Positions 1 to 64,000 of a stretch of DNA of 64,000 nt are shown here, piece by piece. The notes below the pieces were generated by a model. It was not told the origin of the DNA, did not search any database, and worked only from the letters and a program-made list of their open reading frames with translations. Origin of the DNA: Alentia gelatinosa (taxonomy: Eukaryota; Annelida; Polychaeta; Phyllodocida; Polynoidae). Made by a program: the position numbers and the translations under genes. Every line of letters starts with the position of its first letter. Position 1 is the first letter of the stretch. The stretch covers positions 124,851,016 through 124,915,015 of the forward strand of contig OX465580.1 in the NCBI GenBank assembly GCA_950022655.1. Direction: 5' to 3'.

Positions 1-861
1 CAGGCACGAATAAGTTTCTGATTTATCTTAGACTGGAAATATTCATCTCTTTATCACCCATTGAGAACGAGTTAACATTCTCGCAAGCCTGTTGAGAACG
101 AGTTTGTATGCTAAGCCCTACGATGACAGTTGTTAAGTTTATGAAAATATGGATCTATAAGATTGGAGAATGAGACATATAATCTCGAACCTACATAGTC
201 TAAGTACTGTGCGCCTATATCGGGAAATAGTATTTTGTGACCGGCTATCTGTGGTTGGAGCGGGTTCACTTTGGCTCACTATTCCAGGCTAAGATAATGT
301 TATACTCGATCGTATATGTAGCTCAGGTTACCGGTGTATCCACTAGAGGTCGCTTCAAAAAGGTTGCTCATATAAAACCATGAATGCAAATAAATCTTGT
401 CTAACGTCACTAGGTTAACTAAAAATGCAATTATGAAGGATGGTAAAAACTGTAATTTGAAGGGTGGTTAAACTAATATACCACTCCATTATAAGCATGG
501 TGTATCTCACAAAATATGGAAATCAAGGGTTTGTGACACCTTTCACAGAACATGAATCTACCCTTCAAATGTATGCGTACCACCTTACACTATACACCAA
601 AATCACTAGCTTACAATTCAATCGAATACCGAGAATAATTTTTGCAGGGCTCTTTAAAGAGCCCGATTTAAAAACCAAAAATAACCTGCAGAAACTTCAC
701 AGGCTCTCATTAATCTGTCTGTATTATCACATTCAAATGTAATGTGGAGCCAGAAGTTTTTTTATCTACGTTATGTAAGTTTTATCTACGTTATCTAAGT
801 TATTTTACTACATACCAAATATATAATTTGAAACTGATACAAACTTTTTCTTCAATTTCAG

Positions 862-919
862 CCGTCCAATCAAAAAGGAACTTAAGTGATTTTTTTCTGT
901 AACTTTTATGAACTTTAAG
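862..919 (+). pseudogene. Exon-like relic A1, paralogue of small membrane-protein 3' exons
   Basis: A pyrimidine-rich acceptor ending TTTCAG precedes 862 and an AAG|GTGAGT donor follows 919. The segment is homologous to 37,846-37,916 and more distantly to 35,243-35,289. The downstream intron sequence ('gcttccctaaacggctt') is shared with both. If read in the phase used at 34,200-34,239, a TGA ends the frame after about eight codons. It could be the 3' part of a paralogous gene whose first exons lie left of the window, or a dead copy. Confidence 0.4.
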
Positions 920-1396
920 GTGAGTTATAAACTTAGCCTAACCAACATGATTATGTAGCTTGTATGCAATAAGCACCGCAGTACCCATCTTCTATATATT
1001 TACTTTTGTAGTAAGTGCTATTGCTTCCCTAAACGGCTTATCTTTGCTATTGGAAACACTAGTGAGACTTCACCAGGTATGTCTCAGCGACCGCGTAACA
1101 AGACAGTGTCACGTTAAGCGGTGCAGAAGGGCAACACCTGTATTAGTTGGCTTGGGGAGGCGTACTCTCTTGCAAGCGTTCCCTATTTGACAACTGTTAT
1201 TTCCTCTTATTGGTAACATCTGGATTTAAAACCCTACATATATTAATAAATTTAGACAATTCTAACGTATTGATACCGTGCCAAGAAGTACACCCCTTCT
1301 ACCAATACATCATTGTTTTATTATAAGAAATGGGCTCAAATGCTACTTATCCCATGTGAGGTGATATGCTGTACTGTTTGTCTCCCTACAATGTAC

Positions 1397-1417
1397 TCAC
1401 ACACACACACACACACA
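1397..1417. repeat. (CA)n microsatellite
   Basis: This is an uninterrupted run of about ten CA dinucleotides between the two exon-like relics. Confidence 0.9.
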
Positions 1418-1570
1418 TTAATCTGTTTGTATTTATCACTTTCAGTTGTAATGTGGGGCCCGAATCTTTTGATTTACGTTATCTAAGTTTTTATCTACAT
1501 TATCTAAGTTATTGTACTACATCCAAAATTATATAACTTGAAACTGATACAAACTTTTCTCCATTTTCAG

Positions 1571-1642
1571 CCGTCCAATCAAAAGCAACTCTAAAGTGAT
1601 TTTGTGGGTTTTTTGTTTTTTACAACTTTGATGAACTTTAAG
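1571..1642 (+). pseudogene. Exon-like relic A2, paralogue of exon 38,223-38,295
   Basis: The acceptor is CATTTTCAG and the donor AAG|GTGAGTT. The counterpart in block B (38,223-38,295) is open across its whole length in the phase set by the upstream exons. Here the same phase hits a TGA near the 3' end, because the homopolymer T stretch differs by an indel. The splice sites are intact while the frame is not, so this copy is probably a pseudo-exon or part of a 3' UTR. Confidence 0.4.
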
Positions 1643-2488
1643 GTGAGTTATAAACTTCCTTAAGAAATTCCTTACCCTCATGATAGTTTCACCAAAACAT
1701 CATTCTTATCACTCTTTGGTTTAATTAGAAAACGGTTCAGTACAAGAGCAATGAGATCATTATATAATTGATTATTATTCTTATCATCAATTATCTACCT
1801 TTTATTGTATGTATATCATAACCTTATTTCATATGTTGTCCAATAAGGTCAACATAAACATTTTACTACATTTTTTACTACACATATAAAATTCAATAAA
1901 ATTTTATGTCTCCCATACCTGCATTCTCTCCTTTCATCCAGGGTGGGGTAATGACGCGCCTGTTTTCTTTCCTTGTCTTCTCTTTCATTGGATAATGATG
2001 TATGGCTCTCGCCGTTTCTCGCTCTAGGCCACGTGACAAAACGAGACCGATGCACCGGCGGAGGCCCCAGCCCTGAAGCGATGAACCTTTTTCCGCTCTG
2101 GTATCATTTCGAGAATGTTTTATTTATACTATTGTAAAAAATTAATAAAGAAGTTCGTATGAACGTTCCAAACCGTCTCTCACTCGTTCATCTTCATTCC
2201 AATTTTCTGGTTTGATTACATAGTGACTCAGTTTGAAGACCTAGAGATGTATCCGTGGAATTACCAATTCTATTCATATTCTATTTAGTTCAACATCCTG
2301 CAACCTACCTTCCAGAACAATTTCAGACAAATGGTTCAGATTTGAGAGCCTTTTGAAATTGTGTATAATACTGCATCTTGTGCCAGCTCTTAATATGTTT
2401 GAAATTGAAAGATACATTATAAAGGTTATAATTGAAGGAAAAAATAATATTATATGGTGACATAGGTCAAATTTTGGCTTTGGTCTAG

Positions 2489-2490
<2 letters not shown>

Positions 2491-2556
<66 letters not shown>
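2491..2556. repeat. (GT)n microsatellite
   Basis: About 33 GT units with a single TTT interruption at 2,521-2,524. On the minus strand it produces a spurious His-Thr open frame, which is not a gene. Confidence 0.95.
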
Positions 2557-2558
<2 letters not shown>

Positions 2559-3146
2559 GTTGTAGGACAACACATTTTTAAAACTACTCAGAAGAATGAA
2601 TAAAATAATCCCAGTAACAATATTCATTTAAATTCAGACAATGCTTTCCACAGGTATAAAAGAGTCCAAAGCAAGAATATCAATTAAAGCTGTAGAAAAT
2701 ACAGACATCAACTGTCGTCCAAGGACGTTCTTCCCAGTTTTAGCCAAGACATACAACACTAATCAGACAAGCATATAGACAGACAATCATACAAACAGTA
2801 GGTATGTAAACTGAGCTTGTGAATATACTGCAGGGAACGTGACCGTAGAGATATATTAGTCGTGTATGTAATTCAACATACTATCCGATGTATACCCGTC
2901 CACTCAGTCTAATTGTTATAATGTACAGAGCAAATACCGGTTTGGTGGTCATCCGCTAGATGTCTCACAGTATATTACTATAGAGAGATGCGTAGGATGT
3001 GATACTGTAGGTACAGAGCTAAAACTGAATAGTAGTTCATCCGTTAGTTGTCTCATTGTATATTATAATCAGAGTGATATATTACTGTAGAGAGATAAAA
3101 TAAACGTATATCCCTACCATGTTAAACCATGTTAAGCCATGTTAAA

Positions 3147-3147
<1 letters not shown>

Positions 3148-3177
<30 letters not shown>
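3148..3177. repeat. (CA)n microsatellite
   Basis: About 15 CA units following three copies of a GTTAAACCAT-like word. Confidence 0.9.
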
Positions 3178-3181
<4 letters not shown>

Positions 3182-3254
3182 TTCGACTCTATACGATATG
3201 AGTACTACCTTTATATTTAAACATTTAGTTTTTGACCTATTTAAAACCTATCCC

Positions 3255-3290
3255 AAACTTTGCCGACGGTAGGATTCGAACCCGCATGTT
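3255..3290 (-). repeat. tRNA-like B box, probable SINE remnant
   Basis: On the minus strand GGGTTCGAATCC fits the RNA polymerase III B-box consensus and is followed by sequence resembling the 3' half of a tRNA acceptor region. No full cloverleaf can be drawn, so a tRNA-derived SINE remnant is more likely than a tRNA gene. A chance match is possible. Confidence 0.3.
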
Positions 3291-3375
3291 TAAATGACAT
3301 CCCCCCCTCTCAGGACCATAGCTAGTTATGGGGATGTACTCTTTTTTGGAGCTTCGCAATACCTACTAGATAAAC

Positions 3376-3535
3376 TCCAGGTACTGTGCGGTATACACAA
3401 CCAGTACGGAGTATCTATGTATCACAAATGGAGCAATCTGTCGCCCCTCATGAGACAGATGGAAACCCTTCGTGAGTTTAAAAGCCTGACAAAAAAAAAA
3501 AGAATGATGAAGGATTCCATCCAACAAATTTAATA
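3376..3535 (+). pseudogene. LINE reverse transcriptase C-terminal fragment (block A copy)
   Basis: The reading frame resembles the extreme C-terminus of jockey/CR1-like LINE ORF2 proteins (pattern YHKWSNLSPLMRQ followed by an FKSLTKK tail). It is the truncated counterpart of 39,290-39,715. Here only the last ~45 codons survive, because the block A/B homology begins at the shared GGTATACACAACCAG word. It is followed by a TG microsatellite at 3,553-3,575. Confidence 0.6.
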
Positions 3536-3552
3536 ATTCTACTTGGAACTAT

Positions 3553-3575
3553 TGTGTGTGTGTGTGTGTGTGTGT
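3553..3575. repeat. (TG)n microsatellite
   Basis: About 11 TG units. The block B counterpart at 39,738-39,769 is longer, a normal length polymorphism between copies. Confidence 0.9.
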
Positions 3576-4138
3576 GTTGTAGGAATTACTTCCAGTTATA
3601 AAACATATTGTTGAGGCTAGTCCACTATACCAACAATCACAAAATGATTATTCCAAGTAACCAATATGAGTGAATGTTTTATATACGCTATTTAATGAAT
3701 CTCCAATTTTCTATGTCTCGCTGTATCGAAAAAATCTTGTTCTGTATCCTAAGGAAGACTAAAGGGTATATATCGGGAAGCCGATTGAAACCAGTGATAT
3801 GTATCACTAATGGTCTTCTCCTACTGCATTGTTACACATATATACTTTCCCACAAAGGACAAGAAAACACCATGTATTCTCAAAATGTGACAATAAAGTG
3901 AAGTTATCAAAAAATTATATTATATTATATTGTATTAGTGCTTTTGTTATACATCTATTTATCATTAATAACATCATTGAAACTGAATAAATTATTAATA
4001 TTAATTAATCATTGTCATTAATAGTATGATAATGATAATAACAATGATTAATTAATAACTGTCTAACTAATTATCATTATTAGCTAGTCATTGGATAAAC
4101 TGAATACCAAATGGGGGGGCAATCAATGATACATACCT

Positions 4139-4414
4139 TTACTGTTGGGTTTTCTCACGTCGATGATGGTAGATAGAATATGACAATAACGTGACCTCAC
4201 AAAATTGACGCTCAATCAATCTACGGTGTGGAGAATCCCATTCGGTAATCTGCGATGGTGATGGTAAGGTTTCCCATGGTAGGATTGAAATCAGCAGGTA
4301 GTCTAACAGCAAGGATATCCCATAGAGCAATGTGATGAATAGACAGTGTAATACCCCGTATATAAACCAAAAATCCACCTTGTTGTGCAGTAAAGAATCA
4401 ACAGGTTGAGGCAT
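4139..4414 (-). other. Hydrophobic 91-codon open frame upstream of the LRR gene, doubtful
   Basis: An ATG-started open frame on the minus strand encodes a hydrophobic middle section (roughly residues 15-45). Homologous frames occur at 40,328-40,603 and 41,414-41,689. Open frames are kept, but many of the differences among the three copies change amino acids, as expected for non-coding DNA or an unconstrained ORF. A donor-like AAAG|GTATGT lies just past the stop. No family is recognised. It may simply be part of the LRR gene's upstream region. Confidence 0.2.
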
Positions 4415-5234
4415 GGATTTAATCGACTGTAGTGTGTTGTAATAATCTAATACCGATTAAAAAGGGATTATAGTAATCGGATAAACACCCTTGAGAATTG
4501 GTAATTTTTCCCAGTACATCCACAATGGTGGGTAATTTTTACCCGTGTAATAATGATAATGGTAAAAAAATCCTATTGACTGTATACTAGTACAACACGT
4601 CTCCCCGGAAAAAATGACGCATTTCCCCTGGCAGAGGGTAAAATTACCATACACCTCTATGAGTTGTATCAATGTCATCAGAATGCATCACTTTTTACAT
4701 GTCACCTACTCGAGGTTTTGTAGCTGTGTAGGTAGCCTGTATATGCAGGTGTCTCACATCTCAGCTATACATTAAAAGGGGCTGTAACTTTATGTAAAGT
4801 GTCCTTTTAAGACTGAATAACTAAACCTAATTAATCAAAATTGGTATTAGAGTGTATACCTTATCAGGTAATGTCTACAATAAGGCAATGCGATCTTGAC
4901 TATGTTAAGGTTACATCTGAAATAATGAGTAGGGGATAACTGGATAGTTAAAAATCTAAATCATGAAATAATGAAATATAATTCATGAGTAGTTTGAATT
5001 GAATATTTAACTTTCTATTGAGGAATAATTTAAATAAATGTTCAAGAGGCATGTTAAATATTGACATCGTTGTCGGTGTTAATGTCAGTGTCAATACCCA
5101 TATCATTACCACATTTAGAGATCAGTGATAATCATTGACTATCTACTGCTACAAATGAATGAGTGTGTATTGCAGGCAGCTACCACGAGCGGACGGATAC
5201 ACATGTGTCGGTTGAAAGGTGATCTTATCAAGAT

Positions 5235-5335
5235 GTCACCGGATAGTGTCACCCTCTCCGGTATCGCTACCGCCTCGCTGACACCGGGCTGACACCTGGT
5301 TTAGTGACACCCCTTTCCTCTTTGATTAGTATAAG
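5235..5335 (+). promoter_or_regulatory. Putative promoter of LRR gene copy A: TGACACC/GGTGTCA cluster and TATA-like box
   Basis: The word TGACACC or its reverse complement occurs about five times between roughly 5,235 and 5,312. A TATAAG word lies at 5,330-5,335. If that box is used, transcription would begin about 30 bp downstream, past the first in-frame ATG at 5,339. The ATG at 5,411 would then be the first one in the mRNA. The same arrangement is found at about 42,461-42,561. Assignment as a promoter is inference. Confidence 0.4.
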
Positions 5336-5338
5336 AAG

Positions 5339-7150
5339 ATGTCATTAATCTTATTGACTCAGAATACTAAGGACATCGACAGGATCAAGTCAGTCATCTT
5401 CATAACCATCATGAGGCCATTCTTCATACTACCCGTCTTTGCTATATTGCTCATGCAAATTGAGGCCTTACTGGAATGCGGACCTGGTAAAAGATGTGTC
5501 TGTTACCCATCACGTGGAGTAATTTCATGCACCAACATTGGATTATACAGCATGCCCGATGTCCGTCACGGAAAATCCACCGGGTATCCTGTACTTGACC
5601 TTCGCGGCAACAATATCGGGACTATAGGTGATTTCCCAACGGATAGATTCACCAGAATAGACCTCAGAAGGAATCCCATAGCTGATTCGTGTTCAAGTCT
5701 ACCAAGAAGCGTGATAGACACTGACCAATGTAAGAGGATAACTTCGTCGATCGATGAACTTGAAACACCTATGCAATTAGACACTAACATGGACATCGAA
5801 GATCTCATGGATGACAATACATCTACCGAAAAGGTTCTAGGCGGTGTTGAAGTTGTGGTTCATGAAAATACAGTTAAAGTCAGGGATAACACTATCGGTA
5901 ATAAGGATAAAACTGTTAAACCAAACACCGTTGAGGGCGATTCTAACGTGAAGGGTATTGATAAAGTGGTTAACAGATCCGGTCGAATGATGGTTGTCGT
6001 GGTCAGCGCGACCGGTGCCGGCAGAGTAGGTGTAGTATTCGTCATTCTCATAAGCTTATTAATTCATCTTGCCCGGAAAGGAATATTACTTAAATGTTGT
6101 GACCGTGTATGTGGAAAATGTGCTTCTGACAATACATCTACGGATAATGTCAATACACCTGGATCATCAAACAACAGTGGATTGGATATCGAGTCCGACA
6201 ATGTTGATGATATATCAGGATTTGATCATGACAGTGGAACCTCAACAATGCTTGTAAAACATGTAGTGCCTCCAGCAGAACCATGTGAGTCCTTCCGTAT
6301 AGAAGATACCGAACTCATGGTACAGCTACCTGAAAAAGATACCTCCACGGGAAATGAAGAGGAAAATGATCGGTGTACCGAACCTATAGATTTGAGGTAA
6401 GGTTATTATAATTATCATACTAATAATATTGTTATTACATCATGTAGATGATTCTTTGTAAGTGTCTATTGATATGATACTATTATCATACTATAACCAT
6501 CAATATATCTCTGTCTATCATGTATTCTTGTATACAACTATCAGATGATTATCTATATACATTATATTAATATGTATTGTTATGATATCACATTAAATAG
6601 CACCTATGTATTACTATGTATGTATGTAATGTATGTATGATAAGTAATTATCATTATCATTATCTATATTATTATTAATTATTGTATGTGTATTAATTAT
6701 GTAATGTATATCGATATAATAGCTATGATATCATATTCTCGATACAGTACCGAGTGCAAGACGTCGCCAGGAATGATACCTTCAAAACTGTGCGGTCCTG
6801 ATACTGGTCCTGGTCCTGGTCCTGTACCCCGCTCCCACAAAAGGAAGAATGATAAACCTTATGCAAGACCTTCAACCTCATCACGCCCACCTAACTCTTC
6901 ACAGATGTCACCACAGCTAATAGAACTCGACTCACTAATTCCACCACCATCACCATCACCCCCACAACCACTTATACCTAGCGAGTCATCTACAACGGTT
7001 GAGAAACCACATAACGTCGGAGTGGTGAAAGGTGTTGTAAAGTATAGTGGTTTCAAAAGACACTGTGATGGAGTACACACAGATTTGACACCTCCTGATA
7101 AAGTATCACACATGGAACACGGATACGAAGATAGTGATTCAGACCAGTGA
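5339..7150 (+). CDS. Short LRR single-pass transmembrane protein, copy A (two exons)
   Basis: Exon 1 is 5,339-6,396 (ATG at 5,339, more likely ATG at 5,411); the intron is 6,397-6,747; exon 2 is 6,748-7,150. The donor is TTGAG|GTAAGG and the acceptor GATACAG|T, and the frame continues across the junction through a Ser codon. From ATG 5,411 the product is about 462 residues: a signal peptide (MRPFFILPVFAILLMQ), an LRRNT-like cysteine cluster (CGPGKRCVC...VISC), one or two LRRs (LDLRGNN, IDLRRNP), an LRRCT-like pair of cysteines, an acidic linker, a transmembrane helix near genomic 5,987-6,080, a CC/CGKC juxtamembrane motif and a Ser/Asp/Pro-rich cytoplasmic tail with a GPGPGP run. No kinase, TIR or ITIM-type motif is evident. 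The role is probably as a cell-surface receptor or adhesion protein; the ligand is unknown. The duplicate is at 42,565-44,376. Confidence 0.75.
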
Positions 7151-7189
7151 TACAACGGACAATGTGAATAGTGATTCAGTTATGACTTT

Positions 7190-7418
7190 GTCTGAGCTTT
7201 AGCTTTAGCTTTAGCTTTAGTTCTGCACTGGACCATACAAACTGGTATTCAAACAGGTGGTGCTGACTAATGTTATATTTCATATATAGTATATACCATT
7301 AACTAGTTTTACCATAGTTTAGTCTAAAAGACGTAGTATAATCTCACTATTTGAAGCATGGATCATTATACCTCAGTGTAATTAATGTTATAAATGAGTG
7401 AAGTCTCAGCATTTCAAC

Positions 7419-7463
<45 letters not shown>

Positions 7464-8400
7464 TGGAATACTAGTAGTTATCTAGCTTTAGTTTAGCTTC
7501 AGCTTTAGCTTTAGCTTTTTTCATATGTCTAAAAGACGATATATGATCCCTATTTAAGTATGGATCGTCATCCCACAGATTATTAACTGTATATAGGCGA
7601 GTTAAGAGTTAGCTAGATAAATAGATAGATAGATAGATAGATTTAACATTTGATTATAAATAGATAAATAGATAGAAATATAGATATAGAACTTAAAACA
7701 TTTATAGATATAATATAAGTAAGCTGATGAGTTAAATCAATACTACACAGTATATCTTATATCTTATCTATATATCTTATATCTATACTCAACCTTGTTG
7801 AATAGTTGGTGTTAAATCAAACACATATACGGATATATTTTATATCTATATCTTATATCTTTAAATAATAGAATAGAATAGAATAGAATAGTTTTGTAGT
7901 TTGATCAAGTCATACCATACCATACCATACCATACCGATCATATAAACATTATATATTATATATCATATCATGTTATATTATTGTATTATAATGTTGTCA
8001 TTCTGTACCATACCATACCATGCTATACCGTACCATAGTATACCATACTCATGCTTCAGTATGTACATATATAGTAATAAAGCTTTAATACTTAACTAGA
8101 TGTGTTCTGTTAGGTTTATAATTATTATTATATATAATCATTTATTATATGTAATATATATATATATGATATTAATCTATATCTATACATTATCAATATC
8201 AATATCAGTATATATTACTCTAATTATATCTAATATGTTTCATATACATATCTATACTCTAATTATGTCTAATACGTATCATATACATATATACATATAT
8301 ACATATATACTATATACATATATACATATATACATATACACATATACATATGTACATATACATATATACATTATATATATATATACTTATATTCCCTAGA
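7190..8400. repeat. Low-complexity AT-rich tract with many simple repeats (3' of LRR gene A)
   Basis: Contains (TTTAGC)n near 7,197-7,222 and 7,490-7,520, (TG)n at 7,434-7,460, (ATAG)n at 7,616-7,642, (AATAG)n near 7,868-7,890, (ATACC)n at 7,912-7,937 and (ATATAC)n at about 8,281-8,390. An AATAAA at 8,086-8,091 could be the poly(A) signal of a long 3' UTR. Open frames rich in Ile/Tyr/His here are microsatellite translations, not genes. Confidence 0.8.
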
Positions 8401-8584
8401 CTTAGTGTTATCAATTTAGTTCCATACCTCACCTACAGGAGGGGAGCGTACATAAGTTAAACACATTGTTGGTCATACATACATACATACATACATACAC
8501 AGAGGCTTTCTAGTTAATCCATTTAGTTCCATACCTCACTCATAGGAGGGGCGCGCATAAGTTAAACACCTTAGTTAAACTAAT

Positions 8585-8920
8585 TACGGGCGGTAAACAC
8601 CGCACCCTCCGAGACGTGTTTACCCCGCAGCTCGAGCCGCCCCGAAATGTGTGCTCGGCCGTGTTTACCCCTGCGGAGCACAGTGTTTGCCCCTGCGGAG
8701 CACCACGCTCCGCTGAACGCGAACAATACCCGAGATAATCCCTTCAGGTGACCCGGCGCAGACTTCCCGGCACGGTATGCTCATAATACAAACAACCTTG
8801 ACCAAAAGACAATAGATTGGGCAATAAACAAACGAAAGAACAATCTGCGGAGCACCACGCATGACTGATTTTAAACAATTGATTCTGTGGTCTATACAGC
8901 TATGTATACTACTGACGCTG
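8585..8920 (+). repeat. Dispersed 330-bp repeat R, copy 1
   Basis: A GC-rich segment with repeated CTGCGGAGCA words, ending in TCTATACAGCTATGTATACTACT. Nearly identical copies lie at 46,155-46,487 (same orientation, same position after the LRR gene) and inverted at 26,242-26,575. No coding or pol III signature is evident, and ORFs within it are not conserved genes. Confidence 0.75.
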
Positions 8921-10675
8921 TGATTAGAATAGTATAATAGAATGACAATTTCTTTTATTACAATGAGTGTGTAGATGGATACTGTGATTAGAATTATGTT
9001 TATTGAGATAGGTGATTTTAATGTCTGATCTGTAATGATTATAATTTTGTGATTGCAGTAATATAGTGGAACGTCAAATTAGACAAAGGTGCAGGCAGAT
9101 GCTAACTGTGATAATCAATAATAACCAATCGTCATTAATAGATATTTGTTATATTTCGTAGTTAGATTGTTACGAACACTCTCATAATGAAAATGTTATT
9201 TTAGTGGAAAGGTCTAAAGGTGTGAAGAGCATCACCATATTTGTATTCCAAATTTGTTAAGCCGTTTTTATTTATTGGACAAAAAGGGAAGGATGGGGAA
9301 AAACAGAAATTTGTGTAAATAAAATTTTAGTATGTACCTGAAATGTATATGTGTCTCTTCCTTGGTATGCTAAGAAATTCCCTTATTAAAGGGACAATTT
9401 CATTGTCTGAAAAGCAGCTGTCTGGGCCACATATCAGATGAGGGTTAGATTAACATATGTGAATCGCATAATATATATTTAGTCTACCCGGTCGCATTGG
9501 GAAAAATCCTTATACAAACTAATAAGTTGTACTTGAACGGAAGCCTTCTAGACGTGTAGTGGGCGTATACATAAGATAATCTGTCACGGCCTGGTTCACA
9601 CCTTTAAGTTTGTACAAGCGCAAAGCGCGAATAGAAATACGTCACTAGATAAGGCGTATACGAGACGGATGACAAGTCAAACTTCTAGACCCAAAATCCT
9701 ACTTTTAGACGCGTTTCGCATACATATGTAAAATAGTGCTTTTTGTGCAGTGTTGTAAAGAGGTAGGAGAGCAGTGAGCCAGAAGATAGTTTTCTGGCAG
9801 CACGCTGAAAGTGTATATATGTGACCACTCTAACCTGTTGGTCTATAGAAGATGTATATAGGCCTATCGCACGCTCTAAAAACACCAACATAATTCAAAG
9901 GCCCTAGAGCAAAACCACTCTACTGCAGCTCCGCCTATACAGGGCTGACGCAACACTCACGTCAGCCACGACTGACTCAACACTAATTGCTTTGACATCG
10001 TATCTTGCCACTATCCACCAACACGCCCTTTCAATAGCCCTTTACAGTGACTGCACGCCAAACCAGGTCATATTCAGTTTTATGGTTAGCTCTATTTCTT
10101 GTGCAGGTGTTGTGTACAATGTTGGTAGACGAGGCAAATCTGGTTTCACCAGCTTCTGCCACCAATTCTTTTTTTTCCCAATTTCAAAGTCTGGGCTTCA
10201 GCGGAACGGAAAAGTTTTGGGCTGTCATATTTAGATGCATCTCTCGTCCATCATGAATAGAGTTCAGTCTAACTAACCGATCTAGTTCAAGAGTAGACAA
10301 CTCATTTCAATAGAAAATAGATCATTTTGTTCAACATGATCTGGATTAAAATCCTGATCTCCGATTTGGTAGTAAAGGTGTTGATGGTAAGTATAGCAGG
10401 GAAATCAAAGTTTGTGTAGGTCCAATTTGTATGGGTGTTTGTGTACAGCCTTACAAATTATTTACAGAGACCTGTTTAATGTAGTCTCTGTCTGATGGTT
10501 TTCTTGTATTGAGCCAAGTGTATTGTGTGTGCTATATATATATGCAAACATTTCAAACATGGACTTCTTCAGCTGTTCAATATGCTCTGGATTCAATTTC
10601 TTATCCCAGTCTTTAGGCGTTTATTTTTTTTGGGGTTAGATTCGTGGAGAGTATTGACCTCTCACCCTGTGGGGT
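8921..10675. other. Intergenic DNA, no gene recognised
   Basis: No coding region is supported. The segment 9,770-9,880 is the reverse complement of about 47,450-47,560, so it is a dispersed repeat. The segment 10,385-10,425 resembles 19,598-19,638 on the far side of the LINE in the same orientation ('ggtaagt.tagca.gg' words). Confidence 0.5.
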
Positions 10676-10692
10676 GCAGTGTGGTTAATTCT
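10676..10692. repeat. 17-bp target-site duplication, left copy
   Basis: GCAGTGTGGTTAATTCT is repeated exactly at 18,731-18,747. The pair brackets the minus-strand LINE and fixes its two ends. Confidence 0.9.
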
Positions 10693-11258
10693 TTAAAAAA
10701 AAATTTTTTTTTAATAAGAGCAGCGCTCTCTTTTATTCAGTATCAAGATTTCATTATACAGTACAATCTTTCTGTATTACCATAAAACCATAATTCTATT
10801 GATGTTTACATGTGTACGCTCCCCCTGATGAACAATAGCAAATCCTTCAAACTACAAGTGCTTCATTCCAACGTTGAACAATATCCTGTATAAACACACT
10901 ATTTACATTATACTCATTCGGTCGGTATCTCACTTCCTTAGAAAGTATATCTGTTACCTCAGGCTGCTCTGACTTTTTGTGGGGAAAACTAGATTCCCTT
11001 CTGGTAGATTACAGGAAGACAAACATTACAATACAGAGAAAAATGACATGGCACAAAAAGAAAATAAGGAGAGTACAATACAAAGGACATTATTATACAA
11101 TACATCACGTAGAAACACAGCGGGCGGCAATAACAGGAGAGTAATGTCTTAGTGAAGTATCTCATCCCCCAAGTTAGCGTTTTAAAATAACTGTTGACAA
11201 ACCTGTTGCGTAGCGGTAACCCTGCCCCCGGTGGCCCTTAGGTTGGACCCAGCGTGGA

Positions 11259-14200
11259 CTACATCATGGGCTCCAATAGCTTCTTCCATTTCACAAAACG
11301 GTCCTGTTTCCCAGTCAACTCACAAATATATCTTTCTACCCGTAAACTGTTGCGAAGTTCCAAACTCCAGTCATATACCGATAATTTGCTATTGTGAAAA
11401 AGTTTTTGCCGATAGATATAGTACTTTGCATGGAGGGATATATAATTAGTTATTTCGGGGAGGCTACCTTTGTTGGTGGTACCTAAAATCAATTCTATTG
11501 GGTCCAGGCCCATAACCAGTCCAGAACATGTCTTCAGCCATTTTGTTGCCTGTTCCCAAAACAACCGCACTACGGGGCACTCCACAAAGAAATGGACCAT
11601 GGAATCTGGTTCCTCACAATAAGAGCAGGTAGGTGAAGACCGTACCTTAATTCGCATTTGATTTGATAAACAGTCTCAATTTCGTCCTTCATCATAAATC
11701 TTTTGTTCCGTATCAGATCTTGGACCTGAACTATGCCTGCCCTTTTCCATGTGCGAATAAGCTGGATTTCTACCTCCCAGTCCCAGCGAATAAACATGTT
11801 GTTCAAGAGAGGGTAGTTCTGTTTCTCTCTCTCACTCGTTGGGCTCTTGTTGTACAAGGCTTTCCATTGAGTAATAATTTGTTTATAAAACTTCGGTAGT
11901 TCAGCGGGGGCCCTGTATTCTACCTTCTCCAGAAAGAATTCCCAAATGGAAGTATTAATACCGGCAAAGCCTCTGAAAAAAAGTGTCCATGGTAGGAATT
12001 CCTCTCTGCAAAAACGTGAAATCCATTTATACCTTGACACCTCATGCATAATTTTGAAATCCAGCAGTTTAAGACCACCCATTTCTATCGGTTGTCTGAT
12101 AACCTTGAACGTAACCTTACTACTCTTACTTCACCATATAAAGGCAGCTACAATTTTGCGGAATTCCGTAAAGACTCTCTCTGGGGTGTATAGCACCGAA
12201 GAGCAGTATAAAATCTGGGGAATCAATAAGCTGTTCACAATCGTGATTCTACCTTTGATAGAAAGACTCCTATAAGCCCAAAGATTCGTTTTAACCTGAC
12301 ATTTGTCCAATTTATTTTGGAAGTTCAGTCGAAAATCCTCCTTGTGTGATGCCCCGTTCCAAAAAACAATCCCCAGAATCTCTAACCGTGTAACCCTTGG
12401 TAGAGGAAGGGAAGGAGATTTATCCCTTGGGTGCAGGCCGACTGGAAGAATCTTGGACTTTTCTTCATTAATCCTAAGGCCGGCCAGGTTCCCGAAGATC
12501 CTGATAATGTCCAGGACCCTCTGAGCCGAGCCCAGGTCCCTCACCACGCAACACAGGTCGTCCGCAAACAGTGATAACTTAATTTCTTTCTCCGATAATC
12601 GAATGCCTCTGATACCCGGATTCTCCCTTAGCGCAATCGCTAGGAATTCTATAGTGAGGATAAACAAGTATGGGGAGAGGCAGCAACCCTGTCGCATGCC
12701 TCGTTCTGGTTTGAACCAGCGAGTGTGAAAACCATTATTCGAGACACACACCTCGGGGTAAGTGTAAAGGATCTTACCCAATTACAAAAATTTGGACCAA
12801 AGCCATAAAGTCTTAAAGCATTCCCTATCACATCCCACCTGACCGATTCAAAGGCCTTCTCAAAATCAATGCTCATTATAAAACCCGCCAATCCCTTGCT
12901 GTTAAGATACGAAACGCTATCCCTGAGCAACCTGATGTTCGTGCCGATATATCTTCCCTTCATAAAACCAGTTTGATCTTTGTAAACGATTGACTCCAGA
13001 CAACCCTGTACCCTTAAGGCAAGAAGTTTAGTTAAAATTTTGTAATCCGTGTTTAACATTGTGATTGGTCTCCAGTTCCTAATGTCTTCCCTATTAACCT
13101 TCTTTTTCGGAATTAAATTTATCACACCCCTTTTCTGCTCTATGCTGAGGGAGTTGTTCTCCTTAACAGCTGACAGTGAACTGAAGACCAAGTCCTGTAT
13201 TTCCCCCCAAAAATATCTGTAGAATTCCGCCGTGAGCCCATCCATGCCCGGGCACTTGTTATTGTTAAGGCTTTTGAGAGTTGACCTGAGTTCCTCCCTA
13301 CCTAGAGGTGCATCTACTTTATCCCTGTCTATGACTGATATTGTAGGTATGGCCTCCTCAGCCACCAAACCATCTAGGTGGTCAAAAAGATTGTCCCCTC
13401 CCCCATTGTTTGAATAAAGGTTCTTGTAGAACGAGAAGATTCTATGAGACACCCTGTCTGGGTTGGAGGTGACCTCTCCCTCCTGTGTCCTGATCTGGGA
13501 GATTAGTTTCCTATTGTAATTTTGCTTCATGATATTTAAGAAGTATTTTGTAGGTTTGTCTCCGTGTAAGACCCAATTAGCTTTGGACTTGAACATAGTT
13601 GGAGGGTTTTTAATTTTTTGGCTCGCTCGAGGTCGCTCCTAATACATTCTAGCTCTCTCTGTTCCGGCTCTTCCAATGGTGAGGTCCTGCTCTCCAGTTC
13701 GGTTATTCTTTTGAGACCCTCTACTCTCTCCCTGTTGCCCTTCTGTCTTTTCTCCCTCGAATACGTAATTGTAAAGTCCCTGATTTTATATTTTAAGAAG
13801 TCCCATCTAATGCCAGGTCTTAATCCCCCATGGAGGGAGGACCATTGCTGAATGAGGCCCGAAAGCTGAGAGGTGTAAGCTTTGTCTCCCAACAGAAAAT
13901 TGTCGAATTTCCAGTAACCCGGACCTGTGTATTGAGAAGGGCGCTCGAGTTGTATCATAAGGAGCGAATGATCAGTGTCGAGAGCAGACACAATTTCTAG
14001 ATGTTTAATCCTATTCTTATAGTTGTCGGACACAAACCAGTAATCCAGCCTAGAACATTTTTTTCCCCTGCGGAAGGTAAATTTCTTTTGAGTAGGGTGG
14101 GATTCCCTCCAGATGTCTGTTAGGTCAAAAGCCTCTAGGAGGTTCAAAAGGGATTGACGATATCTGTTGGACCTCCTCCCAGTGTCAGTCGGAAGATCCA

Positions 14201-14690
14201 GGTGTGGTGTAAGGGCTATGTTGAAGTCCCCCCCCAAAAGGATAGGAATATCGGAAAATTTAGATAGGAGCTCTTTCAGGGACAGCAGTAAGTCAAGTTG
14301 ATGCTGAGGCCTGCCCTACATCGGAGCGTAAATGCTGCCAAGCAGTAGGTCATCCCCATCAATCTGTATATGTGCTAATACTATTCTTCCTTCCCTGTCT
14401 GAAACATGTTCCTGTAAGACTATGTCTGGGTCTGAGGTTAGGGCGATGGCTACTCCCCCCGCCTGAGAAGTTCTGTTAGAGAAAATCATCCTGGCCCCCC
14501 ATTCCAATTCCCATAATTTATTTGACTCTCGCACACTGTGTGTTTCCTGTACCAAGAAGATATCTGTGGTTTTCCTAAGCTGGGAAAAGACTGTTTTTCT
14601 CTTGGTCCTATTTCCCAGCCCATTTACATTCAGACACCCAATCCTCAGGTCCCTCTGCCTCCCGAACCCCTCTCTCTTATCCCCACTCAT
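11259..14690 (-). pseudogene. LINE-1 ORF2: endonuclease plus reverse transcriptase, broken
   Basis: It starts at ATG 14,690. The apurinic-type endonuclease is first: CLNVNGL, QETH, GGVAIAL, IYAP, then GGDFN, SRLDYWFVS and TDHSLL. An in-frame TAG lies at 14,316-14,318. A frameshift falls near 13,600-13,620 at an A-rich run. The RT domain follows: PGMDGL, NWRPITMLN, QTGFMKGR, IDFEKAFESV, a one-base frameshift near 12,782, GMRQGC, SLFADDL, then an in-frame TGA at 12,131-12,133. A further frameshift near 11,657 precedes the terminal CSYC...HFF.ECP motif of the zf-RVT type. The gene would copy the element RNA into DNA at a nicked target. All damage looks like simple substitutions or single-base indels. 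Confidence 0.9.
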
Positions 14691-15698
14691 ATCCAGAGAA
14701 GAGCATCACACATACGAAGGTTCCTTCGCTTGCTAGCCCCATCCCTCCCCCTCTTTGTCCATGTACTACCCCCCTTCCTATCTCACCCCTCTTCAGACAA
14801 CAAGTAATTTATCACACAGAAAAGGAAAAAAACATTCAACATCATTAAGCTCAAAAGGCAAGAAAGAGTCCATTCTCTCCTTCATTTAGAAAGAGATCCT
14901 TGTTTTTGCACCCTTGCACCAACAAGGTATCGAGGTTACTGAGCCTTTGTTCCCAGAAGTAGGTATCCCCCCCAATTCTGAGAATATCCAGCTTAGATAT
15001 TCCGACATTACCAAATTTTCAACAAAAAAAAAGAAAAAAAAAGAACCGGTAACCTAATCTGGGCTATCAATCGACCGACCCAGGTAAGGAAAGCAGTCTA
15101 GTACACGGGCTACTATCAACCGACTGTTTTGCGTGTAGCCGAACATCCCTATACAGAAGAGGATTAAACCTCGCACAGTCATTCAATCTTATGGGCAAGT
15201 CTCTTATTAATTCTGGACCCATACCAAAAATGGCCATAACACCTGACTTCTCTCCAATACGATCTATAGACAATCAAAATACATTTCGATCTCAATAATT
15301 CTAGACCTGTTTCAAACCTGGATCTCCAGGCCTATTACGATTGTAGTCACCTGGTTCCCTCCACCCCCGGATACTATAATATCGCCAATATGCCCCCCCC
15401 TCCCCCCCCCCGGGTCCTATCAAACGACTGGGCCTGGGAAAAGGAGAAGGCCGGGGGCCCCGACACGTGAACACCTATAGACTAGTTGTTTTTCCCTTTT
15501 ATTTCTCTTTTCCCGGCACCTGAACCCAGCATTTATCAATTAAGCCCACCCCCCCCCCCCCCGACCTATCAAACGACCGGTCCCGGGGAAGGGCTATCAA
15601 GCAATCAAATTCTCAAAACTGTAGACCCTGGCAGACCACATACATTTATTGGTATTCACAATAATGGCTACATACCAGAGTAGATTGTTTTTGGCCGA

Positions 15699-16330
15699 TC
15701 ACAAGCTATTCAGAAGTTTTTCTATCTTGTTTCCCCAGTCTTTGAGAAGGTCAACCCCGAGATGTATCCCGTCGGCATGGAGCATGTCGTAATATGATTT
15801 TACCTTTCCCTCTCTGTGGCGGTGGACCAGCCTCTGTAGCCAAGGAGTAGGGACGGCATTAGCCTGATTGACGGCGACGATGCCCCTGTTGATCCCCGTC
15901 ACAGCCTCTTCCAAGACTACCTGTTTATCCATGACTTCCTTGTTGTTTCTAGGGAGGTTCGAGCAGACAGCAAAGTCGATCCCCACCACCGGGCCGATGA
16001 TGAATCTCGTTCCGGGTAGTAGGGCCCGCCACTCTGCTTCTGCCTCCTTCACTTGGTCCAACACGAAACTCACCAGGTCCTCTGCTGTCTGCTTCAGGTC
16101 CTCTCTTCTCTCCCCCCTAATCGTCAGGTTGTTGACTCCAGCTATGACCAAGTATGAATGACCCGGAGACCTCATGTCGAATCTCAGGGCTCGATTGGCC
16201 GTTCTCTGGAACGTAGCTCCCGGCAAGAATCGGACCAAAACCCTTTCATTGTGAATGTGGTTCTGTAGAAGTCGGCCCCTTGAGTCTGTGAACACTATCA
16301 ATGAGGTCGTCACGTTCGGGTAAAGGGGAG
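15699..16330 (-). pseudogene. LINE-1 SGNH/GDSL esterase domain
   Basis: An open frame of about 205 codons. Block I reads FTDSRGR, with Ser kept but the usual Gly of GDS replaced by Thr. An AGVNNL motif gives the block III Asn, and DGIHLG near the C-terminus supplies the Asp/His pair. SGNH hydrolases cleave ester or acetyl groups, and esterase domains are known in ORF1 proteins of CR1-like LINEs. No clear ATG begins this frame (a GTG lies at 16,313) and a TGA sits about 30 bases upstream, so the original was probably joined to the preceding NADAR frame or began further upstream. LINE-2 of this window has its counterpart at 60,241-60,909. Confidence 0.8.
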
Positions 16331-16951
16331 GTAGTACTCATTTCCCCTCAACAGAAATGTTGCTTGGCTGTCCCTCCATCTGTGATCTCGATTCACTTCC
16401 CGTTGGCAATGAAGTGACATCATCAGACTTGGTGGTAACGTCATCTAAAAGTGCGCAGTCTCCCCCCTGAGCTTCACGAGCCATAGGCGTGGCCCCCCCA
16501 AGAGTGGAACGGGGAGGGATCCCCCCTCCTGGGGAGTGTCCCTGGGCAGTAAAGTCTGCCCATGCAACGGCCTAAGTTCCCTTCGTAAGTCCATTAGGAG
16601 CAGGCCTAGCTTATTTAGGCCTGTGCTCTTGACACCTGACCTAGCTTCTGACATGGTGAGGCCGCCCCCCCACTTTCGATCCTTGGTAGCCTCAACCAGT
16701 ATACAATCCTCCGTTCGCACGAGCAACTTCGCTAGAAAGTTGTTTTGTTGGAACTTTGCCTGTAACCCCCTAACCATCACTTCGTCCTCTTGTCTTTCCC
16801 AAGCCTGAGTAGGCCTCACCTCTCGGGAAATTCTCTTGACTTGATACGGGTCATCGCTGGATAGTATGTTCTGTGAACTGGTCCTGTCGCCGCACAATTC
16901 AGCTTTGGTGGCTGCATAGGCTTGCTCCGCTGAGCTAAACACTTTCCCGTC

Positions 16952-16964
16952 CATTTATATTTTG
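16952..16964. repeat. 13-bp duplication flanking the insert, left copy
   Basis: CATTTATATTTTG recurs at 17,503-17,515. The length suits a target-primed or similar insertion. Confidence 0.75.
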
Positions 16965-17502
16965 TGGAAGACGGAGAATGAAACCCTACGGTAACACAAC
17001 CACAACTGAAAGCCTGAGCTTTGAACTCTGCGAGTTCCGCGTATCCTGCAGTCTCTTCCCATTGGTTAAGACGAGTTGTTTACTCAACGTTCATTGGTTG
17101 CTAATGACGCTTTTTCCCAGTCAGGCTTGACAACGCGTTGTGTTGCGCAGTCGGCAGTGCCTTGTGACGTCGCTCAGTGTTCTCTGGGCTGGTCATTACG
17201 TGTGGGGAAAGGGGTGGCTGTACCCGGATTTTCCGGGAGTGGCCATTTGTGCATCTCTGGGGGAGGCACACGGCGTCATATTTTGTAGTTGGTTAATTCA
17301 AAGTGGGGGTTTGTCCCGATGTCACTCTGCCAACAAGTGTGGTACGTGACCTAATTACCAACCGGAAGTGAGACTATTAGTTGTTGTGGTTTCGAATCTA
17401 TACTGAATTCTCGTCAGGTGTCGTAGGGACGTGCTAAGTGCCATCAAATTTTTTGAATTGCCAACCCAAACACGGGAATGCGGTAAAAGAAATTTTTAAC
17501 AA
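16965..17502. mobile_element. 538-bp insertion inside the LINE-1 NADAR domain
   Basis: The segment is flanked by a 13-bp direct repeat and interrupts an otherwise continuous NADAR coding frame. It has no evident inverted ends, poly(A) tail or coding frame. It contains promoter-like words: two ATTGGTT (CCAAT-type) motifs near 17,060-17,100, a TGACGTC near 17,165 and CCGGAAGTGA near 17,360. It could be a captured promoter fragment, a retrocopied UTR or an unknown short element. Intron identity is unlikely because no GT-AG pair fits the frame. Confidence 0.55.
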
Positions 17503-17515
17503 CATTTATATTTTG
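17503..17515. repeat. 13-bp duplication flanking the insert, right copy
   Basis: This is the partner of 16,952-16,964. The shared sequence contains the TAA that ends the frame at 17,506, so the stop predates the insertion or lies in the duplicated target. Confidence 0.75.
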
Positions 17516-18543
17516 CACTTGAAAAAGTTCGAGAGGGGGGCATGGGGGCCCTGGAAGACAACCGATTTGCCCTTGTGCACTGTGAAAGTGTTCTTAAGGG
17601 AGGCCTTTTCTGGGAGTTTGTCTAGGTCATTGGCTCCATAAAGCCTGCCCCCTACCACTATCCCGTCACTGCCTCGGACCAAGCGGGAGCTCAGGCCCAC
17701 GCTGGCCGCGTTGTCTGCTATCGCTCTCAAAGTGGCTCTCTGGTGTGAAATCTTCTCTGGAATATCCTCAGAAAGCCAAACATTTTTCGTTCTTGCCTGT
17801 TTCAGAAGCCTACTTTTGCATCTTAGAATTTCAATTTTAGCCGACTCATGAAGTAAAGAAACCCTGATAGGCCTAGGCCTACCTGTGCCTACGAATTTCC
17901 CCACCCTGTGTGCCACGTCCAGTTCAGTCGGGTGCAAGTGAACCCCCGTAGCAGCGATTATGTCAGCGGCGATTTCTCTAGTATTCTCATATCTGTTTTC
18001 TTGAACCCCTGAAATTATGATTGACTTCGCATTAAGCCTTTTAATCAACAGTGCTTCCCCGCCCTCCGTGGGCCTATGAGCCTCACCCGTCGCCTCCAAC
18101 TCTTTGACCCTATTTTCCAAGTCCCTCGACTTCTTATCGCCAGAAACCTTAGAAGATTCCACCGAGATTCTAAGATCGTCACTGTCAATGTCCACTCTCC
18201 CCGTATAATCCTTCAGCATTTCTGTGTCATTTGAGGTGACTTGAAGTAGGCCCTCAAGTCTCTCCTGACTCGCTTCAAGTGTGACAACTCTCTCGGACAA
18301 CCTAACGTTCTCCCCCTCCAATCCTTTCACTCCTTCTCTCAGTTCTTCAAAATTAGCCTGCAACCTGCGTTAAACATCAGGCGAAACTTCGAAGCTTCCC
18401 TTCCCATGTTTCGGACCTTTTTTCCTAACCTGTAATTTGTCCTGTGGAATGCCTTGCTCAGGACAAACGTCGGCGAGGCTTGGAAAGCCGTCCATCTCGG
18501 CTCCATCTTTGTTCATGGCGCTTCTTGTCTGTCTTCCACTCAT
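17506..18543 (-). pseudogene. LINE-1 ORF1: coiled coil, RRM and C-terminal domain
   Basis: From ATG 18,543 the frame runs about 57 codons to an in-frame TAA at 18,370-18,372. It then continues in the same frame to 17,506. Domains in order: a short basic leader; a heptad-rich coiled coil (about 18,360-18,080) for trimer formation; an RRM-like segment (KSIIISGVQE...DVAHRVG) with the RPRPIRV signature; a C-terminal domain (NVWLSEDIPEKI...RLYGANDLDKLP); then the first NADAR block. This is the L1 ORF1p architecture, an RNA chaperone that coats element RNA. The fused NADAR start is unusual. Confidence 0.85.
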
Positions 18544-18730
18544 TGTCTCCGTATAACGTCTTCTATAGTCCTACCTGGCTAACTCAACTTAGCCCAAATC
18601 TTCAAAGTCCCTTCTGTGTATCTCTATAGTTTCAACATTGGATAGCTACCATAACCCAGGAGTCGGGGGGGATTAAAACCTGAGTGTTAACAGAGTAGTG
18701 TAGGCACCTCCATCCACATCCGGGACCCTC

Positions 18731-18747
18731 GCAGTGTGGTTAATTCT
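18731..18747. repeat. 17-bp target-site duplication, right copy
   Basis: Exact repeat of 10,676-10,692, marking the 5' end of the LINE. Confidence 0.9.
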
Positions 18748-20417
18748 CTTTTCAAGTTAGAAAAAAGAAAGGTCTAACTCTGTGAAAGCAATTAACATAA
18801 GCAGGCCGCAACCAGCGGGGCCCTGCACTGAGATCGTCACTTGCTCGATAGTCGCTAAGCCGCCACGTCCACTCACCGACAATTTGAGTATGATACAATA
18901 ATCCATAGTTCTGTAATAATAACAATAATGAAACGGTGAGGTGTAGTATACATCCAAGCTTATAGGGGACAGAGCCATTGTTAGTTCCTGAGTCACTAGG
19001 TGGCCAGCAGTATGGTGGTTTCCTTGGGGGGACAGGGCCTGTATTATGGCTCTTTGTTCTTACAAAAGTAAACTGCCTTTCAATGTTTTACCATGGTTCC
19101 CTTGACTCTCTACACCCATCCCAGAGAAGGAAGAGATAATGATTAAACCCAAGACATGATGTTTTTCACATGGAACACTTTATATACATATGTGAGCAAG
19201 GCTAGAGTTGTGAAACTTCCCACCTACTTTTTCACCTCCATTAGTGAAGAACACCTACTCGGGGGTGTGTGTCATGGCGGCGTCCATAGATCATAAGCAA
19301 TATGCCATATAGTCTAAGGATGAAGGAATGATAAGTAGTAGCTGTGTTTATGTAATGTTGGTTTAGGGGGGCGTTCAGCTTAACTTTTTGTTTTGGACTT
19401 TTTGGGCTGGGCATTCCTTTTGGCAAGGGATGGTCTAGTTATTCTAGTTGCCAATTCATTCAAAGTTGTATGTGAAACTGAGTTGATTTATACAATTGGT
19501 TGGCAACTTGATTCCGCATTGCCTTTAGAATGTTCATTTACAGTTCCATTCAAGTCTCACATCACCTGTATGCATGCAAGTTCATAGTTCATAGTAATGT
19601 TGGTGGTAAGTGTAGCATGGAATTCAAAGGTTGTGTAGGTTTTACTATTATTTAGAAAAAAGACAAGATACAAAAATTATTGATTAATAACCATAGAAAA
19701 CTAGCAAAAACGATTTAATCCCGACAAAACTTCCTGAATGATATTCTTCTTACTAGCAGCTTTACCCTAGAAACATGAGTGTTACAACGTATTTAAAGGA
19801 TCCCTAAAACCACAGAATATAAGATCACCTGCCAAATATGTCGATTCAATTGAACGCATTTCATTAAGGCACCGACTTTCTAGTTCTTTTGTTATAACTA
19901 AGGTGTTATTTGATACTTTGATTAGAGTATTTAGATCAGAAAACTGTTATCCACTAGAGTACCCCCTTATTATTCTATTTCACTCTTCTTTGTTTTTCAC
20001 CATCGTCCCATCGCCTCTATCCATGCCAGTCTATCTTGGTTTGGTCTTGCTCCTTGTCAGAGCCTCATTGGTTGCTCCTACACACGACCACGCCCCCTGA
20101 TATCACGTGATCATCCAAACGGATCGCGTCCCCCTGCTGACCTATCCGTTATCCTGTGGCTGTGGATATATGGCAAATGATACCTATCCGGCAATGGTTC
20201 TTATGCTTAAGTCCGGCAGCCAAAGCCCAAATTTAGGCATAACCCCGACTTCTCCGATATAGTTTTTTTCTCTGCTGATTATTCATCTCTGGGATGTATA
20301 TAATAAGATCTAGAGTGGTGTGGAGCTCTCACCCTTGAGCAATTTTAAATAATTGAGATGGCGTCCTCGGTGCCTGCCTTGATGGACTTAATTTATAAAA
20401 CTTGCATTTTTCCATTG
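18748..20417. other. Intergenic DNA, no gene recognised
   Basis: This is the original continuation of the sequence left of the LINE. Nothing beyond scattered repeat similarity (19,598-19,638) and a CACGTG word near 20,104 was recognised. Confidence 0.5.
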
Positions 20418-21299
20418 TTTATTACTTCAGATCTATGATATTTTGGTCAAGATATATGTTTTGGGGTCCAGCAATTTTGATGGAAAGGGTTTCAGAAGAA
20501 TTGGATTTACCATTTCCATGGTAACAAGCTATATTGCTATGATTAATCTGATAAAAAAGAGATAAAACTGTCATAACTTCCAAGAAATATGTAAATTAAT
20601 GCATTGTTTTTTCATCCTAGCTGTATGTTCATGGCCCCAATATATCAGATAAATGTGTTTGATGAGTCACATTTCCTGTTGCCATGGCTACCAGCCATAC
20701 TCATGTTTGGTAATAGAGGTAATGATACACAGCTAAAAGAATACAGATTAGGTTAGTTAGTTGAGTGCCTCCTAAGATCATGCTAGGATATTTTTTGGAA
20801 TTACCCTCTTAGTTGTCATGGTAACCACAAAGATGCTACCATAACTGAATCCTGTAATGTTTTGAATAAAACATGGATCTTTTTCTGGATTTCCCAATTT
20901 TCAGATAATTTGATGGAAATAGAGTCTAGGATTGAAATAGCATGATGGAATGTACCTTTCTGTCCTTAACTTTCAAAAATAACACTTAATCCATATTCAT
21001 TTCTTTGTTTCAATCTAGAGCTAAACTATGGAAAGCAGCTGTATCTTTAAGTTCTGAAATGGTGCTAAATGTAATGAGAAGAAAACACTCTCAGAGGCTA
21101 CAGGTGTAGCAGGAATAGAAACAATTTGTTAATGCAAGCAAAGTTTATAATGATACATTGCATATAGAACTTCAAAGACGGCTTGCTGAAAATGATCAGT
21201 AAAAGATTCCCTACCACAGTCTTGGTATACATCAAAAACCAATCTCACTAAGTATATAAATTATGAAGTTTTCCCACCAGCCAAAAGATTATGATGATC

Positions 21300-23280
21300 A
21301 CTGCCAGTATTTGACTTCAAACTTCATTACCTGTACTGTGGCAAAGACTGTGTTGTAAACAAGGATCCAAAGAATCATAGAAGATGGAGACCAGATATTA
21401 TGTGTTGTTCAACACACACTGATCAAATCTTCTTGAAAAATACCATTCTCATAATAACCACTGTGCAAATGAAATCCAAAGTCGCATTGAAGGTGCTATC
21501 ATAAGCTGTATAAGCTTCTTTTTTTTTAGTAACTGGTGCCTTTCAGATGGTCAAAAAGGCACATCCAAACAGGTTGAGTCAAATGAAGCCTAGCAGCATG
21601 TAATAGAAATTATATAGGCTGACAGAAATCGGATTTGGAACTCAATTTAAATTTTCAAGAAGTACCAGGATAATCATGGCTCACTCATTCATTCACACCT
21701 CTTAGATGAGTTGCAACAGTACTGCAGGGATGACCATGTCATCCTTAAAACTCCTCGGTATGCCAGCATGATTGCATTCTACAAGAATGCTGATTTACCA
21801 CTGAAGATGGTTAAGGGTGTTAATGAGAATGTTGACATTGAGAGGAGCATTAGCATTTTGTGAATGAGTGTAATACTTGTGAGAAATCTTCATATCAAGT
21901 GCACATTGATAAGAACATTGCTGCTGAGTATGCATCTACTATACTGAGGTTACTGGCTGTCCTGTCTATGAAACTGGACCAAACTTGACCAACAATGCTG
22001 ATTGCCAATATCATCACTGATGTAATAACAAGCAATCCAACTCCTTTACAAGTGGTACTTGGAATACCTTTTAGGGACTCAAAAGCAGTCATAGCTCACA
22101 TTTATGACTATCACATCACATGGAGCTATGATGAGTTATTGTGCTTTAAGACTTCAACGGCTGTTGCTGCATCTTTTGATCCTATGAAACAGAGAATATA
22201 TCTGTTTACAAGTGGTACTTGGAATACCTTTTAGGGACTCAAAAGCAGTCATAGCTCACATGTATGACTATCACATCACATGGAGCTATGATGAGTTATT
22301 GTGCTTTAAGACTTCAATGGCTGTTGCTGCATCTTTTGATCCTATGAAACAGAGAATATATCTGATGCCAAGGATGGTCTAATCCAGGTTGTGACTGACA
22401 ATTTTGACACTGACATAAACTCTCCACACACTAGTTGGCAATGATCATCATGCAGCAAACCAGCAAAGATGACACCCCACTAATTGAAACCATTCTTTCC
22501 CTCAAGAGAAATGAACTGGCTAAGCCATTTGCAGAAGGACAGGAGAATGATTTTGAAAATTTCACATATCAGTAGAATCAACAATGACAGAGCTCTATAT
22601 ACCTTCTCTCTCATCAGATACCCAATATCATCAGGATGTGTCAAGGAAAAAGGCTACTGATTATGATTTTGCATTTATTCAGGGTGTTATATCCAATGAC
22701 AAATATCCAGAATTCAATGGCTACAACACAATAATGTGTCAGGAACAAGGTCATTCATTGGCGCCCAAGACTAAAGTTATTTATCTTCCACCAACTGATG
22801 AGCCCCCTGCAGCTGCTGCAACAATGATGAGAATGAAACCAGGTTCCAGAACTTTGTATGTTGAATTTTTTTCATTCCGTCAGCAGTCCATACTGTAGAG
22901 TATGGGGCAAAAATTATAGATAGAAGTGTTGATATGCCTTGCCATACAACTATTCAGGTCCCAGAACTTCTATCTTAGATTGGGTGGTATGCACCTATTA
23001 ATGAATTACTGTGGTTGCATTAGTACACTGATGGCTGACACTGGCATAGTAGAAATACTGAGTGCTGAATATTTGCTTTTTACTGAAACTCATCAGATGT
23101 TCCTGCAGTAGTGAGATCCCCTGCAAGACACAGAGATGTGGTTGCAACAGTCCAAACATTGCCTGCTCATTTTTCTGTGCCTCTCAGGGTATCCAGGGGT
23201 GTTTCGAACAAAAGACCAAGCAGGCTCTACACTCAGATGATGATGAAGCTGTAGATGTATACATACTTGCAATTGTATTC
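21300..23280 (+). pseudogene. Relic of a multicopy protein with a tesmin/TSO1-like CXC cluster
   Basis: Discontinuous frames resemble a family of repetitive uncharacterised animal proteins. An N-terminal part has YCGKDCVVNKDPKNHRRW. A middle part has DSKAVIAH.YDYHITWSYDELLCFKTS, then DGLIQVVTDNFDTDINS. Near the end lies a cysteine-rich CKTQRCGCNSPNIACSFFC. Multiple stops and shifts prevent translation. A 160-bp internal tandem duplication (22,045-22,364) disrupts the middle. Family membership rests on recalled resemblance and needs a profile search. Position inside inverted repeats suggests it is the transposon's own gene. Confidence 0.5.
22045..22364. repeat. 160-bp tandem duplication
   Basis: 22,045-22,204 is repeated at 22,205-22,364 with only a few differences. 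The low divergence shows the duplication is more recent than the decay of the surrounding gene. Confidence 0.9.
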
Positions 23281-24305
23281 TGACATTCTTTTAATCTCTG
23301 AGATTTATTTCTTGATATTTCCTGAGTCTTATTTCTTGATATTTCCTGAGCCCAATCGTATTTAATCCTTACGTGATAGTATCCAAGACACCCTTATTGT
23401 TTTATGTTTTTTCTCATTGTTGTAATGACAGTTTGCTTACTTCAGGCTATAGAAGCTGTTATTTTCGGAGCTCTTCCAGTTGGTTACCATGGCAACAAAA
23501 ACTCACAATTTCATTATTCATATATTGAAATTATTGTGGTCCATTTTACATGCCTTGGAATTATGAACAATGTTCTTTTCGCATTATCTTCAATGATATG
23601 TCATTTTTACCACTTTTACCCACTTTTATTGCCTTAATCATAGCAAAATAGCTTGATACCATGGAAACGGTAAATCCAATTCTTCTAAAACCCTTTCCAT
23701 CGAAATAACTGGACCCCAAAATATCATAGATCTGAAGTAATAAATATACTTTGCACAATTCAAAAATCCTACAAAACTTAAGTTGACAGCATACAAATAC
23801 ATGTATACTGATGCCCACTAGATACACACTAAAGCCCAATGCCCAACTACCGATTTCGGAACATTCATGCACCTTTGTCGGCGACAAACGGGCGGTAATT
23901 TGTCTCAGCCAAGGCATCCTAACCAAGTCGGCTGTAGTCGGTAGATGTAGGACAGCTAAGCAAGGGTGAGCCACCGATTAGTTAACCACCTCCTTCAAAT
24001 GTCCTAATACTAATACCCACCAACCACTCTCCTTGATGTCCGCCGGTCGAGCGAAGGGTTACATAATTTGCCTGCGACAAGTTCAATGACTCCTATACAA
24101 TTTACAATCTAATCGTTCAACCCTCAATCGGTAGATGGGCATTGGGCTTTACGTTTTACTCACACTGATACATTTACCATCAGTCCTCGGGTCTCTGTCC
24201 TGATGGAATCTAAACGAAATACTTGTAGCTCAATTACAATATTTCACACATACAATTAATCACCCACTCTATGTGTCAAGATATATCAAAGTACTTACCA
24301 CTCTC

Positions 24306-24679
24306 ACCCGGCGTTTACACTAGAGGACTAAATATATGGCGACTGTAGATCGTCAGCCAATAGTCGTCAGGCGGTGGCTATGTCCACTGCAAAAGTCGTC
24401 GAGCTCAGATTTTCCTTGAGCGTTTACACTGACGACACAGAATCGCCGCCTGTGTAGACGACTATTTCAAACCGGCTTGAAATAGTCGCCGGCGTCAGAG
24501 CGTTTTCAGTAGTCGTGAGGTGGTGCCAAATTTAGTAATCTGACATAATCAGACGATCTATAGTCGCCACACGCTTGACGTTTACAATAGGCGATTTCTA
24601 GCTTTTTACTGCTGAAAGTCGTCAGGAGGTGCAAAATGCAATAATCGCCGGGCAGAATCGTCTAGTGTAAACGCCGGGT
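24306..24679. mobile_element. 374-bp inverted-repeat MITE
   Basis: The left end ACCCGGCGTTTACACTAGA is matched in inverse at the right end (TCTAGTGTAAACGCCGGGT), giving a terminal inverted repeat of about 19 bp. Internal GTTTACA and GTCGTC words recur in both orientations, as in hAT-like MITEs. No clear target-site duplication was seen. Confidence 0.7.
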
Positions 24680-24892
24680 CACAGAGGCTTTTGATTTTAT
24701 ATAGGGAGCCAAAGTGAACCCGCTGAAACCACAGATACCCACCTACAAAACACCATTTCCGGTGGCCAGTAAGAACGAGGCTTAGTGCTAAAGCTATGGG
24801 GGTTTGAGGCTAGACTTATGTTTTTGGTCTCGTTTGTTACTTTTGAGGTGGAGTTTATAACTATCGCCTCTGAATAATTTTGTTTCAAAACT

Positions 24893-25070
24893 ATGATGAC
24901 AGTTGTTAAGTTTATTAGAAATTTGGATCTAAAAGATTGGTGAATGAGACATATAATCTTGAACCTACATAGTCAAAGTACTGAGCGCCTATACCCGGAA
25001 ATAGTATTTTGTGACCGGCTATCTGTGGTTGCAACGGGTTCACTTTGGCTCCCTATGGTGAATAATAAAC
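24893..25070 (+). repeat. Dispersed repeat, homologous to 111-285
   Basis: Shares long words with block A (the 'gatgacagttgttaagttta' and 'gtattttgtgaccggctatct' segments). Sequence from 25,070 to 26,010 holds no recognised gene. Confidence 0.65.
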
Positions 25071-26012
25071 TGAGAGAGGAGATGTCACACTGTTTACAGG
25101 CTGCGAGTACTTGCAAACTTTCCGTCTCCTTGGATGGTGTACTCACGCCACATGGCTCACTTTGTCATCATCTACATCTCAAGTCCAACAAAACAAAGTA
25201 AATCCTGCTACTTTCAGTTTTACTTTCAGTTCTACTCCCTACTACGAAACCTACAATACCACACTCGTTCCAAAATAGCCCGTGTGTATCAGAGCGTTAC
25301 ATTAACCGGGCTCCAAAAGAAGACATTATAATCGGTCGGTACGCCAGAGGATAAGGATACCAAGCCCAGAAGTGCAAATATAAACTACCATCAAAAGAGT
25401 CACCAAAAGTAATACAGCGCAACAGACTGGTAGGTATATTAACTTATAAACTCGTTCATTTATCGATTTTTAAAATGTTGGAAAATTATTACTGATTCTG
25501 TGGTCACGAAGGATTAAATCGCAGACTTACCACGTTCACCCACACCATTCCCGGAGGTAACTCATATCAAACATTCATGTACATCACAGGGTTCAAAATC
25601 TCATGAGATTCTTTTCCTTTTTAGGAGTAAATGTCGCCAACAATTGCAGGGGAAAAACATGTCAAAGGGAAATAAAATCCTACAAGGTAGACGAGGAGAT
25701 TGTGTTCTAAAATAGAATCTCAGCATGATTTGTCTCAGACAAGCACCCTGTGAAGAGAAATGTCGGGCCATATCGGATGAATATCGCAAGTGGGCCTTCG
25801 GTAGCAACTTTCCGTACTTTCTGTTAGAGTACTGTCAGGGATTGGAGAAAAGGTGTATAGAACACCGGTACATGAGTTCCTCCTTTACAGAAAATGTAAA
25901 TACGCAATAAAGATAGGCTGTGCGGGGTTCATGAGAAGCGAGAGAGGGTTCATGAGAGGGGTGAAGGGGGGGGGTGATTTTCCAAAAAATGTACGTACTA
26001 AGAAGGAAACTG

Positions 26013-26143
26013 ATGAGTGTTTGGTCTGTGTCCTCGTTCGCCATCGAGTTTGGAGTGCTCAGTAATATGAACGAGGCGATAGCCGAGTGAATATTCTGAA
26101 GCGCACCAAACGAGATGGTGAACAGGGACTCAGACCAAGCACG
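26013..26143. repeat. Foldback (imperfect palindrome)
   Basis: Arms of about 62 bp can pair: GTTTGGTCTGTGTCCTCGTT on the left against the complement of the segment ending near 26,140 (GGACTCAGACCAAGC). Part of the left arm also occurs inverted at about 36,325-36,360. It is probably a small foldback element inside the dispersed repeat. Confidence 0.55.
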
Positions 26144-26241
26144 AATATGTTTCTGATTTTATCTTAGCCTGGAAATATTCATCTTTTTATCACCCGTTGA
26201 GAACGAGTTACCGTTCTCGCAGGCCTGTTGAGAACGAGTTC

Positions 26242-26575
26242 GAGTAGTATACATAGCTGTATAGACCGCAGAATCAATTGTTTAAAATCAGTCATGCGTG
26301 GTGCTCCGCAGATTGTTCTTTCGTTTGTTTATTGCCCAATCTATTGTCTTTTGGTCGAGGTTGTTTGTATTATGAGCATACCGTGCCGGGAAGTCTGCGC
26401 CGGGTCACCTTAAGGGATTATCTTGGGTATTGTTCGCGTTCAGCGGAGCGTGGTGCTCCGCAGGGGCAAACATCGTGCTCCGCAGGGGTAAACACGGCCG
26501 AGTACACAGCCGCTGGTCAGTGCAGCGCCACCGTGTATGCTTAGCGTGTATGCTTAACGTGTAAGCTCGGCCGCC
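26242..26575 (-). repeat. Dispersed 330-bp repeat R, inverted copy
   Basis: Reverse complement of 8,585-8,920 and 46,155-46,487 over roughly 26,242-26,503, diverging afterwards. It sits directly after a copy of the 'gttgagaacgagtt' repeat, so R appears to have inserted into that older repeat. Confidence 0.75.
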
Positions 26576-26999
26576 ACGGGTCGGGCTGCACCCCTGAGGA
26601 CAAGTTGACACCTCTGAGCCTGTACATACATACAATAAGCAAGCGATTCGCTGCCTTCAGATATGTATGATGGCTCAGTGTATGAGATGACAACTAGCAC
26701 AAAGTGCTCAGATATGAATCTGAAGGGGATCATATATATATTAATAAGATATTACTATGAAATGGTGTTTACACATCATTTTCGTCAAGAATGCTTCAAT
26801 AACACTTGCAAAAATTAACAAATGAAGGTCTTGATATTTTGCAATTATCTATTAAAATTTTATAACTAAAACTGCTTTTAAATTAATATTTCATCAAGAA
26901 TTTGTTATAACTTCCATTAAAAAATATTAGAAATCATATTGTGCTGCCCCTATAGGTAGAGGTTGGAACTAAATTGATAATGCTCAGTCTATGGGAATA

Positions 27000-29900
27000 C
27001 GTTCAGAACTGGGAGTACATATTGAAACTCATGTAGTACAGTAAAACCCCTCTTCCAGGACACCCCGCTTAAGGGACCACCCCGCTTAAGGGACCACCCT
27101 GCTTTTACCTTTATCTAATTGGAATATCAGCCTGAAATTTGGTACATATAGGTAGAAAGGCAGGCTTTTCATTTCTGACAACGTATTTACAATTCGTTAC
27201 TATTTGTTAAAACCTTTTCCATAGTAAATCTGTAGCCATATGACCATTTCTTTTAATTCAATCTAATTTCTCCGCTGGTTCAAATTGAATGATATTTCAT
27301 ATACTGAAACTTCAGACAGTTTAGTTTACCCTAATTTAAGTCTCCGTCCAAAGATTCAATGCTGAAAGCCTCAAAGAAACCATTTTGAAAAAGATGTCTT
27401 ATAACCCAGCTATGATTAAATAAGCCAAAATAGTCACTGCTTGAATCTAATTTTCAAAAAATCAATATCTAATCCCAAATCATCCGAAATACACAAATTT
27501 ATATCACAAGAAAGCTGAGAATCTGTAGTTTACGAATATTTTGTCTCCAGTGATAAAATTTCAGTGAAATCCTCATAATAAATGATTTTCTAAATTGTAT
27601 CTCGACCAGTGACTGACACCCCCTACCAATTCTATAGTAAAGCTTTAATATTCTAAATTCGATAACTAAATCCCACATTGTCCGAAATACACAAAATATA
27701 TATTAGGAGAAAGCTAAGGACCCGTAGTTTACGAATCCAAGTTAAATCCTCATAATAAATGATTTCTAAATCGTGCCTGGCCCAGCGCCTAACTCCCCTA
27801 CAGCTCCCATAGTAAAGGCTCAGCTTAGATGATCATTTCTTTTAATTCAATTCTAATTTCTCCGCTGGTTCAAATTGAATGATATTTCATATAAGGAAAC
27901 CTCAGACAGTGTAGTTTACCCTAATATAAGTCCCAGTCCATAGATTCAATGCTGAAAGCCTCAAAGAAACCATTTTGAAAAAGAAGTCTTATGACCCAGC
28001 TATGGTTAAATAAGTCAAAATAGTCACTGCTCGAATCTAATTTTCAAAAACCAATATCTAAGTCCAAAATCACCCGAAATACACAATATTTATATCACAA
28101 GAAAGCTGAGAATCTGTAGTTTACGAATATTAATGTCTCCAGTGATAAAATTTCAGTGAAATCCTCATAATAAATGATTTTCTAAATCGTATCCCGACCA
28201 GTGCGTGACTCCCCTACCAAGCCTATAGTAAAGCTTTTAATATTCTAAATTCGATAACTAAATACCACATTGTCCAAAACACACAAATATATATATGAGG
28301 AGAAAGCTAAGGACCCATAGTTTACGAATGTTAATGTCTCCAGTATGTCTCCAGTGATAAAATTCCAGTGAAATCCTCATAATAAATGATTTTCTAAATC
28401 GTATCCCGACCAGTGCGTGACCCCCCTACAAAGCCTATGGTAAAGCTTTTAATATTCTAAATTCGATAACTAAATACCACATTGTCCAAAACACACAAAT
28501 ATATATATGAGGAGAAAGCTAAGGACCCGTAGTTTACGAATGTTAATGTCTCCAGTAATAGAATTCAAGTTAAATCCTCATAATAAATGATTTTCTAAAT
28601 CGTGCCTGGCCCAGCGCCTAACTCCCCTACCGCTCCCTTAGTAAAGGCTCAGCTTAGATGATCATTTCTTTTAATTCAATTCTAATTTCTCCGCTGGTTC
28701 AAATTGAATGATATTTCGTATAAACAAACCTCAGACAGTGTAGTTTACCCTAATCCAAGTCCCCGTCCATAGATTCAATGCTGAAAGCCTAAACTAAAAC
28801 ATTTGAAAATGATGTCTTAAAACCTAGCTATGGTACCATAAGCCATTTTATTGACAGAGTACTTTTATTCTCCTAAATCCGATATCTAAGTACCGACTTG
28901 TCCTAAATACACAAATTATATCTCAGAAGAAAGCTTGGAACCTGTAGTTTATGAATATTAATGTCTCTTGTGATAAAATTTAATAATTAACTATAAAATA
29001 GTGGAACATTTTACGATAAATAAATAAATTGTTTTTCAAACAAATTTTTTCATAATGTCCCAGGAGAAGCAGAATATAATGCTGAACCACCGTGCTTGAA
29101 CTGTTAGAGGATCTGTTTTCTCGCTTGGTTCGCTCTACGTGGGTGAATTTGGCAAGCGCTCGTTTTTTTTTCATCTACACTGTAGATCTGGTTTTCTTTA
29201 CGCAGACGAACAGCCTCCATTCGTCAATACCTGTGAGCAAAAGGAAGATCAGTGTTTATATAAATATATGGAGAATACTGGGGCATGGATAGCAAGTTAC
29301 AAATGTTAAACCTATGGGACAAAATACTAGGGGTTAGATAAAGGATAAGAAAATAATCAATATCATGAGAAATTAAATGAATGAAAACAATATGACATCA
29401 CATATACACTTCGAACGAGGTGAATATTTCAGCCAGAAAATAGATTCCATTCAGCCACACTAACTATGTCTCCCTATAATACCATTTGATGTTTATATTT
29501 ATAGCATATTTATTCCTTTATTTATTATCCACTTGATGCATAGATTAGTGTCCATAGAAACATATGGACAGCGTATATCTACATACCGGAGCATACAGAT
29601 ATGTTATATGCTCTGGGCTGCAAACCCCATCGCATACGGAAAGTTAGTACGTACCTAAATGAACTAATATCTGTACGCCACTTGTCAGGAAAGGTAGATA
29701 ATGAATACAATTTAGACTGCTTTCAGATAAAAACGGTTGTATGATCTTCGCAATGTAAGGTCACAATGTTTCAGTAGTTTCCTATAGGTACCGTCCGAAT
29801 CTAATTTCATAAATCAATATCTCAGTCCCCCCTCATGCCTGAATTGCACATTAATATATGAGAAAAAAGCTGAAACTGCCTAGTTTAGGAATATTTCATC

Positions 29901-31600
29901 CTCCAGTGTTTTTTCTCAGTAAATGCTCGTAAAAAATGTTTTTCGAAATGGTGTCTTGCCTAGAGCCCATCTCCCCTACTGCTCCCATGTTGAAGGTTCA
30001 GCGTTGAGTACCATTTTCATTAATTAATTAATTAATTTATCAATCTCTCCTGTTTCAAAGTCTATCATATCTTGTATAATCATACCTGAGACAGTGTAGT
30101 TTGCTCTAAGCTAAGTCGCCAATCATCGATTCAAGTAGAACACAGAGAAAAATAAAACAAAGTCCTAATCCACTCGCGCCTATGGACGAGTTGAGTTATT
30201 CACAGAGCATGTCCCGATACAGCGAAACGATGAACAAATTTTTTGTGAAATATTTCGATCAGAAGCGGTTAAATAGATTATTATATCGACGATAAAGTCC
30301 CCCCTACCTCCCACTACCTCGAGTACCAGCTAGACACTGATCTATGTATATCAACCTGACAAATTCCTGCATATATGATTCAACCGTGAATTAAGTCTAT
30401 AGACACAAACTATATTTGCTTTTGATTCTAATCTCTAGATTAGAAACCCTAGAGTGTGTGTAAATTAACCTAATCCAATTCACCGTTCATAGCTTCATGG
30501 TTAAAAGCCTGAAAGAAATTTTTTGAAAAAGATGTTTTATAACCCAGCGATGGCGAAATAGTCAATCTATTCACTGCTCGAATCTAAGTTCAAAAAAATC
30601 AATATCTAAGTCCCAACTCGTCCGAAATGGTCAAGATATATATCAAATGAAAGCTCAGTATCTCTCTAATCCAATTCACCGTTCATAGCTTCATGGTTAA
30701 AAGCCTGGAAGAAATTTTTTGAAAAAGATGTTTTATAACCCAGCTATGGCGAAATAGTCAATCTATCCACTGCTCGAATCTAAGTTAAAAAAATCAATAT
30801 CTAAGTCCCAACTCGTCCGAAATGGTCAAGATATATATCAAATGAAAGCTCAGTATCTCTAATTTACGAATATTACTGTCTCCTATCATTTATTTGAAGT
30901 AAAACAATATTAAAAAACAATTTTCTAATACTATCCTCACCTGAACTCTACTCCCATACCTTTCCTATAGTAAAGCCTAAGATAGATGAGCATTTCTGTC
31001 AATTCGATTCTAAATCCTACACTGGTTCAAAGTGAATGATATTTCGTATAAACAAACCTCATACAGTATAGTTTCCCCTAATCCAGTCCCCATCCATAGA
31101 TTCAATGCTCAAAACCAAAAATAAACCATTCGAAAACATGTCTTCGAACCTAGCTATGGCAGTACAAGCTATTTTAATCACTGAGTACTTTTAATTTTCT
31201 AAATTCTAAATTCTATAACTAATTCCCACATTATCCAAAATACAAAATTATATATATATATGAGAAGAAAGCTAAGAACCCATAGTTTAATAATATTAAT
31301 GTCTCCAGTGAGATATTTCAAAATAGATCTCATATTAAATGATTTTCTAATCATATCTCTACCAGTGCACCACTCCCTACAAAGTCTATAGTATAGCTTT
31401 TAATTTCTAAATTCCATAAATAAATAAATAAATCCCACATGTTCCCAAATACACAAATACCTATAAGGAGAAACCTAATAATCTGTAGTTTACGAATAAT
31501 AATGTTTCCAGACCTATATTTTAAGTTAAATCCTCATAATAAATTAATTTTGACTGCGTAATGCCTAAGGTTAAATATGAATTATTAAATCGAAACTCGT
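27000..31600. repeat. Old complex repeat field of ~200-bp and ~590-bp units
   Basis: Diverged units recur with recognisable words: 'ctccgctggttcaaattgaatgatatttc' near 27,270, 27,860, 28,690 and 31,010; 'aaagctgagaatctgtagtttacgaat' near 27,510 and 28,105; 'tcgataactaaatcccac' near 27,660 and 28,250; 'gattttctaaatcgtatcccgacc' several times. A recent duplication of about 187 bp is at 30,474-30,850. A 'cccgcttaagggaccacc' word is doubled near 27,065-27,100. No coding frame of interest was seen. It may be a degenerate satellite or a repeatedly duplicated element interior. Confidence 0.6.
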
Positions 31601-31699
31601 CTAACCTGGACAATATTCCCATAGATACAATCCTACAGTATGTAGAATATGAATATATGTATTATTAATCATTAATCTAAAGTTTAAACCCTGGGCGAC

Positions 31700-32680
31700 C
31701 TGATTTCCAATGACAGCTCGACCACCCTTCGTTTTGAGCAGTGACACGGCTTCCCATAGATTCAACCTTATAGTCTAGACAGTACTCTATAGAGGCTTTG
31801 CTGATCTTACTTACAAATCGTTAGGTTAATTCCACCGTCTCAAGTCTGACACCCTCGTACAGCTGCTGATCAGAGGAATGTGATGCTGGTTTCATTTTAC
31901 ACTGTTGACGCCGTAGGACGATATAAATGTCAATTTTGTGACTTGTCGAATCGACTCGTAGCATAGCAGACATGGTTTTGTCACTGGACTTGACACGTAT
32001 CCTTCCCGGCTGAAAGATCAGAAGTTATCACTGTATTAACCGCACTGTCGTTTGGTTTTCTGCCATAATATTTATATCCTTTTGTAGGTACAAGCCTTGT
32101 AATGAACGTGCTGGGTTCCATCTCTGTTCTTAATCCGTTATTTCACCAGGGAAAATGATTTTACACAGTGTCTATTGCGTAGAAGAATCAGCTTAGCCAT
32201 CCATGTTGACACTGACACTGACACTGACGCTCTCACCACCCCACCAACCTTTTTTGTACTGCGTCAAGTTTGAATTTGGCAATTGCTTAGATCACCTTAG
32301 AATTTTTTTATTTCGTAATACTTTGTGGATTTGTCTACCGCTGAGAGACCGGAAAGACTTGGATATTATGTCCATGTAGGCCATGATATGGGGCTGAGGT
32401 GCTGTGGGGCATGTAAGATAACTGATACCACAAAAGCGTGTTAAATAACGATAATTGTCAACCATCTCTTATCTAGTGACTTTTTTATAAACTACGAATG
32501 GGTCTGTTCCCTGGTGGATAGCGTAAAGTATAATCTTCTCATTCTACAAGTATCAATCAGATAATTCTGATTATCATGGCGTCTTTTACGATTTCGGAGC
32601 GAAAACAGGCTTTGTATTTCACTTATAGCTCCTAATAGCCTCTGATATCCATTTTACGACATAGCGCTGAACATCGACTT
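31700..32680. repeat. Internal duplication, copy 1 (upstream of exon 1 of the small membrane gene)
   Basis: About 31,990-32,340 resembles 34,840-35,160 ('gttatcactgtattaac.gc', 'cttagccatccat.ttgacac'). Each copy precedes an exon-like segment (32,732 and 35,243), suggesting duplication of a gene 5' region or intron. No separate gene is seen. Confidence 0.45.
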
Positions 32681-32731
32681 TTGACCCAGATTGGCTTTGA
32701 CCTAGATTTCATCATTCAAAAGGTTGACATC

Positions 32732-35700
32732 ATGGAGAGCGCACGTATTTGTATCGCTCTCTTTTCGTTCGTCCTGGGAGGTTTTTTCCTCCTTCTCCGG
32801 ACATGGCCCGCAATTATGTTTCTCTTCGGGCGGCTCATCAGACGTGTGATGAGAATCAATATCCCTTTTCGGTGAGTATTAGATGGTATTAACACAAATA
32901 AAATGAATAAGTTCTCACTTAACTTTTCCCAAATTGGTCACCTTCCTATTCAAACGGCCCGCCATAGCAATGAAATCTTCCCCCTCACACCCACTCCCAG
33001 CAAGCCAATACTATAATGTCGTATTAGTTCTGTATTCGGTTTGGTTTACAAAATGGTATTGAAAACTTCCTGAAATATGAATTCTCATACTCCCAAGTGT
33101 ATAATCACCCATTCTCGGCTTAAAGCCCTACCACCCCCCTCTCACACCGGTGTTCTGCTTATCTGTCCGAAAGCCGCCGTTTCTATAATCCCTCTATTAT
33201 CGCCCGAAGTAGTAAAATTTCTACACCGTTCGAAACCCTCATCAAATAACTCAAATGTAAATGAATTCTCATACTCCCAAGTGTATAATCACCCATTCTC
33301 GGCTTAAACCCTTACCACCCCCCTCTCACACCGGTGTTCTGCTTATCTGTCCGAAAGCTACCGTTTCTATAATCCCTCTATTATCGCCCGAAGTAGTGAA
33401 ATTTCTATACCGTTCGAAACCCTCATCAAATAACTCAAATGTAAAACTTAACATGTCAGGTTGTGAACTACATTTTCAAATGAAAAATTCAAGGCACTAA
33501 TGCCTCTGAGTGAATCTGTGAGAATCTAGCCGCAATTCTTTTCACAGGCACGTGGAAATCGCAGTCGGTATGGAGGAGATGGATGATGGTGAGTTCATCT
33601 TATTTAACACGTAGCACAATCAATATTTAGCAATATTTAACAATTACCTATGCATATGATACCACAAAATTAGTTTGTACAAAGGACAATACCAACCATC
33701 CTTTCCCTATTCCTAGTACGTGGTACAACCATAATATTTCCTCAGTGTATTTGCGCAGCGGTACCAACAACGGAAGTAGCTTACTGTAGCTTGCGCTAGT
33801 ACTATACACGAGAGGTCGCCCATACGAGTGGTGTGCCACTTTCCCCGTAGATGGCGCATGCTTCTTCACACTGCGTAACGGGATGTTTTTCTGTATGTAA
33901 CTCTGCATAGAAGAACCCTTTTTAGGCTTATTTCGAGTATAATCACTGTGAATGAGTAATTATGGTGTGGTTTGACTATACAATGGGATGTTTTACTGTA
34001 TGTAACTCTGCATAGAAGAACCCTTTTTTAGGCTTATTTCGAGTATAATCACTGTGAATGAGTAATTATGGTGTGGTTTAACCATGCAATATATTCAATA
34101 TAAATAAAAACGATTTAATATTAAACCCTGTTTTTCAACACAATTTTTTACTCAAATGAATAGAACTCAATGCTGACCTTTAGTTGATGTTACATTTAGG
34201 TAGCTACCATGGTTACATCCACATATTCCTTGTACCACGGTAAGTAAAAAAGCTACTCTAAACTATTAATATTCCGTGTAGCATGATCAAAGAACTATAA
34301 CCAAAGAAACCCAACTCCCATAATAACCAAAGAAACCTAACTCCCATATTATGACTTGACACTGCGTGGGCGGTAGCGCCGCACGGTGGTTGGTTTGCAT
34401 GAACTAAAATCCAGCATAGCATTTGATACAGGAGACTTGTTTAATGGTGTGATATAATGGTGTGATATTCAAAATATATCATGTTTGATACTTTAAAGAC
34501 CTAGAAATAAGTTATACCAAAGTTATTTCTCGTATTTATGCCTTAGATTTCAAATTATTATACTTAATTAGGCAAACCTAGGTACGAAGCATTTGCTCTG
34601 GTGACCATTGTACCAAAGGTGTGAAATAGTCTCCTACCTGTTTCTATTCTGTCATGTGCCGTTCGTGAGCGTAAAAAAAGCAATAGGATGCTTTGGTTAT
34701 ATCAGATATTATCTTTCGAACAGTTACATGACTTCCATTAAACTCAACTTTGTAATCCGACGTGGCTCTGTATAGGTTCAGCCTGTGTATTTACAAAACC
34801 GGGGTTTCGTCCACTGCATTGTAGTGTCTCTCCGATGAAGTTGAAATGAATATCCGTAGTTATCACTGTATTAACAGCGCTGTAGTTTGGTTTCCAACCA
34901 GAACATTGATATCCTCTCATAGGTAACAGCCTTATATAGGAACTGCTGTGCTCCATTGTGTTTGTTAATAGGCCATTTGACAAAGTCATTGCATAGAAGA
35001 AACTGCTTAGCCATCCATATTCACACTTTGACTCCCATCCCCCCTCTAACGGTTTTGCTCGGTTGGGCGAGTTTAAAATTTCTGTATTGCCTAGGTCCCC
35101 TTAGCAGTTCATTTATTCCATAATTTCTATTGGTTTCTGCGGTACACACGGGAGAGACATGCGTTTACTATACCAAATAGGATACTTTTCCTTTGAGTAT
35201 TATCAAAATAAACGAACAAACCCAATTTACTTCTTCTTACAGTTGATGGATAGTTCCCCGAAACTTGGAACTTTTAAAAAAATGTTAAGGTGAGTTATTA
35301 CCCTTTTTTCCTATATATATATATATACTTTTGCCATCAGTGTTAATGCTTCCCTAACCGGCTTGTCTGTGATATGGGAAACACTAGTCGAGTAGTATAT
35401 ATAGGTCGAGGAAATAGCATACCTTACAAAACCTGGGTTGAGTATAGACATAATTTGTACTATGCTATACTTGATCGTATGTAGCTCAGGTGACCAGTTT
35501 ATCCACTGCAGCGTTTTTGCTTATAGACCCTATCGAGGTACCCCAGAATTCAATCTGTTTACAGTTCCCGGTGTGCGCTGGTTACAGACGTAATATGGTA
35601 ATAGACCCTTGACCCGTAACTCACAATTTATAAATCTTCAAATGGAAATTCCGATGTCAGAAATGGAAATTTCAACTACTTCTACATGTAAACCCGAAAT

Positions 35701-38700
35701 TCTGTCCAGGTTACTCAAATATAAATAGGAAAACTGTGGTTCATGCGATCGTAGTGTAACCAAGCACTCACGAGCGGAACTTGTATTTATCCTGGGCGAT
35801 AATAGGGAGCCGAGTAACCTCTGGATGGCATATATGAAACCTTAACGTCTTATCTATCCACTAGAGGGATAGATAAACAGTCTGCTCATATAAAACATTA
35901 TCGATCCAAATTAATCTTTTCTAGCGCAGCTATTTCAAAGTAGAATGCAATATGAAAGATGGTTAAAACTGCAATTGTGAAGAGTGTTTAAACTAATATA
36001 CAACTCCATTATAACTGAAGTGTATCTCACCACATAGGGAAATAAGGGGTTTGTGACACCTTCCACAGAACATGAATCTACCCTTCAAATATATACGTAC
36101 CACTTTACACTATACACCAAAAAAGCCCAAAATAGAACTACGCTTGCAGAAGCTTCAAATACTCAATCCAAGGTTTTGCTTCAAACATAGGTAGTGATCG
36201 TTTCTCAAAAGGTTTTCGGAAAAAACATAGGTAAAGCACCTATTATATAGCCCATAGAAGTCAATACTTCTAACTTGTTATAGGTTGAGTATAGCACTTA
36301 TGAGCTATCGCCTGCTTCATATTACTGTGCACTCCAAACTCGATGGCGAACGAGGACACTAACCAAGCACGAATAAGTTTCTGATTTTATCTTAGACTGG
36401 AAATATTCATCTCTTTATCACCCGTTGAGAACGAGTTACCGTTTTCGCAAACCTGTTGAGAACGATGTTGTAATGCTAAACCTATGGACGTTTATTCCAG
36501 GCTAAGATAATATGTTATATAGACCGTATTAGTCCTGACGTCATCATTGGGATTTCCCACCTACCACATGGCATTTTGGTGCCAAACAAGTCCAAACTCT
36601 GCGAAGCACCGCATAGACGAAGTATCAAGGTCGATATGCTGCCGACTAATAATGAATGTTTTTAGTGTTAATTCAGTATAAATAAAGTAAGTGGAGAATA
36701 TATCTATGAGGAAACATGTTTGAGAACTGACCTGTGACTGGAATATGAAAATGTTTGCTGGTAAGACTAAAATCAGACCCATGTTTGATTTCAAAACAAT
36801 GGTGCCAACCTTGAACCATCGAGTCTCTATAACTGTCAAATTGTTCTTCGAAAATTTGAAAGTGTGACAACACTAATAACTACAGTCAGGAGAAAGTTGT
36901 TATGTTGGTACATTTGTTTCAATGCCATAGAACAGTTATATATTCTGCAGAACTAGATACTTAGAGATGTTGTGATTCGCCGATACTGCACTCAGTGAAG
37001 GCATACCCCAATGTTTGGCACCAGAACGTAGGGAAACCCCACTCTCGCCAGGTCAAATGACGTCACACTAATACGGTCTATACTCGATCGTATATGTAGC
37101 TCAGGTGACCAGTGTATCCACTAGAGGTCGCTTCAAACAGGCTGTTCATATAAAACCATGAATGCAAATAAATCTTGTCTAGCGTCGCTAGGTTAACTAA
37201 AAATGCAATTATGAAGGATGGTTAAAACTGGAATTATGAAGGGTGGCTAAAACTAATATACCACTCCGTTATAAACGTGGTGTATCTCACAAAATATGGA
37301 AATCAGGGGTTTGCGACACCTTTCATAGAACATGAATCTACCCTTCAAATATATGCTTACCACCATACACTATACACCAAAATCACTTGCTGATTTCTTT
37401 TTTGACAAAGCGGTAAACGCTTGTTCTTCTTTTTTTTTTAGTTTGTTGCTAGCTTGCCGTTCGGTTGCCTACCGAGGGGATAATTTTTTTGCAGGGCTCT
37501 TATAAGAGCCCAATTTAAAAAACCCAAAATAAAACTTCGCCTGCAGAAACTTCACATACTCAATATGAAGTTTTGCTTCAAACATAAGTAGTGATCGTTT
37601 CTAACAAAGATATTGAGAAAAAAAGTATAGGTAAACCACCTAGTACATAGAGTAAATACTGATGGTGTTCTTACAATGTACACTCATTAATCTGTCTGTA
37701 TTTATCACTTTCAAATGTAATGTAATGTGGGGTCAGAAGTTTTTTATCTATGTTATGTAAGTTTTTATCTACGTTATCTAAGTTATTTTACTACATACCA
37801 AAAATTATATAACTTGAAACTGATACAAACTTTCTTCAATTTCAGCAGTCCAATCAGAAAGGAACTTGAAGTGATTTTTTGTTTTTTTGTTTTTTTGTAA
37901 CCTTATGAACTTTAAGGTGAGTTATAAACTTAACCTAGTCATCATAATTATGTAGCTTGTATGCAATAAGTACCGTAGTACCTTATCTTCTATATATTTA
38001 CTTTTGCAGTAAGTGATATTGCTTCCCTAAACGGCTATCTCTGCTATTGGAAACACTAGTGAGACTTCGCCAGGTATGTCTCAGTGATCGCGTAACAAGG
38101 TAGTGTCACGTTAAGCGGCGCAGAAGGGCAACACCTGTATTAGTCGGCTTGGGGAGGCGTACTGTACTACATCCAAAAAATTATATAACTTGAAACTGAT
38201 ACAAACTTTTCTCCATTTTCAGTCGTCCAATCAGAAGCAACTCTGAAGTGATTTGTGGGTTTTTTTCGTTTTTTACAACTTTGATGAACTTTAAGGTGAG
38301 TTATAAACTTCCTTAAGAAATTCCTTACCCTCATGATAGTTTCACCAAAACATCATTCTTGTCACTCTTTGGTTTAATTAGAAAACGGTACAAATTACAC
38401 CAGAGGGCAATACTGCTACGACCTTTATTCTAACGCTAGGGGGGGACCTAGGACCCGTTCTACACGGATACGTGTCAAAAAAAATTCCAGAAAAATTAAA
38501 AGAAGGGAAGGTATCTGGGGGCAAAAGATTTTCATATCTGTGTACATTCGTTAGGGTCGCTCATGAAAAAAGATGTTTCTTTGTGCCACATAAAATAATA
38601 ATAATAATAATAGGGACCCTATCCTTTTCTTCTTTTCAATTCAAATCGTTGATATGACCAGGGAATGGATAGACCGCGATGGTTAGTGTGCTATTCCTAA

Positions 38701-38927
38701 TATTAAAAACGCCTATAGGGCTATTCACAATGATTACTAGGTTATTTAGGCTATTCACAATGATTACTATGTTATTTAGCACACAGTGATACTATCGTAT
38801 ATGGTGGTGGCACTTACATGCAATCTTGCTATGATTTCCTATTATCATGTAAATATTTTGAGGAATTGTATTCATGACTCAGTATATGTTTGTTGTTTTT
38901 CAGATGTGTGGCGGGTGGAGGGAGTGA
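32732..38927 (+). CDS. Possible small multi-exon membrane protein (105 aa in one splice form)
   Basis: Proposed exons: 32,732-32,871, 33,548-33,588, 34,200-34,239, 38,223-38,295 and 38,904-38,927, totalling 318 bases with frame kept at every join. All introns are GT-AG with good donors (GTGAGT, GTGAGT, GTAAGT, GTGAGT) and pyrimidine-rich acceptors. The product starts MESARICIALF and has a hydrophobic segment over about residues 6-35, so it is probably membrane-anchored, with a short basic and acidic tail. Two other splice-bounded segments (35,243-35,289 and 37,846-37,916) would end the frame early, giving about 74 or 91 residues. A poly(A) signal AATAAA lies at 38,964-38,969. No family is recognised. 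The intron-exon model is inferred from sequence alone. Confidence 0.45.
33077..33444. repeat. 184-bp tandem duplication
   Basis: 33,077-33,260 is repeated at 33,261-33,444 with few changes, inside intron 1 of the proposed gene. The short open frames it creates are not supported as genes. Confidence 0.9.
33880..34089. repeat. 105-bp tandem duplication
   Basis: Begins GGGATGTTTT at 33,880 and again at 33,985, nearly identical; lies in intron 2 of the proposed gene. Confidence 0.85.
35243..35289 (+). other. Alternative exon-like segment of the small membrane gene
   Basis: Bounded by TTCTTACAG and AAG|GTGAGT. In the incoming phase it gives Arg then an immediate TGA. Downstream intron sequence is homologous to that after 919 and 37,916, showing that exon and intron were duplicated together. 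Confidence 0.4.
36520..37080. mobile_element. 561-bp TA-flanked MITE (filled site)
   Basis: The ends TAGACCGTATTAGT are inverted, with TGACGTCA close inside each end. Flanks are ...gttaTA and TActcg. The homologous site in block A (about 300-311) reads gttaTActcg without the element, so the insertion is demonstrated, with a TA duplication typical of Tc1/mariner-like elements. The interior has no transposase frame. The short minus-strand ORFs inside are not supported. Confidence 0.85.
37846..37916 (+). other. Alternative exon-like segment, block B copy of A1
   Basis: Acceptor AATTTCAG, donor AAG|GTGAGTT. In the incoming phase it encodes about 17 residues before a TAA within a T-rich stretch. 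Confidence 0.4.
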
Positions 38928-39289
38928 TTACACCTGTGATTGATTGTAAATAATTTTAAAACTAATAAAACCTTGATCCAAACCGAGTTGGGCAGTTGTT
39001 GAGTTGTACTTGTTTAAAATCATAAAGTTTGTCTATATTGGCCATAGTATCCAAACAGAAAATCTCGAGAATCAAAACAGAAAATCTCATGAAAAAAAAT
39101 CAGATTGACAGCAGATACTTTAACATAAGATATACTGATAGATAACACACGAAGTATCATACAATTATTCATAACACAATGAGAAATACTGAATCAATTT
39201 GTGTGATAAAAAACATGTCTTTTATTTATGTTAAAAGAAGTCTTTTGTTTCATTTTGTTAGTAAGCGGGTTATAAAGAAAGTCCTCACC

Positions 39290-39715
39290 CTCATGTTAGT
39301 CTCACCGCCTCCCTGTACAGGGTATCAGGTCATGCAAAATAGATGTTTGAGATCCATCCTCCGTGTAGAACAAAGAACGCACACAAATTATGCACATGCG
39401 TTATACAATATGCCAAAATTAGAGAAGAGAAGGAAATCTCACTTGTTAAAATATGTCTATAAACGAGCCCAGAATGTAGAAAATCTTGATGTCACAACAC
39501 CCATCCACAAGGATGAGAACAGCACCCGTACTAAAGGTACACAAACCTTACTGTACGGTATACACAACCAGTACGGAGTATCTATGTATCACAAATGGAG
39601 CAATCTGTCACCCCTCATGAGACAGATGGAAACCCTTCGTGAGTTTAAAAGCCTGACAAAAAAAAAAAAAAAAAAAAAAAAAAAGAAGAATGATGAAGGA
39701 TTCCATCCAACAAAT
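39290..39715 (+). pseudogene. LINE reverse transcriptase C-terminal fragment (block B copy)
   Basis: About 130 codons match the C-terminal region of jockey/CR1-like LINE proteins: LQNR-like MQNRCLRSILRV, LPKLEKRRKSHLLKYVYKRA, TRTKGTQ, WSNLSPLMRQMETLREFKSLTKK. It ends at an A-rich run (39,660-39,683) and a TG microsatellite. It is a 5'-truncated insertion, longer than the block A counterpart at 3,376-3,535. It is not part of LINE-1 or LINE-2 of this window. Confidence 0.7.
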
Positions 39716-39736
39716 TTAATAATTCTACTTGGAACT

Positions 39737-39770
<34 letters not shown>

Positions 39771-40303
39771 GTAGGAATTACTTCCAGTTATAAAACATAT
39801 TGTTGAGGTTAGTCCACTATACCAACAATCACAAAATGATTATTCCAAGTAACCAATATGAGTGAATGTTTAATATACGCTATTTAATGAATCTCCAATT
39901 TTCTATGTCTCGCTGTATCGAAAAAATCTTGTTCTGTATCCTAAGGAAGACTAAAGGGTGTATATCGGGAAGCCGATTGAAACCAGTGATATGTATCACT
40001 AACGGTCTTCTCCTACTGCATTGTTACACATATATACTTTCCCACAAAGGACAAGAAAACACCATGTATTCTCAAAATGTGACAATAAAGTGAAGTTATC
40101 AAAAAATTATATTATATTATATTGTATTAGTGCTTTTGTTATACATCTATTTATCATTAATAACATCATTGAAACTGAATAAATTATTAATATTAATTAA
40201 TCATTGTCATTAATAGTATGATAATGATATAACAATGATTAATTAATGACTGTCTAACTAATTATCATTATTAGCTAGTCATTGGATAAACTGAATACCA
40301 AAT

Positions 40304-42430
40304 GGTGGCAATCAATGATACATACCTTTAGTGTTGGGTTTTCTCACGTCGATGATGGTAGATAGAATATGACAATAACGTGACCTCACAAAATTGACGC
40401 TCAATCAATCTATGGTGTGGAGAATCCCATTCGGTAATCTGTGATGGTGATGGTAAGGTTTCCCATGGTAGGATTGAAATCAGCAGGTAGTCTAACAGCA
40501 AGGATATCCCATAGAGCAATGTGATGAATAGACAGTGTAATACCCCGTATATAAACCAAACATCCACCTTGTTGTGCAGTAAAGAATCAACAGGTTGAGG
40601 CATGGATTTAATCGACTGTAGTGTGTTGTAATAATCTAATACCGATTAAAAAGGGATTATAGTAATCGGATAAACACCCTTGAGAATTGGTAATTTTTCC
40701 CAGTACATCCACAATGGTGAGTAATTTTTACCCGTGTAATAATGATAATGGTAAAAAATCCTATTGACTGTATACTAGTACAACACGTCTCCCCGGAAAA
40801 AATGACGCATTTCCCCTGGCAGAGGGTAAAATTACCATACACCTCTATGAGTTGTATCAATGTCATCAGAATGCGTCACTGTTTACATGTCACCTACTCG
40901 AGGTTTTGTAGCTGTGTAGGTAGCCTGTATATGCAGGTGTCTCACATCTCAGCTATACATTAAAAGGGGCTGTACCTTTATGTAAAGTGTCCTTTTAAGA
41001 CTGAATAACTAAACCTAATTAATCAAAATTGGTATTAGAGTGTATACCTTATCAGGTAATGTCTACAATAAGGCAATGCAATCTTGACTATGTTAAGGTT
41101 ACATCTGAAATAATGAGTAGGGGGTAACTGAATAGTTAAAAATCTAAATCATGAAATAATGAAATATAATTCGTGAGTAGTTTGAATTGAATATTTAACT
41201 TTCTATTGAGGAATAATTTAAATACATGTTCAAGAAGCATGTTAAATATTGACATCGTTGTCGGTGTTAATGTCAGTGTCAATACCCATATCATTACCAC
41301 ATTTAGAGATCAGTGATAATCATTGACTATCTACTGCTACAAATGAATGAGTGTGTATTGCAGGCAGCTACCGCGAGCGGTCGGATACAGGTGGCAATCA
41401 ATGATACATACCTTTAGTGTTGGGTTTTCTCACGTCGATGATGGTAGATAGAATATGCCAATAACGTGACCTCACGTAATTGATGCTCAATCAATCTACG
41501 GTGTGGAAAATCCCATTCGGTAATCTGCGATGGTGATGGTAAGGTTTCCCATGGTAGGATTGAAATCAGCAGGTAGTCTAACAGCAAGGATATCCCATAG
41601 AGCGATGTGATGAATAGACAGTGTAATACCCCGTATATAAACCAAACATCCACCTTGTTGTGCGGTAAAGAATCAACAGGTTGAGGCATGGATTTAATCG
41701 ACTGTAGTGTGTTGTAATAATCTAATACCGATTAAAAAGGGATTATAGTAATCGGATAAACACCCTTGAGAATTGGTAATTTTTCCCAGTACATCCACAA
41801 TGGTGAGTAATTTTTACCCGTGTAATAATGATAATGGTAAAAAAATCCTATTGACTGTATACTAGTACAACACGTCTCCCCGGAAAAAATGACGCATTTC
41901 CCCTGGCAGAGGGTAAAATTACCATACACCTCTATGAGTTGTATCAATGTCATCAGAATGCGTCACTGTTTACATGTCACCTACTCAAGGTTTTGTAGCT
42001 GTGTAGGTAGCCTGTATATGCAGGTGTCTCACATCTCAGCTATACATTAAAAGGGGCTGTAACTTTATGTAAAGTGTCCTTTTAAGACTGAATAACTAAA
42101 CCTAATTAATCAAAATTGGTATTAGAGTGTATACCTTATCAGGTAATGTCTACAATAAGGCAATGCGATCTTGACTATGTTAAGGTTACATCTGAAATAA
42201 TGAGTAGGGGATAACTGGATAGTTAAAAATCTAAATCATGAAATAATGAAATATAATTCGTGAGTAGTTTGAATTGAATATTTAACTTTCTATTGAGGAA
42301 TAATTTAATGCCAGTGTCAATACCCATATCATCACCACATTTAGAGATCAGTGATAATCATTGACTATCTACTGCTACAAATGAATGAGTGTGTATTGCA
42401 GGCAGCTACCGCGAGCGGTCGGATACACAT
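40304..42430. repeat. 1,086-bp tandem duplication upstream of LRR gene B
   Basis: The word GGTGGCAATCAATGATACATACC starts at 40,304 and again at 41,390. The second unit has a deletion near 42,310 relative to the first. Block A has only one unit (from about 4,115). The duplication doubles the presumed upstream regulatory region and ends just before the promoter-like cluster. Confidence 0.9.
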
Positions 42431-42460
42431 GTGTCGGTTGAAAGGTGATCTTATCAAGAT

Positions 42461-42561
42461 GTCATTGGATAGTGTCACCCTCTCCGGTATCGCTACCGCC
42501 TCGCTGACACCGGGCTGACACCGGGTTTAGTGACACCCCTTTCCTCTTTGATTAGTATAAG
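42461..42561 (+). promoter_or_regulatory. Putative promoter of LRR gene copy B
   Basis: Repeats the TGACACC/GGTGTCA cluster and TATAAG (42,556-42,561) of copy A. One GTCACC word seen in copy A at 5,235 reads GTCATT here. Confidence 0.4.
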
Positions 42562-42564
42562 AAG

Positions 42565-44376
42565 ATGTCATTAATCTTATTGACTCAGAATACTAAGGAC
42601 ATCGACAGGATCAAGTCAGTCATCTTCATAGCCATCATGAGGCCATTCTTCATACTACCCGTCTTTGCTATATTGCTCATGCAAATTGAGGCCTTACTGG
42701 AATGCGGACCTGGTAAAAGATGTGTCTGTTACCCATCACGTGGAGTAATTTCATGCACCAACATTGGATTATACAGCATGCCCGATGTCCATCACCGAAA
42801 ATCCACCGGGTATCCTGTACTTGACCTTCGCGGCAACAATATCGGGACTATAGGTGATTTCCCAACGGATAGATTCACCAGAATAGACCTCAGAAGGAAT
42901 CCCATAGCTGATTCGTGTTCAAGTCTACCAAGAAGCGTGATAGACACTGACCAATGTAAGAGGATAACTTCGTCGATCGATGAACTTGAAACACATAAGC
43001 AATTAGACACTAACATGGACATCGAAGATCTCATGGATGACAATACATCTACCGAAAAGGTTCTAGGCGGTGTTGAAGTCGTGGTTCATGAAAATACAGT
43101 TAAAGTCAGGGATAACACTATCGGTAATAAGGATAAAACTGTTAAACCAAACATCGTTGAGGGCGATTCTAACGTGAAGGGTATTGATAAAGTGGTTAAC
43201 AGATCCGGTCGAATGATGGTTGTCGTGGTCAGCGCGACCGGTGCCGGCGGAGTAGGTGTAGTATTCGTCATTCTCATAAGCTTATTAATTCATCTTGCCC
43301 GGAAAGGAATATTACTTAAATGTTGTGACCGTGTATGTGGAAAATGTGCTTCTGACAATACATCTACGGATAATGTCAATACACCTGGATCATCAAACAA
43401 CAGTGGATTGGATATCGAGTCCGACAATGTTGATGATATATCAGGATTTGATCATGACCGTGGAACCTCAACAATGCGTGTAAAACATGTAGTGCCTCCA
43501 GCAGAACCATGTGAGTCCTTCCGTATAGAAGATACCGAACTCACGGTACAGCTACCTGAAAAAGATACCTCCACGGGAAATGAAGAGGAAAATGATCGGT
43601 GTACCGAACCTATAGATTTGAGGTAAGGTTATTATAATTATCATACTATTAATATTGTTATTACATCATGTAGATGATTCTTTGTAAGTGTCTATTGATA
43701 TGATACTATTATCATACTATAACCATCAATATATCTCTGTATATCATGTATTCTTGTATACAACTATCAGATGATTATCTATATACATTATATTAATATG
43801 TATTGTTATGATATCACATTAAATAGCACCTATGTATTACTATGTATGTATGTAATGTATGTATGATAAGTAATTATCATTATCATTATCTATATTATTA
43901 TTAATTATTGTATGTGTATTAATTATGTAATGTATATCAATATAATAGCTATGATATCATATTCTCGATACAGTACCGAGTGCAAGACGTCGCCAGGAAT
44001 GATACCTTCAAAACTGTGCGGTCCTGATACTGGTCCTGGTCCTGGTCCTGTACCCCGCTCCCACAAAAGGAAGAATGATAAACCTTATGCAAGACCTTCA
44101 ACCTCATCACGCCCACCTAACTCTTCACAGATGTCACCACAGCTAATAGAACTCGACTCACTAATTCCACCACCATCACCATCACCCCCACAACCACTTA
44201 TACCTAGCGAGTCATCTACAACGGTTGAGAAACCACATAACGTCGGAGTGGTGAAAGGTGTTGTAAAGTATAGTGGTTTCAAAAGACACTGTGATGGATT
44301 ACACACAGGTTTGACACCTCCTGATAAAGTATCACACATGGAACACGGATACGAAGATAGTGATTCAGACCAGTGA
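42565..44376 (+). CDS. Short LRR single-pass transmembrane protein, copy B (two exons)
   Basis: Exon 1 is 42,565-43,622 (likely start ATG 42,637), intron 43,623-43,973, exon 2 43,974-44,376, with the same splice sites and phase as copy A. The product has signal peptide, LRRNT-like cysteines, short LRR, transmembrane helix and Pro/Ser-rich tail. Against copy A, by eye, there are ten amino-acid changes in exon 1, two in exon 2 and one silent change (in the VEVVVH stretch). Changes fall in the leader, the LRRNT-LRR border, the acidic linker, next to the transmembrane helix and in the tail. The structure is intact, so both copies could be expressed. Confidence 0.75.
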
Positions 44377-44419
44377 TACAACGGACAATGTGAATAGTGA
44401 TTCAGTTATGACTTTGTCT

Positions 44420-45262
44420 GAGCTTTAGCTTTAGCTTTAGCTTTAGTTCCGCACTGGACCATACAAACTGGTATTCAAACAGGTGGTGCTGACTAATGGT
44501 ATATTTCATATATAGTATATACCATTAACTAGTTTTACCATAGTTTTTGTTAAGTAAAACAGTTTCTTAAGACATGATCCCGTGTCACACTTAGCTTAGC
44601 TTAGCTCAGCTTTTTAGCTTCATACATAGTAGTTCTCGTAGAACCATACAGATAGGTATTCAGGAGGATGACCGAACATGGTGCAGTTATTTAACTTAAT
44701 TTACTATAGTTTACTTGGTTTATCTTAACTTAGCTTAGCTTAGCTTAGCTAAATGAATACTATTGATTTATATGAATGGTTCATTGTTATTACCTTTACC
44801 TTAACCTACCATAGCATGTCTAAAAGACTGGGAATGATTTCTGATTAGTTTGTGATGTTACCCTATAGTATAGTATAGGATAGTTAAACTTAGAGGTTGT
44901 AAATAAATCCTTACATTCAAACCGTGTGTATGTGTATGTGTACACTCTAAAAAATAGAATAGTTTTGTAGTTTGATCATGCCATACTATACCATATCATA
45001 TGACATTATATATTATATTATCATATTTATAATGTTGTCATTCTGTACCATACCATACCATACCACACTTGTGATTCAGTATGTACATGTATAGTAATAA
45101 AGTATCAATACTTAACTAGATGCGTTCTGTTAGGTCTTTATAAATTATTATTATTATTTATATATATATCTAATACAGCTATAACTATTAATCTTATATC
45201 TTAATACATTATCTATATCAATATCAATATATATTACTCTAAGTATGTCTAATATGTGTTCT

Positions 45263-45293
<31 letters not shown>

Positions 45294-46150
45294 AATATGC
45301 ATAATATATACATATATACATTTATATACATATATACATATGTATACAAATAATGTGGGTTATTTGATGTATTAATTACAGAGGTCGCTTGGGTCTACCC
45401 TAAATTGATACCTCCACACCTCACCAGGTGGGGTTCGGTATGGGACAGGTGCGCCGGTACAGGTACTGCGCACCAGTCACCTCCCATACACAGAAGGATA
45501 GTCATGAGACTCAGTCTCCTCTTCGCATTTATCCTGATATACTTATATTCCATAGACTTAGTGTTATCAATTTAGTTCCATACCTCACCTACAGGAGAGG
45601 GGCGCACAAGTTAAACACCATGTTAATCATACATACATACACAGAGGCTTTCTAGTTAAACTAATTACGGAGGGATATATATATAGTAATAAAGTATTAA
45701 TACTTAACTATTAACTTAACTGTTCTGTTAGGTTTTATTATTATTATTATTATATTATTTATATATATATGTAATACACATATAATGTTTATCTTATATC
45801 TTATACATTATCTATATCAATATCAGTATATATTACTCTAATTATATCTAATACGTGTCATATACATACTTATACTCTAATTATGTCTAATACATGTTAT
45901 ATACATACATACATATATAAATATGCACAATATATACATATATATACATATATACTATATACATATACATATACACATATATACATATACATATGTACAT
46001 ATACATATATACATATATATATAATACTTATATTCCATAGACTTAGTGTTATCAATCTAGTTCCGTACTTCACCTACAGGAGGGGCGCGCATAAGTTAAA
46101 CACCTTGTTGATCATACATACATACATACACAGAGGCTTTCTAGTTAAAC
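44420..46150. repeat. Low-complexity AT-rich tract 3' of LRR gene B
   Basis: Counterpart of 7,190-8,580, longer because segments such as the 'cttatattccatagacttagtg' unit are duplicated (about 45,540 and 46,025). It contains (AGCTT)n-like, (ATACC)n, (ACAT)n and (ATATAC)n tracts and an AATAAA at 45,096-45,101. No gene is supported. Confidence 0.75.
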
Positions 46151-46154
46151 TAAT

Positions 46155-46487
46155 TACGGACGGTAAACACCGCACCCCTCCGAGACGTGTTTACCCCGCA
46201 GCTCGAGCCACCCCGAAATGTGTGCTCGGCCGTGTTTACCCCTGCGGAGCACAATGTTTGCCCCTGCGGAGCACCACGCTCCGCTGAACGCGAACAATAC
46301 CCGAGATAATCCCTTAAGGTGACCCGGCGCAGACTTCCCGGCACGGTATGCTCATAATACAAACAACCTCGACCAAAAGACAATAGATTGGGCAATAAAC
46401 AAACGAAAGAACAATCTGCGGAGCACCACGCATGACTGATTTTAAACAATTGATTCTGTGGTCTATACAGCTATGTATACTACTAGT
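46155..46487 (+). repeat. Dispersed 330-bp repeat R, copy 2
   Basis: Nearly identical to 8,585-8,920. It joins at 46,487 to a piece of the opening repeat ('agttcgtaatgctaa'), consistent with insertion into that repeat. Confidence 0.75.
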
Positions 46488-46769
46488 TCGTAATGCTAAT
46501 CCTATGGACATTTATACCAGGATAAGATAAATGTACGGCTGCTGGGGCCATCCATAAAGTATGTTCGCAGCAAGGGGGGAGGGGACTGGACCAAGTGCCT
46601 ACAATAGCGTACAGAGGGGAGGGAGGTTTGAGGGCATGGTTTTCCGTACGCATGCATGTGTAAATTTCTGGAATTGCCTAAGTATTATTTCAGCAGTGTT
46701 GTAAGTAAAGTAGCCTGCTAGGTCTGATGTGAAGGCATGAGTGTTGATGGGTTGGGAATAATTACAGTT

Positions 46770-47330
46770 TGGTTGGTTGGCAGGTTAGTGGGTGGGCAGG
46801 TTGATGGGTAGCCAGGATGGTGGGTAAGTAGACTGATGGGTAGCGAGGTTAGAGGTTAGGCAAGGTATTAGGCCGGCAGGTTGGCAGGTAAACAAACTGG
46901 TAGGTAAGCACACTGGAGGGTAGGTAGGTTGGGGGTGGGCAGGCTGATGGATAGCCAGGTAGGAGGTTAGACAAGGTATTAGGCGGGCAGGTTGGCAGGT
47001 AAACAAACTGGTAGGTAATCATACTGGTGGGTAGGTAGGTTGGAGGTGGGCAGGCTGGCGGGTAGGCAGATTGGTGTTTGGGCAGGATATTGGAGGGGTA
47101 CTGGTAGGTTGACAGGTAAACAAACTGGTAGGCAGGTTGGTGGGTGGGCAGGTTGGTGTTTGGCCAGGATATTGGATGGGTAGGTTGACAAGTAAACAAA
47201 CTGGTAGGTAGGTTGGTGGATGGGAAGGTTTGTGGGTAGGCAGGTTCGTTTGACAGCAGGTTGGTGGGTGAGCAGGTTGGTTTGTCAGCAGGTTGGTGGG
47301 TGAGCAGGTTGGTGTGTGGATGTCTCATGA
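46770..47330. repeat. Degenerate minisatellite, GGTDGGYAGGTTG-like
   Basis: About 560 bp of imperfect 8-20-bp units rich in GGTTGG/GGTAGG. Higher-order units containing 'aggtaaacaaactggtagg' occur about four times. The long minus-strand Pro/Thr/Leu open frames come from this repeat and show no other coding evidence. Confidence 0.85.
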
Positions 47331-47339
47331 TGAGTTTTC

Positions 47340-48027
47340 TGCGGTTTGACGAGGCTGCAAAATTGTCAAACTACTTGAGTTCCCTTTTGAATTCGTTGTC
47401 CAGTTTGATGGGATTGTTGATGTAGGCCAGGCTTAGAGTATTTATTAGAGCGTGCTTGCAGCCTATATACATCATCTACATTAGAGTACATATATATACA
47501 TCATCTAGGTTAGAGTGGTCACATATATACACTTTCAGCATGCTGCCAGAAAGCTATCCCTTCACTATCTGCATGCTATCCACTGTGATAGTGTGAAAGG
47601 AGCAGGGTGCCAGTGTCTCCGGATCTTAGAAGCATGCTCAGTTGACCATGACCAATCACTAGAGACCGAAATACCTCATTGACCCACTGGTGCTTGACCT
47701 TGATATTGTTGGATCCTAGACTCAGGTGGTTGCAGAAATAGCAGGTTGACTGGGTTCCATTAGGTCACAGAAAATGATCCATAGACTGAATGTAACCCAA
47801 ACCTTTTATTTGTCATTCATTTATAATTGCACGCTCATTCATCAATGATGAACATCCTATTTGCTCCTAGTTACACGGGACAAGTACCTCCAAGCCGGGG
47901 GAATGCATGTTGTTCAGCTGACTACAGATAACCTTGAGCTGTTGTCTTGTCGCATGGGTCCTGTGTTCCCAGCTTTGAGACTCATTGACGATGGTTTGTA
48001 GCTTTTGTTGTGGGATTGTGATCTCCA
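47340..48027. other. Intergenic DNA
   Basis: No gene was recognised. 47,450-47,560 is an inverted copy of 9,770-9,880. Confidence 0.5.
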
Positions 48028-48334
48028 TGTCTATGTTTACCTACCACATATAAAACGTGTAATTTTCCGTACTATCCGCTTGGAGATCTTCCCGCACATA
48101 GAGACAGAGTGAACCAGACATAGGGTTGGAGACTGAAGCACCACGGGAGTGAGATTCTCGTGTATTTAAAAACTCGAACCTGTTCTTCTTTTTTGCAGGA
48201 CTATACTCAGACAAACCTCTTATCTTATGATTCATTTCGAGCCATGCCGAAATCAAAGTTTAGCACTGTAGTTTTCTGATGTACTTTTCTCGTGAGAAAC
48301 CAATGAGATCTCAACTTTCGCTGGTAGCCCTTTC
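48028..48334 (-). repeat. Inverted duplication, left arm
   Basis: About 300 bp matching 53,109-53,412 in inverse, from the upstream ACCAGCGAAAG word through the ORF to GGTAGGTAAACAT. The arms are about 4.8 kb apart and face outward. Confidence 0.75.
48041..48235 (-). CDS. Paralogous first-exon ORF, left copy (minus strand)
   Basis: The frame starts at ATG 48,235 and covers 64 codons: MNHKIRGLSEY, then a Lys-rich patch, then RESHSRGASVSNP and YVREDLQADST. The inverted counterpart at 53,205-53,381 shares RESHSRGSSISNP and YVREQLQADST. In the shared core many nucleotide differences are silent third-position changes, which supports past coding constraint. A CCAAT-type ATTGG lies upstream in both copies. 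Near the end, both have a G/GTAGGTAAACAT word that could be a splice donor, so this may be a first exon. No family is recognised. Confidence 0.45.
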   Translation of the reverse strand: MNHKIRGLSEYSPAKKKNRFEFLNTRESHSRGASVSNPMSGSLCLYVREDLQADSTENYTFYMW

Positions 48335-48392
48335 AAAACTCCGCTGATTCCCCCCACCCAACAACAGCTTAAGTATTTGGCCCTCTAATTGC

Positions 48393-48470
48393 ATCTGTCT
48401 TTGTGGAGCAGTCGGCAGGTCCTTCGGCTTGGGATGCGGACTTCGGGCGTTCGAACCCCGCTGTCGGTAG
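48393..48470 (+). repeat. tRNA-like segment, probable SINE head
   Basis: GTGGAGCAGTCGGCAGG resembles an A box and GCGTTCGAACCCC a B box, about 35 bp apart, followed by a T-rich tail. The acceptor ends do not pair, so a SINE or tRNA pseudogene is preferred over a functional tRNA. Confidence 0.45.
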
Positions 48471-48669
48471 TACCTTTGTTGATTTTTTCATTTTTCTATA
48501 TTCTTCGTACTCGGACTCGTCGAAGTTGCTAGTATTAATTATAAATCCCAGCTACTGCTGCGGGTGGTCGGGAGTATGAATTTCTCATGAGTGGGGCACT
48601 GACTTCCTCATACAGACCTTCAAAGCAGCTGAAGGAGCCTGCTGTGTGTTGAACGACATTGTGTACTGC

Positions 48670-51600
48670 TATGAAATCATAGCTTAATGCTGGAGACGCA
48701 CCAAGCGAGCGGAACCCTCGGCGATTCTGGACCAGCGAGAAATGGAATCACTCAATATTTCTCGGCTACAAGGTGGGAGGATGTTTATCCCACTCGCCCA
48801 CGACTTACAGACACACTAGGCGAGTCATGGCAGCGAGAAAACGGCAGCGAGAAAACGGCAGCGATAAACTCCTCTGAGCGATGACTGTAATGCCGGGGAC
48901 ACACCAAGTGAGTGGAACCCACAGCGATTATGGACCAGCGAGAAATGGAATCGCTCAGCATTTCTTGCTTCCAAGGTGGGAGGGGGTTTTGCGCACTCGC
49001 TGGCGACTCTAAAGCCGGAGACACACCAAGCGAGAAACACAGCGAGTTCCGTAATCGCCAACACAAAATGGCCTATACGTGAACTATTATTACATATTTC
49101 AGCTGATAATTGCTTCCAGATTGCTAAATTACAGGCAGGAGATATCCCTATGAAATAATATCTCACATACACGCCAATTTGTGTTGGCGATTCCAGAGAT
49201 CGCTGCCCTCACTCGCTTGGTGTGTCTCCGGTATTAAGCCGGGAACACACCAAGCGAGTCAAGGCAGCGATCTCTGTAATCGCCAACACAAAATAGCATG
49301 TATGTGAAAAATTATTTTACAGTAATATCTCCCACCCATAAGTCAAGGTCTCGGAAGCAAAAATAATGTGAAATATAGAATAATAGCAAACATACTCGCC
49401 ATTTTGTGTTGGCGATTCCGGAAATCGCTGCGTTTCTCGCTTGGTGTGTCTCCGACATAAGACACACCAAGCGATCCAAGGCAGCAAGAAAACGGCAGTG
49501 ATATACTGCACTGAGCAAGCAAAACAAAGCTCACCAAGTCTGAGCAATGTTTGATATCTGGCGATTACCTATGGGCGAGTAAAGTGAGAAGAGTGAGTGA
49601 TCATGTGACTATAAAACTCAATCTGATTGGTCGACTACTTGTCGATGGCAGTACTCGCTGATGCCGGGGACACACCAAGCGATTAACGGCAGCTATCTCC
49701 AGAATCGCCAACACTAATTGGCATGTTTGTGCGATATTATTTCATAGTAATATCTCCTACCAATAATTTAGCATCTCTGACGCAATAATCAGGTGAAATA
49801 TGAACTAATAGCTCACATATACGCCATTTTGTGTTGGTGAGTCTGGGAATCGCCGCGGTACTCGCTTGGTGTGTCTCCAGCATCAGATAGCGTCTCTGTT
49901 CTCGCCAAGAGGACACCAAATTCGCCCACATAATCGCCAACATGAAATCATTATAGTACTTCCGAAAACCGGGACACACCAAGTTTTTTGTCCATTGCCA
50001 GTGATATGTGGGCGAGTCCTACTAGTGACAACCAGTGAACCAATCAGATTGACTTTTATAGTCACATGATCACCTTACAAAACCTAAACTTACAGTGGCT
50101 TACTTGCCAATGCAGTGATCCCCAACTATCAAACATCGTTTGTACTTGGCAAGTTTTCCAGTTATTGCGCAGTGCACTTTATCGCTGGCGTTTTCTTGCC
50201 GCCTCAGCTCGCTAGGTGTGTCCCCAAATAGTCAGCAATTAAACAAAACCCCCTACACCCCTAAAAACTCGCCTACACACACGTGAGCGATCACATGAGC
50301 GATAATATCAAAAATGTTTGATATTGTCTCCAAGAGAATACCCAAATCGCCCACATAATCACCAAGACAGAATCGCTATAATTGTGCTGAAAATGTGGAC
50401 ACACTGGATTTTGCCACATGACTAGCACTATATGAACGAGTACTACCATCGACAAGAAGTCGATCAATCAGATTGAGTTTTATAGTCACATGATCACTCA
50501 CTCTTCTCACTTTACTCGCCCATACAGTAATTGCCAAATATCAAACATCGCCAAGACTTACTCGCTCAGTGAAGTTTATCGCTGCCGTTTTCTTGCTGCC
50601 TTGGCTAGCTTGGTGTGTCTCCGAGTTGTCAGCAAGTGAGCAAAACCTCCTCCCACCTTGGAAGCAAGAAATGTTGATGCCGGGGACACACCAAGCGAGA
50701 AACGTTGGCGATAATTTCACTTGCCAACAAGGTCTTGGCGATTATATGAGCGATAAAATGTATCGCTTGGTGTGTCCTCTACTCGCTGTGAAATGAAGGC
50801 GACTTGGGTGTAGGCAAGTTAAATAATCGCCAGCACATCCCATGGGCGATGATATCAAACATGTTTGATATTCTCGCCAAGAGGACACCAAATTCGCCAA
50901 CATAATCGCCAACGTGAAATCGCTATAGTACTGCTGAAAACAAGAACACACCAAGTTTTCTGTCCATTGCCAGCGATATGTGGGCAAGTCCTACTAGTGA
51001 CAGCCAGTGAACCAATCAGATTGAGTTTTAAAGTCACATGATCACCTTAGAAACCCCAAACTTACAGTGGCTTACTTGCCAATGCAGTGATCGCCAAGTA
51101 TCAAACATCGCTCATACTTGGCAAGTGTTCCCGTAATCGCCCAGTGCAGTTTATCGCTGGCGTTTTCTTGCTGCCTCTGCTTGCTCGGTGTGTCCTAATT
51201 CATCAGCAAGTTGGCAAAACCCCCTATCACCTTGTAGGCGAGAAATGGTGCGCGATTCCATATCTTGCTGGTCCAGAATCGCCGAGGGTTCCACTCGCTT
51301 GGTGTGTCCCCGGCATGAGCGATTCCATTTCTCGCTAGTCCATAATGCCGGGGACACACCAAGCGAGTGAAACCCTCGGCGATTATAGACCAGCAAGTAA
51401 TGGAATCACTCAGCATTTCTCGCCCATAAGATGGGACAGGGTTTTGCTGCCTTGCTGACAACTCTTATACCGGGGACACACCAAGCGAGTGAAGGCGGCG
51501 ATCTCTAGAATCGCCAACACAAAATGGCATGTATGTGAGATATTATTTCATAGTAACATCTCCTAATGATAATGTAGCGCATCAGGAGCAATAATCAGGT

Positions 51601-52650
51601 GAAATATGAAATAATAACTCACATATAGGCCATTTTGTGTTGGCGATTCCGGAAATTGCTCCGTTTCTCGCTTGGTGTGTCTCCGGCTTGAGACACCAAG
51701 CAAGTCAAGGCAGCGAGAAAACGACAGCGAGAAACTCCCCTGAGCTATTACTGCAAAACTTGCCAAGTATGAGTGATATTTGATACTTCATCACGATCAC
51801 TTCATCGGCAAGTGAGCCACTCTATGTTTGGATTTTGTAGGGTGATCCTGTGACTTTAAAACTCAATCTCATTGGTTCACTGGTTGTCTCTAGTAAGACT
51901 CACATCGCTCACAATGACAGAAAATTCGGTGTGTCCCGTTTTTTGCCAGTACTATAGCGATTTTATGTTTGCGATTATGTGGGCGAATTTGGTTTCCTCT
52001 TGGGAAGAATATCAAACATGTTTGATATTATCGCTCATGGGATGTGCTGGCGATTTTTGAACTTGCCTACATCCAAGTCACTCTCATAACGCAGCAGTAC
52101 AGGACACACCAAGCGATGAATTTTATCGCTCATACAATCGCCATGACTTTGTTGGCGAGTAGTTTTATCGCCAACGTTTCTCGCTTGGTGTGTCTCCGGC
52201 ATGAAGCTGGAGACACAGCAAGCGAGTTATGCAGCGGTTTCCGGAATCGCCAATGCAAAATGGCGAGTATTTGAGTTATTATTTCATATTTCACCTAATT
52301 GCTTCCAATATACTTAATTATCGTTATGGGATATTACTATTAAAGAATATATGTCACATAAATGCAATTTTGTATTGGCAATTCCATTAATCGCCGCCTT
52401 GAATCGCTTGGTGTGTCCCCGGCATAATCGGCGAAGGTTCTACTCAAGAACTCGCAAATTCTGGAATCGCCAACGCAAAATGACGTGTATGTGACCTTTT
52501 ATTTCATATTTCACCTGATTATTGCTTCAGAGAAGCTAAATTATTGGTGGGAGATATTACTGCGAAATGATATTGCACATACACACAAATTTTATGTTGG
52601 CGATTCTGGGGATCGCTGCCGTTACTCGCTTGGTGTGTCCCTGGCATTTT
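48670..52650. mobile_element. Nest of palindromic MITEs ending CCGGGGACACACCAAGCGA
   Basis: More than ten copies of the end word, in both orientations, occur over 4 kb. Five units are 217 bp or nearly so: 49,015-49,231, 49,239-49,455, 49,664-49,880, 51,470-51,686 and 52,207-52,422 (216 bp). Each starts with the end word, has a 'cgccaacacaaaatggc' block, a central AT segment and the inverse of both. Longer mosaic relatives fill the gaps and share GCGAT, CGCCAA and TCGCT words. Flanking TAA or TTA is frequent, suggesting a three-base target duplication as in PIF/Harbinger-type elements. There is no transposase frame. Confidence 0.85.
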
Positions 52651-53108
52651 AGAGTCTTGTTCTGCATGAGTGTTTTTGGTTGGCATTGTCAACTGTTTTG
52701 GCAGTGCGATGGTCTCGGTGTTGGTGTCAGTGGGAGGAGTTGCACTCACGATGTGAACTGTGAAAGATGTACGGGGACGAGAGGCTTGTGGGTCACGTCT
52801 ATCCCCTTCACTGGTTGACTGACTGCCTGGCCTAATTTAGCGCCGTCATTGAGCCCAGTCGGCGTATCCATTTCTATGCCTGACTCATGTGGGAGTGGCT
52901 GCCTCATCCCTAGACTTGCTCAAGGCTTTGATTATAACTAGCGACTTCGTCGATTCATATTTAGCTACCACCTACTACCTACCCCCTCCCCACTTCCCCC
53001 TACGTTGGGTCCTCTTGCGGATGAACGGGAAACCATCGTAAAATTGTGGTTATCATTTCGTATGACACAGGTGCTTGAGCTGATCATCGGCGATCAGAAC
53101 ACTATGGA

Positions 53109-53412
53109 TTGACACCAGCGAAAGGGTGAGATCTCATTGGTTTCTCACGAGAAAAGTAGATTAGAAAACTACAATACTAAACTTTGATTTTGGCATGGCT
53201 CAAAATGAATCATAAGAGAAAACATATGTCTGTGTATAGAAATACAAAAAAGAGTAGCAGCTTACAGTTTAGAACTGCACGAGAGTCTCACTCTCGTGGC
53301 TCTTCAATCTCTAACCCTAGATCGGGTCCACTCTGTCCCTATGTACGGGAGCAACTCCAAGCGGATTCGACGAAATTCTAACGTTTTAAATATGGTAGGT
53401 AAACATTCATTA
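53109..53412 (+). repeat. Inverted duplication, right arm
   Basis: Partner of 48,028-48,334. Confidence 0.75.
53205..53381 (+). CDS. Paralogous first-exon ORF, right copy (plus strand)
   Basis: The frame starts at ATG 53,205 and covers 58 codons: MNHKRKHMSVY, TARESHSRGSSISNP, YVREQLQADST. It ends at TAA 53,379-53,381 a few codons before the shared donor-like GGTAGGTAAACAT. The left copy reads on at that point, so an indel may have shortened this one. Together the two form a divergent pair around the MITE nest. Function is unknown. Confidence 0.4.
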   Translation: MNHKRKHMSVYRNTKKSSSLQFRTARESHSRGSSISNPRSGPLCPYVREQLQADSTKF

Positions 53413-53647
53413 ATTGATTAAACACAATCAGAATAAAGTTCATTATAGTATGTAGCCTTCTCTGACTCTGTATCCCAGCGAGGAAGGTAGACATAGGATG
53501 CAGTGACTGAGGTCAGTCTACATCATCCCCTGCATGGTGTTGTTGTTTATATATAGAGTTAGGGTCATTGATAGGTGTGTCGACTGTCTAGGGACTGGTA
53601 AGCCTGTCTGCCTGGCCTGGAATGCAGATGGGTGCAGTTAAGTCAGA

Positions 53648-55385
53648 ATTCCACCAACCAGACGGTTTTTTTGCCACAAAATAGACATTCTAGCCAACCT
53701 TCTAGCAGACATCGGTTGAAACATCTGGCGAAATGGTCTCTAAGTACGTCCCTGCTCCACCGGAAACCCTGCCAGACGTTTGTGTGCCTCTGGCGTGTGC
53801 TTCCACCGACCAGATGTTTCAGGCCATGGCTCGACGTGCCAGCAGATCCACGAGCCGGTGTGGTGCCAAAATTGGTTACCCTGCCAAAAGTGGTAATTAT
53901 CGCTCACTCTATCCTAGCATGTCTCTTCCCGTCCAGTACCGCTTAGATTTCACGGACTATTCAAGGCTTCAATAGTGCGCATGTACAAACTAGCACTCTC
54001 CCAGCAGATCTTTCGTGGCACTATCGCTTGCTATCGGCCGCAGGAAGTAGAGCGCTTGATTTCTGTTTGGAGAGTGACAAACTGGTGGTTCGAGGGCTGA
54101 TGAATTTGTCACTCTCCAATCGTGGACTGCAAGAGTGCGCATGTTCGCGCATGCGCCAAAGAAAATAGTGAGCGATAATTACCACTTATGGCAGGGTAAC
54201 CAATTTTGGCACCACACCAGCACCCTAGCCAACACTCCATATAGAGCAGCGGTGAGCGGTCAGTGGCACCATCTTATGGACGTTAGCCACATTTCGATTG
54301 GCCAAACACTGCGCTGCTCTGAATCCGAGAAAGTTGCATATCGAGCAGAGAAGGGTGCTGCCATGTCGGGATTTGTACGGCAACGTTGAGAGATCATCAA
54401 ATATACGCTAAATACTGTGGTTAACTGAACAATGAAGGTAAATAAAGATAAGTCTTGATGTTATGAATGTGTATGGCATGCTCTGGGTCTAAAATTCTGC
54501 CTAAAATACCAAAAGTGTTGGAATTTTGTATGTCCGTTTGCGGCTTCGGCTATCAACCGTTCATGTTGGTGGCATTCTCTCAACGCGGGTCGCGATAGAG
54601 CTCGCGGGCAGGTGCCATACTCTCAACCGGCCAGACTAGAATTCTGCCCAAAATACCGAAACTGTCAGAGTCTCTGCTCATGCTTGCTCTTTCTGAGTTG
54701 GTGGCCTGCAGTAGCAACAGATCCCCGCAAATCTCGCGGGCCGGTGCCATACTCTTCAAATCCATTATACCGGGGACACACCAAGCGAGTGAAGGCAGCG
54801 ATCTCTGGAATCGCCCACACAAATTGACGTGTATGTGAGATATTATTTCATAGGAATATCTCATGCCTATAATATAGTATCTTGGAAGCAATAATCAGGT
54901 GAAATGTGAAATAATATCTCACATACACGTCATTTTGTGTTGGCGATTACGGAACTCGCTGCGTTTCTCGCTTGGTGTGTCTCCGGCTTTAGCCAGATAC
55001 GCAACTCCACCAGACAAACAAAAACTAATAAATCAGTTTTCCAGAGTTGGGAGATATCCAGTCTGTTGGACATCTGGCGGAGGGGAAAATACACATCGGG
55101 TGGGACGCCGGGTAAAAAAATCTAGCTGGTGGAAGCGTGTTTCAGCCGGCAGATGGCCAGACGCCCCAGCAGATGCTCAGCAACTGTGAGGCAATGCTCC
55201 AACAACCCCAAACAACCCCCCAACAGACTTCAATTTCACCTGGTAACTTAGAGCAGACGACTGTCAGAACGCCATTGCACAGGATTTCTAACTGCTCCAC
55301 CAATCAGACAGATAAAAAAGTGCACAAGATCTTCCAGCAACCGTTGGGCGGGCGCTGCAAAACGTTTTTATCTGGTTGGTGGAAT
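53648..55385. mobile_element. 1.74-kb inverted-repeat element with nested MITEs
   Basis: The left end ATTCCACCAACCAGA is matched in inverse at the right end (TCTGGTTGGTGGAAT). CCAGA(C/T)G-like words recur near both ends, typical of subterminal binding sites. The interior holds a 51-bp inverted pair (53,857-53,907 with 54,169-54,219) and a 217-bp MITE (54,770-54,986). Direct repeats of about 150 bp lie near 54,488-54,760. No transposase frame is convincing. Confidence 0.6.
54770..54986. mobile_element. 217-bp palindromic MITE, isolated copy
   Basis: The same end word, same length and same internal blocks as the units in 48,670-52,650, here as a single clean copy. This gives the best definition of the element's ends. 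Confidence 0.85.
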
Positions 55386-55819
55386 ACTCGCTTTACCAAT
55401 AGTGTCATTACCCTCATAAAATATATGCTCCATATGCTATTCTACAGATCACTCTCAGCACACTGGCCATGTTCAACAACTAACTAAATTTTTGAACAGT
55501 TGTTTCTGTGTTGTATAAAGAAAACAAGTATTGAAAGCATGTTAAGGCTGTCACCAGATAGCATCATTATGACATCTTATATAATCATTTGTTGCACTTT
55601 ATCTAAAAGCAGTGAAACAAATACTCGATGACTATTTGTTGTCTGTTGTGTGTGTATGTTATAGTTTGTCCTGTCATGTATTGTCTGTCTCGGCTAAAAC
55701 TGGGAAGAACGTCTTTGGACGACAGTTGGTGTCTGTATTACCTTTACTCTGAATTAAAAAAAAAAAACCAAAAAAAAAAACCCCAGCAATCTTCTCTAAG
55801 ATCAAGCCGTACTGTATTC

Positions 55820-56240
55820 ACACTTTGGGGGTGGTTTTTAAGTCGGATAATAAGATCCGCCTACTATTGCTCACATCCCTCAGAGTCAGTTAATGATTGT
55901 GTCTTCCACGGCTATTAAATTCAGATTTAAAATTTTTGATACTGCTGTCGTGAATGTTTCTCATGACAGTTATGGTTGTGCTTTAGATATTACTAGTGCT
56001 TATCGACATATTGATATCAATGGGAGATTTATGGGTATTAACTGGTCAGTTGATGGTGTAGATCATTATATCAATGACAATGTTCTGTGCTTTGGTAATA
56101 AATAGGCACCTTATATTATAAATTCAGTCAGTGATCCCATCACCAGTTATGCTAAACTGTTTAGTATTGAGGTAGTGAATTATCTTGATGATATCATTGT
56201 TTGTGGTAGTAATTATGAGGAATGTATCTGTCATCAACAC
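55820..56240 (+). pseudogene. DIRS/Ngaro-like reverse transcriptase remnant
   Basis: An ESVND-type segment precedes a frameshift, then ALDITSAYRHI, FMGINW and LCFGNK, an in-frame TAG at 56,103-56,105, then APYII and VVNYLDDIIV. These are RT palm motifs with the spacing seen in tyrosine-recombinase retrotransposons. No recombinase or ends were found, so assignment to DIRS/Ngaro is tentative. Confidence 0.55.
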
Positions 56241-57601
56241 TTTTTCGTATACTACTAGTTGTTTCTCTATTAATTACTATCCCTTCACAGAGATAGCCAC
56301 ATATTGTCCCTGTAAATATGCTTGGAGAGTGATCAGGACGTGGTAGACTGGTCGGCAGGGTAAATAACGAGGAAATATATCAAAAGCAAGCAAATGAACT
56401 ACTGGAAAAGTAGACTCACCAATGTGTAAAGACTGTGGGATAATCTTGATGGATGTAGACATCAATATTGGGATACCTGTGTAAGTGAAGAAGCGTTTTT
56501 GCACGAGCACCGGACAAGCCTAGAATCGAAACGCCATCTTGGATATTGTACCGGCATGTCAACTGTGGTAAAACAGAAAATGGACGGTGTAACTGAGTAT
56601 AAAAATAGTACAAGTGAAATATTGGTAACAAATGAGTTGGAAAACGTTACAGAATCTAGTGATGATGGATACGATGAAACGGATAATGTTCCACTCTCAC
56701 AATTACCGAGGACTCTCAAACTAGATAATGTATGCTTACAAACAAAGGAGTCGCGAGGTAAGTCAACAGAGGCACAAGCGCGAGATGCAGAAATGGTAAA
56801 AGAGAGGAAAAGCAAAGGAGGTAAAAGAAATCGAACAGTGAGTAAAGAAAAACAAATTAAAATGAACATTCAACAAAAATCCCCAAGTGATCAACCGCCT
56901 TCGAAAGCCCCAAACAAACGTAGTAATAGTGTAGACTCACATAGTATGTCTACAGACGATACTGAGGTCACCATGAAACGAATCGATAGTACCGATGACA
57001 ATATTCTCTTGCCACAAACGATTCTGGGTGATTTCATGGAGCTAGTGAGCAGGAAAATCGAAGCTTTTACAAAAGAGATGAAAAGTGAAATGGACTGTAT
57101 GAAGAGTGAGTTAAAAAATTCGGGTTCCGAAATGAAGAAACTTACAAATGCTATGAGCAGTGTACATTGTGAAATAGCTACCATGACTGAAAAAACAACT
57201 TATGAGATTGAACAAGTGAAAGTCAGTGTAAAACAAAACAATCTAGAAATGAATGAAAAGTTTAGAATGGTTGATGAAAGAATAGCACAGGTTGAAAACC
57301 AACTTGCAAATAGATATGATAAAGTACTAGATAAACAAGAAGAGCTGGCAGAAAAGATGGAAGGGATGAAGGAAATGATCAGTAAAAATGAAAGTCAAGC
57401 CCTGGAAAGGGACAGAGAACTAGATCTAGAAATTGAAAAGGTAACAAAGGATCTAAAAAGATGTAATACTTACCTGACTGACGAAGTAAGATCTGTTAGT
57501 GAAGTTGTAGAAAAACATAGTGCTGAGATTCAAAAAGTAAGGGAAGCAGGGGGAGGAAATGTAGACAATTCTAAATTTCGTTCACCAAAACGGCTAAACT
57601 T

Positions 57602-57610
57602 ATATATAGG
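57602..57610. repeat. 9-bp target-site duplication, left
   Basis: ATATATAGG, repeated at 58,281-58,289. Removing one copy and the element joins LYIG to GMREL in frame. Confidence 0.8.
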
Positions 57611-58280
57611 GTACCTGGAGAACTGAGCCCGCAGGAGAACTGAGCCAGACGTGCGAACTGAGCCCGCAGGAGAACTGAGCCTGGGGTTGAGATTCAGAGG
57701 TGCGAACTGAGCCTGCAGGAGAACTGAGCCTGGGCCCACCGCTAGTTAGCAAGTTACTCTGTACATCTCAGGTCATAACGCTGTGAATAATTGGTGTAGA
57801 AACACCAGGTAAAGACTGATAGATGTCAAAATACATTCATGAAACGATGGGTAGGTTTATAGTTTGATTCTCTAAAGGGAACTTATGAAAATTTGCCGTT
57901 ATTCGTGTGACATTTTCTCCGATCGCTATGTGCACCTATTATCACTCATGTGCGGTCCTGTCATTTTCCGGGTGATTTCACCCACTTCTCATGAGAATTA
58001 AGACATGAAACTTAAACATCAGGTAGGGAAATATGTAACCTATATACGTTTCAAATATGAAGAAGATTGGCCACTTCGAACCACCGATATTCGGAAACAA
58101 AGCGTATCATCCGAGGCGGCCACCGCACCAACTCCCCAAAACGAATCGTATCTAAGGACCCTACAGCCCAGCACTGACTGAGCCAGGCTCACTTCTCTTG
58201 GAGGCTCAGTTCTCCTGAAGGCTCAGTTCGCATTCACACCTCTGGCTCAGTTCTCCTGCAGGCTCAGTTCTCTTGTATTC
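57611..58280. mobile_element. 670-bp non-autonomous DNA element with a 9-bp duplication
   Basis: GAGAACTGAGCCYGCAGG-type units occur five times at the left end and inverted at the right end, giving complex subterminal inverted repeats rather than simple ends. The 9-bp duplication is typical of Mutator-like elements. There is no open frame inside. Confidence 0.75.
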
Positions 58281-58289
58281 ATATATAGG
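58281..58289. repeat. 9-bp target-site duplication, right
   Basis: Partner of 57,602-57,610. Confidence 0.8.
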
Positions 58290-58969
58290 AGGCATGCGAG
58301 AACTGCAAAATGAATGTCCTTATGGAGTAGGTTGCTTTGTACTAAGCCAGACAGTGCCAGACTTACAACTCAATGAAATTACCTTTGCACAAAGAATGAA
58401 GAAGAGAGATAAGAGTGAGGAAAACTCACCAATTCTAGTATGCTTGTCAACAGTGAGAAGGCATGACCAGGTACTCAGAAACAAGAGTGTATTAAAGGAA
58501 ACAGAATGATTTGACAGAATATACATAAACCCAGACGAGACAATGGAGACTAGGCAGGCAAAGGGTTTAGCTAGAACAGTAGTAACATATTGCAGGCAAC
58601 AAGGACATGCCACAAGGTTAAAAGGTACAGAACTATGGATAAATGGTAAATGGTATAGTGGGAACAACCCAAGAGACATACCCGTATGGTACTTACCTTG
58701 GGAACAAGGTGAAACTGATAAAAGTTCTAGACAGAATGAGGCGAGGCATGGCTGGAAAGCACAAGCCGCAGCAAACCCTAGTAGAACTGTACCCAACACT
58801 GCATATGTTCAGAATGACCAGTTTGCAAATAGTAACGGGAATGGAACGACTGAAATAGACACGAAGTCAACACCAGTAGTAGAAGGAGAAGGGCCACTTG
58901 AGAATAAAAATACCAATAACAACGGTAGAGGACCAGACCTGTTAGCTCAGAGTAGGCCAAGTAAGTCTG

Positions 58970-59443
58970 GGGCCTGTTTTTTAGTCGTGACCATTTCCTA
59001 TAGTGACTAGTTAGTGACCGTTTGGAGACCGTTGGGTTCCAGAGATAAGTCGTCATAACATGTGCGACCATTTAGAGGGGTAAACTGTCGTGGTCACTGT
59101 TTTGGGTTCTAGAGTTGTGACCAGTTGGTGACCATTTAGCCCAAATGGTGGCATATTTCATTTTATACACCTCCACTGTATCAAATGAAACAATATTTAC
59201 TGCGATGAATTATCTATATCTGTTTTATCTAATTCCCAAATTCAAAAATTTTCTGTTGAGTAATACACATGTGAGGCATGCTTTTGTTTTTGAATGGGCC
59301 TTGGACCAACAGTGATCATAACAGCTGAACAGTGACCGGGACTGAGGAACACTATTTGGTCATGATCACTGGTTTGGTCACCCAACTGGTCACTCTTTTG
59401 TGATCACTACAAATAAAGACGTCGCTGTCTGAAAAACAGGCCC
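58970..59443. mobile_element. 474-bp inverted-repeat MITE inside LINE-2
   Basis: The ends GGGGCCTGTTTTT(C/T)AG are inverted at 58,969-58,984 and 59,429-59,444. GTGACC and GGTCAC words recur through the arms. It lies between the ORF1 tail and the NADAR domain. Only CTG is shared at the two flanks, so the target duplication is not settled; a hAT-like element is plausible. Confidence 0.7.
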
Positions 59444-59444
59444 C

Positions 59445-59994
59445 TGGATTGCTGTTAAAAGGGCATCGGATTTTCTGAGTAACTTTTACCCAAGCGATTT
59501 GAAGTACAATGGGGTTCTATACCAAACCGCAGAGCACTGTTATCAAGCTCAGAAATGCAGAATCTGTATAAGACCGGATTTGGTTCTGGAAATCCTTAAT
59601 GCTAAAACAGCAGCAGAAGCTAAGACCCTAGGATCGAAATGTAAAACCAATGAAAGATGGGTGACAGATAAAACTGAAATCATGCACTTTGTTGTATCTC
59701 AAAAATTCAGGCAAAATGCAGTATTGACAGAAGAATTACTCAAAACTCAAAACAAGCAGTTGGTAGAAGCCACCAAAGATAGGTTCTGGGCGGGGGGGCC
59801 TAGATATTGATGACAAGGAATACAACAGTGGAGTTTTCCCGGGTGAGAACACTCTGGGATTAATCCTAATGAGCTTAAGGGATGAAATAAATAGGGAGAA
59901 AAAAGTTGATATGTTGCAAGACCGCAAGAGGGACCTACAAGCAGTAGGTAAAGTAGGTAATGTGGTTGAGAACCACGAGGTGACAGCACTGTAA
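59445..59994 (+). pseudogene. LINE-2 NADAR domain
   Basis: The frame reads WIAVKRASDFLSNFYP, TAEHCYQAQK, MHFVVSQKFRQN and LVEATKDRFWAGG. After one extra base in a G run near 59,795 it continues as LDIDDKEYN, LGLILMSLRDEI, ending at TAA 59,992. These blocks, in order, define the NADAR/YbiA family: SNFY loop, EH.YQA.K helix, KF, VEA..D.FW.GG and LG.ILM.LR. The key residues of the family are kept except for the Gly disturbed by the frameshift. The domain is preceded by the ORF1 tail and followed after a 250-bp spacer by the esterase, the same order as in LINE-1. Family knowledge suggests removal of ADP-ribose from guanine or a related N-glycoside cleavage; its role in a LINE is inference. Confidence 0.85.
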
Positions 59995-60240
59995 AAGGGA
60001 TCGCCCAAGGATCACGTGATAATGCAGCGTCACAAAGCGGGGTGCTCAATGAGACTGAAAGACGAAAGTTGTGTTTGCTAGGTAGGTCGAGAATCTAATT
60101 GAATCCATGTAAATATCTAACGCAATATTCCTAAAGGAAAGCAGATTGAATTATAAAATAATACATCTCTATTGGAGTGTATAAGGACATGGATATCTAA
60201 ATTAGATTTTTTTTCTAATACCTTTCAGAGACATCACGAT

Positions 60241-60909
60241 ATGAACATGAATCCAAATTGGCCAAAGTACCTTGTTGTCGGGGACTCCCGAGCAAGGGGA
60301 ATGGTACATATGTTGACCACCCTACGAGGGCAGGATACTTACGTAGCCTGTGTACCGGGAGCTACCATAGAGAGATTGACGAATGTAGCAGTCAGAGAAC
60401 TACTCAGAGACAAAGAGTATGGACATATGTATAGAGCGTTATACATTGTAGGGGGAAGTAATAATGTAACCTCTAAAACAAGAGGAGGTATTACGCTATG
60501 CGAGGGATATGCGAGTTTGATTGTAAATAATGTGATAGATGCCTTGCGAGACTTGAAAATAGCAGTAGATGTGGTTGACCCAAACTGTAAAGTTGTTATC
60601 TCATCGATGTATTCGATAAATCTAAACGCAGCAAATAAAGTGATTAAAGGCAGACATCGTAGCCAAAGCAAAATAGAAGCGTTTTTTCAAGAAATAAACG
60701 AGAGAATATCAACACTAAATACTGACGAGATGGTGCTAACCCCCTTTTTGAGTAGAGTAATACACAAAAATGATAAAGAACAAGGCACTAGATATGTATA
60801 TGCAAAACTGGTGGATGGAGTGCACCCGAACGAAGCAGCCCAATGGGCAATATCGAGAGTACTAAGTAACTATATTACCAAAAATGCTCGACTTGGACAC
60901 CATCTATAA
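60241..60909 (+). CDS. LINE-2 SGNH/GDSL esterase
   Basis: ATG 60,241, 222 codons, uninterrupted. Block I is VVGDSRARG with the catalytic Ser; PGATIERL gives the block II Gly; GGSNNV the block III Asn; DGVHPN near the C-terminus the Asp and His. All four SGNH positions are kept. It lacks a signal peptide, so it would act inside the cell. Esterase domains are known in ORF1 products of CR1-like LINEs; they may act on lipids or acetylated substrates during RNP transport, but the substrate is unknown. It is the only undamaged protein module of the element in this window. Confidence 0.85.
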   Translation: MNMNPNWPKYLVVGDSRARGMVHMLTTLRGQDTYVACVPGATIERLTNVAVRELLRDKEYGHMYRALYIVGGSNNVTSKTRGGITLCEGYASLIVNNVIDALRDLKIAVDVVDPNCKVVISSMYSINLNAANKVIKGRHRSQSKIEAFFQEINERISTLNTDEMVLTPFLSRVIHKNDKEQGTRYVYAKLVDGVHPNEAAQWAISRVLSNYITKNARLGHHL

Positions 60910-61652
60910 GACCTATTAAATACTGAACAATGTAAAGTAACTGGGAAGCCGATATACTAAGGTAATGTTACTAAATGAAGAATTTGCTATTATATGTCCA
61001 GTTGCTGTTTGGTAATATGTTGTTTTTTAGGAATGTTGTAACTTTATATTTTCTTGGAAAGCATACCAATAACTTTGCAGAGGTAACTCTGCCGTCAGAT
61101 GTCTAGTTTATCACAATTGGTTATTGTTTGTAAATTGTAGATATTATACTTATTTATAATGTTTGCACCAGTAAATAAAAACACTGGAAAGTGATTAAAT
61201 GCAAACAGAGGGAACTCTGCCGTCCGGTCTACCAAGCGTTCATTTATGTTTATTGTTTTGAGATTTATTTTGATCATCTTTGATTTCGATTCTCGATGTC
61301 CCTCTACGGCGGAGGGACATGGGGATCCTCTCCAAGCATGAGTATCACTCCTTCTTTTTTACTTTTTTTTCCGATCCTATGTAGAACATATATTATGTTA
61401 TTTGCACAAGTAACTATGTCGGCGCTGAAAAATTATCAGAACCGGCTCATTCATTCTATGATATATGCAAGGATGAATGTGTGTACACGGCCGTTAAGAG
61501 GCCTATTTATGTATATATATATATATGTTGTGTATGTCTGTGTCTATGTCAGTTGTATATGTCTTTGAGGTACAGGGATCTAGCTTTTGATGGATATTTA
61601 GAACTATTAAAGATGTGTAATATAGGATTGATTTGTATGAGAATCAAACAAT
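60910..61652 (+). other. LINE-2 inter-ORF spacer
   Basis: About 740 bp with no long frame. The word AACTCTGCCGTC occurs twice (near 61,085 and 61,212). It may carry translation-reinitiation or regulatory sequence for ORF2. Confidence 0.5.
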
Positions 61653-64000
61653 ATGGTAAACCAAATAGTTGATGGTAATAATAAAAGTTATATAACAGTG
61701 GATGAATTACATCAAAAAAAGGGTTTAATTTTCTGTACTGCAAATGTTCACAGCTTGTATGGTAAATTATGGGTAATTAATGAAGTATTTCGGAATGTAA
61801 ATTTCCTGGCAATAAGGGAGACGTGGTTAATGGATAAGTATACAACGGGCATGTTAAATATAGAAAATAAAACTATTTTCAGGAATGACCGTAAGCACAA
61901 AGACATAGGCGGAGGCGTTGCACTATACGTGGACAACATGTATGCACCTCATGTTATAATGTACAATGACTTGATGATTTCAGATGAAAAAATAGAATGT
62001 TTGGTCTGTACCATACAAAGACTGATGCACAGACACATGTTGTTAGTAACTGTTTACAGACCCCCACATAACGATGTCGGCTTTTGTTATAACTATTTGG
62101 ATAAGATTGTGAATGATGTAAGATTCAAGAAACACGAAATATGGTTAATGGGCGATTTCAATGTGAACAGTAAGGCTACTAGCTGCCCAAAATATTGTTT
62201 AATGAAATCATTTCTTCTGGATAATAATTTGCACCACCTAAAAACATCAGAAACTTTTTTTAGACCAAAAGGAAAGAGCACCATTGATCACATTTATACT
62301 AACTCAAAATTGATTAATGAGTCTGGAAATATCAATTATCATCTTTCGGATCATGTTATTATATATTGTGTTAGAAAAAAAAAGAAGGAAATAAATCAAC
62401 GGAAAATTATTAGATTTAGAAGGAATAGTATGACAACGAACGATCAATGTGATGAAATATGGGATATGATCCTAGCTAATGAGTATAACCCGGATGCAAA
62501 TTTAGAAATGATGGAACATTTCTCGGATGTATTATATAACAGTATTAATTGTGTATCTACAATTAAAACCAAGAATCTAAGGACCCATAATGGACTGGTC
62601 CTACCTAAAGATATTAGTAGAAAAATTGAAAAGAGGCGAAAATGTTTAAAGAGATTAGTAACACTTGATTGTTCAAGTCAGGAATATAAAGATAATTTGG
62701 TTGAAATACGTAAATTGCGAAAAGAAATAAGGGTAGGAATACGGAAGGTTAAAGGAGATTAGGTTCGGAAGAACCTGGAGAAATATAAGCAAAAACCAAA
62801 GGAATTTTGAAGAACTTTGAACAAGACATGGGCGGGTTCAGGAAGTAAAACAGCAATATATCCTATAAAGGAAGGTCAAAATGTAAATGATATAAGAAAT
62901 AACATGAATAAATTCTTTTCGGAAGTGGGTAGTTTAGAAATAATTAACCCAGAGTTACAAACGAGAACTATAAGGAGTGATGAAAAAAATAATGATGAAG
63001 AAGAGACAGATTATTATGCAGAAAATCTAGTTATGAAAGTAGAAACTGATGAAACAGAACTAGCTAAAATAATAAGTAGCTTGGAAAATGATAAAAGTAC
63101 GGGATTAGATCTTATTAAGAGTGGTATGCTAAAGAGACTATTCTTATATAAATCAGATTTTATAGTAATGTTGTTAAATGATATCTTTGAGAAAAATTAC
63201 TTTCCAAATTGCCTAAAAAGAGCGGTTATAACACCATTACCGAAGGAAGGGGACTTAAGTATATATGGAAATTGGAGACCGATTTCGGTATTGCCTTTTA
63301 TATCGAAAGTAATGGAAAAGGTTTTACATAGATGTCTTCTGAGTTATTTAATAGATAAGAATATAATAGTAAAGGAACAATTCGGTTTTTTACCTGAACG
63401 ATCGACTGCACAAGCTATATTCAATTTGACAAATGTAATTTTAGAAGGGCTAAACGATAGGAAGACAGTTTTGGTAAGCTATTTGGATATGCGCAAAGCG
63501 TTTGATAGTGTGAGTCATGAGATCACAGTTAATAAATTCATAGAGATAAGAATAAAAGGAAATTTGTTAGCCATTCTTAGAGATTATTTAAAAAGAAGAA
63601 GTCATAAAACTAAGTTAGAAGGTAATGTATCAAATAGTAGGCCAGTGACCATGGGGGTACCACAAGGGTCGGTTTTGGGCCCGTTGTTGTTTATTTTGTT
63701 TATAAATAATATCACGGGTGTTTTAAATTTTTCGAGAGCATTACTATACGCTGACGACTTAGTTATTATACAGGAAGGACGGAACCAGGCGGAAATTATT
63801 ACGAGAATGGAACTAGATTTAGAGGAAATAAACAAATGGACCATAGCGAATCATTTAGCAATTAACTACAAAAAATCTAAGGTTAGTTGGTTTACAAATA
63901 AGAAGAATACCGATATAAAACAAAGTGTGAAAATGGGAGGATCTAACTTGGACGCTGTGATCAAATATAAATATTTGGGTGTGTTGATTGATACAGATAT
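61653..64000 (+). pseudogene. LINE-2 ORF2: endonuclease and reverse transcriptase, two stops, partial
   Basis: From ATG 61,653: endonuclease with TANVHSLYGK, ETWL, GGGVALYV, VYRPP, GDFNVN, STIDHIYTN and SDHVIIY (about residues 30-245). A basic linker has in-frame TAG at 62,760-62,762 and TGA at 62,808-62,810. The RT follows in the same frame to the window edge: GNWRPISVLP, EQFGFLPERST, YLDMRKAFDSV, GVPQGSVLGPLLF, YADDLVI, KYLGVLID. In the usual family pattern both stops sit where aromatic residues are expected, so each looks like a single substitution. Apart from these two stops the frame is open for over 780 codons, showing a fairly young copy. Confidence 0.9.

Follow-up and report, generated by a model that had tools for sequence, protein, structure and literature searches.

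Why do two LINEs with unlike reverse transcriptases (RTs) carry the same accessory domains upstream of ORF2? The window, meaning the whole stretch of 64,000 nucleotides analysed here from the polychaete Alentia gelatinosa, holds two such elements, LINE-1 on the minus strand and LINE-2 on the plus strand. The first-pass annotation claimed that both place coiled coil-RRM-CTD, NADAR and SGNH in the same order before ORF2, and this is confirmed, with the coiled coil as a presumed part. As a whole, they are best explained as three-ORF LINEs with NADAR de-ADP-ribosylation, SGNH ester hydrolysis and exchange of the 5′ module, a combined reading that is given an even chance of being right.

Two LINEs with one domain order

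LINE-2 occupies positions 56556–64000 and is interrupted by two inserts.

56556–57605, plus strand: N-terminal part of ORF1 (presumed coiled coil) to the first RRM strand; ORF 56430–57626, ATG at 56556
57611–58289: insert within ORF1, ends inverted, and one copy of a 9-bp duplication
58289–58850, plus strand: remaining RRM and CTD of ORF1; in-frame stop at 58507–58509
58967–59447: second insert with inverted ends, recognised in the sequence
59433–59810, plus strand: main part of the NADAR domain (PF08719, E=4.2e-23); frameshift near 59800
59767–59994, plus strand: C-terminal part of NADAR in the next frame, and the end of ORF1 (PF08719 profile positions 133–162, E=0.011)
60241–60909, plus strand: SGNH hydrolase ORF (222 aa)
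60910–61652, plus strand: 743-nt spacer from the SGNH ORF to ORF2
61653–62762, plus strand: endonuclease part of ORF2 (PF14529, E=7e-11)
62811–64000, plus strand: reverse transcriptase of ORF2, continuing beyond the window end (PF00078, E=4.2e-34)

The copies of the 9-bp duplication ATATATAGG of the first insert lie at 57602–57610 and 58281–58289, and no clear duplication was found for the second insert. Compared with the intact relative L068, the N-terminal part of ORF1 is matched by tblastn at E=3e-19, and the RRM-CTD part has 45.9% identity with the core. LINE-1 comprises the following parts.

17506–18369, minus strand: ORF1 with N-terminal part, RRM, CTD and the first NADAR strands; 68% identity to the core of intact L073
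16952–17502: insert in NADAR with one copy of a 13-bp duplication, which lies at 16952 and again at 17503
16445–16954, minus strand: NADAR (PF08719, E=6.1e-31; YbiA structure 2b3w, E=4e-8)
15699–16337, minus strand: SGNH hydrolase, homologous to that of LINE-2; alone without a Pfam match
13536–14705, minus strand: ORF2 endonuclease (PF03372 and PF14529, near the cut-offs)
11259–13638, minus strand: L1/Tx1-type reverse transcriptase of ORF2 and zf-RVT (PF00078; PF13966 at E=3e-4, below cut-off)

ORF1: By its predicted domains, ORF1 is an L1-type RNA-binding protein with a presumed N-terminal coiled coil, an RRM, a CTD and a terminal NADAR. The RRM and the CTD behind it are supported by a profile of 12 cores from LINE-1 and its relatives, of which the best four PDB matches are LINE-1 (L1) ORF1p, at E=2.5e-4 to 0.0037. 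With single core sequences, that of the window's LINE-1 included, no RRM is named by Pfam and no PDB match is obtained. For the presumed coiled coil, Pfam gives no more than weak coiled-coil matches in LINE-1, LINE-2 and their relatives.

NADAR: The NADAR domains of LINE-2 (82.8 bits), LINE-1 (108.3) and L068 (115.1) score above the Pfam gathering score of 35.1. In all 22 aligned NADAR rows, the ADP-ribose-site residues E and K are invariant, as is the E of the last strand (L.E.T); the roles of these residues are described in PMC11543638 and PMC11125620. Score and conserved residues place the LINE domains, as predicted proteins, in the YbiA type of the NADAR superfamily.

SGNH: The catalytic residues are S in 22/22, G in 22/22, N in 21/23, and D and H (the D-x-x-H block) in 23/23 of the rows with a letter at that position. 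By fold, too, the LINE proteins are placed with SGNH; a first model, built on a two-row alignment, was discarded (pLDDT 45). For Pfam GDSL, LINE-2 (19.9 bits) and L085 (24.6) stay below the cut-off of 32.9, and L068 and LINE-1 have no match. The LINE-2 protein as a single query finds no match among 5.8 billion proteins, and single LINE SGNHs find no relative in the PDB by sequence. Their profile distantly matches the ORF1-encoded protein 4c1b (E=0.0085), which we take to be ZfL2-1. Judged from these comparisons, the LINE SGNHs are a divergent subfamily of the SGNH/GDSL hydrolases.

Reverse transcriptases: The elements were thought to belong to two RT clades, and this holds. The ORF2 of LINE-1-type L073, whose RT is 75% identical to that of LINE-1, matches human L1 ORF2p with 352.7 bits over residues 9–1114; LINE-2-type ORF2 has no L1 match at 1e-3, and the RT tree splits the two types with support 100/100. 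LINE-2-type RTs have the motifs GVPQGS and YADD, presumably a signature fitting the CR1/L2/Jockey group; the ORF2 length in the relatives, about 967 aa, fits as well. The label jockey/CR1-type for LINE-2 is based on these motifs and is thus provisional, the tree being one without named reference RTs.

Relatives, recent copying and selection

ORF1 core, NADAR, endonuclease (EN) and RT are present in all 20 chosen loci and SGNH in 18, and the part order is the same in the 17 LINE-2-type loci among them. Two more families with three further loci have all parts in 3/3. The element counts exclude L088, where NADAR sits on a repeat protein that is not a LINE's, and L092, which was not traced to an ORF2. 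On three contigs, L068, L069 and L070 share 98.8–99.7% identity across about 6.97 kb and are intact, recently copied three-ORF elements. SGNH is a separate ORF in the intact LINE-2-type copies (L068–L070, L074, L075, L078, L081, L084, L085 and L087). An SGNH remnant is missing in two of four LINE-1-type elements (L073 and L077), where SGNH is thus dispensable.

In the pair L078–L087, dN/dS is 0.04 each for CTD, NADAR and SGNH and 0.06 for RT, at a dS of 1.6–2.7. All domains are thus under purifying selection in this single measurable pair; for six other pairs, dS is saturated in 22 of the 24 comparisons of four domains. A sample chosen by RT comprises six of 125 scored LINE-2-type RTs without a neighbour among the NADAR matches listed. 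NADAR and SGNH occur in two of the six (L097 and L102) and neither in four (L096, L098, L099 and L101), which may be 5′ truncations.

The broken state of LINE-2 and its 743-nt spacer could fit a chance nesting, in which its 5′ part comes from a LINE-1-type element and the ORF2 of another LINE landed behind it. L098 has this appearance: its LINE-2-type ORF2 is preceded by a decayed ORF1 of the LINE-1 type. However, intact three-ORF copies with a LINE-2-type ORF2 are near-identical over their full length at three places, and the order is common to every LINE-2-type locus chosen. The GC3 of the LINE-2 5′ part (0.30–0.40) also resembles that of its own ORF2 (0.29–0.32) and not that of LINE-1 (0.49–0.63). 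Nesting is refuted for the family by the intact repeated copies, and for LINE-2 it has next to no probability. L098 is a decayed relic and is rejected as a real combination of the two types; of two further places with a similar RT score, L102 has the cassette enzymes and L101 has neither.

Exchange, descent or capture of the 5′ cassette

The 5′ cassette is, by sequence comparison, homologous and same-ordered across the two RT groups. The favoured reading, held at slightly better than even, is that the 5′ module moved from one RT lineage to another once the ORF2s had split, for instance by template switching, and was not inherited by both since that split. The relative depth of the two groups is 1.95 [1.59–2.38] for RT and 1.76 [1.48–2.08] for EN, and 1.00–1.04 for the three 5′ domains, although saturation could push these ratios towards 1. 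Exchange is favoured because RT and EN are deeper than the 5′ domains. CTD and NADAR identities are at or near the identity floor. Group A enters the trees and the group identity comparison with five of its nine copies, and another comparison with all nine.

Discordant domain trees, which had been named as evidence for exchange, were not obtained. The CTD tree divides the elements as RT does (96/94, under long-branch warnings). In the SGNH tree, the LINE-1 type joins groups A, B and E (89/88), and the alternative of LINE-1 type with group C is kept (p-AU 0.118). In the NADAR tree, a single clade of A, B and C is not rejected (p-AU 0.453). The 26 NADAR rows labelled retroelement lie on one side with support 80/62, P0004 and P0009 carrying this label without proof. 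The earlier claim that the module was either exchanged or selected repeatedly therefore stands in part: the common ancestry of the two SGNHs is clear from their sequences and the depth ratios favour exchange, but the CTD tree follows RT, and the NADAR and SGNH trees are not decisive.

A rival reading is vertical descent, in which an ancient LINE had ORF1-NADAR and SGNH before the RT groups split, both lineages kept them here, and one or both were lost from nearly every other LINE. The CTD tree parts the same two groups as RT, the NADAR tree is compatible, and the retroelement-labelled rows are one-sided. The SGNH of group C is also nearer to A/B (27.9% identity) than to the LINE-1 type (20.8%), a difference of 7.0 [2.6, 11.6], as RT predicts. 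Against descent stand the depth ratios and the widespread loss that it requires, from most of the known L1, CR1, L2 and Jockey elements; among the 448 Jockey-superfamily elements in Table 1 of PMC4120745, none is listed with NADAR, and only two vertebrate groups with an esterase ORF1. The CTD of group C is more like that of the LINE-1 type (27.4%) than that of A/B (20.9%), a difference of 6.5 [1.4, 12.2]. An ORF1 exchange between group C and the LINE-1 type, considered from these values, is not upheld by the CTD tree. Overall, descent is considered unlikely.

Separate captures of NADAR from cellular or viral sources, as a repeatedly useful activity, are more doubtful still. LINE NADAR groups across the RT split are about 34% identical, and LINE and phage or bacterial NADARs 32–35%, so that the groups are mutually as distant as from the bacterial and phage domains. 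The outgroups are viral loci, of which 23 were extracted and 12 of these 23 used in the NADAR tree and identity comparison; in viral contigs, 57 loci match the 375-residue query, none of them beyond residue 168, which is the NADAR part. NADAR also occurs in the retroelement-like proteins P0018 and P0028, both with zinc knuckles and the latter also with a GDSL domain, and in the Pol of Ectocarpus Gypsy (PMC12477816). Similarity between the P0028 GDSL domain and LINE SGNH is not significant (9.8 bits, E 0.014). In contrast, SGNH and the ORF1 core are homologous across the RT groups in identical order, and the retroelement-labelled NADAR rows cluster, if weakly.

Possible function and known systems compared

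That both LINE lineages carry NADAR and the esterase suggests a use against a defence of the host or during the copying of the elements themselves. ORF1p would coat the element RNA and bring NADAR to RNA and first-strand cDNA. There, NADAR would remove guanine-linked ADP-ribose that is added by ADP-ribosyltransferases of the host or a competitor and that, if left in place, would impede reverse transcription. Hydrolysis of an acyl or acetyl ester would be the task of the SGNH protein, which may thereby aid RNP assembly at membranes, an idea put forward for ZfL2-1. To our knowledge, ADP-ribosylation of LINE nucleic acid has not been reported. The grounds for proposing the anti-ADP-ribosylation role are the conserved catalytic residues and published work on other NADARs, which strip guanine ADP-ribose from DNA (PMC11543638, PMC11125620) and from RNA (PMC11833690). 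A guanine ADP-ribosyltransferase, CARP-1, is described from clams (PMC11209040), a comparison that is conditional on the host.

NADAR may have another task, such as binding RNA or ADP-ribose without hydrolysis, or clearing riboflavin-pathway intermediates like plant and bacterial YbiA. Bacterial and plant NADARs are described as clearing reactive intermediates of riboflavin synthesis (PMC11543638), E. coli YbiA as weaker than DarT1-linked NADAR on RNA guanine ADP-ribose (PMC11833690), and an RNA-processing role is suggested for retroelement NADARs (PMC12477816). However, the catalytic residues are kept, its place in an RNA-binding protein of a retrotransposon suggests a nucleic-acid substrate, and the tested NADARs acted on guanine ADP-ribose (PMC11125620, PMC11833690). 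Another task is possible, yet the less probable choice.

A wider proposal is equally tentative: animals would ADP-ribosylate guanine in RNA or cDNA against retrotransposons, and at least two deep LINE lineages would have answered by acquiring and trading a 5′ cassette of a guanine-de-ADP-ribosylating NADAR, joined to the RNA-binding ORF1 protein, and a lipid-acting SGNH. If true, the LINE cassette is a retrotransposon counterpart of the conflict between phage and DarTG. These LINEs, in many copies, some near-identical and intact, keep the NADAR active-site signature, with constraint like that of RT in the measurable pair. If NADAR acts on guanine ADP-ribose, the host modifier of retrotransposon nucleic acid, and whether removal of the mark helps retrotransposition, become directly testable. 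The elements are also a case for 5′-module traffic between L1/Tx1-type and non-L1 lineages.

Tx1 LINEs: The suggestion of an undescribed system holds in part. NADAR in the ORF1 of Tx1 LINEs is published for the Pacific oyster (PMC12477816) and is, like that of LINE-1, a YbiA-type domain in an L1/Tx1-type LINE; esterase ORF1s of CR1/L2 are well known. In the portion of the oyster report drawn on here, Tx1 elements are the only LINEs named and SGNH is unmentioned, whereas the present elements add a second RT group, an SGNH ORF, near-identical copies that are intact, and an estimate of selection.

L1, CR1 and L2: The core profile matches the L1 ORF1p structures of Type II ORF1 (coiled coil, RRM, CTD), to which the present LINEs add a C-terminal NADAR extension. 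ZfL2-1 and CR1/L2 type IV elements also have an SGNH hydrolase upstream of ORF2, but their esterase lies inside ORF1, without RRM-CTD in the groups listed (PMC3905857, PMC4120745). In intact LINE-2-type copies, SGNH is an ORF of its own beside an L1-type ORF1 with NADAR, and these fall outside type IV.

DarT1-NADAR and phages: The conserved E and K are common to LINE NADARs and those of DarT1-NADAR toxin-antitoxin systems and phages, and all may be counter-measures to nucleic-acid ADP-ribosylation (PMC11543638, PMC11125620). In contrast, LINE NADAR has the YbiA-type last-strand glutamate and is fused to a retrotransposon RNA-binding protein, and no DarT1 partner is seen in the LINE elements.

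Other retroelements: Ectocarpus Gypsy likewise has NADAR in a retroelement, but it is an LTR element with NADAR in Pol, and SGNH is unmentioned in that part of the account (PMC12477816). Bdelloid rotifer LTR and Penelope-like elements belong to other classes, carry the accessory enzyme as ORF3, and are described, in the part of the source used, with no mention of NADAR (PMC5408684). GDSL and DEDDy ORFs are common to both rotifer types, for which gene sharing is proposed, and like the LINEs described here they have the same accessory enzyme in unlike retroelements.

The two elements in the window

Six-frame reading, Pfam and pairwise comparison bore out the domains and the order that the first-pass annotation had assigned to both elements, LINE-1 and LINE-2, and settled their strands. 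NADAR is certain in each, with 82.8 bits in LINE-2 and 108.3 bits in LINE-1 (Pfam cut-off 35.1). In Pfam the SGNH hydrolase has only a weak match in LINE-2 and no match in LINE-1; compared pairwise, the two are homologous (E=6e-13, 25% identity). BLASTP gave no match between the LINE-2 RRM pieces and the LINE-1 RRM. Both window copies are broken. LINE-2 carries in-frame stops, one frameshift and two inserts, of which one is flanked by a target duplication of 9 bp; LINE-1 has an insert within NADAR with a 13-bp duplication, plus stops and frameshifts. In both elements a long spacer lies between the SGNH ORF and ORF2:
60910-61652, + strand: LINE-2 spacer, 743 nt
14691-15698, - strand: LINE-1 spacer, 1008 nt

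The window also contains a duplicated block (3382-8913 and 39549-46484, pieces 97-99% identical). It carries a 356-aa ORF twice (5330-6400 and 42556-43626), and likewise a 168-aa ORF.

The proposed division into two distinct RT groups held as well. ORF2 of the LINE-1-type locus L073 matches human L1 ORF2p over nearly its full length (352.7 bits), whereas ORF2 of the LINE-2-type locus L068 scores highest with R2 (57.7 bits) and, at 1e-3, does not match L1. The window LINE-2 RT piece alone scores 64.6 bits with L1 and 51.8 with R2, far below the 352.7 of the LINE-1 type. The RT tree sets four LINE-1-type rows apart from 17 LINE-2-type rows (support 100/100). Judged by motifs, the LINE-1 type is putatively Tx1 and the LINE-2 type putatively CR1/L2/Jockey.

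The cassette across the genome

The genome (1.234 Gb, 101 contigs) has 3136 first-look NADAR candidates. All 150 that were scored exceed the Pfam cut-off, many within open frames of 500-840 aa. Twenty stretches of 9.9 kb were hand-picked among high-scoring matches, mostly long frames, and form a non-random sample. In all 20, an L1-type ORF1 core is followed on one strand by NADAR, then endonuclease, then RT, and 18 have SGNH between NADAR and endonuclease. The RT is LINE-2-type in 17 and LINE-1-type in three (L073, L077, L079); among these stretches, no SGNH remnant was found in L073 and L077, which have ORF1-NADAR. Shorter stretches added two more families, D and E.

L068, contig 7: intact, ORF1 of 776 aa from first ATG (core, linker, NADAR)
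L069, contig 9: intact, ORF1 of 776 aa, likewise
L070, contig 13: intact, ORF1 of 809 aa, likewise
L074, L075, L078, L081, L084, L085, L087: further intact element sets
L089/L095, L090/L093: family D, ORF1 core, NADAR, SGNH, endonuclease, LINE-2-type RT
L091/L094: family E, same parts

The first three each have a separate SGNH ORF of 219 aa and an ORF2 of 967 aa, and are 98.8-99.7% identical across about 6.97 kb, which indicates recent copying. As the intact sets and families D and E show, ORF1 of LINE-2-type copies has NADAR as its C-terminal domain, and SGNH is an ORF by itself. The pair with the least saturation is L078-L087; its dN/dS is 0.04 in CTD, NADAR and SGNH, 0.06 in RT and 0.17 in the N-terminal part, values that are rough, with dS at 1.6-2.7 in the first four domains. 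Of the 24 comparisons made for these four domains in the other six pairs, 22 had saturated dS.

History of the 5' module

The earlier alternatives were module exchange between LINE lineages or repeated selection of the combination. Depth ratios (LINE-1-type split depth over C/D split depth, both from A/B/E; 60 column bootstraps each) are higher for the ORF2 domains than for the 5' domains.

Mean identity between element groups, and depth ratios
Domain; A/B-C; A/B-LINE-1 type; C-LINE-1 type; depth ratio; IQ-TREE point ratio
RT; 36.4%; 22.8%; 22.5%; 1.95 (1.59-2.38); 2.83
EN; 30.4%; 18.6%; 16.6%; 1.76 (1.48-2.08); 2.04
CTD; 20.9%; 21.6%; 27.4%; 1.04 (0.85-1.25); 1.06
NADAR; 34.5%; 34.9%; 34.0%; 1.00 (0.85-1.23); 1.00
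SGNH; 27.9%; 25.2%; 20.8%; 1.01 (0.84-1.19); 1.00

The 5' parts thus look shared later than ORF2, which favours exchange. However, CTD and NADAR lie near the identity floor, and LINE NADAR groups are also 32-35% identical to phage and bacterial NADARs. Also against exchange, the RT split recurs in the CTD tree (96/94, with long-branch warnings), and by identity C SGNH is closer to A/B than to the LINE-1 type. The NADAR tree is undecided: A+B+C as one clade has p-AU 0.453, and the 26 sequences labelled as retroelement fall to one side with support of just 80/62. In the SGNH tree, A, B and E group with the LINE-1 type at 89/88. On balance, exchange of the 5' module between RT lineages appears slightly the more probable.

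Protein searches gave further NADAR proteins, probably of retroelements. P0001, P0002 and P0017 (520 aa) start with a region read from alignment as an L1-type ORF1 core, in which Pfam names no core domain. P0018 (410 aa), with CCHC zinc knuckles, by reading, ahead of NADAR, is reminiscent of Gag or of a type I ORF1. P0028 (652 aa, 16-kb contig) has NADAR, GDSL (GDSL_2, E=1.4e-4, below cut-off) and CCHC knuckles by reading, and so carries the pair in the cassette's order within another architecture. Its GDSL part has no significant likeness to LINE SGNH, so NADAR may have been paired with a GDSL/SGNH enzyme on more than one occasion. Two loci of the genome stand apart:
L088, contig 5, 15168300-15171600: NADAR ending a long tandem-repeat protein; no LINE parts seen within the stretch; perhaps a host gene that took NADAR, or the reverse
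L058, 1402-2130, + strand: the genome's top-scoring NADAR (E=3e-50), alone in a 242-aa frame; set apart from LINE NADARs in the NADAR tree, and likely the host's own

Possible roles and known elements

NADARs are reported to remove guanine-linked ADP-ribose from DNA and, alone among the hydrolase families tested, from RNA (PMC11543638, PMC11125620, PMC11833690). Guanine ADP-ribosylating activity is reported for six edible clams (PMC11209040). With that published activity, and as part of an ORF1p that binds RNA, NADAR would most likely serve to clear ADP-ribose off element RNA or cDNA. SGNH may act in membrane-linked RNP assembly, as proposed for ZfL2-1 (PMC3905857).

NADAR has been described in Gypsy Pol of Ectocarpus and, in the oyster, within the ORF1 of several Tx1 LINE families (PMC12477816). 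A literature search whose reach excluded most subscription papers turned up no earlier account of a LINE that combines NADAR and SGNH, or of NADAR in a non-Tx1 LINE. Bivalve LINE clades have been catalogued, and the word esterase is absent from the accessible text (PMC10294476). ORF1 evolution in CR1/L2 is described as reticulate, with esterase ORF1s placed, in the accessible portions, in two vertebrate groups only (PMC4120745). In CR1/L2 elements the esterase lies within ORF1, whereas in the LINE-2-type copies SGNH has its own ORF.
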